DNA from: Prostheceraeus crozeri
Taxonomy: Eukaryota; Platyhelminthes; Polycladida; Euryleptidae
Length of the DNA: 64,000 nt
Reading direction: 5' to 3'
Assembly (NCBI GenBank): GCA_907163375.1
Contig: CAJQUW010011247.1
Location: 1-64,000 of the forward strand
In this document: positions 1 to 64,000 of the stretch, one piece after another
Position numbering within the stretch: the stretch's first letter is position 1
How the letters are laid out: every line of letters begins with the position of its first letter
Made by a program: the position numbers and the translations under genes
Notes under the pieces: generated by a model
Seen by the model: the letters and a program-made list of their open reading frames with translations, nothing else
Database searches by the model: none
Told to the model about the DNA's origin: nothing

Positions 1-189
1 AGTAAGAACTTCATCGGTATGAGTATTCAAAGCATGTTTTGTTAAATCAATTGTGTGTAGTCCTGACATGATAGAATCAAATGAACTTTACAAAACGCGT
101 TTTTCAAGCTTAATTCTATCATGTCAGGACTACACACATTTGATTTACAAAAAATGCTTTGAATACTCATACGATGAAGTTCTTACTTT
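1..189. repeat. Large inverted repeat (80-bp arms)
   Basis: Positions 1..78 and 112..189 are near-perfect reverse complements separated by a short spacer, so this piece can fold into a long hairpin or cruciform. A third copy of the arm lies at about 355..432 in the direct orientation. It sits at the edge of the AT-rich minisatellite and may be where part of the array was inverted. No coding function is visible. Confidence 0.85.
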
Positions 190-2757
190 CATTTATTTCT
201 AACGTACACACTGTTGAAACTTTATTTTCAAATTGTAAACTGTTGAAACTTTATTTTGTTTCTAACATATAAACAGCTAAAAATTTATTTCTAACGTACA
301 CACTGTTTAAACTTTATTTTTAACTTGTAAACGGCTGAAACTTTATTTCTAACGCGATTCTATCATGTCAGGACTACACACATTTGATTTACAAAACATG
401 CTTTGAATACTCATACGATGAAGTTCTTACTTTCATTTATTTCTAACGTAAACACTGTTGAAACTTTATTTTTCAACTTGTAAACTGTTGAAACTTTATT
501 TTGTTTTAAATATAAACAGCTAAAACTTTATTTCTAACGTACACACTGTTAAAACTTTATTTTAATCTGTAAACTGTTGAAACTTTATTTTCATTTAAAA
601 CTAGTAGAATGCTGAGTCTAACTTGCAAACTAGTAAATCCTACGATCGTACTTTACAAACAGATAAAACTTTATTTCTAACGTAGACACTGTTAAAACTT
701 TATTTTTCAACTTGTAAACGGGTTGTTTGAAATTTATTTCTAAACGTACACACTATTGAAACTTTATTTTTAATTTGTAAACTGGTGAAACTTCATTTTA
801 TTTCTAACATACAAGCTGATAAAACTTTATTCTTAACTTGTAAACTGGTGAAGCTTCATTTTATTTCTAACATAGAAACAGATAAACTTTATTCTTAACA
901 TACGCACTATTGAAACATTAGTTTTAACTTGTAAACTATTGAAACTTTATTTTTAACTTGTTAACGGTTGAAACTTTGTTTTATGTCTAACATACAAACA
1001 GATAAAACTTTATTCTTAACTTGTAAACTGATGAACCTTCATTTTATTTCTAACATAGAAACAGATAGAACTTTATTCTTAACATACACACTATTGAAAC
1101 TTTATTTTTAACGTGTTAACTATTGAAACTTTATTTTTAACCTGTAACGGTTGAAACTTTGTTTAATTCTAACATACAAGCAGATAAAATTTATTCTTAA
1201 CTTGTAAACTGGCGAAACTTCATTTATTTCTAACATATAAACAGATAGAACTTTATTCTTAACGTACACAATGTTGAAACTTTATTTTTAACGCACAAAG
1301 CGCTTAAACTTTATTTCCATCATACACACTATTGAAACTTTATTTTAATCTGAAACTTTATTTTTAACTTGTTAACGGTTGAAACTTTGTTTTATGTCTA
1401 ACATACAAACAGATAAAACTCTATTATTAACTTGTAAACTGATGAAACTTCATTTTATTTCTAACATAGAAGCAGATAGAACTTTAATCTTAACATACAC
1501 ACTATTGAAACTTTATTTTATTTTTAACATACAAACAGCTAAAACTTATTTTATGTCTAACATACAAACAGATACAACTTTATTATTAACTTGTAAACTG
1601 ATGAAACTTCATTTTATTTCTAACATAGAAGCAGATAGAACTTTATTCTTAACATACACACTATTGAAACTTTATTTTTAACGTGTTAACTATTGAAACT
1701 TTATTTTTAACTTGTATACGGTTGAAACCGGTTTTTTAATTCTAACATACAAACAGATAAAACTTTATTCTTAACATACACACTATTGAAACTTTATTTC
1801 TAACGTACACACTATTGAAACTTCATTTTTAACTTGTAAACTGGTGAAACTTTATTTCATTTCTGACATACAAGCAGATAAAACTTTATTCTTAACTTGT
1901 AAACTGGTGAACCTTCATTTTTATTTCTAACATATAAACAGATAGAACTTTATTCTTAACATATACACTATTGAAACTTCATTTTTAACTTGTAAACGGT
2001 TGAAACTTTGTTTTAATTCTAACATACAAGCAGATAAAATTTATTCTTAACTTGTAAACTGGCGAAACTTCATTTTATTTCTAACATAGAAACAGATAAA
2101 ACTTTATTCTTAACATACGCACTATTGAAACATTAGTTTACTATTGAAACTTTATTTTTAACTTGTTAACGGTTGAAACTTTGTTTTATTTCTAACATAC
2201 AAACAGATAAAACTTTATTCTTAACTTGTAAACTGATGAACCTTCATTTTATTTCTAACATAGAAACAGATAGAACTTTATTCTTAACATACACACTATT
2301 GAAACTTTATTTTTAACGTGTTAACTATTGAAACTTTATTTTTAACCTGTAAACGGTTGAAACTTTGTTTTAATTCTACATACAAGCAGATAAAATTTAT
2401 TCTTAACTTGTAAACTGGCGAAACTTCATTTTATTTCTAACATATAAACAGATAAAACTTTATTCTTAACATACGCACTATTGAAACATTAGTTTTAACT
2501 TGTAAACTATTGAAACTTTATTTTTAACTTGTTAACCGTTGAAACTTTGTTTTATTTCTAACATACAAACAGATAAAACTTTATTCTTAACTTGTAAACT
2601 GATGAAACTTCATTTTATTTCTAACATACAAACAGATAGAACTTTATTCTTAACATACACACTATTGAATTTTTATTTTTAACGTGTAAACTATTGAAAC
2701 TATATCTTTCATTTACAAATAATAGAACGCTTAGTCTAAATTGCAAACTAGTAAATC
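190..2757. repeat. AT-rich minisatellite array
   Basis: About 2.6 kb made of degenerate units of roughly 30-36 bp built on AAACTTTATTTTTAAC followed by TTGTAAACTGTTG-like or ATACAAACAGATA-like halves. Units combine into longer periods (for example 1381..1681 recurs with few changes). Open frames here are only repeat read-through, such as the 100-codon frame at 1379. The array ends next to the first basic-protein gene of Polinton A. Confidence 0.9.
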
Positions 2758-2919
2758 TTATTCGTCACCAAATCTATGCAGCAATGTAGGACCTGCACCT
2801 AGATCTCGATGTGTCATTACTTTCATTACTTTATTAAGGACACGTGGTAAAATTGAAATGATAAGACCACCCCTCTGACGTCGTCTTCGTCTTCGTCTTC
2901 GTCTAGTACGATATGGCAT
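2758..2919 (-). CDS. Tiny Arg-rich core protein, mu/pX-like (53 aa)
   Basis: The protein opens with MPYRTR and then an unbroken arginine run (residues 6-14), followed by QRGG at 15-18, a hydrophobic stretch (LIISIL) and a mixed tail. This layout, with a very basic head, a Gly-Gly site and an amphipathic segment, resembles the small DNA-condensing X/mu protein of adenoviruses and the equivalent small proteins of adintoviruses. An in-frame upstream ATG at 2925 would add two residues. It is a paralogue of the next gene (MPxYRRR...QRGG). A role in packing DNA in the virion is inferred from composition and from the family, not shown. Confidence 0.7.
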   Translation of the reverse strand: MPYRTRRRRRRRRRQRGGLIISILPRVLNKVMKVMTHRDLGAGPTLLHRFGDE

Positions 2920-2948
2920 TGTCATAATAACATTCCATTCACTGTTAC

Positions 2949-3104
2949 TTAGCGCTTTCGCTTAATACGTCTAATGGCTTTCCTTGCTATATGTCGTGAA
3001 ACACCCTTTGTAATAGTTCCTGCAAAATGTTTACCAAGCATTCCCGCTAGAGGTAAAAGAATACCCCCTCTCTGACGTCTTCGTCTTCGTCTATAACATG
3101 GCAT
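2949..3104 (-). CDS. Tiny Arg-rich core protein, mu/pX-like (51 aa)
   Basis: This is the second small basic gene of Polinton A, 29 bp upstream of its paralogue in the same direction. It starts MPCYRRRRRR, has QRGG at residues 11-14, then a hydrophobic block (ILLPLAGML) and a second basic tail ending IKRKR. Both ends are strongly basic, as expected of a nucleic-acid-binding virion core protein. The two copies plus the Polinton B proteins at 49478..49933 and 52580..52936 share Gln-(Arg/Lys)-Gly-Gly before a hydrophobic segment, a candidate site for the element's adenain-like protease. The function is inferred from the layout. Confidence 0.7.
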   Translation of the reverse strand: MPCYRRRRRRQRGGILLPLAGMLGKHFAGTITKGVSRHIARKAIRRIKRKR

Positions 3105-3238
3105 GATTCATACAATCTGCTATGTATATGATTACTTAAACTTCTACATCCCATACCCTTTCATTCAAAAGAATCAAGGCTTACCATGTAAGTTTATTGA
3201 AGAAGCACACACGAGAAAGTAAATCATGAGAAAGTAAA

Positions 3239-3736
3239 TCATGAGAAAACACTGTTCATATCAATGACATGCACCAACGCTTCATCCACCAAATCCACCT
3301 CACGTCGTATATTTGATTCTGATGAAATGCGTCCATGAAACTGTCGATGCGGCAATTGTGGGATAAGCATACGTAATCCCAATGGGACCACCGGAGATCC
3401 TGCCCTCGAGTTAGGTGGATTATTCTCCTTCTCCTTCTCCTTTTCGTACGTCACCCACTCTTCATCCGTCATTTCACTAAAATTCGTCCGACTGGAAGAT
3501 GGTGAATTTAAAAATCTGTCCAACTGTGTAATGTCTGGTGAAAACCTTGGAGGAAGATTGTCCATCGGGGTAGGCGTCACCAACTCTGGAAGTCCTTCAT
3601 CAGTCAATTCACTCAAATCGGGCCACGATCCCCATCCAGACGGAAGATCAGTTGGCCAGTCTTCCTCGTCGCTCTCTGGCACTAACACTTCGGGAATGCG
3701 AATCCGTAAAGGTTGGATCATCGTTACGTCGGGCAT
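3239..3736 (-). CDS. Unknown acidic, proline-rich protein (165 aa)
   Basis: I do not recognise this protein. It is acidic and low in predicted structure: an SDEEDW patch near residue 25, Pro/Ser-rich linkers, then a KEKEKENN charged segment and a more hydrophobic C-terminal third. The first ATG (3736) is preceded 48 bp upstream by a clean TATA box (3784..3791), so it is a separately driven gene. Upstream of the TATA box are repeated GGACCCGAT-type motifs also seen before two other Polinton A genes. Its composition would suit a regulatory protein, but that is a guess. Confidence 0.6.
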   Translation of the reverse strand: MPDVTMIQPLRIRIPEVLVPESDEEDWPTDLPSGWGSWPDLSELTDEGLPELVTPTPMDNLPPRFSPDITQLDRFLNSPSSSRTNFSEMTDEEWVTYEKEKEKENNPPNSRAGSPVVPLGLRMLIPQLPHRQFHGRISSESNIRREVDLVDEALVHVIDMNSVFS

Positions 3737-3783
3737 GTTCACTAGCTCAAGTCAAAATATGAAGTAAATGATTTCAAAAGTCA

Positions 3784-3791
3784 TTTATATA
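3784..3791 (-). promoter_or_regulatory. TATA box (TATATAAA)
   Basis: On the minus strand TATATAAA lies about 48 bp before the ATG of the 165-aa gene. Confidence 0.7.
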
Positions 3792-3798
3792 CAGTTTT

Positions 3799-3872
3799 TA
3801 GTGGATCGGGTCCTCTAAAAGGTATCAGGTCCTCTAAAAGGTATCGGGTCCTCTATCGGGTCCCTTCCACAA
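3799..3872 (-). promoter_or_regulatory. GGACCCGAT repeat cluster
   Basis: Four copies of a (G)GGACC(C/T)GAT-like motif, three of them inside tandem 19-20-bp repeats, sit immediately upstream of the TATA box of the 165-aa gene. They overlap the 3' end of the 79-aa gene. Similar GGGACCC/GGGTCC clusters stand before the TATA boxes at 4105 and 5535, suggesting a shared activator site. Confidence 0.5.
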
Positions 3873-4073
3873 TCCATCTCTCCAATAATTTGATTGTCGT
3901 TGATGACTCACTATCGTCGCTTTCAGCACAAAGTCGCATGTGTCCTCACACTCTCTGATCTTCTCTGGATTCTTCGATTTATAGGCTCTCCTCTTATATC
4001 TTTCAATCATTTGTTTGATGGTCTTCATCTCCTCACGCTGCCTTACTCTCAACTCTTCTCTTGTTTCTACCAT
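3834..4073 (-). CDS. Unknown small basic helical protein (79 aa)
   Basis: The start ATG at 4073 (MVETREEL) is chosen because the longer in-frame reading from 4115 would begin inside the TATA box. The product is highly charged and probably helical: RQREEMKTIKQMIERYKRRAYKSK, then a Cys pair around ECEDTC. The final residues (GPDRGPDTF) are encoded by the tandem GGACCCGAT repeats, so the tail is repeat-derived. No family is recognised. Confidence 0.5.
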   Translation of the reverse strand: MVETREELRVRQREEMKTIKQMIERYKRRAYKSKNPEKIRECEDTCDFVLKATIVSHQRQSNYWRDGLWKGPDRGPDTF

Positions 4074-4104
4074 GATTATGATTGTGACACTCATTTCATC
4101 CACT

Positions 4105-4112
4105 CTTATATA
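4105..4112 (-). promoter_or_regulatory. TATA box (TATATAAG)
   Basis: It lies 32 bp upstream of the ATG at 4073, giving a very short 5' UTR. A palindromic GGGTCCCC...GGGGACCC cluster lies just upstream at 4123..4160. Confidence 0.7.
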
Positions 4113-4122
4113 CATCTCTCAA

Positions 4123-4160
4123 AGGACCCGATCCCTTCATGGGTCCCCTTCAGGGGACCC
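4123..4160 (-). promoter_or_regulatory. GGGACCC/GGGTCC cluster
   Basis: This segment contains GGACCCGAT, GGGTCCCC and GGGGACCC within 38 bp, directly upstream of a TATA box. It has the same core as the clusters at 3799..3872 and 5548..5592. Confidence 0.45.
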
Positions 4161-4165
4161 TGAAA

Positions 4166-4720
4166 TCACCTCGTTTGTCCACCCGTCCATTCAATGTCAG
4201 TCAATGTATCAGTATGAAGAATCTGAACCCACACCTTCTTCTCAATATCCAAACGAAATCGTCGTGTCAATTTCGGTCGTTTATACACTTCTGGAGTATG
4301 TTGATATACTATATACATAGCCCGTGCCAAACCTCCTCCATCTTCACGCTTTCTACCTGGAGAACGTCGAATACATGTTTCTGTAGGATTCCATGATATA
4401 ACTACATCTCCTTCATACATTGGAATGTAATCACGTTCAAAATAAAGACAGTCTTTCGGTTTCTCCACCGTTGTTGTAATTGGATGCTGATATGTCGGTG
4501 TTACTTCAAAATAGAATGTGTCAATATACGTTGGAATTATTTCATTTTCCAATTCTATCTTACGGCGTGATATCACTACACAGTTCTTCGTCTCTGAAAT
4601 TATCTTGTCTCCATGAAATAATGGAATGGTACGGTGATATTGCCAAAATTTACCTTTCCAATGACGTATTGGATAACGTACCTCACACTCTGGAACCTCA
4701 CACTCTGGAACCTCACTCAT
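4166..4720 (-). CDS. Unknown protein, paralogue of the next gene (184 aa)
   Basis: The start is taken at the ATG at 4720 (MSEVPEC), which follows a TATA box by 34 bp; frames open further upstream but begin without ATG. The N-terminus has a duplicated VPECE unit encoded by an 18-bp tandem repeat. The body is clearly related to the 199-aa protein at 4880..5479. Shared landmarks are IPLF-GD-I, CVV--R, P--IDTFYF, PMYEGDV, IRR-PG and RRFRLD (QRFRLD in the other). The shared pattern suggests a beta-rich fold. No known family is recognised. Confidence 0.6.
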   Translation of the reverse strand: MSEVPECEVPECEVRYPIRHWKGKFWQYHRTIPLFHGDKIISETKNCVVISRRKIELENEIIPTYIDTFYFEVTPTYQHPITTTVEKPKDCLYFERDYIPMYEGDVVISWNPTETCIRRSPGRKREDGGGLARAMYIVYQHTPEVYKRPKLTRRFRLDIEKKVWVQILHTDTLTDIEWTGGQTR

Positions 4721-4753
4721 GATGATTATATTCCCATCTATTTTCACTTAACT

Positions 4754-4761
4754 TATTTATA
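4754..4761 (-). promoter_or_regulatory. TATA box (TATAAATA)
   Basis: It sits 34 bp before the ATG at 4720. Unlike its neighbours it lacks an upstream GGGACCC cluster. Confidence 0.65.
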
Positions 4762-4879
4762 CCCATATCCATCTTCTTCTAATACCATCCTATTCATTAT
4801 AGTATAACTCAAAGGAAAATGATCACATGTATGAAGTATGTTTATTCAATAAAAGTTCATTCAATATATACATAAAAGT

Positions 4880-5479
4880 TCATTGAAATACAAATTCTCC
4901 ACTTATTTCACTAAAGGACTTATAATCACCTCTCTCTTCATCAATGTCTCTGTACCATCCGTTGGGAATGACACGAATCCATGCTTCACCATCTAGACGG
5001 AATCGTTGCGTCTCATACGGTGGGTCCATGAGTGGCTTTGAATGATGTTCAACTTCCACATACGCCCCCATCCACCTTCCATCATCCACCCATCCTGGTG
5101 CACGACGTATCATCATTCTTGTAGGGGAGTACCCCAGAATTACATCCCCTTCGTACATAGGCACATCTCGTTCCATGTATAGTGGCTTCTCCGGTGGGTC
5201 ATTCGTACTTGAATGTATACGATATACAGGTGATTTAGTAAAATAAAAAGTGTCAATCGTAGTTGGAAATATGTGAGTCTCTGTCTGTACCACAGCCCGC
5301 TTGACCACCACACATGATATCTTATCTGATAGGATCACATCCCCAGCGAAAAGGGGAATATCTCGATACACCATTGCAGGTACTCGATCCCGAAGCAATG
5401 GGAAGAAAATAGATGCTGACGTTGATGCTGACGTTGATGCTGACGTTGTAGATATCGTTACTTCACCGGCTACTGCCAT
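4880..5479 (-). CDS. Unknown protein, paralogue of the previous gene (199 aa)
   Basis: The ATG at 5479 starts MAVAGEV, followed by a (TSAS)n low-complexity stretch from a short tandem repeat. The rest aligns with the 184-aa protein: DIPLFAGDVI, CVVVKR, TIDTFYF, DVPMYEGDVI, MIRRAPGW, RFRLDGEAW. Two tandem copies, each with its own TATA box, point to a duplicated early or accessory gene of the element. Neither copy is found in Polinton B. The function is unknown. Confidence 0.6.
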   Translation of the reverse strand: MAVAGEVTISTTSASTSASTSASIFFPLLRDRVPAMVYRDIPLFAGDVILSDKISCVVVKRAVVQTETHIFPTTIDTFYFTKSPVYRIHSSTNDPPEKPLYMERDVPMYEGDVILGYSPTRMMIRRAPGWVDDGRWMGAYVEVEHHSKPLMDPPYETQRFRLDGEAWIRVIPNGWYRDIDEERGDYKSFSEISGEFVFQ

Positions 5480-5534
5480 ATTGTATCTGAGTAGTCTTCT
5501 TCAACGGTATAATTCATCTACATTCAAACTCCTT

Positions 5535-5542
5535 CTTATATA
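5535..5542 (-). promoter_or_regulatory. TATA box (TATATAAG)
   Basis: It lies about 56 bp upstream of the ATG at 5479, with GGGACCC-type repeats directly behind it. Confidence 0.7.
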
Positions 5543-5547
5543 TTCTC

Positions 5548-5592
5548 TAAAGGGGCCCGACCCTTAGTAACGGGTCCCTTAGTTACGGGACC
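5548..5592 (-). promoter_or_regulatory. GGGACCC/GGGTCC cluster
   Basis: It contains GGGCCCGACCC, ACGGGTCCC and ACGGGACCC in 45 bp, upstream of the TATA box of the 199-aa gene. It abuts the start of the 207-bp direct repeats, the point where Polintons A and B stop being homologous. Confidence 0.5.
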
Positions 5593-5935
5593 CGTTTGTA
5601 AATCTAAAAACATTTCATATGGACGATGATGGTAGATAAAATAGTGTCAAATAAATTAAGATAGCTTACACTTCTGATACAGGGATAGCAATCGACTGCG
5701 ATCCATGTGTAAAGAGCTTGTTAGACTATGGATGGGCTTAAGTGGATGATTTAACCATGTATACTTTTTCATTTGGAAATAGTAGCACGCTTAGTCTAAC
5801 TTGTAAATCTAAAAACATTTCATATGGACGATGATGGTAGATAAAATAGTGTCAAATAAATTAAGATAGCTTACACTTCTGATACAGGGATAGCAATCGA
5901 CTGCGATCCATGTGTAAAGAGCTTGTTAGACTACG
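5593..5935. repeat. Direct repeat, two copies, period about 207 bp
   Basis: A segment beginning TGTAAATCTAAAAACATTTC and ending near AGCTTGTTAGACTA occurs at about 5594..5728 and 5801..5935. The same pair is present inverted in Polinton B at about 38170..38560. It marks the boundary between the arm shared by the two elements and their unrelated interiors. Confidence 0.85.
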
Positions 5936-6278
5936 GAAGAGAGAAGTGTGTTATGTTGCGTGTGGCGCGTGAGTGTCCTCCCATTTCATTCCATTCATCA
6001 ATTCGTCTCATTGATAGAGACAGGTAGAACTCATGGTTCTCATAACGTATGCAATGGAAAGTTTTAGGCAACCTTCGACAGTTGGCTAAATGTCGCCCTG
6101 GCGCGAATGCATACTACGTTGAGACAGAGGCAATCACTTGCAAACATGACGCAGAGAGGTTTAACAAGATTGACCATTGCCGAATGTCCCTTGCGGTATA
6201 CATAGCTACGGGTTTCACCGCCGCCCTTTACAGGAACGCCCGTCGAAAGGAAGTATTACACCGAACTTCATTTGCAAC
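5936..6278. other. Conserved arm segment without a clear gene
   Basis: It is nearly identical to 37825..38166 of Polinton B in inverted orientation. An ATG-initiated plus-strand frame opens at 6049 (187 codons in A; 126 codons at the equivalent place in B). It runs straight into the 140-bp repeat, so it looks like chance. Because A and B barely differ here, conservation cannot test coding. Confidence 0.4.
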
Positions 6279-6418
6279 GTTCAAGTTGACTGATAGCAGA
6301 TTCAACTTAATGATAGTATTCGCCAGTCCGAAGACTGCCCAGGGCAAACCGCGAGGAGGTTCTATCATGTCTTGCCCCATGGTGGCCCTTAAGAGAGCCG
6401 ATGGTTCGTTCTCGGGAG
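6279..6418 (-). repeat. 140-bp structured repeat, copy 1 of A
   Basis: Read on the minus strand it begins CTCCCGAG and ends CAACTTGAAC. It follows the stop codon of the 88-aa gene by 8 bp. It can fold: ATGATAG pairs with CTATCAT around TTTGCC/GGCGAA and a UUCG-capped stem AGTC-TTCG-GACT, followed by AAGTTGA/TCAACTT. Three copies exist in Polinton B. Confidence 0.8.
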
Positions 6419-6426
6419 TCGTCATC

Positions 6427-6693
6427 CTACAGCCTACCAATTCTGCTGAGAGAGTCAAAGACTCTCTCTTTGGTAGCACTGTCGACTTCCACACTAACTG
6501 GCATGTGAGTATAGAGTGGAATGTAGCGCCATTCCGTTGGATTGGCAGCAGTTGCTGTCATCGGATTGCCAATCCGAGCAAGATTGTTGTGGACTCTGTC
6601 TTGCTCCTCTAGCCTGACGAACTCCTCAAATAAATTTCGCGGCCTTAACTGCGGTCCGCGAGGAGAGCTGACTTGACTGTTCGGCGTCTGCAT
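6427..6693 (-). CDS. Conserved Polinton arm protein (88 aa)
   Basis: It is almost identical to the 88-aa protein at 36888..37154 (differences at about two residues). The ATG at 6693 is preceded by a TATA box at 6725..6732. The sequence is MQTPNSQV..., a charged helix (NLFEEFVRLEEQDRVHNNLARIG) and a C-terminal VFDSLSRIGRL. Two 140-bp repeats bracket the gene. No known domain is recognised, and with a promoter this close it may be an early regulatory or accessory protein. Confidence 0.65.
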   Translation of the reverse strand: MQTPNSQVSSPRGPQLRPRNLFEEFVRLEEQDRVHNNLARIGNPMTATAANPTEWRYIPLYTHMPVSVEVDSATKERVFDSLSRIGRL

Positions 6694-6724
6694 GATTGAA
6701 ATGAAATGAAATGAGAGGCAGTGG

Positions 6725-6732
6725 TTTATATA
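6725..6732 (-). promoter_or_regulatory. TATA box (TATATAAA)
   Basis: It lies 32 bp upstream of the 88-aa gene's ATG and is identical in context to 36849..36856 in Polinton B. Confidence 0.75.
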
Positions 6733-6752
6733 CCCCTCTAACGCGACGCAAC

Positions 6753-6892
6753 GTTCAAGTTGACTGATAGCAGATTCAACTTAATGATAGTATTCGCCAG
6801 TCCGAAGACTGCCCAGGGCAAACCGCGTGGAGGTTCTATCATGTCTTGCCCCTAGGTGGCCCTTAAGAGAGCCGATGGTTCGTTCTCGGGAG
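6753..6892 (-). repeat. 140-bp structured repeat, copy 2 of A
   Basis: This is a second copy of the element at 6279..6418, with 2-3 differences. It lies between the end of the 411-aa gene transcript (after its 3' UTR intron) and the promoter of the 88-aa gene. Confidence 0.8.
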
Positions 6893-6990
6893 TAAATTGA
6901 TGGGGTGGTGAAGGCAGGCAAAGATCTGCAATGAAAATGATATGTATTAGAATAGGATATACTATCTTATTTACTTTTTCACTTACCAAG

Positions 6991-8226
6991 TTAGTCATCC
7001 TTAGGCAGTCTCGCGGGCTTCCTGATTGAAAATTTGTGGAGATGCCCGCGCATTCTTAGTGTAGCGTGGAGGCATTTCTTGCTCGGATGTCCATGATAGC
7101 AAATAATTGATTCGTCCAGGCTTTTATTGACGAGGACTTCGCCGGCCAGATGGTTATCCCGAATAGGGATGTGAAATTCAAACAAACGATCCTCATTCAC
7201 ACGTTCCCACTCATCCCTCATGCGCTCCAACTTCTCACACGCCTGCCTCTCATCACCCCGCCGAGCCACAGTCCTCTCCAACTCAACATTCCTCGCTCTC
7301 AACACACTCATCTCCTTCATCATCTCCTCAAACTTCGCTTCTGCCTCTCCCATTCTCCTCTCCGCAGCACTCGCCCTCTTCTCACACTCATCATTCTTGT
7401 CTTCCAACACTCGCACATTCTCCTTCAACTCTTTCACAACACGCCTCATACGGATATTCTCATCTGCCACCTCCTTACATTTCAACTCCTTCATTTTCAG
7501 CTCACTCAACTCACTCAACGTTCTCTCATTCACCTTCCTCAAACTTTCGTAGCGATCTACCAACAAAGCATGTGCCGCTTGCTGCGACACATGCTTCTTT
7601 TCCATGTCCTCATCCCACCGCGCCGACTGCTTCCGTACCCCACCACCCTTCACTATTGGGGAAGATGAGCTCTTCGGGGGGTCGCTAATAACAATATTGG
7701 ATACCTCCGATGACGAAGAGCTCAACTTCCTCACACACTTCCTCACTCGCTCCCTATCCAAATCCACATCATCCTCATCATCACTCTCAAACACTCTCTT
7801 CCGCCACTTGTCAGCCTTCAAACCGGCCACAGCATTCTCTACCTCATTCTCCACAGCATTCCCACTAGCATTCTCCACAGCATTCCCACTAGCATTCTCA
7901 ACAACATTCCCACTAGCATTCTCAACAACATTCTCAACAACATTCGCAACATTCGCCAACATTCGCTCCCTCTCTTCCACAATCAACTGTGTAAATCTCA
8001 AATCGGTCACCAACCCTCCTACACACTCACCATGCCTCCGATAAAACTCGGCCTCCTGCCCAACAACCAACAGCACCCTGCACTTCACACAGGCAATCCT
8101 ATTCAGGATAACCATGTGGTCGGCCCCTGCCTTCCTTATGTGGTCCCTGAGACCGTCTCGGCGGTTGATTCGACCGCATACGCACATTTTGATGTGAAAT
8201 TTTTTGTTTTTGTCGTTATTGACCAT
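6991..8226 (-). CDS. Zinc-binding coiled-coil arm protein (411 aa)
   Basis: It is a homologue of the 396-aa protein at 35400..36590; the ends are well conserved and the middle is diverged. The N-terminus holds CVCG...H...AGADH and CVKC, a probable zinc site (residues 14-50). Next come a degenerate NVVENASGN repeat (95-135), an acidic patch (ESDDEDDVD), a Ser-rich segment with NIVI, and a long coiled coil (about 220-350). A conserved C-terminal domain starts near RLFEFHIPIRDNHLAGEVLVN. The transcript has a 5' UTR intron (9131..8255 on the minus strand) and a 61-nt 3' UTR intron (6986..6926). Its function is unknown; DNA binding with dimerisation is inferred. Confidence 0.75.
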   Translation of the reverse strand: MVNNDKNKKFHIKMCVCGRINRRDGLRDHIRKAGADHMVILNRIACVKCRVLLVVGQEAEFYRRHGECVGGLVTDLRFTQLIVEERERMLANVANVVENVVENASGNVVENASGNAVENASGNAVENEVENAVAGLKADKWRKRVFESDDEDDVDLDRERVRKCVRKLSSSSSEVSNIVISDPPKSSSSPIVKGGGVRKQSARWDEDMEKKHVSQQAAHALLVDRYESLRKVNERTLSELSELKMKELKCKEVADENIRMRRVVKELKENVRVLEDKNDECEKRASAAERRMGEAEAKFEEMMKEMSVLRARNVELERTVARRGDERQACEKLERMRDEWERVNEDRLFEFHIPIRDNHLAGEVLVNKSLDESIICYHGHPSKKCLHATLRMRGHLHKFSIRKPARLPKDD

Positions 8227-8329
8227 TTTTGTCGTTACTGAGATTTCTCGTTAACTGTAAGATAATGAAATTAGTATAAGTTTTGAATCATGTAGTACAG
8301 TCATATTCCTAAAGCATTAAACTTAGTCA

Positions 8330-8541
8330 GGAATGATAGATGTGAGTGTAGTGAGTGGCACTCGATCCCGTCGACAGCCCGAAGGCCTTGTACCGATCAC
8401 TAGGGAAGTGAGAGATCTTCCCCGATACCCGCTCTTTACAGCTAAAGACATCATTGTCACTGCCCCGAAGTGGTAACAGGAACGCCGAGTCAAAGGTAGT
8501 GATCAGTAGCTGGGATCTAACCCCTCAAAGCTGCCTTAGTT
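8330..8541 (-). repeat. Intronic structured element, copy 1
   Basis: This 210-bp element lies within the 5' UTR intron of the 411-aa gene. It contains GGGAAG...CTTCCC (6-bp stem, 8-nt loop) and a C(UUCG)G-type hairpin (on the minus strand GGCC-TTCG-GGCT). Copy 2 is at 8645..8857 and a single copy sits in Polinton B (35128..35330). The role is unknown; it could be a structured intronic RNA or a regulatory repeat. Confidence 0.6.
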
Positions 8542-8644
8542 AAATTTCTGATAGCAGATTTGAATGTAGTATACAGCCTAGAACATAATATCATCATTCA
8601 ACATTCAACTTAGTCAACATTCAACATAATATCAACACTTAGTG

Positions 8645-8857
8645 AGGAATGATAGATGTGAGTGTAGTGAGTGGCACTCGATCCCGTCGACAGCCCGAAG
8701 GCCTTGTACCGATCACTAGGGAAGTGAGAGATCTTCCCCGATACCCGCTCTTTACAGCTGAAGACATCATTGTCACTGCCCCGAAGTGGTAACAGGAACG
8801 CCGAGTCAAAGGTAGTGATCAGTAGCTGGGATCTAACCCCTCAAAGCTGCCTTAGAC
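8645..8857 (-). repeat. Intronic structured element, copy 2
   Basis: This is a near-identical direct duplicate of 8330..8541 in the same intron. Sequence is conserved across the whole 210 bp, including the stem-loop parts, while the spacer between the copies (8542..8644) is unique. Confidence 0.65.
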
Positions 8858-9173
8858 TGAGTTAAATTTCAAATCTGATAGCATATTTGAACTCAGGATA
8901 CTTGAAAACCTTAGTCTATATGTTAAAACTTTGAAAAAAGTGAAAATTAAGAATTTTTAAAAAATTCCGCATTTTACTACTCATACTACTTTTAAAAAAT
9001 TTTATCAGTAGTAAAGACACTATCAAACTCTATCATACAAACTTTGAAGTAGCAAGATAGCTTGCCTACTTCAAAAGATAGAGTCCTTTGCAACCCGATA
9101 TCGGGAGCTCAGAGCGACGACCGTCGCTTACCTCGTCTTTCGATGAAGTGATCAGACTTGCGTTGTCGGGGGT

Positions 9174-9181
9174 TTATATAT
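9174..9181 (-). promoter_or_regulatory. TATA box of the 411-aa gene
   Basis: TATATAAA on the minus strand, followed by a short exon ending GACGAG at the GTAAGC donor (9131..9126). The same arrangement occurs at 34804..34810 in Polinton B. The 250 bp upstream (9182..9430) is conserved with B but shows no further clear element. Confidence 0.7.
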
Positions 9182-9430
9182 GCTCGGAAGAAAACTTAAA
9201 ATGGCTCTATCTCCGAAAGTATTCATCGTAGCGACATGCGGTTTGTTGCAAACGATTTGTCTCATCATTCTTTACAATATGACACCTCAACCATTCTCAT
9301 ATGACCACGGGAAGTTGGTCCGTCAGCACATGTGCATGTAACATGCCACAAGTGAAAAAATTCCTAAGTGTGGGAGCTCCAGTGTGGTGAAAATTTTGAA
9401 AAATTTAAAACTTCCGAATTTTGACCTGGG

Positions 9431-11560
9431 ACCTTTACCAAAGTTTGTTTCAAGAAATTTTGTCCGAACGAGGGGGGGGGACGTCAGCGAAATTTGATGA
9501 AAAATGTTTTGGTGACGGTCCCAGGTCGAAATTCCACACTTTGGAAAATTTTCAAAATTTTACCCATACAAAGTCACTCTGACACTTAGGATTTTTTCAG
9601 GTAAGCGAGCTCCGACCTAAAATCTTGTAACCGCTCTAACTTTTGAACGAAGACAGATAGGAACAAGCCGATTGTTTCACTGAATTTGTCTCACTCTTAG
9701 CTTTCAAACGAGCTATCGCACGACAAAATCCGTCCACTAGAAGCCAAAATCGAAGCAAGCTGTCCAGAGGGGGGGGGGAGGTCAGTGAAATTTGATGAAA
9801 AATGTTTTGGTGACGGTCCCAGGTCGAAATTCCACACTTTGGAAAATTTTCAAATTTTTACCCATACAAAGTCACTCTGACACTTAGGATTTTTCAGGTG
9901 AGCGAGCTCCGACCTAAAATCTTGTAACCGCTCTAACTTGTGAACGGCTGGTCCGATTGACTCGCAACAAAAAATGTTGTCGAGCAGTTTTTTCTCCTCT
10001 TTCAAACGAGTAGCTGTAAGACAAAATCCGTCCACTAGAACCAAAGTTAGAAGATTGTTGTCGGGGGGGGGGGGGGGTCAGCGAAATTTGATGAAAAATG
10101 TTTTGGTGACGGTCCCAGGTCGAAATTCCACACTTTGGAAAATTTTCAAAATTTTACCCATACAAAGTCACTCTGACACTTAGGATTTTTTCAGGTAAGC
10201 GAGCTCCGACCTAAAATCTTGTAACCGCTCTAACTTTTGAACGAAGACAGATAGGAACAAGCCGATTGTTTCACTGAATTTGTCTCACTCTTAGCTTTCA
10301 AACGAGCTATCGCACGACAAAATCCGTCCACTAGAAGCCAAAATCGAAGCAAGCTGTCCAGAGGGGGGGGGGAGGTCAGTGAAATTTGATGAAAAATGTT
10401 TTGGTGACGGTCCCAGGTCGAAATTCCACACTTTGGAAAATTTTCAAATTTTTACCCATACAAAGTCACTCTGACACTTAGGATTTTTCAGGTGAGCGAG
10501 CTCCGACCTAAAATCTTGTAACCGCTCTAACTTGTGAACGGCTGGTCCGATTGACTCGCAACAAAAAATGTTGTCGAGCAGTTTTTTCTCCTCTTTCAAA
10601 CGAGTAGCTGTAAGACAAAATCCGTCCACTAGAACCAAAGTTAGAAGATTGTTGTCGGGGGGGGGGGTCAGCGAAATTTGATGAAAAATGTTTTGGTGAC
10701 GGTCCCAGGTCGAAATTCCACACTTTGGAAAATTTTCAAAATTTTACCCATACAAAGTCACTCTGACACTTAGGATTTTTTCAGGTAAGCGAGCTCCGAC
10801 CTAAAATCTTGTAACCGCTCTAACTTTTGAACGAAGACAGATAGGAACAAGCCGATTGTTTCACTGAATTTGTCTCACTCTTAGCTTTCAAACGAGCTAT
10901 CGCACGACAAAATCCGTCCACTAGAAGCCAAAATCGAAGCAAGTTGTCCAGAGGGGGGGGGGAGGTCAGTGAAATTTGATGAAAAATGTTTTGGTGACGG
11001 TCCCAGGTCGAAATTCCACACTTTGGAAAATTTTCAAATTTTTACCCATACAAAGTCACTCTGACACTTAGGATTTTTCAGGTGAGCGAGCTCCGACCTA
11101 AAATCTTGTAACCGCTCTAACTTGTGAACGGCTGGTCCGATTGACTCGCAACAAAAAATGTTGTCGAGCAGTTTTTTCTCCTCTTTCAAACGAGTAGCTG
11201 TAAGACAAAATCCGTCCACTAGAACCAAAGTTAGAAGATTGTTGTCGGGGGGGGGGGGGTCAGCGAAATTTGATGAAAAATGTTTTGGTGACGGTCCCAG
11301 GTCGAAATTCCACACTTTGGAAAATTTTCAAAATTTTACCCATACAAAGTCACTCTGACACTTAGGATTTTTTCAGGTAAGCGAGCTCCGACCTAAAATC
11401 TTGTAACCGCTCTAACTTTTGAAGGAAGACAGATAGGAACAAGCCGATTGTTTCACTGAATTTGTCTCACTCTTAGCTTTCAAACGAGCTATCGCACGAC
11501 AAAATCCGTCCACTAGAAGCCAAAATCGAAGCAAGCTGTCCAGAGGGGGGGGGGGACGTC
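9431..11560. repeat. Subterminal satellite with poly-G tracts
   Basis: About seven units of 294-299 bp alternate between two subtypes (a near-590-bp dimer). Each unit carries an 8-13-nt G run, the words GACGGTCCCAGGTCGAAATTCC and CCGACCTAAAATCTTGTAACCG, and differing middles. Units of about 294 bp (98 codons) keep one frame open, producing repeated ORFs of 64-93 codons that are satellite read-through. The same array lies in the left arm of Polinton B (32757..34510). Confidence 0.9.
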
Positions 11561-12200
11561 AGCCGAAAATTTTTTCTCTCCGATTTCGCTGGAAACATCC
11601 TTCCTAACCCAAAATTTCACGTAGATTCCGAATCTGGACTCCGTTTTCTCATCCGATGCTTCGTTTGGGCGCTACACACCAAAACGTCCCACATTCTATG
11701 TCAAAATTTTGAAGAAACAGTTTTTCTCGCCGATTGCCTTGAAACTCACCCTACCGATGCAGAATTTCACGCTGAATCCGAATCTGACCTCCGTTTTCTC
11801 ATCCGACCACTCCTTCCACTCGAAACAACCCATTTTACAACCCAACATTCAGCAGATTGCACCAAAAACATCACACACTATAGCCTCAAGACTAATCCTG
11901 GCGGTCGCCCACGTCAACCTAGACGGTCGCCCACGTCAACCAGGCGGTCGGACCAACGCACCCGAGTCTCACACTCTGTTGTTGCAGAGGGGGGGGGACG
12001 TCAGCGAACATGTTGTGAACGTGGACCCACCCGGCCGGCACACCACGACAGACCACAACCTCTGTCGTTCCAGAGGGGGGGGGGGACTCAGACACGAAGC
12101 ACCACGGCGGCCGACCACGACACTCTGCCGTGCCAGAGGGGGGGGACGCAGCGATGGCCGCCATCTTGCGCGGTCCAGAAGTGGAGTTTTGCTTACTACT
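11561..12200. repeat. Terminal inverted repeat of Polinton A (right end)
   Basis: It matches both ends of Polinton B down to the terminal GCTTACTACT. Three G-tracts, each preceded by a CAGAG or CCAGAG word, lie at about 11989, 12073 and 12137 in the outer 210 bp. The last 50 bp, around GATGGCCGCCATCTTGCGC, are invariant in all three termini. Confidence 0.9.
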
Positions 12201-13132
12201 GAGGTGAACAGGTGGTTGTGATATGATTAGCTTCAAGTAACGTGAGGACAAGTTATTATGTGCATCTATCAAGATGGAGAGGAGTAAAGGAAGGCATGGC
12301 AATTGACATTTTTCCACAAGAACTAAAATTCCAATACTTAGATTATGATTTTTATTCAGGGATTTTAGGCAGGAATTGACAAATCCTATCTAAACAGAAT
12401 AACGACTGCAATTTAAGTTAACAAAGGAGATCAGCACCTTTGATTCCCTGACCGCACTCTCCTGACCAGGGAATCGAGCTGAAGTCCGCGGTGGAGACGA
12501 GTTCGCACCTTCTTCACGAGGCGCGAACGGAAGACGTTACCAAAAGAATGCGAATAGAAACATAAGTAATCTTCAAGTAATCCAATTGGACAGCTTATTG
12601 TCTGCAGCGAGACTGCATTACAGCATGTCATTCGACTATGTCACACAGCATGTTTGACAATAGAGGTGCATCGTAATATATTGAATATCTAAAGAGAAGG
12701 AGAGCAATTATTATCAAAAAGAATAAAACATTAACCTGTCGACATCACTTAGAATTTACTTGTGTCTTTACTCACTTTACTTTTGTGATTTCCATGGATT
12801 TAGATTCGGTTTCTGGGTCAGGCGAGTGCGGGCGTGATATCGTAGCTGTTGGCATCTTTCATTGACTTTGTAGCTGTCTTTCTCTTTAGATGGTCAGGGA
12901 TGGTGCATGATGGATTGGAAGATGAAAGAGAAATTGCAATCTATCAATAAATGGAATACAAACGAAGAAATTTCCTTTCTGCATCACAATTGGATTCTAA
13001 TCTATTTCAGGCAATCAATGTATTCGTTTCAAAAGTCTGAAATAGCTGAAAATATTGTCAAATTATTCAAATGATGAAACTAAATAGCATTTGATTCCTT
13101 CCAAACACTTACCATGTGAACACTAACAAAAG
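12201..13132. other. Host DNA, no gene recognised
   Basis: This is the flank of Polinton A. Only short chance frames are present, and no repeat family is recognised. Confidence 0.4.
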
Positions 13133-13514
13133 TTAGTCAATTACAATGTCCAGTTTCAGGTTAAATGTCGTAGCCCGTTCACCGAGCCATGGGCGTCCCT
13201 CGAAGATGGTCACAATGCACGTTCTTCTTCGTCTTCCTCTCTTCGCCTTCGATCGTCGCCAACACCAGGCTGTCGGGTCTCTGCTTCCAATGCGCGTACT
13301 TTGCGCATTTCCTCCGCTTGATAGTCTCCAGCAGTCCATTGTTTTCTGGCACTTCCACTTTGTCTCGCACCCATTCGCTTGTTTTCCGCTGACACCAGCT
13401 GATCCGTAGGGGTCTCCGCGAAGCCCACATCTCGAACGCATTGATTCTCCTTTCGTCAATTACAGTGTACGAGGGAGTAATATGATGAAACTCTATTTCA
13501 TTATTTCGTTTCAA
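13133..13514 (-). pseudogene. Non-LTR retrotransposon remnant, RT C-terminus
   Basis: Two overlapping minus-strand frames together carry a typical C-terminal stretch of LINE reverse transcriptases: ERRINAFEMWASRR, LRISW, SEWVRDKVEVPENNGLLETIKRRK and HWKQRPDSLVLATIEG. The frame changes partway, so it is a decayed fragment of about 380 bp. Its family is different from those of the neighbouring LINE fragments. Confidence 0.7.
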
Positions 13515-13633
13515 TGTGATATATAATCGAATGAGTTGACACTATTGTTTTTTTGCAGAATTTTTACCCCCTAGCACAGCTATGAGACATGAACGAAACA
13601 AATAAAATAAAAAATGCAGACCTTCTAGTCTGA

Positions 13634-15485
13634 TTAGGCTGTCCCCATCAGAAACCTGTTCGCACTCCTCTTGAAAGTATCAAGATTGTATTGGTCAGGG
13701 AAAGTAGTCTGGGGAAACTGATTCCAAAGCTGTTCCGTGCGAACAAAGGAGCTTTTCGAGCTACTCACAGTACGTCCATGTTCTAAGTTCACATGATAGC
13801 ATGTGAGTGCATTAGCTCTGCGTGTGTTTCTGAAGAAGATCTTGAGCTTGGGTACGCACTCATTTACTGCAGAGATGCTTCTACCGAAATAGTATCTGTG
13901 AAAGAGACTGAGTGAAGCAACATCTCGTCTGACGGAGAGCGGCTGCAACTTGTTAGCAAGTTCTTCACCCACGATATTCTTGACACGTTTCGCAACTCGT
14001 TCAAGGAGGTGAAGATGTCTTTGTTAAGCGCCGGCCCACAGATGACAACAATACTCCATCAGAGGACGAATAGTGGACTTGTAAAGATAGCAGACAGTCT
14101 GTGGTAGAAGATGATCGATAGAGACTACCAATGCGTTGAGCTGCCTGCTTGCTAATGGAGTAGATGTATGGTTTCCATGATAAATCTTTCGTAACCGTCA
14201 ATCCAAGGAAAGAGATGGAATCTTGCTCTCTGATCCTGTTATCTGACATCTTAATGCTATGATGATCATCATCTCCTTTAAGTCGTGAGTGCAGAATACT
14301 CTGACTTTTTGAAGGATTGAAAGAAGCAAGCCAATTGGCTCCCCATTCTGAGACCCTGCGTAAGTCTTCATTAAGAACGTCGCATAACTGCTGACGTTGC
14401 TGAGTGTTTTTAGCGAGTCGCTCATTGGAATTGAAGAGTGTTGTGTCATCTGCATACATCGCCAATTTACTCACGAGGCAGTCTGGGAGGTCATTGATGT
14501 ACAGCAGAAAAAGAGTGGGTCCCAAAATTGACCCTTGAAGTACTCTTGCATTGACAAGCTTCGTGGAGCACTTTTGACCATCTTAGACAAAATATATCTG
14601 CCGGTCACTAAGGAAAGAAGATAGAAGTTTGTGGAGTTGATCAGTAACTCCATAAGACTTAAGCTTCCTATGGAGTCCCTGATGCCAGACTTTATTTAAT
14701 GCCTTTGAAATATCCAGGGCGATTGACCTCGTCTCACCTTGTCTGTCAAGAACACGACTCACATGTTCAGTGACATATGAAAGAAGATGTGCAGTTGATC
14801 GAGAGTGCCTGAAGCCATTCTGTTCTTATGATGGAAGGTTTTGAGTTTCGAAAAAGTTAACAATATGTTTGCTAATCAATTTCAAAAATCTTGGCAGCAA
14901 TTAGAAGCAGGCTGATTGGACGGTAACTAGATGGAAGAGATGAGTCAGAACCTTGCTTTGGAACTGGAACCACGGAAGCTACTTTCCAACAAGAGGGAAA
15001 CTCACCGGTGGATACACATCTACTGAACAGTTTGGATAAAATGGGAGAAAGCTCAGGTGAGGGATGCTTGGAGACCGAAACCGGGATGCCATCTGGTCCA
15101 CTAGACTTAGAGGTATCGAGACCTGCGATGATCTGTTTGACGTTTCGGACTGCGACTGATGGAGAAGTAACAGTCATCAGTGCGCGTGGCAATTGAAGGT
15201 GAAATTCTACCTCCATCGTCCAATGTTGAATTCTTGGAAAACTCCTTGCAAAGAAGCTCAGGTTTGTCTGCTGAAGTTGTGGCCATAGAAGTACTGACTT
15301 CGGCATGACGAAGTGCTGGGATGGAGGATTTGCTCCTGTTGGTGATATTTTTTTCTCCTCCAGAAGTCCTTGGAGCCAAGCTTTTGGGTAGCATTCGATT
15401 TGTGTACATCCAAAGCGTAACGGCTTTTGACCTGATGTATGGTTTCCTTGGAATTTCTTCGTGCGGTATTGTGCAATTCATGCAA
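13634..15485 (-). pseudogene. Degenerate non-LTR retrotransposon (RT region)
   Basis: Minus-strand frames in order: a linker with FWRRKK, NRSKSSIPALRH (15107..15485); RT start with SSGPDGIPVSV and SYRPISLL (14872..15306); RT core with GPTLFLLYINDLP and the catalytic YADDT box (14001..14525); and a C-terminal region with LWNQFP (13634..13972). Several frameshifts and stops separate them, and no endonuclease domain precedes 15485. It is therefore a 5'-truncated, inactive element of the jockey/CR1-like type. Confidence 0.8.
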
Positions 15486-16412
15486 AGTGTAAATATGGAG
15501 CTACATCCTCAGTTGAATAATGAGAGCAGACCTGAATAGCTGTCAATACCTGGAATCATCAGCAGACCTAGTTCATATCTCTCAATCAACATCGGCACAA
15601 CTCCCTATTTAGACATACAGCCCCACCGCGGAAATTTCACTTAATATGCTAGCGATGTAGCTCAAATTTACTCATGGTATTTGCTTTGTGTATTAAAGAA
15701 GGAGTTGTGTGGATAATATTTCCATTTGACGAATTTATTATAGAGAAATAATGAGTCTAAGATATAAACTTTTCACTTGATAAGATGATTGCAATCTAGT
15801 AGGTGAAGCTCGCGTGTTCCCTATTGCGAGTTAGTTCTGCATTCTGCTTTCTTGGCCATTTACAGAAGTCAAAGGGAGACGGATATTTTCACATCAATCA
15901 TATTTTCATGATTTCGCATGCTGCCATTACAAGCAACAACTTCAGAATAGCACACTGCCAAATGCAAGTGAAGCCATCTCTGTGGTCATACGATACATGG
16001 ATAGCATTCTGCCTATCGCAAATGTAGGTAGCAGAATGACCTAATGATGGTAGTTTATGCTTTTGACGGCGGCGCATTCATTCATTGGTACATAATTAAA
16101 TGAGGTAGTAGTAGTAGTAGTAGTGTTGTATGCTTTGTATTTGATTGAAAAACGTGCAATACAAGTCAAGAAGTAATATCATACACAGAATAACATTGTT
16201 GTAAAATACACTGTAGAACGTTATGCACAATTGTTAGAGTTCACAGCCTGAGTAGTAAACAGGAAAAAAGAACGAGATCTTACAGTTGTGCGCGTGTGAC
16301 TGGAATTTCCGTGTGCGCGGCAGAATCTTTGGAATCAGCGAAGAAAGAATATTCAGCAGAATGCTACAAACATGCAGAAATAACTTTTTCGATAATGAAA
16401 GTCGTCCTGATG
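15486..16412. other. Host DNA with (GTA)n microsatellite
   Basis: No gene is recognised. A short GTA microsatellite lies at about 16104..16125. Confidence 0.4.
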
Positions 16413-18725
16413 CTACCGAGTTCGAAGTGCCTTCACATTATCGATGTGAATCTCCATAAAAAACGACTCTGTGTGCTCTTTTGTCGATCGCTCCAACTGT
16501 TGAGACTGCTTCTTATTCATGCCACAAAAGCATGAACATGCGTATTCCACAACTGAGCGAACATGCAATATACGAGCATAAATACTGTGCAGTTCAGTTT
16601 TGGAAACATGTGGACGGAGTAAGCGTAGAGCCTGCAATCGGGAAATGGATTTTGATCTGATCGATTCGATGTGTCGTCCGAAACTCAAACTCTTGTCGAT
16701 TGTGACACCAAGGATTTTCATATGGTCCACAGCTTCAGAACTATAGATATCCGATACTTGCTGAAAGCGCCCACAGTACATAATCTTTGTTTTTGAAGAA
16801 TTCAGTCGCAGTTCTTTCTTAAGACACTAGCTTTGTGCATTGGCCATTTCGTCGGAGATTCGGTTTTGGATGTCAACCCATTTTGGCAAAGGGACGACGA
16901 GATAAATGTCATCTGCATATTTGACAACATGAGTATCGATGTTTGCAGGAACAAAGTCATTGGTGTAGACACAGAAAAGGTAAGGACCGAGTACGGATCC
17001 CTGAATAACACTCGATGTTATAGAATAAGGAGCACTTAGGAGATTTTCAACTCGTACAACATTTGAACGTTCATGAAGAGAACTGCGAGGCCATATGACA
17101 AAACCAGGAGGGAAATTGCTGTTTAGAAGCTTTCTAAGGAGCATGGAATGTGACAATCAAGTGCCTTGGAGAGATCTATACTTATTATGGCTGCCCCAAT
17201 ATATGCAGGATCATCAAATAACCTCGTAGCTTGGTCGTGTATATCAATAAGTGCTGTTACCGTAGAAGCTCCTTGCCGAAAACCGTGTTGATCTCTTCCA
17301 TATTCTCGTATAAAAAGAAGTAAGCATTTTCTTATGAATTACACGTTCCATAATTTTCCCGACAGTAGGGAGAATAGCAATCAGCCGTAAATTAGTCTGC
17401 AGGAATAGTTTTAGGAAGGGGCATGGTAACTCCAAATTTTAGAGAGTCTGGAAAGATTCTCATGCGAACTGAATTACATATAATTGAAGTAATGAATACT
17501 GATAGAATGTCAGAAGGTTCACGATTAATTATGTCTGGAACATCATTGTGAGAGTTAGCTATACCTGGCTTAATCCTCTTCATCAAACTTTCAACGTCGT
17601 GCCGCGTCACTTCAACATCCCAACGATCGTCGACATGAAGACTGAAAGAATCTGCGTTCAAGGGGTGTGAGTTATACAGAGATTCACGTATATCACATAG
17701 CAACTGATCGAAATTTCCTTGATGAGGCAGGACATCAAATAGACTTCTGTTGCGAGAGGATGAGCCAGTTATCTCCTTTGTCATTTTCCAGATACCTCCA
17801 CCTGATCTCTTGATTTTTGAAGCCCATATATCCTTTGCTATTTTTATTTCATTCTTCGCTTTTCCTTTGAGTTTGTTAAGGTGCACCCATCCTTTATTCC
17901 AATATGCTCTCCATTTCTCGTTGATGACATGTTTCGTTATTGGCGTCATCCACTTGGGATCGCGATCGGTCATGATGAAGTCACAGGTTGGTACGTTTAA
18001 GTCTACTAACTCACGTAGAGATTTTAAGAAAAAGTCACATTGTTGGTTCACATCTGAAGAAAGCAATCTGTCACTGTTTTTGCAAGAGAAGGATTGAAAA
18101 GCAAGTCGCAGCTTGGAGATGTTTGAAGGGCGGAGGTCGTAGACACTTACATGACGAACTGAGCTTGTGTGGGAAACCCCTTGGGCTTTTGGAGCAAAAG
18201 TCAGCATCTTATGATCCGCATTGCCAATAGGAAAATCGTACATTACACATTTGTAATCGTAGACATCAGTCAAGCCGTCTGATACTAGAACAACATCTAG
18301 AATACTATTGCCCCTGGTTGGCTTTCAGACAATATTCACAAGTTGTAACTCATTACACAACATGTTTGTGTTCAGTTGAGTAAAATCACCGAGAAAAGCA
18401 GTGTTGAAATTCGGAAAAAGCAGTAGAGTGTGGTCTACTAAAGTAATGAAATATGAGAAGATTTCGCTCGATGTAGATGAGTAGATATTGGGGGAATGTA
18501 AGCGTTGATTGCTATCAATTTCATGTCAAAGAGTATTACAACACACACGTCGATGGCCAGAGGTGCAGGAAAAGGAAATGACAAAAGTTTGCAGTGTAAA
18601 TTACAGCGTGTATATATCATAGTTCCTCCACATCTTCTATTATTCCGCTCACACCTTGCAATATCAAAACCATTTATGGACACGTGGCTGTTCTGAATAG
18701 AGTCATCTAACCAGGTCTCTGTCAC
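16413..18725 (-). pseudogene. Degenerate non-LTR retrotransposon with endonuclease and RT
   Basis: Read on the minus strand: AP-endonuclease motifs (TETWLDDSI, a GGTMIYTR block, INAYIPP) at 18438..18725; a 293-codon frame (17392..18273) with the endonuclease NADHK site, the linker (IWKMTKEITG) and the RT N-terminus; RT core fragments with GSVLGPYLF and KYADDIYLV (16827..17156); and a C-terminal part (LGVTIDKSLSF...) at 16413..16781. Frames are broken at least three times. It is a second LINE copy unrelated in detail to that at 13634..15485. Confidence 0.8.
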
Positions 18726-19466
18726 ACAGATTATGTCTGGATTCTTCAGGGTTGCATGACCAATGAACCCTATATAAGGTATAATAACAAGTTCAAAATA
18801 ATTGCTAAACGTGGATAGTTGTCTCTGACGATTGACAAAAATTGTGAGAGCGTGTTTATGACTCCCCTTATTTCAAGTCAGAGTGTTGTCATACTTCTTT
18901 CACTTAATTACTGATGAATATTCCAAGGGTCATTGAAAATGAAAAGATTGTTCTAGGATCTTTCTTGATTCAAGTACTCTACTCATCAAAGTCTGAAATC
19001 TGACATAAGATTTAATAGGTAGGTTATGGACATCTCAGATCCATAAAATTTCGTACTTTGGTCTTCGTGGTTATACCTATCCATTCGTTTTTCAAATATC
19101 ACCGTCTGTGATCTTTACAATATTTTTACTTGCATGAAGTCAAAAATCTTTGCAGGTCTTGTCAGTGGTAAAATTTGTTGTTTTACAGCATTTGAAAAAT
19201 GTAGTCCAACCAGGTGGACTGAAAGAGAGGATAAGGACGGAATGTGCTCGAACATTTGGGATGTGCACTGATCTTCCTCTGATCTTTGTTCTTGGTCAGC
19301 ACTGCCTTATTGCAGTCTCCTAAATCTGATTTCAGTACTTTCATTTATAGCATCAACGAAATGATTATTGGGATGTTTAATCACAACGCTTGTCATTTTA
19401 ATGCAGATTGGTCCTACCATTCTCTGCTGTAATACATTAGATTCTCATTTCGCGGTCTTTTTCAGT
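18726..19466. other. Host DNA, no gene recognised
   Basis: Probably includes a little more of the LINE 5' region next to 18725. Nothing else is recognisable. Confidence 0.35.
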
Positions 19467-19468
19467 TA

Positions 19469-21472
19469 CAGTAGACTCCGCCTATTGTGGACAGCCGTAT
19501 ATTGTGGACAGGTCACCACGAACAGAATTTTGCCCTAGTGAAATCCGCCGGATAATGTGGACAGCCGCCGTCTATTGTGGACACGTCATTGAGGCTATTT
19601 TTGACATTGGTTTTCCCAGCTTCTATCAGGTTCGGCTTTTCACTCGTTGCTATTTTTAGACATCTGGTTTTCCCAAAATTTATTTTTTTACATACATACC
19701 ACTGCATACTCTAAAACTGTTTCTACACACGATGAGCAAGCGATCTGCTTTCAAGCAATTCGACAAATCGACGTCGGGGAAAGTGGATCTCCTCGATCGC
19801 TTCAACGAGCTCAAGAAGGAATTCCCCAACATCGGCGTCCGTCAGGCGGCAGAACGATTAACCGTGTCGAAGAGCTTCCTCCACAAGATCATAAAGCAAG
19901 AAGCAGAGATTCGCCTTCATGTGACTGAAGATGGTGCTAGCCGAGCGAAGCGCAAGAGACACGGGAAGGATGTGGACGTTGAGAAGGCTCTCATGGACTT
20001 CTACAACTGGGCCAAAAGCAAGAACATCCCACTCAGCGGTCCAATATTGATGGAGAAGGCCCAGAAGATCGCTGAAGTAGCGGGTGTGGAGGATTTCAAA
20101 GCGACTGATGGTTGGTTCTCAAGATGGAAGAATAGGAACGGCATCGTTTTTGCCACTCTGCGGGGAGAAGCAGCGGAGGCGGACACATCAGGCGCGGAAG
20201 CTTTTCTGAAGAACGAGTGGCCCGAATTGCAACGCCGATTTCACCGGAAGGACATCTTCAATACGGACGAAACCGGGATCTACTTCCGTGCTCTCCCAGA
20301 TTCGACCTACGTGAGAGAACAGTCGAAGAGGACCACCAAAGGTTTCAAGACCTCCAAGGACCAGATTACAGCTCTGGTCACGTGCAGCCTGGAAGGCGAG
20401 AAGCTTCCTCTTCTCATTATTGGCCAGTCCAAATCCCCACGCTGCTTCAAAGGTGTCCGTCAGATGCCCTCTGTCAACTACAAGTCCAGCCGGAATGCCT
20501 GGATGACGGGGCCGATTTGGGAGGACTTCATCCGAGACCTCGACCGGGACATGGAACGACAAGGCCGCAAAATCCTGATGCTCGCCGACAACTGCAGCGC
20601 TCATGTGCCTGTTCCCGGGCTCAAGAATGTGACCGTGCGATTTCTACCCGCGAACACGACCTCCGTGTTACAACCCTGCGACCAAGGAATTATTCGGTCC
20701 ATGAAAGCAATCTTCCGAACAAATCTCCGCCGGAGAATCCTGGAACTGATCGAGACAATGGAAGATGACGACAAGATCTCAGCTCATGAGGTGGTGAAAA
20801 AGGTAGACATGCTTCAGGCCAAGGAAATGCTGGCTGCCGCTTGGAAGGCTGTGAAGACGGAGACCCTCATCAATTGCTGGCGAGAAGGAGGATTCTCCAA
20901 AGATCAGGAAGCCGAAGCTCAAGTTCAGGAAGCCCAAGACGTGATGATCGAGATCCCGGAAGACGTGACAGAGGAGCTCTTCCTCAACTGGGTGGCAATG
21001 GACGATGAAGTGGAAGTCGCGGATAAAGCCACAGCTGATGAAGTGACTCGACAGCTCGCCCAAGTCGTGGTTGACGCCAAGAACCAAGAAGGAGAATCCG
21101 CTGCGGCTAGCGACGACGAGAACGATGAGCCAGAGCCGGTCGCTTCGGCAAAGTTGATGCGGTCCGCCTTGGAGGTGCTAGAGCGGGGATACCGGCAGCA
21201 GGGATTCAAGATCAACGGATTCAGTGCGTGCATGGAAGCCTTCAGAGACCAGTTGCGCCGTAAGTTCCCACCGAAACAGACCAAGCTCACAGACTTATTT
21301 TGATAATATTATGTACAAGTACATACATATTTTGATACACAACAGTACTGTATTTGATATACAATAAAATTGTCTTACATGGCATTTTGGCTTTTACTTT
21401 TTAGAGGGGTATTTCGGTTATTGTGGACAGTTGCTCCTGGCCCGAGGTGTCCACAATAAGCGGAGTCTACTG
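19469..21472 (+). mobile_element. pogo/Tigger-type DNA transposon, apparently complete
   Basis: Termini are CAGTAGACTCCGC and its inverted match GCGGAGTCTACTG, flanked by TA on both sides (19467..19468 and 21473..21474), the target duplication expected of Tc1/mariner-pogo elements. The subterminal regions repeat TATTGTGGACA (four near-copies on the left, two on the right), probable transposase-binding sites. The element encodes one uninterrupted transposase. Confidence 0.9.
19732..21303 (+). CDS. pogo/Tigger-family transposase (523 aa)
   Basis: It catalyses cut-and-paste transposition of the element. An N-terminal helix-turn-helix (RFNELKKEFPNIGVRQAAERL) is followed by a CENP-B-type DNA-binding half with GWFSRWKNR. 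The DDE-type catalytic core has D179 in NTDETGIYF, D286 in MLADNCSAH and D317 in QPCDQGII (30 residues between the second and third, as in pogo). It ends with an acidic linker and a KFPPKQTKLTDLF tail. Length and all motifs are intact, so this copy may have moved recently. It is GC-richer than the surrounding host DNA. Confidence 0.93.
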   Translation: MSKRSAFKQFDKSTSGKVDLLDRFNELKKEFPNIGVRQAAERLTVSKSFLHKIIKQEAEIRLHVTEDGASRAKRKRHGKDVDVEKALMDFYNWAKSKNIPLSGPILMEKAQKIAEVAGVEDFKATDGWFSRWKNRNGIVFATLRGEAAEADTSGAEAFLKNEWPELQRRFHRKDIFNTDETGIYFRALPDSTYVREQSKRTTKGFKTSKDQITALVTCSLEGEKLPLLIIGQSKSPRCFKGVRQMPSVNYKSSRNAWMTGPIWEDFIRDLDRDMERQGRKILMLADNCSAHVPVPGLKNVTVRFLPANTTSVLQPCDQGIIRSMKAIFRTNLRRRILELIETMEDDDKISAHEVVKKVDMLQAKEMLAAAWKAVKTETLINCWREGGFSKDQEAEAQVQEAQDVMIEIPEDVTEELFLNWVAMDDEVEVADKATADEVTRQLAQVVVDAKNQEGESAAASDDENDEPEPVASAKLMRSALEVLERGYRQQGFKINGFSACMEAFRDQLRRKFPPKQTKLTDLF

Positions 21473-21474
21473 TA

Positions 21475-23575
21475 TCAGGAAAATTGCTAAGTTGGTAATG
21501 TTAGTCAGTTGTCAGGTATTATATTAGGTAATTGAGTCAATGATGTCAAAGACATGAAGCAGTTGCAGTTGCATGTACGATGTAGATACGTAATATGCAA
21601 TCTGCATTTTCATTCATCGGTGTAACACTTTAATGAAATGAAAGCGGAACTTAACAATGAATGATGTACGAACATTGTTGGCTCAGATAAATATGAGCAT
21701 TTTCGGAGCATATACCAAGAATTTGAATTTTGCTTGGGTCACTTGCTGGGGACACTGTGAAGTATTGCGTACAATCATGAATTCAGAGTCACAATACTTT
21801 GAAAGGAAATGAATTCTGACTACAGGCTTTGATAGAACTACAGTACAATTGATTGATGTGTCTCTCGATTTTATCAGGATTTTGTGAAGCTTGTAGCCTA
21901 TATGGGCCTTTTTCTAATATCAGTCTTATAGTGCAGTTAAGGCAGCATTTTATTTTTTAATGTTATCCTCTCCATCATGCTGAAAGCAATATGCACTTAT
22001 CTACAAACATGTAATTGAATTTGTGGTCTCACTTATTAAATATTATTAAATTGCATATATCTACATACAACATAAAATTCATTAAGGTTCCAGAGTTCCA
22101 GTTCGCCTGGATAAAGACATTTTTTTGAATTTTAAATAATCGAAGCTAGTTTGTGCCATTCGGAGCCGTGCTGACGAGCCCTTGTAAGGCAAAGCACTGC
22201 CTCTACGGGTGTCAAGGAATTTTCGTGCTTTAGCTGTTTAAGTCAGAGGACATCTTTCTACCTACGTGCAACATGCATCGGTATTTTGCCGATATAAAAT
22301 GTCTCGTGGGTTTCTTTTCTGAAGTCCAATATTTGTCATGAATTATTTTTGTAGGAGTTCATCAATAAATTTAATCGAGTTAAGAAAGGAGAATTATTTT
22401 ACATTTTTCCCCCAGAATAATTTTTCTCGATTTTCGTGCGGATGAGAGAACGTATTGCGAAGAAATTGTCCGACTAGAATCCATATACATGTATATTGCT
22501 ATATTGCGAAGTGGTGCCTCTCCATCGCTATCCGATGCAATAAAAATCCTCACGACTCTTATATATACGAGGTTCTTTCCTCTTATCTAAGAGAGTGGAC
22601 GAGGTCGCTGGGTGCTATCGTCCCGAAAATGACTCAGAACTGCGTTGTGTGCGCTGCTGAGATGATTTATCTGACGGTTTCGTCGAGTATGAGGTCGTTT
22701 GAATTTGGAAAAATCTAAATTGCGTTGAGGTGCAGATTTGCGAATGAATTCATCCCTTCTCAGGGAGTTAAAATATTCACGTTGAAGTACTTTCTGGAGG
22801 ATATCCGTATAAGGGATAATTCAAAGATAAAAATCCTGGGTAGTAGCATTTCGTTCAATGATTACGTGATCGCATTTTCCGATCTCTTGAATTACCTATC
22901 TTTGCTAAATTCTCTCAAGCTGAAATCTTATAAAGATATCTCTTTTTAAATGTACGAGCATCTACGTTTTTTCGTTTGACCAAGAAAGTCGACTATTTAG
23001 AGCAAATAGTCTTGATAAAGTATATTGTAGTACAGATGTGTACACTGCTCGAGAAAACTTAATCGATGGCAGCTGGCTTAATTTTGTCTTAAGCCGAACC
23101 ACGTCGAAGCCGTAGCTAAGACCATGTTAGCCGACTCCAGTAGGCAGCATGCTTACTATTCATGCGTTTAAGAAAAATCAGTTTTGATCTTTTAGCCTCA
23201 ATCTTGCTAATCTTCAAAATAATGATGTGATTTAGCTGCACGATTAACTAGAGGTTCAACTTGGCACCGTGGTGCGACTGTTGCCGGTTTGGATGGGGGC
23301 ATACCTCGGGTACTGTCAGGTCTTTGGGTCAAAGGGTGCGGAGCCGTAGGCAGTACATCCCATTTCTTGAATCATTCTTTAAGAGGAATCAATTTATATA
23401 ATTGCAGATGTCGCTAATTCAATGAGATTCTAGTCCACGGCACTCTTAATATACCTGTAGCGCATCACATTCCACGAGCTACGAGTCAGGCCGCATCGCA
23501 AACTTTGCCACTGGTCGAGTAGAGATGAATAGCGTGATTTCATGATTCGTGTACAAGTACGCATTATACAGCTTG
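21475..23575. other. Host DNA, no gene recognised
   Basis: AT-rich; only short frames are present and none resembles a known protein. Confidence 0.4.
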
Positions 23576-23590
23576 CATGCAAGTAGTTAT

Positions 23591-24412
23591 CATAGTGGTC
23601 TCCGTGGCACAGTGATTAAGTGCTTGGCCTAGCGATCTTTTGGTTCAGAGGTCGAGTCCCGTCATTGGAAGTCGGCAGGAAGGGCATTCGGACTAAAAGT
23701 ACCACAACGCTCCAGGAAAGTCTGAGGTACTTATGGGTTATCTCCCCCTACGTTTTCAAATTGGTCTAAAATCCGTAAAAATGAATCAATCATCGCAAAA
23801 CTTCAGATACACGTATTTGAGTATATTTTCTACCCAGATACAAAACATTATGCAAATCTGACAATCAATTTTTGAATTAGAAACGGTAACGTGAAGTGTA
23901 GCGATGTCAGCAGCTTGATCTGACCTTGTCTGTTCGACGCATCAATGTTGCTCGTGTGTGCATTGTTCTCTTTCCGTCTCCGTCTCATCCATTACTTTTT
24001 GAAATCTTCCCACGACCAGTACCCCACCACACCTTCCTTAAGTTAAGCACATTGATGGAAAGGACATGTTCTGGGTCATTATCACTCCAAGAGTTGTCAC
24101 GATATGACTTTGTTGACCTAGTGCTATCTGCCAAGACGATGAGGTCAGACGAAGTCAGATCAAGCTGCTGACTTCGCTACACTTCACGTCATCGTCTCCA
24201 ATTCAAAAATTAATTTCAGATTTGCATCAAATTCTGCAAGTGGGTAGAAAATATACTCAAATACGTGTCTCTAATGTTTTGTGATGATTGATTCATTTCT
24301 ACGGATTTTAGACAAATTTGGGGGAGGGGAGATAACCCATAAGTACCAAGTCCGACTATGTCAGCACCGTCCAAGCCCCCAGCATGAGGGAGTAGTGACG
24401 TTAAAGCTTCAA
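23591..24412 (+). mobile_element. tRNA-derived SINE, split by a foldback element
   Basis: The head GTCTCCGTGGCACAGTGATT carries a Pol III box A, and GGTCGAGTCCC resembles box B. The body holds AGGAAGGGCAT and the tail GTGACGTTAAA. A 15-bp target duplication CATGCAAGTAGTTAT flanks it (23576..23590 and 24413..24427). Removing the insert at 23726..24347 leaves about 192 bp, matching the copy at 63316..63520. Confidence 0.88.
23726..24347. mobile_element. Foldback/MITE-like element inserted in the SINE
   Basis: Its ends GGTACTTATGGGTTATC and GATAACCCATAAGTACC are inverted repeats. Homology of the two arms extends about 200 bp inward (23726..23925 against 24145..24347), around a unique centre. 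An 8-bp duplication with one mismatch, AAGTCTGA/AAGTCCGA (23718..23725 and 24348..24355), suggests hAT-like insertion. No transposase is encoded. Confidence 0.8.
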
Positions 24413-24427
24413 CATGCAAGTAGTTAT

Positions 24428-25598
24428 TGTGAGATGTTAATTTGCTATCTATTCGAAGACTAAGACCGTCAGACATCCTAGCCACTTTTCACTCATTCTA
24501 TGTCTGATATCTCTTTGCTACCTTGTCACGATGTTTTGAGAAAACATCGCTCAGCTTTATATTAAAAACGTTGACCGATGCAGACTGTTTCCAACTCCGC
24601 TAGACTGCTTCTTGTATATGAAATTTCGATAATACTAATTTCCATTTCTCACTAAGAAATGACTCTTGGAGCAGCATCAAATATCCAATCACTAACTTAT
24701 GAGTAATGTTCATGTTTGTCAAATCGACGATGTTTGGTCACATGAAGCACCTGTAACTTTATTGATTCTATTTTCCTCCGACAAACACATGAAATATTGT
24801 CGGATTTCATAACTTTGAATTGGAAGATATGGATTGATACAGCTGATATCAGGATTGAAATGATGTTATTTGCATACCGACCGAGTATGATCGATGATCG
24901 GATGCAATTAAGCAGTGAACCAATATTTCAATCCATCCCGGAAGGAATAGTTGGGATTTCGATCATGCTTTAAAGTCAACAAACAGTTCAGCGTTTCTAC
25001 TATTTGCGAAGAATTGCCATCCTCAGTCGAACGCAATGACTCGGCAATTTGAGTAATCGTGTGTATGAGAAACACGAATGCTTTCACATGAAAAGTTGCG
25101 TGACTATTGCATTATCCAAAGAACAACTTTTTGAGAATAAGGACGTAGAATCAGTAAACTTATTTAGTTCATTATTAAATTATTTGAATTTCGATAGGTG
25201 TAGCCACCATGAGATGTGCATTGGTTTCAGACGGCATTGTGGTTAGAGGGTGTGCTGGCATCCAGTGAGAATCCGATAAAATTTCGTCAGCCCGATCTGG
25301 TGCGAAATTGCTTCATTGAACTGAATTAAAACGTTTTAGAGGACTCGGGGCGCGACTTCAAATTAGCTCATCTAAATTTGTTAATTGTGTTGCTTAATAT
25401 AATATTTTTTCATTTTTTTAAATTTTAGCAATCGCATTTTCCTTGAATTGGGGTAGGGGGAAATGTCAAACACATACAAAAAACAATTCGTAATCAAAAG
25501 TGCAGTCGGTAGTCACTTCATGTATTCTCCATCACACCATTTCAATTTGTCCTTCGCCTTCTCCTTCCAAGTCCCCCAGTCTTCTTCTGTGTGTTCCA
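24428..25598. other. Host DNA, no gene recognised
   Basis: No coding or repeat signal could be supported. Confidence 0.4.
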
Positions 25599-27466
25599 TG
25601 TCTCTTTGGATGCAGTCCTTCCATCGAGTCCTTCACCTTCCCCTTCTTGTCATTGTGTCATCCATCTCTTCCACTTGTTTCACTACCCTTTCGTCTCCCA
25701 TCCTTACTACATGCCCTGTCCACCTCAGTCTCTTTTCCACCACTTTCTGTGTCACCGTCTTATTCAATCCTTCTTCCTCCCTCAGCTCCACCATTCTTCG
25801 TTTCTCCACCAACCCTGCACCACAGATGCGCCTTAAACAGTTATTTTCACACACTTGCAACATCTTTTGCTGTTGCTCGGCTTGTGCCATCGTTTCTACT
25901 CCGTATGTCAATGCTGGCAAGACACATGCTTCGAAAACCTTTCCTCGTATCCTCTGACCAATTTTTCTGTCCGCCAGCACTCCTGCCCATTTCCTGTATG
26001 CCCAGCTCCGGCCTGTATCCTTCTTACTTTTGCATCGCCCCGAGCATTTTCAGAGACCATTCCACCAAGGTACACAAACTTATCTACCTGCTTCAGTTCC
26101 ACTTCTTTCACACCCACAGCCAAGTCCTTCCACTCCCTGCCTATCCTTATCACTTCCGTCTTCACCAAGCTCATTCTCAGACCTTGACACAGTCCTATCT
26201 AATTTCTATCCCAGTCTTTCATTCAGCCTCTCTTCTAACTCAAATTCGTCCTTCGCTACTACCGCCAGATCATCCGCGTACAACAATTTCTTCATGGTTT
26301 CCTTTTCACTGCTAGATCCATTACCTACTAACTAGCTACATTACCATTATGAATAGAAATGTGCTCGAAGCACCACCCTGTCTTAGCCCTTTTCACTGCT
26401 AGCTCCATTACCTACTAACTAGCTACATTACCATTATGAATAGAAATGGGCTCAAAGCACCACCCTGTCTTAGCCCTTTTCACTGCTAGCTCCATTACCT
26501 ACTAACTAGCTACATTACCATTATGAATAGAAATGGGCTCAAAGCACCACCCTGTCTTAGCCCTTTTCACTGCTAGCTCCATTACCTACTAACTAGCTAC
26601 ATTACCATTATGAAAAGAAATGGGCTCAAAGCACCACCCTGTCTTAGCCCTTTTCACTGCTAGCTCCATTACCTACTAACTAGCTACATTACCATTATGA
26701 ATAGAAATGAGCTCAAAGCAGCACCCTATCTTAGGCCCATGTGCGCTTCGCTACGATCACTACCGCCGCTCTTGTGTTCTTGTACATATCTTTGATCACC
26801 CGCACATCATCTCCGTCAGCCTCCATCCACCTCAGCGTTGACATCACCAAACGTCTGGGTAACGTGTCGTATGCCTTCTCCAGATCCACAACGCAATCGC
26901 TATGTTACGATCCCTTTCCAATGCTTCACTACGAACATGCCATCGGTTGTGCTTCTCCCTTCCCGGAATCCTTGCTGTTCCTCTCCAAATTTATGACCAA
27001 GCTGTCCCTTAAGCCTGCTACATAGAACTCTTTCTACCACATAGAACCACCAGAAGTGTGTGCTGGGTCATTACATGCTCACCCGCAATAACTTTGCAGT
27101 CTTTTACTCGCCACATCTGCGATCTTCTCATTTTCTCATGATTCTTGCTCTGTCTCCCTTCTACTTCGTCTCTTGAACACATAATATTCTGCAGTTCCTC
27201 CTCTTAATGAAGTCCACTACTTTTCCGCCTTTACCGACATTTAGAGTCACCATACGCAATAAAAGTTGCTTTTCTCCGAAAATTCGCTCACTTTTCGCCA
27301 CAACCCGGTTATCTAGCGCGTCGGTTGCCCTATGCGCGGTAGCCCTGTCCGTAATATCATAGTGCGACATTTCCATTGAAAACTTGGGGTGGAATTTTTC
27401 ACAGGCCGCATGCCCTTGCTGACGCCCAATCACTGTTATTGGCCGTGGACCTAGACGGGTTGCCAT
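25599..27466 (-). pseudogene. Non-LTR retrotransposon remnant interrupted by a minisatellite
   Basis: Minus-strand order: endonuclease start (VTLNVGKGGKVVDFIKRR...VQETK) near 27161..27270; RT segment DLEKAYDTLPRRLVMSTLRW near 26780..26890; a tandem 87-bp repeat; the YADDLAVVAK box near 26300; and the C-terminal region (KVDKFVYLGG-like, then CVLPALTYGVETM, NNCLRRICGAG, RLRWTGHVVRM) down to about 25640. Frames are broken and much of the endonuclease and RT is missing. It is a fourth LINE lineage in this window. Confidence 0.75.
26341..26735. repeat. 87-bp tandem repeat, about 4.5 units
   Basis: The phrase CACCACCCTGTCTTAGCCC recurs at 26371, 26458, 26545 and 26632 with an exact 87-bp period, and a diverged partial unit follows. 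The array lies inside the LINE reverse transcriptase between the DLEKAYD and YADD motifs, so it arose after insertion or by expansion of LINE sequence. Confidence 0.92.
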
Positions 27467-30236
27467 CCAAGGCTAAAGAGGACCATCTCCCCAACTGGTT
27501 TTCTCTCCCAGTTTCCTTCTCGTAGCCTTTGCTTGTCGAAGCATGACCTGCAAGGCGTGGTTTGAAGTTGGAGTTTTCCTTCTTTTCTCCTGTGAACTGG
27601 TTAGGCTGAGGACCACAGGTAGACCTTCACATTTTTGGAGGACCATTTCTACCAGTAAGGGCACATTCGTAGACACCGAGCTGTTTATAGAGAGTATTAT
27701 CTCTATAAAACATGACGGATGCAGTTTATCGTAATACCCAGGACCCAAATGGCTTAATATAATATAATGAAATGTAGCTAATTATTGAATTAAATTTGAT
27801 ATAATATTATAATTTTCTTTTGGTTTAAGTTTAAAGGTTTTGTGTAATACCTCATAACCCTAGGATTTATCACGGATGGAACCGTAAAAACATTTGAATT
27901 GAACGTAAAATTATTATTGAGTAGTGTTTTACCTATTGTTTTATTCAATATTTATTCTCCATAATTCTCATGCTTCATTTCCATGGATTTATAGTTGGAA
28001 AGACTTTGGAGCATCTTATGATGTTGCTATTATTATTCTTGTATACTTGTACAAAATAATTGGACTACTATCCGGCAATCATCTTCAGGTAGGAGTTCAG
28101 ATATAAGAAATTAATTTGAAAGTGATATTTACAATGAGAAGAAATGGGATAACACAATGTACATGTAGATATGAACAGTTTGCAGTCACTTGGTTGCATC
28201 ATTAAATACTCCTGACTCTTTCCAACGATAAATCTTTAAATGACTGGTCGTGGTCAGGGCCTCTTCCATATTACCTCATTTCTATATTCATTGTTGTTTC
28301 AATATACATGTTCTCAATATTTCTCATGCCTTTTTTCCATGCATGATGCAAACGTGATCCATGCAAATAGGTATTGTTAAGTTAATCGATTTTATAAATA
28401 CTTCACAACTAAATTATTTTTCATGAAATTCAATAAAATGAAATTAAAATTCCTTACACCCTCCTTAAAACTCAAGATGATTAAATGTCACTATCAAAAA
28501 TGCGCAACAGCCCTTAACTACCGTCGAATTGGGTAACTGCTCCAGTACAGTGTTTCATCAATTTTCTTAGTTCTCATAAAGTGATAAAGCAGCGGCATTA
28601 TCCAACTATGAGGAATTGTGTAGAGCTTATAACCATGGATACTAATTTCTAATTCCAAGTTCGATTCTTCAAAACAGTCTACCAGACGCAAAATTCCTTG
28701 GAGATTTCGAATGTTAACTCAATTTGATAGAATGCATAATTTGGACACATAGTATCTGAATGCAGAAAATGATGATGCACTTACTAATTGGTCTGAGAAG
28801 ATATGCGACAAAAGTCTAAAGGATTAGACATTGTAAAAAAGTATGCATCTAAAGCCAATGAACTCCACACAATACAGTATATGTGAGGGAAATAATATCA
28901 TTAAAAGGAAATGATATAGCCGCTATTGTTTAGTAGTTATATCTTTTATATTATGTAATAGATGTATCGACCAGTCATTTCAGACCTCACCTGGAACAGA
29001 TTGCGGAGAAAGTGAATTATTAGTGTCTAGAGACAGATTGAGACGCATAAAACTTGCTCTTCAGCGAGCATGGTTAAAAGAGATAGTAACCTGGATATGC
29101 CAATTATAGGAGAACGTTCCTCTGTTGAAGTCTAGCAATATGTTACAATTATTGGATACGAACGCAAAGAAAACAGGAAACGATTCGGAACAAAGTCATT
29201 GTAACAAATCAGTAATAAGAAATTGAATCACTGAAGCAGTCTCTGTAATAGAAATTTATCATTCTAATTCAAATAATTTAACCAACTTTGCTGCAGCTTT
29301 TTTCAGTTTCGGTTTTCCCCGTGGGCTTATTCAACCTTCCTTCTGATGCATGAATGATAGGAAGCGATTTTGTCACATATTTTCCTCACTTTTCAATGGC
29401 AATCATTTCTTCTAGAATACATGAGGCGCAACCTGGTTCGATCAATTTATGAAAAATCTCAAAAGATTTAACCACCACGAAACACATTTCGGCCTACTGG
29501 ACTTTTATCAGTCGTAGGCAGGTTTGGACTAGGACTTGATCTAGAGAATATTCAAGCACGACATCAAATCACAAAGCCATCAGTGGACAATCTGTTTGGA
29601 TGGAGGGAATTATCCAGTAGGGACGTCTCACGGGAAGCGATTTCCCAAGATTATTTTTTTACTATGATTTTCGTAAATAGACATTATTACTTAGTCGTAG
29701 CACCTACCAGAAGCACGGCAGACGCTGCTAGATACTGCATTTCTGAACGGCTAGCGGCTTAAGTGTAATAAAAGTGATATGAACAGATAAATTAACAAGT
29801 TTCAACACTTATCTGATTTTGAAATGTCTGTCAAATTGCTTACGTTGAGATTTTGGATGCAGTTGTACCAGCAGCTTACTCCTGATGGGAATTATTCACT
29901 AAAACAATTATGGGAGATTTTAATGGAATTTCATGGCATAATTGATCTGTCATCTGCCGTGCGAGGTAGCAGGACGGCAAAGGCCCGTCAACACAGCGCC
30001 GCAAATTGACATAAATTTTCAGCTTGAAGTAATTTTCGATCAAAGCTATGAGTAGTCTTTCTTTGATTCTATCTTTGAACTTTCGAAATAATTGATAAAC
30101 ACATTAAAATTGTAATATGATGTATAAAATGGATGTATACAATGATAGATAGGAGGTGGATTAAAGAGGAGGATTATTTATAAAACCGTCGTAAAGCACT
30201 GAAGGGCTATGAAAAACGTTTGTTTTACTGCTTCAG
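27467..30236. other. Host DNA, no gene recognised; probably intronic
   Basis: AT-rich sequence with no coding signal. It lies directly upstream of the kinase exon and is probably intron of that gene. Confidence 0.4.
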
Positions 30237-30440
30237 ATCCTGGGCAAACCTACGGCTGGTGATAACGTTTCCCACAACGGTGGCAGTACCAAAGCCGTTC
30301 CGATGGCTCCAGCATTGAATTCGACCTCTCAACTCACCTGCCTCATCAACGAAAGTGATCTTTATCTCTTCAGCAAGATCGGCGACGGCTCCTTTGCTGT
30401 AGTTAAGAAGGGAGAATGGATCACTCCAACAGGGAGAAAA
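30237..30440 (+). CDS. Exon of a host ACK/TNK2-like non-receptor tyrosine kinase
   Basis: A 204-nt exon, phase 0 at both ends (68 codons), with a good acceptor (TTTTACTGCTTCAG) and donor (GTAAGT). It encodes a Ser/Thr-rich lead followed by TCLINESDL and the glycine-rich ATP-binding loop KIGDGSFAVVKKGEW. That arrangement, a T-C-L-I-x-E-x-D-L motif leading into GDGSF-VV--GEW, is characteristic of the ACK (activated Cdc42 kinase) family. The second loop glycine is replaced by alanine. The rest of the kinase lies outside the window or in exons I could not see, so flanking DNA, including one or both Polintons, may be intronic. Confidence 0.8.
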
Positions 30441-32127
30441 GTAAGTTCTCCACCTACTTGCCGATATGTCACCATTCAGTATTTCCTTAAATCTCCTCAC
30501 GACTTGTGGTAGATAATTGCACTTGTTTGTGTTTAGGCTGGCTACCTTGTTCTCCCGGCGCTCAACAGCGACGCAACAAAGTGCTCAGCGTTCCCTCTCC
30601 TCTTGCGGCAATTGTTCCGACTATCTTTCAATGAATGGAGTAAATTGGGTTCGGAATGTACAGTAATAGATCGGAGGCTCATGAATACGGTGTGAAAACC
30701 ATCGATTTGTTTTTTTGTGTTGAGCTATTCGTGTGCTGTTTGATTTACTCCTTGCTACATTCAGTGTGCAGGGTGTCGTCAAAAGTCCCAAAAGTCGGAG
30801 CGCAGCTGAGACTTTTGAGGGATAAAGATTTTGTGTGTGTGTTTAATAATTATAGATAAATTCTAAAATAATTGTAATTATAAAGAATAGAAGCAGTTCA
30901 GAGACAAGTACAGTACTGTGAAAGATTGGCGGATTGAGCTAATATGTTGCGTTCAAAAACGTGAAATGAAGGAGACAGCATTATTGATTCAGACAGAGCG
31001 CTCCAGATCGACATGACTCTATATATGGTTGAAAGATGACAACGGGCGTTTACATTAGCAAGATTAGAGATTGATAGGGTATAGCAATGTCCTCGTGTGG
31101 GCGCCTTGTTTCCAATAATAAAGGAATAATCAATAGGTAAATCTATCAGATTGTTCATCATTTTATAAATCAAAATCAAATCGAACATAATGCGACCCCG
31201 TTCCAATGAGGGCATGTTGAGAGCAATAAAATTTCAGCGTAATTCTTCTATGGCATAATTGTTTTTTTCCATAATTCCTATGTTAAAATTGTATGTATTA
31301 AGAAGATTTTATTGAACGCGTGATTGCTTTCACTCGTTAGCTATTTGCATTTATAAGATGCACTAGACGCTCTTCTCTGATGTTATCTTATTTCGTCTTA
31401 TATAATTTGATAGTATTTGTGGCTTCAGTTCAATATTTAGCTAACCTGAAGATTCCTGAACAACATGATGCATAGACTTCCGGGATGATGTCTCACCTAC
31501 CTGCCTGCCTGATAGTGCTTCTGCATTACAACGCATAACTTCACCCGAACCGTTAATCATCAATCGAATGGTCGCGAATTTTTCATCTCTCTAATGGGTT
31601 TCTTCGGTCGAGAAATCAGCACGTCTCCAGAATTGCACAAGTAGCTTGTCTCAAATATGATGCTTCGAGCTGGTTCATCGTCTTACAAACAATTGAAATA
31701 TTTATAAACTCTTCTCGAGAAGTTGGCTGTTCTGATGTAACATTTGATAGGAAGTTTCTTCCTTAATTCAACTTCATTAAATTAATGACAGAGAAGTAAC
31801 AGAATATTTCTTATCTTATCAGTCTGTTGAATATTTAAGACAGGACGGCAGTCAGATGATTACAATCATTTCATCCCACGCCGATAGAGATGCAACCGCT
31901 GGTCAACTTCCCCTCAAAGAAAAATCTGTCTGCAATTGAGGTAGCAGGATGATATTTGATGATAGAATTACTTGGAATAAACGAAGCGCTAATCGAAGAC
32001 AGTTCCCTATTAATATTCCTTCCGCTATCTTTCTCAACATCTGGGTGATTTCAACAGCAATTCTTGGCTGATTTATTCACTGCTTGTGAGTAGAATATTA
32101 CCGAGAAAATTATCACGAATATGAAGC
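30441..32127. other. Host DNA, no gene recognised
   Basis: Probably the intron after the kinase exon. It runs to the Polinton B insertion site. Confidence 0.4.
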
Positions 32128-32133
32128 AGTGTT
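32128..32133. repeat. Target-site duplication of Polinton B, left (AGTGTT)
   Basis: AGTGTT directly precedes the element's first base. The identical AGTGTT follows its last base at 56181..56186. Six base pairs is the standard Polinton duplication. Confidence 0.92.
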
Positions 32134-32756
32134 AGTAGTAAGCAAAACTCCACTTCTGGACCGCGCAAGATGGCGGCCATCGCTGCGTCCCCCCCCCCTC
32201 TGGCACGGCAGAGTGTCGTGGTCGGCCGCCGTGGTGCTTCGTGTCTGAGTCCCCCCCCCTCTGGAACGACAGAGGTTGTGGTCTGTCGTGGTGTGCCGGC
32301 CGGGTGGGTCCACGTTCACAACATGTTCGCTGACGTCCCCCCCCCCTCTGCAACGACAGAGTGTGAGACTCGGGTGAGTTGGTCCGACCGCCTGGTTGAC
32401 GTGGGCGACCGTCTAGGTTGACGTGGACGACCGCCAGGATTAGTCTTGAGGCTATAGTGTGTGATGTTTTTGGTGTGTAGCGTCCAAACGAAGCATCGGA
32501 TGAGAAAACGGAGGTCAGATTCGGATTCAGCGTGAAATTCTGCATCGGTAGGGTGAGTTTCAAGGCAATCGGTGAGAAAAAATTTTCAACATTTTTCGAA
32601 AAACGACAGAGTTAGAATTTGGGACGTTTTGGTGTGTAGCGCCCAAACGAAGCATCAGATGAGAAAACGGAGGCCAGATTCGGAATCTACGTGAAATTTT
32701 GGGTTAGGAAGGATGTTTCCAGCGAAATCGCAGAGAAAAAATTTTCGGCTGACGTC
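32134..32756. repeat. Left terminal inverted repeat of Polinton B
   Basis: It is the inverse of 55497..56180 for most of its length. Relative to the right copy it carries an internal duplication of about 160 bp (the GATGAGAAAACGGAGG segment occurs near 32497 and again near 32656). It contains poly-C runs at about 32190, 32250 and 32337. Confidence 0.9.
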
Positions 32757-34510
32757 CCCCCCCCCTGGACAGCTTGCTTCCAGTGGACGGATTTTGTCGT
32801 GCGATAGCTCGTTTGAAAGCTAAGAGTGAGACAAACTCAGTGAAAGAATCGGCTTGTTCGTATCTGTCTTCGTTCAAAAGTTAGAGCGGTTACAAGATTT
32901 TAGGTCGGAGCTCGCTCACCTGAAAAATCCTAAGTGTCAGAGTGACTTTGTATGGGTAAAATTTTGAAAATTTTCCAAAGTGTGGAATTTCGACCTGGGA
33001 CCGTCACCAAAACATTTTTCATCAAATTTCACTGACCCCCCCCCGACAACAATCTTCTAACTTTGGTTCTAGTGGACGGATTTTGTCTTACAGCTACTCG
33101 TTTGAAAGAGGAGAAAAAACTGCTCGACAACATTTTTTGTTGCGAGTCAATCGGACCAGCCGTTCACAAGTTAGAGCGGTTACAAGATTTTAGGTCGGAG
33201 CTCGCTCACCTGAAAAAATCCTAAGTGTCAGAGTGACTTTGTATGGGTAAAATTTTGAAAATTTTCCAAAGTGTGGAATTTCGACCTGGGACCGTCACCA
33301 AAACATTTTTCATCAAATTTCACTGACCCCCCCCCCCCCGACAACAATCTTCTAACTTTGGTTCTAGTGGACGGATTTTGTCTTACAGCTACTCGTTTGA
33401 AAGAGGAGAAAAAACTGCTCGACAACATTTTTTGTTGCGAGTCAATCGGACCAGCCGTTCACAAGTTAGAGCGGTTACAAGATTTTAGGTCGGAGCTCGC
33501 TCACCTGAAAAATCCTAAGTGTCAGAGTGACTTTGTATGGGTAAAATTTTGAAAATTTTCCAAAGTGTGGAATTTCGACCTGGGACCGCCACCAAAACAT
33601 TTTTCATCAAATTTCACTGACCCCCCCCCCGACAACAATCTTCTAACTTTGGTTCTAGTGGACGGATTTTGTCTTACAGCTACTCGTTTGAAAGAGGAGA
33701 AAAAACTGCTCGACAACATTTTTTGTTGCGAGTCAATCGGACCAGCCGTTCACAAGTTAGAGCGGTTACAAGATTTTAGGTCGGAGCTCGCTCACCTGAA
33801 AAAATCCTAAGTGTCAGAGTGGCTTTGTATGGGTAAAATTTTGAAAATTTTCCAAAGTGTGGAATTTCGACCTGGGTCCGCCACCAAAACATTTTTCATC
33901 AAATTTCACTGACCTCCCCCCCCCTGGACAGCTAGCTTCTATCTTGGCTTCTAGTGGACGGATTTTGTCGTGCAATAGCTCGTTTGAAAGCTAAGAGTGA
34001 GACAAATTCAGTGAAAGAATCGGCTTGTTCCTATCTGTCTTCGTTCACAAGTTAGAGCGGTTACAAGATTTTAGGTCGGAGCTCGCTCACCTGAAAAAAT
34101 CCTAAGTGTCAGAGTGGCTTTGTATGGGTAAAATTTTGAAAATTTTCCAAAGTGTGGAATTTCGACCTGGGACCGCCACCAAAACATTTTTCATCAAATT
34201 TCACTGACCTCCCCCCCCTGGACAGCTAGCTTCTATCTTGGCTTGTAGTGGACGGATTTTGTCGTGCAATAGCTCGTTTGAAAGCTAAGAGTGAGACAAA
34301 TTCAGTGAAAGAATCGGCTTGTTCCTATCTGTCTTCGTTCAAAAGTTAGAGCGGTTACAAGATTTTAGGTCGGAGCTCGCTCACCTGAAAAAATCCTAAG
34401 TGTCAGAGTGACTTTGTATGGGTAAAATTTTGAAAATTTTCCAAAGTGTGGAATTTCGACCTGGGACCGTCACCAAAACATTTTTCATCAAATTTCTCTG
34501 AACGAGGGGG
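32757..34510. repeat. Subterminal satellite with poly-C tracts
   Basis: About six units of 290-297 bp, each with an 8-11-nt C run, in the two alternating subtypes seen in Polinton A. The last unit ends in an inverted G run at about 34506. One frame stays open through adjacent units (33271..33552 and 33565..33810), but this reflects the repeat rather than a gene. Confidence 0.9.
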
Positions 34511-34803
34511 GGGGAGGTCAGTGAAATTTGATGAAAAATGTTTTGGTTAAGGTCCCAGGTTGAAATTCGGAAGTTTTAAATTTTTCAAAATTTTCACCAC
34601 ACTGGAGCTCTCACACTTAGGAATTTTTTCACTTGTGGCATGTTACATCGACATGTGCTGGCGGACCAACTTCCCGTGGTCATATGAGAATGGTTCAGGT
34701 GTCATATTGTAAAGAATGATGAGACGAATCGTTTGCAACAAACCGCATGTCGCTACGATGAATACTTTCGGAGATAGAGCCATTTTAAGTTTTCTTCCGA
34801 GCA

Positions 34804-34810
34804 TATATAA
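34804..34810 (+). promoter_or_regulatory. TATA box of the 396-aa gene
   Basis: TATATAA is followed by a short leader exon ending GACGAG and a GTAAGC donor at 34853. The acceptor TTATCTTACAG ends at 35382, so the 5' UTR intron is 530 nt and the ATG lies 17 nt into exon 2. The same layout occurs in Polinton A. Confidence 0.75.
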
Positions 34811-35127
34811 ACCCCCGACAACGCAAGTCTGATCACTTCATCGAAAGACGAGGTAAGCGACGGTCGTCGCTCTGAGCTCCCGATATCGGGTGCAAAGGAC
34901 TCTATCTTTTGAAGTAGGCAAGCTATCTTGCTACTTCAAAGTTTGTATGATAGAGTTTGATAGTGTCTTTACTACTGATAAAATTTTTTAAAAGTAGTAT
35001 GAGTAGTAAAATGCGGAATTTTTTAAAAATTCTTAATTTTCACTTTTTTCAAAGTTTTAACATATAGACTAAGGTTTTCAAGTATCCTGAGTTCAAATAT
35101 GCTATCAGATTTGAAATTTAACTAAGT

Positions 35128-35330
35128 CTAAGGCAGCTTTGAGGGGTTAGATCCCAGCTACTGATCACTACCTTTGACTCGGCGTTCCTGTTACCACTTC
35201 GGGGCAGTGACAATGATGTCTTCAGCTGTAAAGAGCGGGTATCGGGGAAGATCTCTCACTTCCCTAGTGATCGGTACAAGGCCTTCGGGCTGTCGACGGG
35301 ATCGAGTGCCACTCACTACACTCTTTAGGA
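35128..35330 (+). repeat. Intronic structured element (single copy in B)
   Basis: It matches the two copies at 8330..8541 and 8645..8857. It lies inside the 5' UTR intron. Stem GGGAAG/CTTCCC and the GGCC-TTCG-GGCT hairpin are preserved. Confidence 0.6.
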
Positions 35331-35399
35331 ATATGACTGTACTACATGATTCCAAACTTATACAAATTTCATTATCTTACAGCTAACGATAAATCTAAC

Positions 35400-36590
35400 A
35401 TGGCTAACGACAAAAATCGCAAATATCACATCAAAATGTGCTCTTGTGGGCGAGTTAATCGCAGTGCGGACGCCAAAGCTCATGTGAAGAAGGCGGGCAC
35501 CGGCCACATGATTGTCTTGAATAGGGTTGCTTGCGTAAAGTGTAGAGTGCTGAAGGGTGATGAGGATGAGGTGCGTTTTTACAGAGTGCATGCTGACTGT
35601 AGTGGTGGTTTAGTGACTGATTTGAGATTTACGCAGTTGATTGTGGAAGAGAGGGAGCGAATGTTGGCGAATGTTGCGAATGTTGTTGAGAATGTTGTTG
35701 AGAATGCTGTTGAGAATGTTGTTGAGAATGATGAGTTGGCGAGAGCGGTTGCGTCGTTGGAGGGTGAGATTGAGCAGCGGAAGAGAGTGCTTGAGAGTGA
35801 TGATGAGGATGATGTGGATTTAGATAGGGAGCGTGTGAGGAAGCGTGTGAGGAAGTTGAGCTCTTCGTCATCGGAGGTGTCCAACATCGTCATCACCGAC
35901 CCCCCGAAGAGCTCATCTTCCCCAAAAGTGAAGAGTGGTGGGATTCGTATGCAGTCGGCGAGGTGGTTGAAGGATGAAGAGAAGAGACATGTTTCGCAGC
36001 AGATGGCGCATGAGTTGTTAGTGAATAAGTTTGAGAGTTTGAAGAAAGTGAAGGATGAAGTTGTGAAGGAGTTGGATGAGTTGAAAAAGAAGGATTTGAA
36101 GTCGAAGGAGGTGGCGGATGAAAACATTAGAATGAGGCGTTGTGTGACTGATTTGAAGAATAAGACGCGAGAGTTGGAAGAGAAGAATGATGCGTGTGAG
36201 AAGAGGGCGAGTGCTGCGGAGAGAAGAATGAGAGATGCAGAGGCGAAGTTTGAGGAGATGATGAAGGAGATGAGTGTGTTGAGAGCGAGGAATGTTGAGT
36301 TGGAGAGGACTGTGGCTCGGCGGGGTGATGAGAGGCAGGCGTGTGAGAAGTTGGAGCGCATGAGGGATGAGTGGGAACGTGTGAATGAGGATCGTTTGTT
36401 TGAATTTCACATCCCTATTCGGGACAATCATTTGGCCGGCGAAGTACTCGTAAACCAGAATTTAGACGAATCCATCCTATGCTACAACGGTCATCCGAGC
36501 AAGAAGTGTCTCCATGCAAGCTTACGAATGCGCGGCCATCTACACAAATTTTCGATTCGGAAACGCGCGAGACTACCTAAGGATGACTAA
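35400..36590 (+). CDS. Zinc-binding coiled-coil arm protein (396 aa)
   Basis: The ATG at 35400 follows the splice acceptor at 35382. Domains: an N-terminal CSCG...H...AGTGH plus CVKC cluster (residues 14-50), VEN repeats, an ESDDEDDVDLDRERVRK acidic-basic patch, a Ser-rich tract with NIVI resembling a SUMO-interaction motif, and a long coiled coil (about 210-340). A conserved C-terminal block includes FHIPIRDNHLAGEVLVN and HPSKKCLHA. A 61-nt intron (36595..36655) lies just after the stop codon. The middle differs from the Polinton A homologue far more than the flanking arm DNA does. Function is not recognised; a DNA-binding or replication-arm role is speculation. Confidence 0.75.
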   Translation: MANDKNRKYHIKMCSCGRVNRSADAKAHVKKAGTGHMIVLNRVACVKCRVLKGDEDEVRFYRVHADCSGGLVTDLRFTQLIVEERERMLANVANVVENVVENAVENVVENDELARAVASLEGEIEQRKRVLESDDEDDVDLDRERVRKRVRKLSSSSSEVSNIVITDPPKSSSSPKVKSGGIRMQSARWLKDEEKRHVSQQMAHELLVNKFESLKKVKDEVVKELDELKKKDLKSKEVADENIRMRRCVTDLKNKTRELEEKNDACEKRASAAERRMRDAEAKFEEMMKEMSVLRARNVELERTVARRGDERQACEKLERMRDEWERVNEDRLFEFHIPIRDNHLAGEVLVNQNLDESILCYNGHPSKKCLHASLRMRGHLHKFSIRKRARLPKDD

Positions 36591-36688
36591 CTTGGTAAGT
36601 GAAAAAGTAAATAAGATAGTATATCCTATTCTAATACATATCATTTTCATTGCAGATCTTTGCCCGCCTTCACCACCCCATCAATTTA

Positions 36689-36828
36689 CTCCCGAGAACG
36701 AACCATCGGCTCTCTTAAGGGCCACCTAGGGGCAAGACATGATAGAACCTCCACGCGGTTTGCCCTGGGCAGTCTTCGGACTGGCGAATACTATCATTAA
36801 GTTGAATCTGCTATCAGTCAACTTGAAC
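36689..36828 (+). repeat. 140-bp structured repeat, copy 1 of B
   Basis: It starts CTCCCGAG and ends CAACTTGAAC. It separates the 396-aa transcription unit from the promoter of the 88-aa gene. Predicted pairings are ATGATAG/CTATCAT, TTTGCC/GGCGAA, AGTC-TTCG-GACT and AAGTTGA/TCAACTT. Confidence 0.8.
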
Positions 36829-36848
36829 GTTGCGTCGCGTTAGAGGGG

Positions 36849-36856
36849 TATATAAA
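36849..36856 (+). promoter_or_regulatory. TATA box (TATATAAA)
   Basis: It lies 31 bp upstream of the ATG at 36888 and is conserved with 6725..6732. Confidence 0.75.
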
Positions 36857-36887
36857 CCACTGCCTCTCATTTCATTTCATTTCAATC

Positions 36888-37154
36888 ATGCAGACGCCGA
36901 ACAGTCAAGTCAGCTCTCCTCGCGGACCGCAGATAAGGCCGCGAAATTTATTTGAGGAGTTCGTCAGGCTAGAGGAGCAAGACAGAGTCCACAACAATCT
37001 TGCTCGGATTGGCAATCCGATGACAGCAACTGCTGTCAATCCAACGGAATGGCGCTACATTCCACTCTATACTCACATGCCAGTTAGTGTGGAAGTCGAC
37101 AGTGCTACCAAAGAGAGAGTCTTTGACTCTCTCAGCAGAATTGGTAGGCTGTAG
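36888..37154 (+). CDS. Conserved Polinton arm protein (88 aa)
   Basis: It is nearly identical to 6427..6693 of Polinton A. It begins MQTPNSQVSSPRGPQ, then a probable helix (LFEEFVRLEEQDRVHNNLARIG), a short Trp/Tyr-containing middle and an ERVFDSLSRIGRL tail. It has its own TATA box and is bracketed by 140-bp repeats, so it behaves as a self-contained cassette. No homologous family is recognised. Confidence 0.65.
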   Translation: MQTPNSQVSSPRGPQIRPRNLFEEFVRLEEQDRVHNNLARIGNPMTATAVNPTEWRYIPLYTHMPVSVEVDSATKERVFDSLSRIGRL

Positions 37155-37162
37155 GATGACGA

Positions 37163-37302
37163 CTCCCGAGAACGAACCATCGGCTCTCTTAAGGGCCACC
37201 ATGGGGCAAGACATGATAGAACCTCCTCGCGGTTTGCCCTGGGCAGTCTTCGGACTGGCGAATACTATCATTAAGTTGAATCTGCTATCAGTCAACTTGA
37301 AC
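37163..37302 (+). repeat. 140-bp structured repeat, copy 2 of B
   Basis: It starts 8 bp after the stop of the 88-aa gene and precedes the cassette of the 84-aa gene. Confidence 0.8.
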
Positions 37303-37370
37303 ATTATGCAGTCGATTGCTATCCCTGAAGCATTCTGATTCGCTGTTGAGCAATTCATTGTTGAAAACCC

Positions 37371-37378
37371 TATATAAG
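37371..37378 (+). promoter_or_regulatory. TATA box (TATATAAG)
   Basis: It lies 40 bp upstream of the ATG at 37419. The stretch before it (about 37309..37330) repeats GCAGTCGATTGCTATCCCTG, which also occurs in the direct repeats at 38170..38560. Confidence 0.7.
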
Positions 37379-37418
37379 CTAGAAGATTGTAGCGCTTCTC
37401 ATTCAATTTTAAGTCACG

Positions 37419-37673
37419 ATGGAAGCGACATCTACCGACAACATTCCCGTCTTCACCGATGAAGACAACGGCATTCCCGACTTCATCATCCTCGACGAGT
37501 GGGATGAGGAGGATGAGAAGAAGGGGAAGATCAAGAGGATCGTTTGGACGGATGAGGTGTGGACTCCGAATACCACTCGCATCCGAAAGGTGCCAGATGC
37601 ACCACCACGGCTTAGGCGGTATAGGGTATACGACAACCTAAGCGTCATACCCATTGACTATTCAAGCCAATAG
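37419..37673 (+). CDS. Unknown acidic protein, cassette present only in B (84 aa)
   Basis: The ATG follows a TATA box at a normal distance. The protein is acidic in its first half (DEDNGIPDFIILDEWDEEDEKK) and basic in its second (TRIRKV...PRLRRYRVY). It is not recognised. In Polinton A the 88-aa gene's 140-bp repeat is joined directly to the conserved segment, and this gene plus one repeat copy are absent. Gain or loss by recombination between repeats is therefore likely. Confidence 0.6.
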   Translation: MEATSTDNIPVFTDEDNGIPDFIILDEWDEEDEKKGKIKRIVWTDEVWTPNTTRIRKVPDAPPRLRRYRVYDNLSVIPIDYSSQ

Positions 37674-37684
37674 TCATCTTGTTA

Positions 37685-37824
37685 CTCCCGAGAACGAACC
37701 ATCGGCTCTCTTAAGGGCCACCATGGGGCAAGACATGATAGAACCTCCTCGCGGTTTGCCCTGGGCAGTCTTCGGACTGGCGAATACTATCATTAAGTTG
37801 AATCTGCTATCAGTCAACTTGAAC
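37685..37824 (+). repeat. 140-bp structured repeat, copy 3 of B
   Basis: It starts 11 bp after the stop codon of the 84-aa gene. With the other copies it gives the pattern repeat, gene, repeat, gene, repeat. Confidence 0.8.
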
Positions 37825-38169
37825 GTTGCAAATGAAGTTCGGTGTAATACTTCCTTTCGACGGGCGTTCCTGTAAAGGGCGGCGGTGAAACCCGTAGCTA
37901 TGTATACCGCAAGGGACATTCGGCAATGGTCAATCTTGTTAAACCTCTCTGCGTCATGTTTGCAAGTGATTGCCTCTGTCTCAACGTAGTATGCATTCGC
38001 GCCAGGGCGACATTTAGCCAACTGTCGAAGGTTGCCTAAAACTTTCCATTGCATACGTTATGAGAACCATGAGTTCTACCTGTCTCTATCAATGAGACGA
38101 ATTGATGAATGGAATGAAATGGGAGGACACTCACGCGCCACACGCAACATAACACACTTCTCTCTTCCG
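37825..38169. other. Conserved arm segment without a clear gene
   Basis: It is the inverted equivalent of 5936..6278 in Polinton A and nearly identical to it. A minus-strand ATG frame exists (37674..38054) but is not convincing as a gene. Confidence 0.4.
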
Positions 38170-38560
38170 TAGTCTAACAAGCTCTTTACACATGGATCGC
38201 AGTCGATTGCTATCCCTGTATCAGAAGTGTAAGCTATCTTAATTTATTTGACACTATTTTATCTACCATCATCGTCCATATGAAATGTTTTTAGATTTAC
38301 AAGTTAGACTAAGCGTGCTACTATTTCCAAATGAAAAAGTATACATGGTTAAATCATCCACTTAAGCCCATCCATAGTCTAACAAGCTCTTTACACATGG
38401 ATCGCAGTCGATTGCTATCCCTGTATCAGAAGTGTAAGCTATCTTAATTTATTTGACACTATTTTATCTACCATCATCGTCCATATGAAATGTTTTTAGA
38501 TTTACAAGTTAGACTAAGCGTGCTACTATTTCCAAATGAAAAAGTATACATGGTTAAATT
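38170..38560. repeat. Direct repeat, two copies, period about 205 bp
   Basis: The same pair as at 5593..5935 of Polinton A, inverted. Beyond it the two elements share nothing recognisable. Confidence 0.85.
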
Positions 38561-38624
38561 ATTCACTAAAACCCCATTCAAGTAAGTCAGTATGAAAGCA
38601 AAGATAATACGAAATAAACATTTA

Positions 38625-39062
38625 TTATGGCATGTATTTCAAAAGGTCTTCATCGTCAATATCGTCCCAGAGTCTGGCTTCACATAGATTACAAAAACAG
38701 TTGAGCTGCTTTAAACGTTCTTCTGCAGCGTCCCTCACTTTCTCAATGTACGCCCACTCCGCCACGGTTCGCGGTTGGGAGTTAGGGGTGTACCACTCCC
38801 ATATTTGATGCAAGTGCGACTTGCTGGTCATCTCCATCACCCCTTCGGCATCATATTGTAAATATTTCCACCGTATGCCTGTTAGGTCGGGCAACTCCTC
38901 TTCATCCTCCTCCGATAATGATAACTTTCGTATATTGTCGAGATTGTATGTCTTCTCCACCTTCGCCTTTCTTGGTGCATTTGGTGTAACGAGCACCTTT
39001 GCTGATGTATATGGAGAGGAGAACTCCAATGCGGTATTTGGTGTTGTTGGAGGACTTGTCAT
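38625..39062 (-). CDS. Unknown acidic protein (145 aa)
   Basis: It is transcribed away from PolB. The N-terminus is Pro/Thr/Ser-rich and disordered, with an acidic LSEEDEEELPDL patch near residue 50. The C-terminal half has Trp-rich helices and a small Cys cluster (CFCNLC), ending DDEDLLKYMP. A weak TATA-like TATACTTAAG and a CCAAT box lie about 60-75 bp upstream, in the region shared with the PolB promoter. It is not recognised; the position suggests an early or regulatory gene. Confidence 0.55.
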   Translation of the reverse strand: MTSPPTTPNTALEFSSPYTSAKVLVTPNAPRKAKVEKTYNLDNIRKLSLSEEDEEELPDLTGIRWKYLQYDAEGVMEMTSKSHLHQIWEWYTPNSQPRTVAEWAYIEKVRDAAEERLKQLNCFCNLCEARLWDDIDDEDLLKYMP

Positions 39063-39175
39063 GTTGTCTTTGAAATGCTGACTTTGAATAATGATAACTT
39101 TAACATTTTTCTAATTCTTAAGTATACACAAGCAGCCAATCAGAATGAACATCCAATGAATGAAGAGGATGAAAG

Positions 39176-39183
39176 TATATAAG
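39176..39183 (+). promoter_or_regulatory. TATA box of PolB (TATATAAG)
   Basis: It lies about 135 bp upstream of the PolB start codon, consistent with a 5' exon of roughly 110 nt ending in ATG and a GTAAGT donor. Confidence 0.7.
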
Positions 39184-39318
39184 CAAAGTGACATTCAGGT
39201 CATTTCATTTAATCTGTGAATCATACAAGTGACGAACGCACGATCTCTCTCTTTGACTATTATTTGAGTGAAGTCTCTATCTTGTAGAAGTATCAACCTT
39301 AAACTTGATTTCGTTGAA

Positions 39319-42300
39319 ATGGTAAGTTGAAAATTTCCTCTCATCTCCCTCAAACGTGTGACTAATAGCATCTTCCTCAATTTCAGGCAACAACTTCATC
39401 ACCAACGCCCTCTCTTCTCGAGGAAAGTTTAGAGTTATTGAGTCAAGGTAGGTTGTAACACTACACTGAGGCTTGAACAGAGATGAAAGAATGATTTCTC
39501 TTTCAGGTGATGTGAGTTCCAGCTCAGGACTCTCGCGGCAAGGCAACGAGTGGGAATGTGCCGACTGCGGACATATGTTTACAAGGAAGCACAGTCTCCT
39601 TCGACACATCAAACAACGTGTGTGTCAACGCAAAGCGGTGTCAATCTCCGGAGGTGAAGTTGATTCTGACGATGACATCTCCTTTCCTTGCGATTTGTGC
39701 CCTCTTTCTTTTGATAGTCACTTTCAGCGATCTTCGCACAGACTTCAACACACGCATGCAAATGATCACTACACCAACGGTACCTCTACCATCTCCCTCA
39801 TTAATGTTTCACATAATAATTTAGTACGCGACTACTGCATGGAGTCCAATACTCAAATTGTAGATTTTCCTGAGTGGCTCCTTCAAAATTCTAACATTAT
39901 CGAAGCGCTCTTCAATAATTTAGACAATTTTAGAATGAAGGCGCTCATCTACCTTAAACTAAAATATATTAAAATAGATTTTCAAACGGGTCAAGTGACG
40001 GAGAGAATACAGTTTCATATTCCTTCCTCTTCCGCAACCGAAGTTGTAGACTGCGAGTCTTGGCTAAATTTTCACATTCAATGTTTAAAATCAAATGTAG
40101 ATAAATTCAATCAACGCGACAGCGCTCTCATTTTTGATGGTGTGGACTCAGCCATATTCAAAATTTCCCTATTAGAAAGTCATGCAGCTCGAGGCACATT
40201 TAAACTTCCAAAAACGTTGTATAATAAGAAAGCTGTCATCAATGTTGATTGTAAATCACAGTGTTTCAAATATGCAGTCCTATCCATCCTTCACTATAAT
40301 GATATCAACGCGCATCGAGATCGCACCTATAGCTATAGACAGTGGGAGGATGAACTAGACTTTGAAGGTTGTGATAGTAACAACATGAAAATCAAAGATG
40401 TAGAAACGTTCGAAAAACATAATAAGATTAAAATTGTCGTTCACGTGTGGGAGAAGGGGTTGAAGGGTGCCCGCTATAATTCACGTTCAACTTGTTATGA
40501 ACGTGTAGTCAACCTCTTATTAGTAAAACAAGATGATAGCGAGGAATGGCACTACTGTGGTATTCCCAAAATCTCTCGCTTGTACACTCACTTGGGGCAC
40601 TCTAAAAGAGGTGAACATTTTGTATGCGACCGCTGCATCCGCTCATTTTGGAGTAAAGATAAATTTGAAACTCACTATGAATGGTGCAAGCGAGGTAAAT
40701 TACAAATGGAACGCATGCCCAAAGATAAAATATTTTCACATAGGGATAATGGTGACGAATTAAGTCCCCTGCGTGTCATTTACGCAGACATAGAATGCTA
40801 CATTGATGATATCATCCACAAGCCAGCAGCCATATCCTGCTATGAAGTATGGCATGACCACTTTAGGAATAGACAAAACAAAATGCATACTTGGCAAGGT
40901 GAAGATTGCATTTCAAAATTTCTAGAATTTCTCGATAAAGCTGCAAAATTTCAACAATCATATGATTCCCAATTGCAGCGTAAGTCACTACATATGTCAG
41001 ATGAAGACAAACAAAAATTTGAAAGTTGCACATCCTGTCCTAAATGTCATAAAACGTTTGATGACGATAAAATTAAGAAAGTGCGTGATCATGATCACAT
41101 CACTGGTAAATTTAGAAACGCACTCTGCTCCAAATGTAACTTTTCACTTAGGTTGAGACGTCGTGTACTACCCGTCATTTTTCATAACTTTAAGGGCTAT
41201 GACAGTCATATGCTCATAAAAGGAGGGTTGAGCCAGATGAAATCGTGGCAGTTTAATGTAATAGCACAAACGAGAGAAAAATTCATGGCAATGACAGCAA
41301 AAGTACCAGTAGATAAAACTAAAGAAAATAAGACAGTCTTCTTCGAAATAAAATTTTTAGATTCATTTCAATTCATGTCAGCGTCACTAGCTTCTCTCGT
41401 TCGTAATCTCAAGTTTCTTCCCCATAGTCAAACTTTGAAGAAACACTATCCAAACTTAACGGATGAAATAATCACTCGCAAAGGAGTCTTTCCTTATGCG
41501 TATTTTAGCTCAATGTCTAAACTAAATGAAACAACCCTTCCTTCCATTGACAAATTCAAAAACGATTTGACGGGTGAAGATTGTCCAGTAGAGGACTATG
41601 AACATGCTCAAGAGGCATGGTTAAAATTTAATTGTAAAACGTTTGGCGATTATATGATCGCTTACTTAGAATTAGATGTCATTTTGCTGGCTGATGTCTT
41701 TCAGGAGTTTCGACGAGTGGCATTAGAAGAAGACAAATTAGATCCTATCCACTTTGTCAGTCTACCAGCCATGTCCTTTAAATCAGCCTTTAAAATGACT
41801 GGTGAGACCATTCATCTCTTACAAGACCCGGAGATGTATAATATATTTGAGCGCGGAATACGCGGTGGTCTCACATTTGTAAATAAACATCATATAAAAT
41901 CTGAAACAGTAGGTGATGATCATATCCACCTAAAGTACTATGACCAAAATAATTTATATGGCAGTTCACTGTCTAAACCACTACCTCATTCCGAGTTTAG
42001 TTGGTTAAATCAAAATGAGCTTGAGTATTACTCCAACCCTTCAAACATACTGAATATTCCAGATGAAGGTGATTGGGGATATTATTTTGAAGTGGATTTG
42101 ATTTATCCAAATAGTATTAAAAATAAAACTGCTGATTTCCCACTCGCACCTGAATCTGGCGAAGTGACTGAAGATATGTTTTCACCATTCATGTCACAAT
42201 TTCATAATAACTTAACAGAGTGTGGACAGCCAAGGTACAAACCATGCCGCAAACTTTTACTCACCCAATATGATAAGAAAAATTATCTCGTACACTTCTG

Positions 42301-43291
42301 CATATTAAAATTCTATTTAGAAATGGGCATGCTTCTAAAGTCAGTTCACCGCATTATCAAATTTAGACAGAAAGCCTTCCTCAAACCCTACATAGATAGT
42401 AACAGTCAAAAACGTGCACTCGCCCAAAATAATTTTGAAAAGGATTTTTATAAATATAAGAATAATAGTCTATTCGGAAAGACCATGGAGGATGTTAGAA
42501 AACGTATGAATTACAAACTAGTCGTTGATGAACAAAAATATCACAAATTGACCTCATCACCTCTTTTCATTGATAGAGACATCATCGATGAGGATCTTGT
42601 AGGTGTTAAAATGATTAAATCAGAAGTTGAGTTGTGCAAACCCATCTATATTGGGCAAGCCGTTTTAGATTATTCCAAGCTTGAAATGTATCAACTCTTC
42701 TACAAAATATTAAAACCATGCCCTCTCGTAAAAGAGGTTCGCTTGCTGGGTGGTGATACAGATAGTTTCTTTTTAGGAATTACCACTCAAAAAGATTTAA
42801 ATTTTAATGAAGTAGGTAAGTCATTAGAAAAATATTTCGATACATCTAACTACAATCCCACTCATCCACTCTATTCCATACAGAATAAAGCCAAACTTGG
42901 TTGTTTTAAGGATGAAACAGCAGGAAAGGAAATAGATGAAATGATTCTCCTCCGTCCTAAAATGTATTCCATGAAACTAAAAGAATGTGCAGATAGTATT
43001 AAGCGTGCTAAAGGTATATCAAAATCCATTGTTCATAAAATGAAACATCGGTCCTATAAGAAGGCCTATAAAAATAAAACTATAACGTTTGTCAATATGA
43101 CAATCTTAAAATCTCAAGTTCATACTGTGAAAACGTACACGTTCAAGAAACGAGCACTTTCAGCATGGGAGGATAAGAGGTGTTGGATAGGACATAACAC
43201 ATCTCTTCCACATGGACATCCTGACACAAACATACCTCCACCCAAAAGAATAAAACTCACGCTACCACATTCAGGAGATGTATTGACATAA
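39319..43291 (+). CDS. PolB: Protein-primed DNA polymerase B, spliced (about 1282 aa)
   Basis: It replicates the element. Three exons fit: 39319..39321 (ATG only, then GTAAGT), 39387..39447 and 39507..43291, with introns of 65 and 59 nt and intact frame. Domains: two C2H2 zinc fingers (about 39555..39765); a Polinton-specific N-terminal region; a CFKYAVLSIL block; exonuclease motifs I (ADIECY, about 40785), II (HNFKGYD, about 41180) and III (YLELDV, about 41665); and, between I and II, an endonuclease-VII-like RDHDHITG...LCSKCN. Polymerase motifs are DQNNLYG (about 41942), NNSLFGKTMED (about 42461) and GGDTDS (about 42751). A poly(A) signal AATAAA lies at 43450..43455. All key residues are present. 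Confidence 0.93.
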
Positions 43292-43441
43292 TCAACTTTA
43301 ACTCAGTATTTTGATGTTGCTTTTTGTAGATATACATGGTTGTTTTATGTATCGTATGAGATCGTTTCTTCCTTGTGAATATATACCTACAGTCAGCCCA
43401 TTCCCCCTATATCTGTGAAAAGACTTTTTCATATACATATT

Positions 43442-43455
43442 TTTATTTCAATAAA
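43442..43455. terminator. Overlapping convergent poly(A) signals
   Basis: AATAAA on the plus strand (43450..43455) serves PolB. TTTATT at 43442..43447 is AATAAA on the minus strand for the converging 506-aa gene. Confidence 0.6.
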
Positions 43456-43470
43456 CATATCACAATGACT

Positions 43471-44991
43471 TCACTTTGTTTTCCGAAACACTAAAGTTAC
43501 GAGGGATTTAGTATCTTTCACATGGATACACTCTTGTAAACCATTGGTAATTTTGATAGCAATAGAGGGTATAGTTTGTTTGACGACGGGATGATAGAAA
43601 ATAGATTCAAACATCTTCTCGACTATTCCATATGAAGCGTCTTTATCATGAATGAAATCACGTAAAATGTATTCTTTTTTCTCGCCAACAGAAATAGGTA
43701 AAATCAAATCACTTTGAATGTAAAGGTGTTGTTCATGTTTATCAAGTGTCATTGGTGTTTCTATACCAATCGTATGCGCAGCAGCAAACACAGTTTGTAG
43801 CATTGAAAAGCCAAAGAGTTTTTTCAAATTTTTACTCAATTGACATTGAATGTCATCACCCAGTTTCAGAACAACGCGTTGTTTTTCAATTGAAAACGAA
43901 ATGTGGTGTGTCTTTACATCATATTTACTTTTCATCACATGCTTCAACTTCTGTTGTATATAAGGATTTACTACATGAATGAAGCTTTCAACTGTATGAT
44001 ATAGACGCGGCATTATATTGATAGCAACTTTAGATTCTTCATAAGACTGGTAAATTTTCTTGATGCGATCGCCATAGATGTCCACCCACCATTCATCATT
44101 AACTGAATCAGCTTTAGTGTGATATTCATGAGAACCATACACCACACCGCTTCCAATAATAGGCGTATAATGTCTTACAAAATGACGCAAGGTTGGAGAG
44201 AAATAAACTGTAAGTTTGTCATTATATTTCTGAATAACCAACTTATTTTTGTCCGCCATAATTTTCTCTCCATACTTCTTACCCACAGTCTCATTCCATC
44301 GTTTTACTAACTCAATAAGTGATAAAGGTTGAACACCACGCTTTTTCAAAATGATGCGTTCTTCGCATTCTACAACATCTTCATCAAATATTTTAAATCT
44401 ATAATGAAATTTGTTGATTCGAGTTGAATAAACTTTTTTAACATTTGCAGTAGCAATTGACGTTAGATGTAGTCCATGACCAAAACCAAGATGTGGATAG
44501 AATTCACTATCCAACCTCAGCGTAAGACCTTTAGTAAAAGAATGAAAGCGGAGGAACTGTCTCCCACTCCAATGATAGATAGTAAACTCATAAGCTTTCT
44601 GATTTTTATTCTTCATGATGGAAGTATTACCACTGTTGAATGCCTTAATAATTTTCTCATTCCCAAATGGCTCATAAGAATCTGATTTTATCTGAATCCA
44701 TTCATAGTTCCACTTTCCATCTGATGTTAAATTGTATGGGAACTGAAATGCATTATTCATCGTTATTCCATCATGGGTGCGAGGAGTCAATATCATTTCT
44801 TCCAAATCATTCACATTCTGAATATTGCTATCATAGCAAATACTAGAAACGCCAACTTCCCATTCACCTTCTAAATGCAGTGGCCGATTTAATTCTACTC
44901 GATAGTCTGATGGTTTATTTTTGGGAAATTTATTCATAGAAGCATTACTGGGCAAGTAGATTAGAAACGAGTCCTTATTTTCACTTTCCAT
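43471..44991 (-). CDS. Polinton virion-type protein, WEVGV family (506 aa)
   Basis: It is a paralogue of the next gene (45031..46428). Shared features: a start of the type F-x-I-x-L-x-S-N-A, the block GEWEVGVSSICY near residue 45, a middle MPRLYHTVESFIHVVN, and HISFSIEKQRV...LKKLFGF late in the protein. Proteins with an L-x-G-x-W-E-V-G N-terminus are common in animal Polintons; a capsid-associated or spike role is assumed rather than known. The ATG at 44991 is chosen by alignment with the paralogue and by distance from the ATGCAAA motif. An in-frame ATG at 45021 would add ten residues. Confidence 0.7.
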   Translation of the reverse strand: MESENKDSFLIYLPSNASMNKFPKNKPSDYRVELNRPLHLEGEWEVGVSSICYDSNIQNVNDLEEMILTPRTHDGITMNNAFQFPYNLTSDGKWNYEWIQIKSDSYEPFGNEKIIKAFNSGNTSIMKNKNQKAYEFTIYHWSGRQFLRFHSFTKGLTLRLDSEFYPHLGFGHGLHLTSIATANVKKVYSTRINKFHYRFKIFDEDVVECEERIILKKRGVQPLSLIELVKRWNETVGKKYGEKIMADKNKLVIQKYNDKLTVYFSPTLRHFVRHYTPIIGSGVVYGSHEYHTKADSVNDEWWVDIYGDRIKKIYQSYEESKVAINIMPRLYHTVESFIHVVNPYIQQKLKHVMKSKYDVKTHHISFSIEKQRVVLKLGDDIQCQLSKNLKKLFGFSMLQTVFAAAHTIGIETPMTLDKHEQHLYIQSDLILPISVGEKKEYILRDFIHDKDASYGIVEKMFESIFYHPVVKQTIPSIAIKITNGLQECIHVKDTKSLVTLVFRKTK

Positions 44992-45024
44992 ATTATTCAC
45001 ATTGGAAAAATATATTAGCATACT

Positions 45025-45031
45025 TTTGCAT
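45025..45031 (-). promoter_or_regulatory. ATGCAAA late-promoter candidate
   Basis: ATGCAAA on the minus strand, 33 bp before the chosen start of the 506-aa gene. Confidence 0.45.
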
Positions 45032-46428
45032 TAACTCTTCATTCGGAAATGGAGTGTAATACTTGTCACAGCATCTTTATGAAAAGGAATCAACGCACCA
45101 GCATCATCATAAATGGCAATATCAATTTGTGGGATGTAGTTTGATTTCAGCTTTGTATAATGCACTTTCTTGAAAGTATGCTCAGATAAAATACTGCAGC
45201 TTTTTGGCTGGTATGGTATCATTGCTAGCAATGGAGCTTCAACATCTCCCACACGTACATCTTCACCAATATTGGAATATATCTGAAAATAGTTAATACG
45301 ACGCGATAGCGACATGTCTGCGCTAGCTTTGGTTACAGTACCACTTTTAAAGATATTTTGATCAAAACCCAAAATGTCCATTAGAGTTTTATCCATAATT
45401 AGTTCAATACCTTTTCCATTTATAGTGAGAGACAAAGTACCTTCTTTTTCAGAAAATGAAATATGTTGCTCATTAATCACTTCATTTAAATAATCTACAA
45501 CCAATTTAACCGAAGTAATAATGCGAGGCATCAACACTCTTGTTTCATGTAAGAAACCACCAAAAGGCTCTACACACTTTCTGTATAAAGATACGGCCCA
45601 TTCTGTATCAAATTGATTTGACCTTTCACATGGTAAATGTTGCATATCAGATTTTCCATGAACAGCTGCAGAACGATGTCGTAAGAACTGATGAAAATCT
45701 TTTGAACAAACTAATACTAGATCATCATCATTTAATTTACTTATTGCAATATGATTAGATGATTTAATATAAGTCAATGTTGCCACTTGTTTGTCATCAA
45801 CTCGAAGGAGATAATTAAATTTCTTCAATAATGTTTCAGGAGTCATGTTTGTCTTTCTTGGCTTAATCACAATCTTCTTCACCAACGTCTTCTCATTTCT
45901 TGGAATAAGATCTACATAATAAGCTTCCTCTCGATATATTAACTGTTTATGACCACTTATGTGGTAATTAACGTTAAAATTATCATAGCTTGTTAAGGCG
46001 CTAGCGAGGTAGCCTAAATCATTTCTTAAACTTGGACTTAAACCAACAATCCAATCTTTCTCAACTACATGATGTACATAATTATAATCATCATTGTGCG
46101 GAGTAAATTGGACAATATGTTTACACGCTTTATTCAAGAAATCATATATAAACTTTTTACATGATAAGAGATCTTTCTTTGGCCACTGTGGAATGTATAT
46201 TCGGCACCCCTTTTCACATTGATAAGCAGCTGTACGCCTCATATTAATAGTCATCACCTCATGATCAAAAGTATAGACACAGTTGCTATAAACAAGTTGA
46301 GTGACACCCACTTCCCAATTCCCATTTAGCTGTTGTGCATGATCAATGGGAGTAGAAAAGAGTGCGGCTCGATTGCTAGTAAATCTCTTTGTAGCCGCAT
46401 TGCTAAGCAAAATATGATAAAACGACAT
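45031..46428 (-). CDS. Polinton virion-type protein, WEVGV family (465 aa)
   Basis: The true ATG is at 46428 (MSFYHILLSNAA); the frame is open further upstream but without ATG. It has GNWEVGVTQLVY near residue 45, MPRIITSVKLVVDYLN, and HISFSEKEGTLSL...LMDILGFD, collinear with the 506-aa paralogue. The two lie end to end on the same strand with only 39 bp between them. No enzymatic motif is visible. Two unequal copies would suit two related structural proteins, for example a spike or an accessory capsid component. This is inference from family distribution. Confidence 0.7.
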   Translation of the reverse strand: MSFYHILLSNAATKRFTSNRAALFSTPIDHAQQLNGNWEVGVTQLVYSNCVYTFDHEVMTINMRRTAAYQCEKGCRIYIPQWPKKDLLSCKKFIYDFLNKACKHIVQFTPHNDDYNYVHHVVEKDWIVGLSPSLRNDLGYLASALTSYDNFNVNYHISGHKQLIYREEAYYVDLIPRNEKTLVKKIVIKPRKTNMTPETLLKKFNYLLRVDDKQVATLTYIKSSNHIAISKLNDDDLVLVCSKDFHQFLRHRSAAVHGKSDMQHLPCERSNQFDTEWAVSLYRKCVEPFGGFLHETRVLMPRIITSVKLVVDYLNEVINEQHISFSEKEGTLSLTINGKGIELIMDKTLMDILGFDQNIFKSGTVTKASADMSLSRRINYFQIYSNIGEDVRVGDVEAPLLAMIPYQPKSCSILSEHTFKKVHYTKLKSNYIPQIDIAIYDDAGALIPFHKDAVTSITLHFRMKS

Positions 46429-46450
46429 TTTTATATTGCTAATCTGCAAC

Positions 46451-46457
46451 TTTGCAT
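46451..46457 (-). promoter_or_regulatory. ATGCAAA late-promoter candidate
   Basis: ATGCAAA lies 22 bp before the minus-strand ATG at 46428. It sits in the 35-bp gap between two divergent genes, so it could serve both. Confidence 0.5.
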
Positions 46458-46463
46458 AACATC

Positions 46464-46820
46464 ATGAAGACTTGGATTTTGGACTCTCTACAATATATCA
46501 GAGTTGATCGTGATGGAAACGTACATTTCAAAAATTCTCATGGTCATACATCAAGAGGAATTACATTAACATGGCGACAATTTGTCAACCTCAATGATAT
46601 CATGAGGGATTTGGAATATTTTGAAACATTAAGATTCATCTCCTTGGGTGATCAAGTTTGGCTTCAACATTACAGAAATGAAATTCAAATCTACCATTCT
46701 CATTCCGCAAACTGTTTCTCATTTCGCAAATACAATTGGGAGAAGTATAGAAGATACATACATCGCTCCATCATGACATTTATTCGTCGTGAGTTCATCG
46801 CCCTACTATGCAAATCTTAA
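46464..46820 (+). CDS. PC4-like protein, first of two paralogues (118 aa)
   Basis: The ATG at 46464 (MKTWILDSL). The protein reads as two similar halves: strands, then a G-I-T-L-T-W/W-E-K-Y-type strand entering a helix. These are VHFKNSHG...RGITLTWRQFVNLNDIM and IQIYHS...FSFRKYNWEKYRRYIHRSI. Beta hairpins leading into GI-L---QW--L is the signature of the single-strand-binding PC4/SUB1 coactivator domain. The resemblance is by pattern only. It is divergent from the capsid-type genes and precedes a longer paralogue and the TBP-like gene on the same strand. Confidence 0.6.
   Translation: MKTWILDSLQYIRVDRDGNVHFKNSHGHTSRGITLTWRQFVNLNDIMRDLEYFETLRFISLGDQVWLQHYRNEIQIYHSHSANCFSFRKYNWEKYRRYIHRSIMTFIRREFIALLCKS
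46808..46815 (+). promoter_or_regulatory. ATGCAAAT late-promoter candidate
   Basis: It lies 27 bp upstream of the ATG at 46843 and overlaps the end of the 118-aa gene. It is the plus-strand instance of the motif found before several minus-strand genes. Confidence 0.5.
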
Positions 46821-46842
46821 TCAGATATGATTACCACGCACC

Positions 46843-47493
46843 ATGAGTTGGAAATTAGATTCCCTACAACGTATTGAAACGGATCATGATCGAAACGTCT
46901 ATTTCAAAGATTCAACTGGAAATGTGAGAAGAGAGTTTGTTTTATCTTATCGTCATTTTCAATCTCTACATCATATCATGAAGGACTTGAAATACTTCTA
47001 TATGAAAAGACATTCACGTATTGGAAATCGCATCTGGCTGCGCGTCAACAATCGGCGAATTCAACTCTATCATTCCCAACTTCATACTAACTTCACATTT
47101 CATCAAGGTAGTTGGGAAAAGTATAAAAGGAAGGTACATCGCTCAATTTACTCATTCTTTCATCATGAAGCGCCATCGCTACACCATCGTCAACATTCTC
47201 CGTCGCTTCAGACTCTACACCAAAATCGATCTCACAACATTACGCCAACAGCTTCCAAACAGCAAGTATTACCCGGGCCGTCCTCAAATGTTAGTAGTGA
47301 AGATGAACAATTCACGGAATCTTCAACTCTTCCCAAATGGGACTGTACAGATTCTCGGCGCCCTTTCTCATTCATCGGCGCAGTCAATGCGCTTAGAGCT
47401 ACAAAGACTACTACGTCGGATATGGAAGAGGGAGAGGTGTGTGATGTCGAATCTGACTGTGGACAATATGGTGATCTCTACTCAATTGAGTGA
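46843..47493 (+). CDS. PC4-like protein with long acidic tail (216 aa)
   Basis: Residues 1-108 are a paralogue of the 118-aa protein (LDSLQRIETDHDRNVYFKDS, SLHHIMKDLKYF, WEKYKRKVHRSI). Beyond residue 108 the frame continues through a His/Ser-rich and then acidic segment (SSEDEQF, DMEEGEVCDVESD) that overlaps the first 329 nt of the TBP-like gene in another frame. The tail may be a real overprinted extension or simply an open frame. The domain resembles PC4, so nucleic-acid binding is the likely activity, inferred from pattern. Confidence 0.6.
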   Translation: MSWKLDSLQRIETDHDRNVYFKDSTGNVRREFVLSYRHFQSLHHIMKDLKYFYMKRHSRIGNRIWLRVNNRRIQLYHSQLHTNFTFHQGSWEKYKRKVHRSIYSFFHHEAPSLHHRQHSPSLQTLHQNRSHNITPTASKQQVLPGPSSNVSSEDEQFTESSTLPKWDCTDSRRPFSFIGAVNALRATKTTTSDMEEGEVCDVESDCGQYGDLYSIE

Positions 47494-47710
47494 CAGTCTA
47501 TCATTTTTGAAGATTCGTACCAGCAGTTACAGTTTGTGTTATGAACCCGAACTTTTTCCTGCAGCTCTCATTAGTTGTTGGTTGCCTGTGCATGTGGCAA
47601 TCTTTCATAATAGTAAAGTGATCATTACTGGACTAAAATCTCATGAACAAGCAAATATGATCCTAGACTATCTCATTGAGTATGTACGTACCCAGCGGAT
47701 TGTAAAATAA
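47165..47710 (+). CDS. TATA-binding-protein-like transcription factor (181 aa)
   Basis: The ATG at 47165 gives a protein the size of the TBP core, with two TBP-type repeats (about residues 8-88 and 97-175). Repeat 1 has IVNILRRFRLYTKIDLTTL, then YYPGRP and LQLFPNGTVQILGALS, corresponding to the cellular pattern NIV...LDLKTI, EYNPKRF and LIFSSGKMVCTGAKS. Repeat 2 has VDNMV, YEPELFPAALI and VAIFHNSKVIITGLKS. Three of the four DNA-kinking phenylalanines seem kept (F56, F131, F147); the fourth is proline (P40). A poly(A) signal AATAAA overlaps the stop codon. It probably redirects transcription to the element's own promoters. Confidence 0.85.
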   Translation: MKRHRYTIVNILRRFRLYTKIDLTTLRQQLPNSKYYPGRPQMLVVKMNNSRNLQLFPNGTVQILGALSHSSAQSMRLELQRLLRRIWKRERCVMSNLTVDNMVISTQLSDSLSFLKIRTSSYSLCYEPELFPAALISCWLPVHVAIFHNSKVIITGLKSHEQANMILDYLIEYVRTQRIVK

Positions 47711-47741
47711 AAAACAATTTTTCCAACATGATGTTTTTATT
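47706..47741. terminator. Convergent poly(A) signals overlapping two stop codons
   Basis: AATAAA (47706..47711) overlaps the TAA of the TBP-like gene. On the minus strand AATAAA (47741..47736) overlaps the TAA of the protease gene. Confidence 0.6.
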
Positions 47742-48198
47742 TCAAATCATGATAGAACTTACAAATCATTTTTTCATTAGAGGATGGATTACATGAAAAG
47801 TTTTGAATAATAGATGCAAATCGAGATACATGTAAACGTTTTAAGATGAAGTACAGTACAAAAGCACCACACGTTGATGAAAGTGGATGTTGTAGTATGC
47901 GTTCATTTCGCTGATATTGACGCGTATGTTTTCTCAACCACTGCTGTGTTGGTATATTTGGAGGTTGAGCAAGAGAGTCAAATAGTTCACCACGTCGGTC
48001 TTTTCCAATAAAGATCGCTTTCCAATGCTCACCGCCTAAATTCTGTGAATGAGTGTTTAGCACAATAAAGATGGGATAGTGATTTACTGCAGGTGGTAAG
48101 GTATCGAGTGAATAGACATTATCGAAAGCTTTCAACGTCGCTTCGTCTGCATTATGCTGCACTTTAGTCTTAATATCGTCAGCAGTCAACCAACTCAT
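47737..48198 (-). CDS. PRO: Adenain-like cysteine protease (153 aa)
   Basis: It is the maturation protease of the Polinton/adenovirus C5-like type, expected to cut virion precursor proteins. The catalytic set is visible: H58 in GGEHWKAIF, acidic E71 or D74 in GELFDSLA, and C110 in SSTCGAFVLYF, in the usual His-acid-Cys order. The length fits the short Polinton forms. Its ATG overlaps the stop codon of the capsid gene (TAATG), suggesting translation coupled to it from one mRNA. Candidate substrates are the QRGG/QKGG proteins encoded by both elements. Confidence 0.9.
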   Translation of the reverse strand: MSWLTADDIKTKVQHNADEATLKAFDNVYSLDTLPPAVNHYPIFIVLNTHSQNLGGEHWKAIFIGKDRRGELFDSLAQPPNIPTQQWLRKHTRQYQRNERILQHPLSSTCGAFVLYFILKRLHVSRFASIIQNFSCNPSSNEKMICKFYHDLK

Positions 48199-49475
48199 TA
48201 ACGATTATACTGAAGAATCACGTCACGATACTTTGTAATTTCAATATTTGAATCGAAGACTGCATAAATTAATACATTGATCGTCTCAGGTAGTGTTCTT
48301 TTGAACGTCAAATCCAAACGAATATTATGAGGCACGTTCGCTTGACGATAGGGTGCACTAATATCGCTGTCAGCAGTCAAATCAAATGCATAAATAGTAT
48401 ATCCACTCTTAAACTCTTTCATAGTCAGTCCGTTGGTATCATCCGTATTGTAAAAGCCAAAGACATCCATAAAATCAACATAACTGCGCATAAATTGATC
48501 CGAAGCAAAATCTGGTTTGTAGGGTGGACCAGGATGACTCACACCATTAACACGTAAAGCAATTTCACTTAACTGATTGTGTTTAAAATTGAAAGGATTC
48601 TTCTTTATATTACCATTAAATGCATCATTTTCAACCATTGCCACCATGAGGAGCTTCGGTGCTTCCGATGGAAAGAGGCCATCTTTCATGAAACTCTTTT
48701 GATCTTTCGGAATTGTAAAGGTGAGAAGCTTTGTATGCTGAACGGGGTAAATGGCATTTTGGCGGTTAAGACCTTCAGCATGCCCTCTAATGACACTTGG
48801 ATTCGGTACTACTCGACGAATGTAAAGTGCAATATCTTCCACATGAATTCTAAAATTGTCAACTTTAGCAAATGCATTCAGCGCAAATTCAGGCTTATTC
48901 AATGTCAGCTTGAGTCGCATGCTGGTATTACAGAGTAAAAACTTTGACTGTCTAAAGAAGTCTAAATTCAGCGGACCATATAGCTGACATACTCTACTAT
49001 CTTTAATCATAGCAGATCGCTTTACAAAGCCACTGTTTGTTTCAACATCAAATTTTCCTGCTTCATCTCTGTACCATCCCATGGCTTCCATATGACTTTT
49101 TTGTGCTGCTGGATGAAACTGTGATACATGATTGAAATATGATTTATAGGGATAATCGCTTTGACCACCTTCCACCTGCTGCTCTCCAATCGTTAGAGAA
49201 ACATCGCGAAGTAATGTAGTCAATGGTAAATTGTTCAGTCCAACTTTATGTGCATCGTCAATAGCAGTTCCATCTGCTTGTTGAATTCTAAACCTCAAAT
49301 CAAGCATCGCATAACTCAAATCTATGTAGTCATCACTACCACCAGGAATAACAAATTCAATGGGGCCAGCATTCTCAGCTGTTCGAGGATGATAATCTAC
49401 AATACTTGAACTAAGAATATCTGTCTGCATGGCTTGTTGATCGAACAAACAAAAACCGGAAGTTTTACACTCCAT
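48198..49475 (-). CDS. MCP: Major capsid protein, double jelly-roll type (425 aa)
   Basis: It belongs to the F54H12.2-like family of animal Polintons, regarded as the hexon-like major capsid protein. Visible family marks: PIEFVIPGGSDDYIDLS near the N-terminus, DVSLTIGEQQVEGG, YPYKSYFNHV, and the end R-LPETINVLIYAVFDSNIEI. The size is slightly shorter than usual double-jelly-roll capsids. It sits 2 bp after the 151-aa core-protein gene and overlaps the protease start by one base, making a tight core-capsid-protease block. The assignment as capsid rests on the family, since the fold cannot be computed here. Confidence 0.85.
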   Translation of the reverse strand: MECKTSGFCLFDQQAMQTDILSSSIVDYHPRTAENAGPIEFVIPGGSDDYIDLSYAMLDLRFRIQQADGTAIDDAHKVGLNNLPLTTLLRDVSLTIGEQQVEGGQSDYPYKSYFNHVSQFHPAAQKSHMEAMGWYRDEAGKFDVETNSGFVKRSAMIKDSRVCQLYGPLNLDFFRQSKFLLCNTSMRLKLTLNKPEFALNAFAKVDNFRIHVEDIALYIRRVVPNPSVIRGHAEGLNRQNAIYPVQHTKLLTFTIPKDQKSFMKDGLFPSEAPKLLMVAMVENDAFNGNIKKNPFNFKHNQLSEIALRVNGVSHPGPPYKPDFASDQFMRSYVDFMDVFGFYNTDDTNGLTMKEFKSGYTIYAFDLTADSDISAPYRQANVPHNIRLDLTFKRTLPETINVLIYAVFDSNIEITKYRDVILQYNR

Positions 49476-49477
49476 GA

Positions 49478-49933
49478 TTAGAAGTTATAGCAGCGTCGTC
49501 GTTTAGCGCCTGATGAATGATTAGAGCCTCTGCGACGTTTGCGTGAATGCCTTTTGACTGAAGATTGCACCTTACCAGCTCCGCGATGTTTCCTCCTTCC
49601 TTTTCTCATTCGTTTAGGTGATTTCTTTCCTTGAGTAACACCAGCAATGGTCTGCTTCAATGTTTTTAAACCGCGTTCCTTCCCACGATTCAACAAACTG
49701 CTCTTAAAACTTCTACCTCTGGAAAGATCACTAGCAACATCACCAGCAAAGCCAACGGCATTACTTAAAACATTTCGTTTTAAAGATCTACCGACATTGG
49801 ATATGAGAGGTGCTACAACAGATTTCAGTGCACCAAGTATGCTACCTCCACGTTGGCGGCGAGCACCGATGTAAATTTGTCCTCCACCACTTACGTAGGA
49901 GGGTCGTGAATAAAATGAGGCAGTTGGATTCAT
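49478..49933 (-). CDS. Basic virion core protein with amphipathic segment (151 aa)
   Basis: The N-terminus is Gly-rich (YVSGGGQIYIGARRQRGG, ending at residue 30), followed by a hydrophobic/amphipathic stretch (SILGALKSVVAPLISNVG). A long Lys/Arg-rich tail includes RMRKGRRKHRG and SRKRRRG. This layout recalls the minor core proteins of adenoviruses and adintoviruses, which bind DNA or disturb membranes after protease cleavage. The GG at 29-30 is a candidate cleavage point. An ATGCAAA motif lies upstream at 49965..49971, and the capsid gene follows after 2 bp. Confidence 0.75.
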   Translation of the reverse strand: MNPTASFYSRPSYVSGGGQIYIGARRQRGGSILGALKSVVAPLISNVGRSLKRNVLSNAVGFAGDVASDLSRGRSFKSSLLNRGKERGLKTLKQTIAGVTQGKKSPKRMRKGRRKHRGAGKVQSSVKRHSRKRRRGSNHSSGAKRRRCYNF

Positions 49934-49964
49934 AGCTCAAACCCTAAACATTGTTAGTTACAAC

Positions 49965-49971
49965 TTTGCAT
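49965..49971 (-). promoter_or_regulatory. ATGCAAA late-promoter candidate
   Basis: It lies 31 bp before the ATG of the 151-aa core protein, at the head of the core-capsid-protease block. Confidence 0.5.
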
Positions 49972-49974
49972 GAA

Positions 49975-51195
49975 TCACTGTCGATCACTTAGATGAAAGA
50001 TGTCGGCACGACGCATCCAAGAGTTCATACTTGAAGGATAACCAGTCCATTTAACAAGACACCATTCTTCACCTTGCCGTTTTTTACATCGAATGATTTT
50101 CTCTACCAAATATGTTTCACTTTCAGTGACTACCTCAATCTCATCGCGGTAAAAGCTACCCTCAATTTCTTCATTATCGTAATCTTTCAACTTGTAGGTG
50201 GTCGGAGAGTCTTTTTGATTAATCCTTGATACTGTAAATACCTCCTCTGTCCAATTCGGGAGGTACCCTTTAGCAAAAACACTTTTCACTTTTGAGATAC
50301 GAACTTTATCGCCAATTTTCACATCACTTTTCACATGAGTGCGTTTACGTTGGAATGATTCGCGCACTTTATCTACATTGTCAGCATTTACATCTACTGG
50401 TCTGAGTCCAATAGAACGATGGATAGAGTGATTGTAGGCATGGAGTGTATCTTGTAGAACCTTTGTCCAATTTTGTGTCAAGTTGGCAGTAAAATGTCGC
50501 CACAAACGATTTTTTAATGTGCGATTAAAACGTTCAACGAGTGCAGCTTTATAAGCGCTCTTTACACTAAACAACTCAATGTCATGCCTCTCAAATAATC
50601 TTGTCACATGCTGATTTTCAAACTCTTTTCCTTGATCACTCTGAATTCTTTTTGGAATGCGACCTTCTCGAAAAATTGTTTGGAATGCTTTTGCTACTCC
50701 TTTCCCTTCTTTAGTTTTTAAAGGTTGAGCCCACGCATAACGCGAGAAAATATCAATGACGGTTAAAATAAAATTATTGCCCGAGTTATGTTTTGAAATG
50801 GAGGCAACATCGCACAAATCTGCTTGCCACTGTTCATCGATGTCATGAACAATATAATGGCGGGTGCGGTACTTCTTTTTCGCTTGTTTGTGGAGTGTAT
50901 AGGTAGCCTGACCCTTTAACCATCGTTTCACTTGTGATTGTGGAAGACCACTCGCTTTTGATAATTTCTTGATAGATGCAAATCCTGCCGGATGTTTTAC
51001 ATCATAATAGATTGACTTCAAACGTTCAGTCGATGACGGCTGACTCTTTTTCCTCCTTCTCATCTTTTTGTTTTCTTCCCTTTCTACATTTACAACAACT
51101 GCAGCATTTAGCTTTAGCGGTTTTGCGATCGTGTTCACATTGCTTAGGGGTTTCATTATGAGAGCTGGCGCAGCAAGTGCAAGTGACAACGACAT
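49975..51195 (-). CDS. INT: Retroviral-type integrase with chromodomain (406 aa)
   Basis: It inserts the element into host DNA and makes the 6-bp duplication. After a basic N-terminus and a helix-turn-helix-like LPQSQVKRWL region comes the DDE core: D126 in EQWQADLCD, D187 in RIQSDQGKEF and E221 in AALVERFNRT. The C-terminal part has an SH3-like segment and then a chromodomain (YLVEKIIRCKKRQGEEWCLVKW...GYPSSMNSW) that may guide integration to marked chromatin. The first in-frame ATG is used; M45 (MRRRKKSQPSS) is an alternative that would shorten the overlap with the Cys-rich frame. Confidence 0.92.
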   Translation of the reverse strand: MSLSLALAAPALIMKPLSNVNTIAKPLKLNAAVVVNVEREENKKMRRRKKSQPSSTERLKSIYYDVKHPAGFASIKKLSKASGLPQSQVKRWLKGQATYTLHKQAKKKYRTRHYIVHDIDEQWQADLCDVASISKHNSGNNFILTVIDIFSRYAWAQPLKTKEGKGVAKAFQTIFREGRIPKRIQSDQGKEFENQHVTRLFERHDIELFSVKSAYKAALVERFNRTLKNRLWRHFTANLTQNWTKVLQDTLHAYNHSIHRSIGLRPVDVNADNVDKVRESFQRKRTHVKSDVKIGDKVRISKVKSVFAKGYLPNWTEEVFTVSRINQKDSPTTYKLKDYDNEEIEGSFYRDEIEVVTESETYLVEKIIRCKKRQGEEWCLVKWTGYPSSMNSWMRRADIFHLSDRQ

Positions 51196-51241
51196 TCACC
51201 TCTGGCGGCTCATTACATGGCAAGCAACACATCTGCTTCAT
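51026..51241 (-). CDS. Cys-rich small protein overlapping integrase (71 aa)
   Basis: The frame has twelve cysteines in clusters (CCLPC, CTCC, CCSCCKC) followed by a lysine/glutamate-rich tail, the look of a small metal-binding protein. Its ATG lies one base after the stop codon of the 230-aa gene (TAA-T-ATG), the same tight spacing seen elsewhere in this element. It overlaps the integrase N-terminus in another frame for most of its length. It may be a true overprinted gene or an integrase leader artefact; codon bias cannot be judged by eye. Confidence 0.4.
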   Translation of the reverse strand: MKQMCCLPCNEPPEVNVVVTCTCCASSHNETPKQCEHDRKTAKAKCCSCCKCRKGRKQKDEKEEKESAVID

Positions 51242-51242
51242 A

Positions 51243-51935
51243 TTAATAGTCTGAGAACATGTATTTCCTGGGAGGAGCTGTTTTACGTTTTCCTTTTACC
51301 AGTTTTAGTGGCGATACAGATCTACGTCGAGTTCTTCCCCTTGTTTGCTTAGTGAGTGTGGGAGGGGATGTAGCAGGTGACGTCTTAAACCAATTTGTTG
51401 GCATTTTCATCGCCTGAAGCATTGGAGTAGTAGCCACTGTTGAATCAAGTTCTTTCAATGTCTCATTATTTAAAGCAAATTTTGGCACATTATGCTTTTT
51501 CAATAGTTTAAGAAAGTATGACCAACCAGGTGGAACATAGCCCTGACGGCGCTTTCTACGTGTCGCATACTGAATCAAGTCTTCATAACGTGAAGCATCA
51601 ATCACTTTATTTTCATCTGTAATGATTTCTCCTCTATCATTTACATTGAGATGGGGTTCAATACTGTTGAAAAGAGATATGGCATGTGCGCGAGATGCTA
51701 AAGGTGTAGCAGTCGATACAGAGTCACGCATCTTATTCTTCAAGTTTTTCAATTGCTCAACAGTTTCCGATTGTAATAATACAGCACGATGTGGATCTTT
51801 GATGTGAACATTTTGCTGATAATCTATTTCTTTCCTATACATTTGATTTGCAAGAGGTTGCTTTACTTGCTGCATGGCAGTCAATTGTACATATTCATCC
51901 TGAGGAATAACAATCATGCGAGAATAAGAACTCAT
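51243..51935 (-). CDS. Polinton conserved protein of unknown function (230 aa)
   Basis: The start MSSYSRMIVIPQDEYVQLT is of a type seen next to the integrase and ATPase in animal Polintons. The middle is helical and charged (HRAVLLQSETVEQLKNLKNKMRD), followed by YATRRKRRQGYVPPGW and a basic C-terminal segment (KQTRGRTRRRS...KGKRKTAPPRK). It starts 13 bp after the ATPase stop codon. A structural role is possible from the position, but no domain is recognised. Confidence 0.65.
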   Translation of the reverse strand: MSSYSRMIVIPQDEYVQLTAMQQVKQPLANQMYRKEIDYQQNVHIKDPHRAVLLQSETVEQLKNLKNKMRDSVSTATPLASRAHAISLFNSIEPHLNVNDRGEIITDENKVIDASRYEDLIQYATRRKRRQGYVPPGWSYFLKLLKKHNVPKFALNNETLKELDSTVATTPMLQAMKMPTNWFKTSPATSPPTLTKQTRGRTRRRSVSPLKLVKGKRKTAPPRKYMFSDY

Positions 51936-51948
51936 AGTTTGTAGATAA

Positions 51949-52548
51949 TCATGGAGTTTTCAAAATATCACTTCGAAATCTAAATTCTTCCGGACACTCT
52001 TGCGTAAAGTCAATGAATAAGTAACCGTATGGTTTTTCAGTAGCTGCTTGAAAAATTTCAATTAAGGCTTTTGATCCTCTGGGTGCAACTTGTCGCGCTA
52101 AAATTTCAAATTGACTTTTATCTCGCGGATTCTTGAAAATAGCATAATAGTGTGTATTCAGGTTTCGTGTACGAGCTTCTTTTCCATCAGGAAACAAATT
52201 TTGTGTAATATAGATGATAAAACACCTTTTATGGTGTGCTGCGCGAGTGAACATATCTGTAACATCTTTTGAATTCTTACTTTCTTTTAATAAATCATCC
52301 AATACAACAACATCATTAGACTGAAGTTTATCCACTGGAATAATTCCTTCATGTCGAATAAAGTTGCGACTTTGCAATTCCTGAAACAGCGACGGTTGAT
52401 AAATACCATAACACCAAATCACTCGATTGATAGGTTCCTTAAACAACTCCCTTCTTTTATCCAATAAATTCAGCGTGAAAACAGTTTTACCTGCATGAGA
52501 TGGACCTGATACAGTCAGAACTTTATCACATTGAAGTCTGAAATCCAT
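51949..52548 (-). CDS. ATPase: FtsK/A32-type genome-packaging ATPase (199 aa)
   Basis: This is the motor that pumps viral DNA into capsids in Polintons and related viruses. Walker A is SGPSHAGKT (residues 14-22), Walker B is DVVVLDDL, and a downstream IIYITQNLFPDGKEARTRNLN segment matches the sensor region of the family. The usual ATG is at 52548 (MDFRLQCDK); the frame is open upstream but without ATG. An ATGCAAA motif lies about 23 bp upstream. Length is normal for this compact family. Confidence 0.9.
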   Translation of the reverse strand: MDFRLQCDKVLTVSGPSHAGKTVFTLNLLDKRRELFKEPINRVIWCYGIYQPSLFQELQSRNFIRHEGIIPVDKLQSNDVVVLDDLLKESKNSKDVTDMFTRAAHHKRCFIIYITQNLFPDGKEARTRNLNTHYYAIFKNPRDKSQFEILARQVAPRGSKALIEIFQAATEKPYGYLFIDFTQECPEEFRFRSDILKTP

Positions 52549-52570
52549 TTTATTACTTTGAGACTCAACA

Positions 52571-52577
52571 TTTGCAT
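52571..52577 (-). promoter_or_regulatory. ATGCAAA late-promoter candidate
   Basis: It lies in the gap between the 118-aa core protein and the ATPase, 22 bp before the ATPase ATG. Confidence 0.5.
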
Positions 52578-52579
52578 AA

Positions 52580-52936
52580 TTAACGCTTAGAGCCAAAGAT
52601 ATTTCCCAATAGGTTGCCCACGGCAGGAGCTATCATTGGAAGTATTGCTGAAAGGAAACCGCCCTTTTGTGTTAGAGTTTTCCTCTTTCTTTGAAGGGCG
52701 ACTTTAGGATTGGAGATGAAACGCAATTTCGTAGCATATCGCTTAAGTAACTTTCGTTGTTTTGGCGCTAATTTCTTCGTCCTCAACTTCCTCACATGAG
52801 AAATAATTTCACAAATGAATTTATCGTTAGCATGTCGTATAGCATTGTATCGCTGATTTGCTTTCATTCGTCGGAGAGCTTGAATGGCTGAAGAAAACTT
52901 TTGACTTTTACGTTTCGTCATTTTACGTTTCGCCAT
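52580..52936 (-). CDS. Basic virion protein with C-terminal hydrophobic helix (118 aa)
   Basis: It opens MAKRKMTKRKS and stays strongly basic through KLRTKKLAPKQRKLLKRYATKL. After KTLTQKGG (GG at 92-93) comes a hydrophobic Gly-rich helix (FLSAILPMIAPAVGNLLG). Such a basic body and membrane-active-like tail separated by Gly-Gly is typical of small Polinton/adintovirus core proteins likened to adenovirus pVI or pX. The comparison is by layout only. Confidence 0.75.
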   Translation of the reverse strand: MAKRKMTKRKSQKFSSAIQALRRMKANQRYNAIRHANDKFICEIISHVRKLRTKKLAPKQRKLLKRYATKLRFISNPKVALQRKRKTLTQKGGFLSAILPMIAPAVGNLLGNIFGSKR

Positions 52937-52975
52937 TTTCCGTGTTAGTCTTTGCTAAAACCTATCTTTACCACA

Positions 52976-52982
52976 TTTGCAT
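52976..52982 (-). promoter_or_regulatory. ATGCAAA late-promoter candidate
   Basis: It lies 39 bp upstream of the 118-aa core protein ATG and just past the end of the RING/TM gene. Confidence 0.5.
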
Positions 52983-52987
52983 AGGTA

Positions 52988-53311
52988 CTAACTATTGCGA
53001 CATAAGTGACACTCGAAATGAGCAATGTCACAGTGGTTACATTGGCAAAGTTGAATGCAATTACGTATGAAACAGCGTTGACAAAAAGCATGCTTACATC
53101 TCTTGAAGATGCGCTTTTCATTTCCATCCTTTCGCTTACATACATCGCAACACATAGTTTCACCGTTACTGATGTCTATAGCAAGTCTTTTTGAAGATAT
53201 GAATTTGCTAGCCTTTTCTAAATAATAGACGCATGTACAGAAGGAATATACTTCGAGAGTGAGCAGACATAGCTCGAAAACCAGTTGTGCTACAATCAAG
53301 TACCACTGCAT
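52988..53311 (-). CDS. Membrane-anchored RING-finger protein (107 aa)
   Basis: The ATG at 53311 (MQWYLIVAQL) starts 2 bp after the stop of the preceding gene. Residues about 4-28 form one hydrophobic membrane segment. The C-terminal half has a RING-type zinc ligand series: CDVC, a 12-residue gap, CKHAFCQRC, then CQCNHC and CHLC. A RING of this kind usually acts as a ubiquitin ligase. A viral E3 directed at host membranes is a reasonable inference, but no substrate can be named. Confidence 0.65.
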   Translation of the reverse strand: MQWYLIVAQLVFELCLLTLEVYSFCTCVYYLEKASKFISSKRLAIDISNGETMCCDVCKRKDGNEKRIFKRCKHAFCQRCFIRNCIQLCQCNHCDIAHFECHLCRNS

Positions 53312-53313
53312 TT

Positions 53314-53724
53314 TCAATTTTTCTTTATGGAAAGTTGAATGTGAATATCTGAAATCGCTTCAATCACTAGACTGCTACCATGATGGTTAAATGCGTTAAG
53401 ACGTTCAGCAATTTTTATCATATGTCTTTTAAAAAATTCTTGGGGGTGATCTACCACTTCCATTGAATAAGAAGCAAAATGGAAAGAGCGACTTTCCACC
53501 TCTTCCTTTCCAAAATGACTAAACTTAATTTTCGCAACTAATCGCGCCATGATAATGCTATCAGAGAATGTATTCATTAACTCTAGAAATAGAGTGCTAG
53601 CATCATCGACCACTGCTTCGATGTCGGTCTCATCTTTATGAAATTTTATCACATAATCTTGAACAGCTCCTTTTAAACTTTGCCTATGAAAACGTAATGT
53701 TCCGCAGTCGTTTGAGAAAGACAT
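53314..53724 (-). CDS. Stand-alone paralogue of part of the PolB N-terminus (136 aa)
   Basis: Its second half aligns with the element's own polymerase between the zinc fingers and the exonuclease domain. IKFSHFGKEEVESRSFHFAS...MEVVD pairs with KIDFQTGQVTERIQFHIPS...TEVVD. FKRHMIKIAERLNAFNHHGS pairs with FHIQCLKSNVDKFNQRDS, and AISDIHIQLSI with VDSAIFKISLL. It has no polymerase, exonuclease or zinc-finger motif. It may bind DNA or the polymerase, or compete with its N-terminal domain. It is followed immediately by the RING/TM gene. Confidence 0.65.
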   Translation of the reverse strand: MSFSNDCGTLRFHRQSLKGAVQDYVIKFHKDETDIEAVVDDASTLFLELMNTFSDSIIMARLVAKIKFSHFGKEEVESRSFHFASYSMEVVDHPQEFFKRHMIKIAERLNAFNHHGSSLVIEAISDIHIQLSIKKN

Positions 53725-53811
53725 GATCGCCCTTTATCTAACCCATCCATTGCATGAAAACAACAACTCTTCTCATAGTAACATTTATTGAATAATGGTA
53801 ACAAGCATGCA

Positions 53812-54342
53812 TTATAAATCAATGGTTTGAAAGAGATAAAATAGATACAGCTGGTAACTATCATACAGCGAGCAATGATAACCATACAGGACTTTGGCAG
53901 TGTTGAGGTAAGGAGGAAAGAAGCATTGGTTATGAACGTAGCTACTACAACGAACAGACAAAATAGGAACACACAAATCCTTAAAACGTTTTGTGACTTC
54001 ATGATAATGTTGATTCACTCTACTATCCCAAGGTGGGAGCAAAATATCATCAATGATTAGATTGGGAAATACTTTCCTCTCCTTACCAGGATTATTACAA
54101 AAGATGCGTATAACATTGAAAGCAGCTAACCATCGTTTAAAGTCAATAAGAAGAGCACTCTCACAAGAAAAGCCATAGTCTTGTAAATATTTCAGATTAA
54201 GTCCATGAATGTGTTTTCTCGCCCATTGATCAACATTGGGATCGCAGTTGGCATGTTGATGATAGACACTAACAATCTGATATGTCCAATTGTTCATAGC
54301 AATAGCACTGAGCTCCTGTACAGGTTCACCCTCACAATCCAT
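53812..54342 (-). CDS. DEDDh exonuclease-like protein (176 aa)
   Basis: The protein opens with MDCEG (D2, E4), the form of exonuclease motif I, preceded in frame by hydrophobic codons (ASIIIF) after a possible splice acceptor TTTCCGTTTTAG. Near the C-terminus YHCSLYDSYQLYL (H156, D161) fits motif III, H-x4-D. The middle D of motif II is not obvious; the NNPGKERKVF segment is a possible counterpart. A role in trimming viral or host nucleic acid is inferred. A missing motif-II acid would make it inactive, so the call is tentative. The true 5' end may be spliced. Confidence 0.5.
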   Translation of the reverse strand: MDCEGEPVQELSAIAMNNWTYQIVSVYHQHANCDPNVDQWARKHIHGLNLKYLQDYGFSCESALLIDFKRWLAAFNVIRIFCNNPGKERKVFPNLIIDDILLPPWDSRVNQHYHEVTKRFKDLCVPILSVRCSSYVHNQCFFPPYLNTAKVLYGYHCSLYDSYQLYLFYLFQTIDL

Positions 54343-54394
54343 AAAAATGATGATAGAAGCCTAAAACGGAAATTTACACATCTAAGGAAACGTT

Positions 54395-54595
54395 CTATAA
54401 CATATTACAAAATGAAGAATTACATCGATGCTTTTCACGACAAAATACACAAATGATATGATGGCAACGAAGAAGTAAAATGTATCTAATAAGACCACGT
54501 CTACGACACTCAAAGCACATAAGCGAATTGTCATAGGGTAGAGTTAGGAAAGGACTAGCAATTCTCCTTCTTTGATTTGCGTTTTGATGTAGCAT
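54395..54595 (-). CDS. Small RING-like zinc-finger protein (66 aa)
   Basis: From the first ATG (54595) it overlaps the 235-aa gene by 41 bp. The zinc ligands are CFEC, 14 residues, CHHIICVFC, then CNSSFC, close to a RING with an x4 last pair. The N-terminal part is short and basic. A later ATG at 54520 would leave only the zinc finger. This and the RING/TM protein are the two candidate ubiquitin-ligase-type genes of the element. Confidence 0.5.
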   Translation of the reverse strand: MLHQNANQRRRIASPFLTLPYDNSLMCFECRRRGLIRYILLLRCHHIICVFCREKHRCNSSFCNML

Positions 54596-55330
54596 TCTTC
54601 TCCGACTTGCGCTTCGTACCACTGCTGTTAAGGATTTGATCAATTATGTCGTCCACGTTGGGTGGTTTCGGAATATATAGGATGGATTCCATATGCATGG
54701 AGAGAGAGGCTATTTTATTATCCTTGTGTCGACCATAATATAGCCCATTCACTTTGAAAAGGATATCCCAAGTACCTTCTCCGAGCTCATCACATCTGAT
54801 GGGTATTGAATGATCTCCCTCCTTCTTATAGTAAGTACACCAATGTGATACCGGTAGGCAAATGTGATTACCATCCCAAATCTTTCTATAGGGAGTATCC
54901 TTGTCATCTCTCGCCTTCCACTCTTGAGCAAGAGGAGTAGGAATGTCCATATTTAATGTCACGTACTCCTCAATAATATCAAGTTGGTGGCGAATGTACG
55001 GACTCACGGGGATCAGTATGTAGTCCCCATACTGATTGTGCATTATCTTGACATCCGTGGAAGGGAGCATTCCCGTTTGGAGTACTACGCTATGATCATC
55101 ATAACGCAAGGCTTGTTTAAATTTACGCTGTAGCGGTGTAGGATTATGTACCTTGGATGTTTCTTCCACTGGCCTCAGTTGTAGATGATCTGACCGTAGC
55201 GAACCTTGTAACGTTTGACCGCCATTTTGTCCTACTAGTGCAGCAGATGGAGTAGATGCCTGAAAATGAAAAAAGATTGTATTAAGTTTGCGTTCAAGGG
55301 AGGAGAGGGAGGGAAGTAGCGACTTACCAT
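54555..55330 (-). CDS. Unknown spliced early-type protein (235 aa)
   Basis: Exon 1 contributes only the ATG (55330..55328), followed directly by GTAAGT. The 68-nt intron ends TTTTCATTTTCAG at 55260, and exon 2 (55259..54555) continues in frame (A-S-T-P-S-A...) into the long frame. A TATA box lies about 100 bp upstream (55429..55436). The protein has a Gln/Leu-rich lead, a central domain with Trp and Cys-His residues (HICLPVSHWCTYY), and a basic tail (GTKRKSEKNATSKRKSKK) that could be a nuclear signal. No family is recognised. Confidence 0.65.
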
Positions 55331-55428
55331 TTTAGTTGGATAATAGAACAGGGAACTAGAGAGAGAAAATGTGCGTCCGTCACTCGTGTGATTCAACGAT
55401 GGAATGATTCTCACTGTGGAAGGCTCGC

Positions 55429-55436
55429 TATTTATA
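55429..55436 (-). promoter_or_regulatory. TATA box (TATAAATA)
   Basis: It is on the minus strand, about 100 bp before the ATG at 55330, and is the only clear TATA box at the right end of the element. Confidence 0.65.
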
Positions 55437-55496
55437 AAGAAATGCTTGATTCTCATTGGATGATGATCCTCATTGGACAATAACATCAAGTTGATT

Positions 55497-56180
55497 CCAA
55501 ATCTGGCATCCGTTTACCAATCCGATAGTTCGTTTTGAAGCTACAGCCCAAAACGTCCCAAATTCTAACTCTGTCGTTTTTCACCAATGTCCCAAAATCT
55601 TAAATGGCGTCTCACATGTAAACGAAGGCAGATACGAACAAGCCGATTCTTTCACTGAATTTGTCTCACTCTTAGCTTTCAAACGAGCTATCGCACGACA
55701 AAATCCGTCCACTGGAAGCAAGCCGTCCAGGGGGGGGGACGTCAGCCGAAAATTTTTTCTCTCCGATTTCGCTGGAAACATCCTTCCTAACCCAAAATTT
55801 CACGTAGATTCCGAATCTGGCCTCCGTTTTCTCATCCGATGCTTCGTTTGGACGCTACACACCAAAAACATCACACACTATAGCCTCAAGACTAATCCTG
55901 GCGGTCGCCCACGTCAACCAGGCGGTCGGACCAACTCACCCGAGTCTCACACTCTGTCGTTGCAGAGGGGGGGGGGACGTCAGCGAACATGTTGTGAACG
56001 TGGACCCACCCGGCCGGCACACCACGACAGACCACAACCTCTGTCGTTCCAGAGGGGGGGGGGGACTCAGACACGAAGCACCACGGCGGCCGACCACGAC
56101 ACTCTGCCGTGCCAGAGGGGGGGGGACGCAGCGATGGCCGCCATCTTGCGCGGTCCAGAAGTGGAGTTTTGCTTACTACT
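55497..56180. repeat. Right terminal inverted repeat of Polinton B
   Basis: About 680 bp inverted relative to the left end, with G-tracts at about 55730, 55967, 56054 and 56117. Ends GCTTACTACT. It lacks the satellite array that follows the left repeat, so the two arms are unequal. Confidence 0.9.
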
Positions 56181-56186
56181 AGTGTT
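56181..56186. repeat. Target-site duplication of Polinton B, right (AGTGTT)
   Basis: It is identical to 32128..32133. Confidence 0.92.
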
Positions 56187-56288
56187 TTTTGGTTTAATAT
56201 CGACCTCGAACGGTGTGGGGTTATCCGTGCTGGATTTGAGCTCTATTTTAGTAGCGGAAAGCAGACTACCAAAAAGAACAGATTTTAA

Positions 56289-58870
56289 CCCTCGGGGGGT
56301 TTTCTGGGTCCACGTGAACCCATTTTTCCAGATCACTTGCTGTTATTTATTAAGTTTTCATTATTTATTATTGATATCACTGGACTTTATCTGTATCGAT
56401 ATGTCAATTATAACTGCCAAGTGAAAATGTATTAGCTGTTGTTTAAATAATTGCAATACATCGCAAACCTTTTAGTAAATCTATGGGTCCAGCTGGACCC
56501 AGTCACACTGATATAACAAAGGCCCGTATTCGTGAAACCAGATAAGGATTTCCCGTATCCTTAGCGACGCTATATCTTAGCCTTATCCTGACCGTCATAT
56601 TCGTGAAGGCAGCTATCGTCACGCGCTCACGATGTGTAGCATTTTTTCTATTTTTAGCCTTAACGCCATGCACTTCAAAGGCTGACAACTGGTCAGATTT
56701 TGGAGACGTTGAAATCACAGGCGCACTTGCAAACGATTCCATCGATTAGTTTGTCGATCTGCCCAGGCCGATTGGGCCGCCTCAACTCGCTGATACAATG
56801 CGAAACAGTAGATAATGAAGCATCGGAATAGCGGTAGTGCTTATTGGCTGCACACAGACACACGCACACTCCTTCCCTACACACAAAGACACACGGGATA
56901 ACGCAGCTGAAACTTCGCTTTGCTTCAAAGCTTTTGCTATCGTCGCTATTGTCGCACGCAGGTGCAACTGTGACGAACTAATGAAATCGATTTTGATGTG
57001 ACGCGTGAACAATGCTCCCTGCCTGCGCTTGGCTATGAGACCGCGCAGGCAGGCCGTTCTGTCATTACACCGCACTGCTGTTTTATGCTACGAGCGAAGA
57101 TGGCGGAACGCTCACAACGGAGCTCAAAAGTTGAAGCTTTGAGATTATTGAGGGGCGCGCAGGAAGACGTTCCCGAAGCTTCTTCATCTGCGAATGACAC
57201 GGAGGACTCCAGTGAATCATCTGGTTCATCTGATATCGATGAAAGTGACAATATTTCACCTTCTGATGACGACGTATCCATTAACCAAGCAATCGGCAAT
57301 AAGTGAATATTTCATCCGCTGATGGAGAGCAATGGACTTCTCTCCTACCTCAAGAACAGAGACGTGGCAGGGAGCGAAGAGAGAATCTGCTTAGACCAGC
57401 ACCAGGTCTTACAAGTTACTCTCTGCGGCATATTCGCGCGCCAAATACTATTATAAATAGCTGGGAAATTTTGTTTGATCACGATATGATGGAGACAATA
57501 CTAAAAGAGACAAATCGGCGAGGGAGATCTATCAAAGGTGCAGCATGGACGGACGCTTCGATGGAAGAAATGTTAGCCTTCATTGGCCTGTTATATCTAC
57601 GCGGCGTGTATCGTTCTCACATGGAGAGTACTGAAGAGCTGTGGTCGAAAGAACACGGAAGGCCCATCTTCAAAATAACAATGAGCCATTCAAGATTCAA
57701 AGAGTTACGTATCATGCTTCGTTTTGACAATCCTGAAACAAGGGCTGCTCGACAACTGCGAGACAAATTAGCAGCGGTTCGTCTTCTTTTGGATGGTTTC
57801 ACGAACAACTGTCAAAAATCGTATGTGCCTGGTGCATTTCTTACCGTTGATGAGGAACTATATCCTTTCAGAGGTCGCTGTGCATATAAGCAATATATGC
57901 CAAGCAAACCATCAAGGTATGGACTTAAGTTCTGGCTGTTGTGCGATGCCAACAATTATTTTTGTTACAATCTACAAATGTACACAGGCAAAGAAGACAA
58001 TCCCAGTCATCACGGACTTGGAGAACGTGTTGTCATGGATTTGACCAGCTCTCTAGAAAATTCTGGAAGACACATAACAACTGACAATTTCTTTACTTCT
58101 TTGAAGCTCGCACGCTCTCTCCGCTCAAAAGGCATGACTTTGTTAGGAACTCTGAGGAAAAACAGACGAGAAGTTCCTCCGCAGATGAAGAATCTACAGG
58201 GCCGTGCTGTTTACTCTTCAGATTTCCGATTCAACCTCGAAGATCAAACATGCCTCCTCAGTTACAAATGCAAGAAAAATGATTGTGTCCTTCTTTTGAG
58301 CACCTTCCATCAAGAGCCAGTTGTTGATCAACAGACTGACCGAAAGGTTCCAGAAATGATAAAAGACTACAATGCGACCAAAGGAGGTGTAGATAAAGCT
58401 GACCAAATGGTGGCGACATATACGGTGAAATACATCAGCCGAAGATGGCACACAATCGTGTTTTGCAACCTCTTGGATTTGTGTGGGATAAATGCATATG
58501 TGTTGAATTGCGAAATTGATCCTCATTGGGGAAGAGACAAGCCTCACAAAAGAAGACAATTTCTGCGATGCTTAGGAGAGGAGCTGGTCAAGCCATTTTT
58601 GGAGTCAAAAGACGTGCCACGGCCAATCATCGAAGCAAAGGTGGATGTTGAGAGAGCAACACGAAAAAAAGACAGAGGTCAACTCTGCGGGTGGAAGAAA
58701 GATCGGAAAACTGAGAAAAACCTGTGCTCGGTGTGGGAATCACTGTTGTGATGAACATTCGAACTCTGTGACTCGTACTAATTGTGCTTGATTGTGAAAA
58801 TAAATCTTCTGGGTCCACGTGGACCCAGATTTTCACGAAATGGAATAGCGAATTTTAAACCTCCCGAGGG
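56289..58870 (+). mobile_element. piggyBac element, inactivated
   Basis: It is flanked by TTAA (56285..56288 and 58871..58874). The termini are CCCTCGGGGGGTTT on the left and the inverse of CCCTCGGGAGGTTT on the right. A subterminal palindrome GGGTCCACGTGRACCC occurs near both ends (about 56308 and 58812), with a related one at 56484. It encodes a broken transposase. Confidence 0.88.
57100..58751 (+). pseudogene. piggyBac transposase with frameshifts
   Basis: An acidic N-terminal frame (ATG at 57100, ending at 57306) leads into a second frame (from about 57303) with the catalytic core. Its aspartates lie in LTVDEELYPFRG (about 57849), ITTDNFF (about 58083) and GGVDKADQM (about 58392), the DDD triad of the family. 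The two frames are offset by a frameshift near 57300. The C-terminal cysteine-rich domain (CARCGNHCC) is also out of frame with the core, from about 58715 on. Two frameshifts mean the copy is not expected to be functional. Confidence 0.85.
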
Positions 58871-58874
58871 TTAA

Positions 58875-60975
58875 ATAGTGTCAGGGCTCTCGAATGCATA
58901 TGGACAACATTCAAAAGTTAAGGTACATATATTCAGTCAAATAAAAGTTCAAATAGGCATACCGAAAAGTACCCTTGTGAATTATTGGCAAGGCCAGTGA
59001 CCCATGGCAGGCCAGGGCAGGGAAGGATTTCTTTGAAGAATTTGGTTTGATTAGTTGCAACGATGGAAAATTCCAATAAATCCGGATTAGTTTGAAAATT
59101 CAAATAGCAGAAAGTAAGCATTGTTCTGAAATCAGATTTTGTGAATTAAGCAGTTTTATTTGACAACAACTGCAAGTGAATTCTGCAACGTGCGATTCAG
59201 CCTGAGAGTACATGAATATCTTACATGAATAATGATTCTATGAAATTCGATTCTGAAAAATGCGTATCTGAAGTAGATTTTTTAGACATCACTCATTATT
59301 CGCTGGTTACATGGTGTATAGAAAGTTTCAATTGTCCATTTTTCATGATGCAATTAACACAAACATGATGCATTTGATGATCTCATTTAATAAATTTTAT
59401 GTTCATCAGTTCAACTCTGAAAAATACGAATTTGAAGGTTTTTTGTTAGCCTAATTCATTGTGTTTATAAACTTAAAATTTTTGTTATTTATTGCGATGG
59501 TGTTTAAGAATGAATTGCATACTTCATTGATAAACGTAATTGTAATTGATTAGAATAGTAAAAATAAACAAAAAATGAAGCATGGACGCTGATCTAGAAT
59601 ATCGCTACTCAATTCACATCAACAATGATCTGTTGAAATTATTTTTATTTGAAATCACTTTCATATTTTCGGCGATGAGTCGAAATATGATCACCATCAT
59701 CGATGTTTCCCTCTGCTGCTTGTGTTGTATATCTAGGTGCTCTGAACTGAAAGCTCTGGACCATTCTATCAAAAAAGTCAAAATTAGCGTGACGTCAATG
59801 CAATTTGATTGGCATATTGCAACCCAACTGTTTCTAAAACATCACAGTAAATTCTCAATCATGTTCTCATCATGGCCTTTTTTATGATTTCAAAGAAACC
59901 CTTGACTAAAAGATTGAAATGATATCCATGCATTTCTTCCAATTGTTGTTATTGAATTTTCTCGCTCAGCTGACTATTCAACATCAGACAACCTAGGATG
60001 CATCTAGGGACGATCTGGATACAAGGACTTGATTAACTATTTTGCAAGTCCGAGTTTGATATATGAAGGTTGAAAAATCACTTAAGATGTTGGGTTGATC
60101 AATGGGTTGTTTTCCAGACTTTGTTCTCCGGGAGTAAAAGAAACTGCGCTGAAGCCATGTTCACTTTTAATGATCGTCTCTCTTGCGACTGTCTCACATA
60201 CATATCATGCAAGAATATTTGGTAAATCCATTTTTTGCACTTCATAATCGTCAGTACTTTTATTTCTGCACACACATTCCACTGATATTCACTGCCGTGA
60301 AGCAGCTTCAAGATTGTTTTGACGCTGAACTAAGCTTATTTTTCATATCTGTAGAATATGGACCTGGAATTAAAGGCATATTTCCATATTTCAGAAGCAA
60401 AGTCATCGTGCTGGACATCGAGCAACGAACAGACGTCAGTCTGAGATGAAGCATTTTAAAATATGACATCCTATATTCCTCGAACTTTTGATCTTACCAA
60501 GATACATGCGTCATCTTATTCAATACAACAACGTATGACATTACGAACTATTGCAATGAATTTAGGCCATTTAAAATAGGTCTATGGTCCTTCTTACACG
60601 TAGAACCAACCAGTTAAGATTGAATTCTCACAAATTGCTGACACTATGGACAAAGTACTGTCTGAGTTAAAGCGTCGACCATTCGATCGACGCATGTTGC
60701 GCGCCTACCCTTGCCAAAATCGTTACTCGCCCAAAAAAACGATGATAAGGCACCAAATATATATTTTGGTCTTCTTTCGACCTTCTTCAGTGGTGATGAA
60801 TACACAGTGATTTGTGTGTGGAGGCTATGGAGATTAAAATGCACCTTCAAGCAATCTGTCATGGATTTTGACATAAAAGATAAATAGCTTTATAATTAAA
60901 TTTGAATATGTTGCATTATGAGTAGTGAAATGAGTGTTTTAAAGGCAAAAATATTTTAAATCTAATATAAAAATA
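58875..60975. other. Host DNA, no gene recognised
   Basis: AT-rich sequence without supportable genes. A short minus-strand frame at 60644..60874 (PLKKVERRPKYIFGAL) resembles tails of retroelements but is too short to assign. Confidence 0.35.
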
Positions 60976-61134
60976 TGATTTCTGGGGTGCTGACGTAGTC
61001 AGATTTTTATGGAGCGTTGTGGTACTTTCAGTACGGATGCCCTTCCTGCCGACTTCCAATGATAGTTTCGGGATTCGGCTCCCTGGACCAAAAGAGAGGC
61101 CACGCACTTAATCACTGTGCCACGGATACTACGT
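60976..61134 (-). mobile_element. tRNA-derived SINE copy, degraded
   Basis: Same family as the SINE at 23591. On the minus strand it shows GTGGCACAGTGATTAAGTGC, a GGAAGTCGGCAGGAAGGGCAT body and a CTGACTACGTCAGCACC-like tail. No clear target duplication remains. Confidence 0.75.
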
Positions 61135-62430
61135 TTTGAATAGAGCAACTGAAGTAATCATACAATGAGTATACAAAAATTGCATATGTATATTACTCAA
61201 CCTTGAAGCGTTTCGCAGCACTGATGACTTCCTTACTAAAGGGAAACCGGAAACTTAATAGCATGTTACATACATGTTGCTCATTGGTGCCTAAGTAAAT
61301 TCTTGTCATGCCTGTGAACTATTTTTTCTAATTTAATGTGTGAGTGGAATGAAAGATTCCTATCAAATCCCTGTCTTCAAGATTCTCCGTTTATGATAAT
61401 ATGATCGTTGCCGTGGTATCTTGGGTAACTTCCCTGTGTGCAAGACGCAAGATGATGTGATGAGTCACTGAGCTGTATGAGAGCTTAGGGAAGGAGAGAA
61501 TCTGTAGCGCGTCGAGAAAGTTGGAGAAAAGCTGTTTTCTGATAGGAATATCTGAAAAGAATGATGGTCAAATTACTTGGTTTCTATCTCCATCAACTTC
61601 ATTTCATTTACTGATTTTATAAAACTCTTTCGAATTTTGTAATAATACATGCATCAGCTTATGTTAATGTTAATAATACATTTTCTTACTCCTTGCCCTT
61701 CAATCCACAAATAAGCGGTAAATTAGCTGTCTTCTAATTAAGTAGGAAATATCTTCTAATTAAGTAGGATTTATTTATGCCATTTATCGTCAATTCTTCC
61801 ATCCGTGATGGGTTCGACGGTTTGCTTGTATGGCGGTTCTCCATTTTACTCGTTTCTTTGCATCTTCTATGCGGATTCCGGACGTTTGAAGGTCTTCTCT
61901 GGCATTGTCGCTCTGTGTTTCATTTGGGTCGGTGAGCATTCACTTTCTTCGCAATTTTCAGACGTGTTTCAGCCACTGATTCTCTTCTCTGCTCTCCACT
62001 TGTCCATACAATCTTAGTCGTCGTCTTCTTATATCACTAAGAGGTTTCAGGTACATTCTTCTTCTGAACTCTTCGTTGGAAATGCATTCGAGAAGAGACT
62101 ATCGACATCCACCGGACCATTTCGAGTAGCTTCCAGCACTTTGATTTCATCGTCCAATTTTCGCTGTGAATACAACTTGCATGTGACTTATAGATGGCTG
62201 CCATCATCGGAAGTTCCGCTGACATGGATGTCAAAAAGGTACCGTATTCTGAAATCTGCACCAACTACTTCGAATCCTTGCTCTGACCGCTGCGTTTGCT
62301 GCTTATCCAGTGTAAATGACAATTGGAGTAAATTAAGGATGTCGCATCAATAAAGGACAGGTCAACAAGGATGAAGCCTATAGAAATGATGATATGAATG
62401 GACAGTGGATTTACCAACTGGCTCTTTCTA
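61135..62430. other. Host DNA, no gene recognised
   Basis: It includes a local duplicate TATCTTCTAATTAAGTAGGA (61731..61769). No coding support. Confidence 0.35.
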
Positions 62431-62439
62431 ATAAAGCCT

Positions 62440-63180
62440 TTGACTCTTATCCAGATTCGGCATGTGTTCATCCAGCCAGACGGGCAACGTGTAAGTCCAT
62501 ATCAGCAACCTGCCCATCCAGACTTGCAGCGTTGATGTTGTTGTCGTTTTACCCGGCTCCGTCCAGCGGATAGGAGGCTTCGTATCAAGACAATATGAAG
62601 CGACACGCAGAGTAGGCAAATTAATGCCTATGGCTGGCGAGGAGTTGCCCGGGGAAGAGATGGCCATTTAGATAGCACCGGGGTGCTGCCATACCCAAGA
62701 CAAGACAAACTGTTCACATAGGCGAACAGTATTAATGGGGGGGGGGAGACAGCAACCCCAGTGCTCCCACCACACACCTTTCCTCCGAAGAGTGGCGGCG
62801 TCGGCCATCGCTGAGAGGACTTTGGACAATGCATAGTCAGATTTGCCACCGGGGAGGAAGCTCAAAGAGCTTTGTTGGATATCCCAGCAGCTAGGGTTCG
62901 GCTGTCAGGATTCCCGCAACATCAACTTAGTATAACCACTGAGGAAAGGTAACGAAAATAAAACATCAAACTGCCAACACCAGAGTTGTAGTGGCAAAGG
63001 CCCTTTCAGTCGCCTCCCACGACACGCAGGGGAACGTCGGTCCTATTCTATTCAAACCCAGGAACCGCACGGGAAGACTTGCAGCGTGTCAATCCAATTT
63101 GACAAATTGTGAATCCAGACGGGTAACGTATAAGTCCAGATCGGCAAATTTTCCATCCAAAATGACCGTGTGTTAACCCG
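62440..63180. repeat. Probable dispersed repeat or LINE 5' region
   Basis: GC-richer than its surroundings. It contains GTCGCCTCCCACGACACGCA followed by GGGGAACG...CCTATTCT, a phrase common in 5' regions of invertebrate retroelements. The CCAGACGGG(C/T)AACGT(G/A)TAAGTCCA motif occurs twice (about 62475 and 63116), with a poly-G run at 62738. No coding domain was found. Confidence 0.4.
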
Positions 63181-63315
63181 ATCTGGCTAAACTTCACCAT
63201 GCAATAAGTTAGCATCATTGTACACAGCTAATTCCCTAATGTTGTCTCCAGTCAGCAACTTAATTTTATGCAGTGAATTTTCAGACCAAGATTTTTTTAC
63301 ATGTGATTGAATTCA

Positions 63316-63520
63316 TCGAAAAAATTGGTAGTTTAACGTCACTAATCTCCCTTACTGGGGGTTGGACGATGCTGAGACATTCAGACTTAAATCTGGAGCG
63401 TTGTGATCTTTTAGTCCAGATGCCCTTCCTGACGACTTCCAATGAAACTTTCGGGGCTCTACCTCTGGACCGAAAGATCTCCAGGCCAAGCATTTAACCA
63501 CTGTGCCACGGAGACCACTA
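63316..63520 (-). mobile_element. tRNA-derived SINE copy, complete
   Basis: On the minus strand it runs from GTGGTCTCCGTGGCACAGTG (box A region) through the AGGAAGGGCAT body to GTGACGTTAAAC. It is flanked by the 12-bp duplication TGATTGAATTCA (63304..63315 and 63521..63532). It is the best-preserved copy in the window and the reference for the split copy at 23591. Confidence 0.88.
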
Positions 63521-63532
63521 TGATTGAATTCA

Positions 63533-64000
63533 CAGAATGTGTAAATTTGATTTTGCTGCTAACTCTAAACTTTAAATTTTATATTAAACATGTCAACCTT
63601 TTTTTTGATTAACTTAACGTGTGTGTACCATTCTCCAGCGATATTGGCTGATAGTTTCCTCATAAAAGCATCCACCTGGGATACTGATGACTTCCGATAT
63701 TACTTTGGAAAAAAGCATCCTCGACTTATAATAGATTTCAGTCTGTATTACATTAATATATTGCGAACTTAACGATGCAGTCAGTCTACAAATGAGAATT
63801 ATATCGTTGATTTCGTGCTCCGGTTTCTCACAATTTAGTCTCATTTCCAGACGTCCCCGGAAATCGACTTTGCGATAATAAATTGGAATTCTCTCGCTTA
63901 TTTAAAAAATTGAATAGTGTTTGGCGAAGTTATTGATCTCTACTGCTGTAGTTTATGTTTTCCAAGCACTGAAGGTACTTTGATGTGTCCAGCAGTTTGT
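63533..64000. other. Host DNA, no gene recognised
   Basis: Nothing supportable was seen in this last stretch. Confidence 0.4.

Follow-up and report, generated by a model that had tools for sequence, protein, structure and literature searches.

Introduction

Homologues of the TATA-binding protein (TBP) are in print for mirusviruses and mirusvirus-like elements (PMC10675990, PMC10132985) and for a giant virus, and giant viruses can also carry their own RNA polymerase (PMC11464507), according to the accessible parts of these sources. In KSHV, late genes are driven by a TBP mimic, ORF24. According to its description (PMC12529657), L114 and L205 are changed to Ser, and V122, T124 and V161 to Asn; all four intercalating phenylalanines are kept, large extra domains, among them a C-terminal one, are added, and E188, called critical for TFIIB, is absent. 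TRF2, a TBP paralogue that does not bind TATA, has lost an intercalating phenylalanine, and TBP carrying three changes in its second repeat reads TGTAAA (PMC10005294).

The locus compared here with these systems is a TBP gene carried by a Polinton of the polyclad flatworm Prostheceraeus crozeri. The window is the whole stretch of 64,000 nucleotides that was analysed (contig CAJQUW010011247.1, positions 1 to 64,000), and all coordinates refer to it. The Polinton protein resembles those of giant viruses and mirusviruses in being a TBP of a eukaryotic DNA virus, as they are presented in the accessible part of PMC10132985. Identity to its viral structural matches was at most 20% among the 50 matches listed. 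It resembles the herpesvirus TBP mimics (KSHV ORF24 and its EBV and HCMV counterparts) in polar residues at L114 and V122 and in a changed L205, but unlike ORF24 it is a bare 181-aa core with Gln at V122, Leu at T124, three of the phenylalanines and E188 kept. Judged from the alignment and the accessible account of ORF24, the two proteins apparently became more polar at several shared positions independently of each other. Loss of an intercalating phenylalanine is shared with TRF2, a likeness by description only, and a specificity shift through second-repeat changes would be shared with the TGTAAA-reading proteins, although those are laboratory mutants and not natural proteins (both from the accessible part of PMC10005294).

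No report of a TBP in a Polinton, Maverick or adintovirus was found in the open-access literature searched, which agrees with the earlier note on this DNA, whose author knew of no established account; prior mention in a subscription journal is possible. The accessible parts of PMC10675990, PMC12220804, PMC11071308, PMC11464507, PMC7786948, PMC10132985, PMC10120064, PMC12085832, PMC11640650 and PMC2612703 contained none, and the open-access literature searched yielded no description of ordered gene expression in Polintons.

The reading preferred here, to which a probability of roughly 0.5 is given, is that the Polinton TBP would be made early from TATAAAAGG, bind a site other than TATAAA, and switch on the late genes by recruiting TFIIB and RNA polymerase II of the host.

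The Polinton and its genes

The TBP gene lies in a complete Polinton of 24,047 bp (32134..56180) of the form 5'-AGTAGTAAGC...GCTTACTACT-3'. The element is flanked by the target-site duplication AGTGTT (32128..32133 and 56181..56186, both read on the + strand). Its terminal inverted repeats pair in pieces, 88–100% complementary, and occupy about 32134..32904 (+) and about 55591..56180 (−). AG..CT ends and a 6-bp duplication are features of Polintons. The Polinton setting given in the earlier note was confirmed, the inverted repeats and the duplication enclosing the TBP gene. A contaminant or an insertion of host DNA was rejected as its source: the gene is inside the inverted repeats and has the same neighbours in eight copies and in most of the stretches compared.

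Directly upstream of the TBP gene lie two paralogous ORFs, both without a family match, of 122 aa (46452..46820, +) and 216 aa (46843..47493, +). The first 113 aa or so of the larger are paralogous to the smaller (44% identity over 112 aa), and the rest overlaps the TBP gene in another frame. The predicted structure of the 122-aa product had a pLDDT of 47.7, too low to use.

Convergent with the TBP gene is an adenain/Ulp1-like protease gene (47737..48198, −; PF02902, E=6.6e-4, 20.0 bits against a cut-off of 20.7). When three relatives of the protease were scanned, P0203 and P0230 scored above a protease cut-off and P0241 below it. The adjoining ORF (48198..49475, −), presumably the major capsid protein, had no Pfam match and no PDB match using an alignment of 13 sequences. 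A basic protein is encoded on the same strand directly before the putative capsid protein and the protease (49478..49933, −). Beyond it are a retroviral-type integrase with a chromodomain (49975..51195, −; rve 1.3e-10, Chromo 6.4e-7), a weakly matched packaging-ATPase-like protein (51949..52596, −; Pox_A32 0.021, below cut-off; phrog ATPase 0.0057) and a weakly matched pX-like basic protein (52580..52936, −; Adeno_PX 0.0024, below cut-off).

The 1272-aa ORF at 39473..43291 (+) is, we assume from motifs picked out by eye, a protein-primed DNA polymerase B. Searches of Pfam, PHROGs and NCBIfam matched it to no PolB profile, and a single-sequence PDB search returned zinc-finger matches only. Its sole profile matches were Endonuclease_7 and an N-terminal C2H2 finger. 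WEVGV protein 1 (43471..45021, −) had no family match and WEVGV protein 2 (45031..46449, −) no significant one.

Possible short introns (GTAAGT...TTTCAG) occur at 39313–39472 and 55170–55329, just 5' of the listed starts of the polymerase-like ORF and of a 204-aa ORF. These intron-like letters, read by eye, raise the possibility of splicing in early genes. Another Polinton-like end, oppositely oriented, runs from 5596–11554 on to the contig start, where it is cut by the contig end. Pieces of it are 78–100% complementary to stretches of 33036–38574, and its adjoining genes are different (ORFs 4166–4747 and 4880–5479, which are alike each other).

Identification of the TBP gene

The gene proposed as a TBP homologue in the earlier note was found at 47165..47710 (+) as an ORF of 181 aa from ATG to stop, corresponding to the two-repeat TBP core without an N-terminal extension. 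A profile search had been named beforehand as a test that could refute the assignment, and it came out for TBP: PF00352 matched the product in two stretches, as expected of the two repeats claimed (E=7.6e-21, 74.2 bits against a cut-off of 22.9). In a PDB sequence search 35 of the 37 returns were TBPs, all at E<=3.9e-8; the other two, at E>1, were TonB. Matches to ten TBP models of NCBIfam (E 1.7e-19 to 9.5e-7) all fell under the curated cut-offs of these models, which are apparently set for particular archaeal groups. These matches confirm the ORF as a TBP homologue, with homology far beyond chance.

By structure prediction the product folds as a TBP saddle, the other feature to be looked for, and Foldseek with the predicted structure returned 44 chains at E<=0.001, all of them TBP or TBP fusions.

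Copies in the genome

Among 11,886 first-look candidates in the genome, the 150 matches to the TBP that were scored were all 100% identical in protein. An exact 27-mer from the TBP promoter (47115–47141) occurred 4,052 times in 2.05 Gb and one from the capsid gene (49149–49175) 5,054 times, and control patterns gave 0 occurrences. The promoter 27-mer undercounts copies, because it was present in 30 of 38 copies compared. An exact 29-mer of the terminus occurred 1,785 times. Among the first 100 terminus sites listed, 36 adjacent pairs were face-to-face, 34 of them at 20–30 kb (median 23.9 kb). The k-mer counts and the facing pairs therefore indicate thousands of Polinton copies, many of them full-length. 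Thousands of copies in one genome make the promoters open to study by host RNA sequencing.

Over the 3.5 kb that could be aligned, the 38 best-matching copies were 96.5–99.8% identical to the window, suggesting that the Polinton multiplied in a burst not long ago. Twenty capsid-bearing stretches were chosen by eye from the first 100 listed, all without the exact promoter 27-mer. By tblastn 18 of them encode the TBP, 14 as a single 181-residue match and 4 in pieces or shorter; in the other two (L058 and L072), which match the window on the capsid side only, none was found by tblastn.

Two of the twenty stretches, L059 and L061, are 86.1 and 84.9% identical to the element and represent older relatives with apparently broken TBP genes, an indication that this lineage had already spread through the genome in a previous wave. 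The Polinton share of the genome would be near 5% if most copies are full length. COX1 was located at G000:C6227:15936-17282 on a contig of 100.7 kb, long for an animal mitochondrial genome; the contig may come from another organism, be misassembled or hold a nuclear copy. A COX1 frame in the assembly is open under mitochondrial codes 5 and 9 but not under the vertebrate code 2, which makes an invertebrate host likely.

DNA-contact surface

Residues were counted in the family alignment to yeast TBP, in yeast numbering and among rows with a letter. The yeast contact positions used agree with the published table in PMC12529657. In comparison with cellular and archaeal TBPs six positions are replaced: F99 is Pro in 57/58 rows, L114 is Gln in 57/61, V122 is Gln in 61/61, T124 is Leu in 55/61, V203 is His in 61/61 and L205 is Ala in 45/61. 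Computation thus shows the predicted DNA surface to be changed family-wide. Kept are N69 (49/49), F116 (61/61), N159 (61/61), V161 (61/61), F190 (60/61), F207 (61/61) and T215 (60/61). In the C-terminal stirrup the TFIIB-contact glutamates are also kept, E188 in 61/61 rows and E186, which we take to be such a contact, in 60/61.

The earlier count of three out of the four intercalating phenylalanines usual in TBP was upheld in the yeast alignment: F56, F131 and F147 of the product are kept, and the fourth position, equivalent to F99, is Pro (P40). Loss of this residue could weaken DNA bending.

The contact residues bear on the rival reading that the Polinton TBP binds ordinary TATA boxes, its own included, and merely strengthens or extends early transcription or acts as a competitor of host TBP, with ATGCAAA read by another factor. 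The seven kept residues listed above would suit such binding, and the TBP gene's own promoter has TATAAAAGG, but family members differ at the six contact positions given above, with V122 to Gln and V203 to His without exception in 61 rows. This reading is judged unlikely. On the preferred reading, of a TBP with altered specificity, the rewired surface would therefore probably bind a sequence other than TATAAA.

Promoter motifs

The TATAAAAGG box lies 43 nt before the TBP ATG (47122..47130, +), and the 216-aa ORF holds it. All 9 of its bases are kept in two copies about 14% diverged. The overlapping ORF reads Tyr-Lys at the box, so that protein constraint could add to its conservation. Ten N-extended relatives of the TBP, whose predicted proteins begin 17 or more codons ahead of the Met, were inspected. 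Eight showed an x-Ile-Lys read-through at codon −14/−15, the reading expected from a TATAAA near −43; it was absent in P0023 and P0048.

Among 19 ORFs examined, only the TBP gene had TATA[AT]A within 80 nt of its start, and the early promoter class rests on this one gene. An earlier proposal that the early genes use TATATAA found no support: TATATAA occurs 297 nt before the listed polymerase start and is at core-promoter distance for no gene, unless introns are assumed. Neither TATAAA nor TATATAA was denser inside the element than outside.

ATGCAAA was the most frequent 7-mer in the 60-nt stretches that precede these 19 ORFs; the 126-aa ORF at 37674–38054 and ORFs overlapping larger ones were left out of the count. 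With the listed starts it stands before 5 ORFs (0.21 expected, Poisson 3.1e-6), at 8, 10, 35, 38 and 46 nt. With refined starts it stands before 6 (Poisson 1.1e-7), at 29, 29, 35, 38, 40 and 46 nt, a distance similar to the 43 nt of the TBP gene's own TATA box. The refined starts are internal Met codons of WEVGV protein 1, WEVGV protein 2 and the ATPase, and were chosen once the motif had been noticed. A seventh ORF (53314–53724) has ATGCAAT at 31 nt. Over the whole window the motif was not enriched (18 observed, 17.98 expected), and its non-randomness lies in position.

The six sites were compared with two old copies, which share changes and hence are not independent. The motif is kept in both before WEVGV protein 2 (46451..46457, −), before the basic protein, capsid and protease run (49965..49971, −), before an internal ATG of the ATPase ORF (52571..52577, −; refined start, inside the listed ORF) and before the pX-like gene (52976..52982, −). 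Before WEVGV protein 1 (45025..45031, −) it is kept in one copy and at 4/7 bases in the other, and before the 216-aa ORF (46808..46814, +) both copies have ACGCAAA. In all, 9 of 12 copy-by-site checks were intact (5/6 and 4/6). With gaps scored as changes, 79 of 84 core bases were kept, compared with 158 of 192 in the flanks. The single comparable non-promoter ATGCAAA kept 5/7 bases in each copy. The second, late-gene motif of the earlier note thus stood as a motif, by its position and its conservation in two older copies; its late use is a step of the mechanism proposed below. The capsid and protease genes have no ATGCAAA of their own, and co-transcription is assumed for the gene runs behind the sites (basic protein, capsid and protease; ATPase onward; pX-like; both WEVGV genes).

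ATGCAAA might instead be a host POU-factor octamer site (ATGCAAAT), with the role of the TBP unrelated, for example in recruiting RNA polymerase III or in bending the ends for replication or packaging. ATGCAAA is presumably the octamer core, and three of the six promoter sites read ATGCAAAT. The other three, however, read ATGCAAAA or ATGCAAAG, and the motif lies as far from the refined start codons as a core promoter element would, which makes a POU-factor site rather improbable.

The same positioned motif weighs against a further alternative, that the protein is a host-shutoff factor which ties up TFIIB or other partners of TBP, does not bind promoters productively and so deprives those of the host. 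Retention of the TFIIB-contact residues would fit such a factor, as would loss of one intercalating phenylalanine in 57/58 rows; a pure decoy, however, would not need the minor-groove Asn pair and the three phenylalanines that are kept. Host shutoff is considered quite improbable.

Proposed mechanism

In the late-gene switch that we prefer, the TBP paralogue, which belongs to the Polinton, would be made early, from a canonical TATAAAAGG promoter readable by host TBP. Its product would combine the predicted TBP saddle and, by alignment, kept TFIIB-contact residues with a rewired DNA-contact surface. The most likely target would be the (T)ATGCAAA element at the TATA position before the virion genes. 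On this element host TFIIB and RNA polymerase II would be seated and the late genes switched on. ATGCAAA may be regarded as a TATA box altered at positions 2 and 3 (TGCAAA for TATAAA). The altered half would be the one facing the C-terminal repeat, the repeat in which V203 and L205 have been exchanged; this assignment of the half-site is our assumption. The changes in the TGTAAA-reading mutants reportedly include V203 and L205.

If this is true, Polintons would owe a virus-like temporal programme to a TBP of their own and a promoter element matched to it, and the case for their being viruses rather than transposons would gain support. It would also offer a minimal model of late-promoter switching through TBP replacement, and a natural TBP of altered specificity.

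Relatives, phylogeny and selection

A search of 5.8 billion metagenomic proteins gave 60 relatives of the TBP, 34–81% identical in local alignment and 31–78% across the whole alignment. PF00352 matched all 61 family members. Ten of them were 18–25% identical to yeast TBP, whereas yeast TBP was 37–78% identical to two archaeal and one microsporidian TBPs.

A tree was built from 30 hand-chosen members of the 61, four cellular TBPs and nine viral TBPs from IMG/VR, known only as loci. The viral rows came from 12 loci, from which 11 TBPs were translated (L048 gave no clean frame) and nine used, L046 and L047 being near-copies. The 30 Polinton-family proteins fell on one side of a branch with 100/100 support, a separate long-branched clade with a stem of 2.1 changes per column, and the nine viral TBPs were excluded from it at 100/100. 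Long branches were flagged in the tree, and the nearest relative of the clade is for that reason not nameable.

Against the older copies L059 and L061, dN/dS of the TBP gene was 0.21 and 0.26. The values were 0.17 and 0.20 for the protease, 0.19 and 0.23 for the capsid gene, and 0.25 and 0.25 for part of WEVGV protein 2. The TBP gene of each of these copies matched by tblastn as two pieces in different frames and is apparently broken; the ratios therefore average over a period of selection and a later neutral one, and the true constraint is if anything stronger. Raw non-synonymous to synonymous counts in the older copies (142 to 126) were dropped, as shared changes were counted repeatedly. Among the 38 best-matching copies the TBP gene varied at 60/546 sites, similar to the 443/3542 overall, and because of this the claim of selection is limited to the older copies. 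Long-term constraint on the TBP is in this sense shown by computation.

That the gene is a functionless chance product or a recently captured fragment of host TBP is highly improbable, being refuted as far as sequence allows by the single clade of 30 sampled relatives (100/100, stem 2.1), by the dN/dS of 0.21–0.26 and by the existence of 60 relatives.

The preferred late-gene switch can be extended into a wider proposal, held tentatively and at a little under even odds: an ancient, monophyletic Polinton TBP lineage would have its own core promoter, TATGCAAA as against TATAAA, and recruit host TFIIB and RNA polymerase II, making a two-class early/late system within an element of about 24 kb. 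Such a system would be convergent with the herpesvirus late system, as a one-protein switch that keeps TFIIB.

Linkage of the TBP relatives to Polintons was approached through contig sizes. The longest contigs of the 60 TBP relatives and of 60 protease relatives shared four sizes (5702, 1649, 2052 and 1771), where 0.61 were expected under jitter of up to 10% (P=0.004; same-source P=0.0014). At 1771 an 81% TBP goes with a 41% protease, perhaps by chance. A single TBP/capsid coincidence (7106) had no control and was not counted. The shared sizes are indirect evidence that TBP relatives may adjoin a Polinton protease. Viral contigs searched with the TBP and with the capsid protein gave no confirmed relatives. 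Prokaryote genome contigs gave none with the TBP and, with the capsid protein, one weak match (30%, on a 3.6-kb MAG contig), which was not used. Two other relatives, P0063 of the capsid protein and P0240 of the protease, carry the NCBI name of a Pseudomonadota MAG (AAGK05); their source is perhaps eukaryotic DNA binned in a bacterial MAG.
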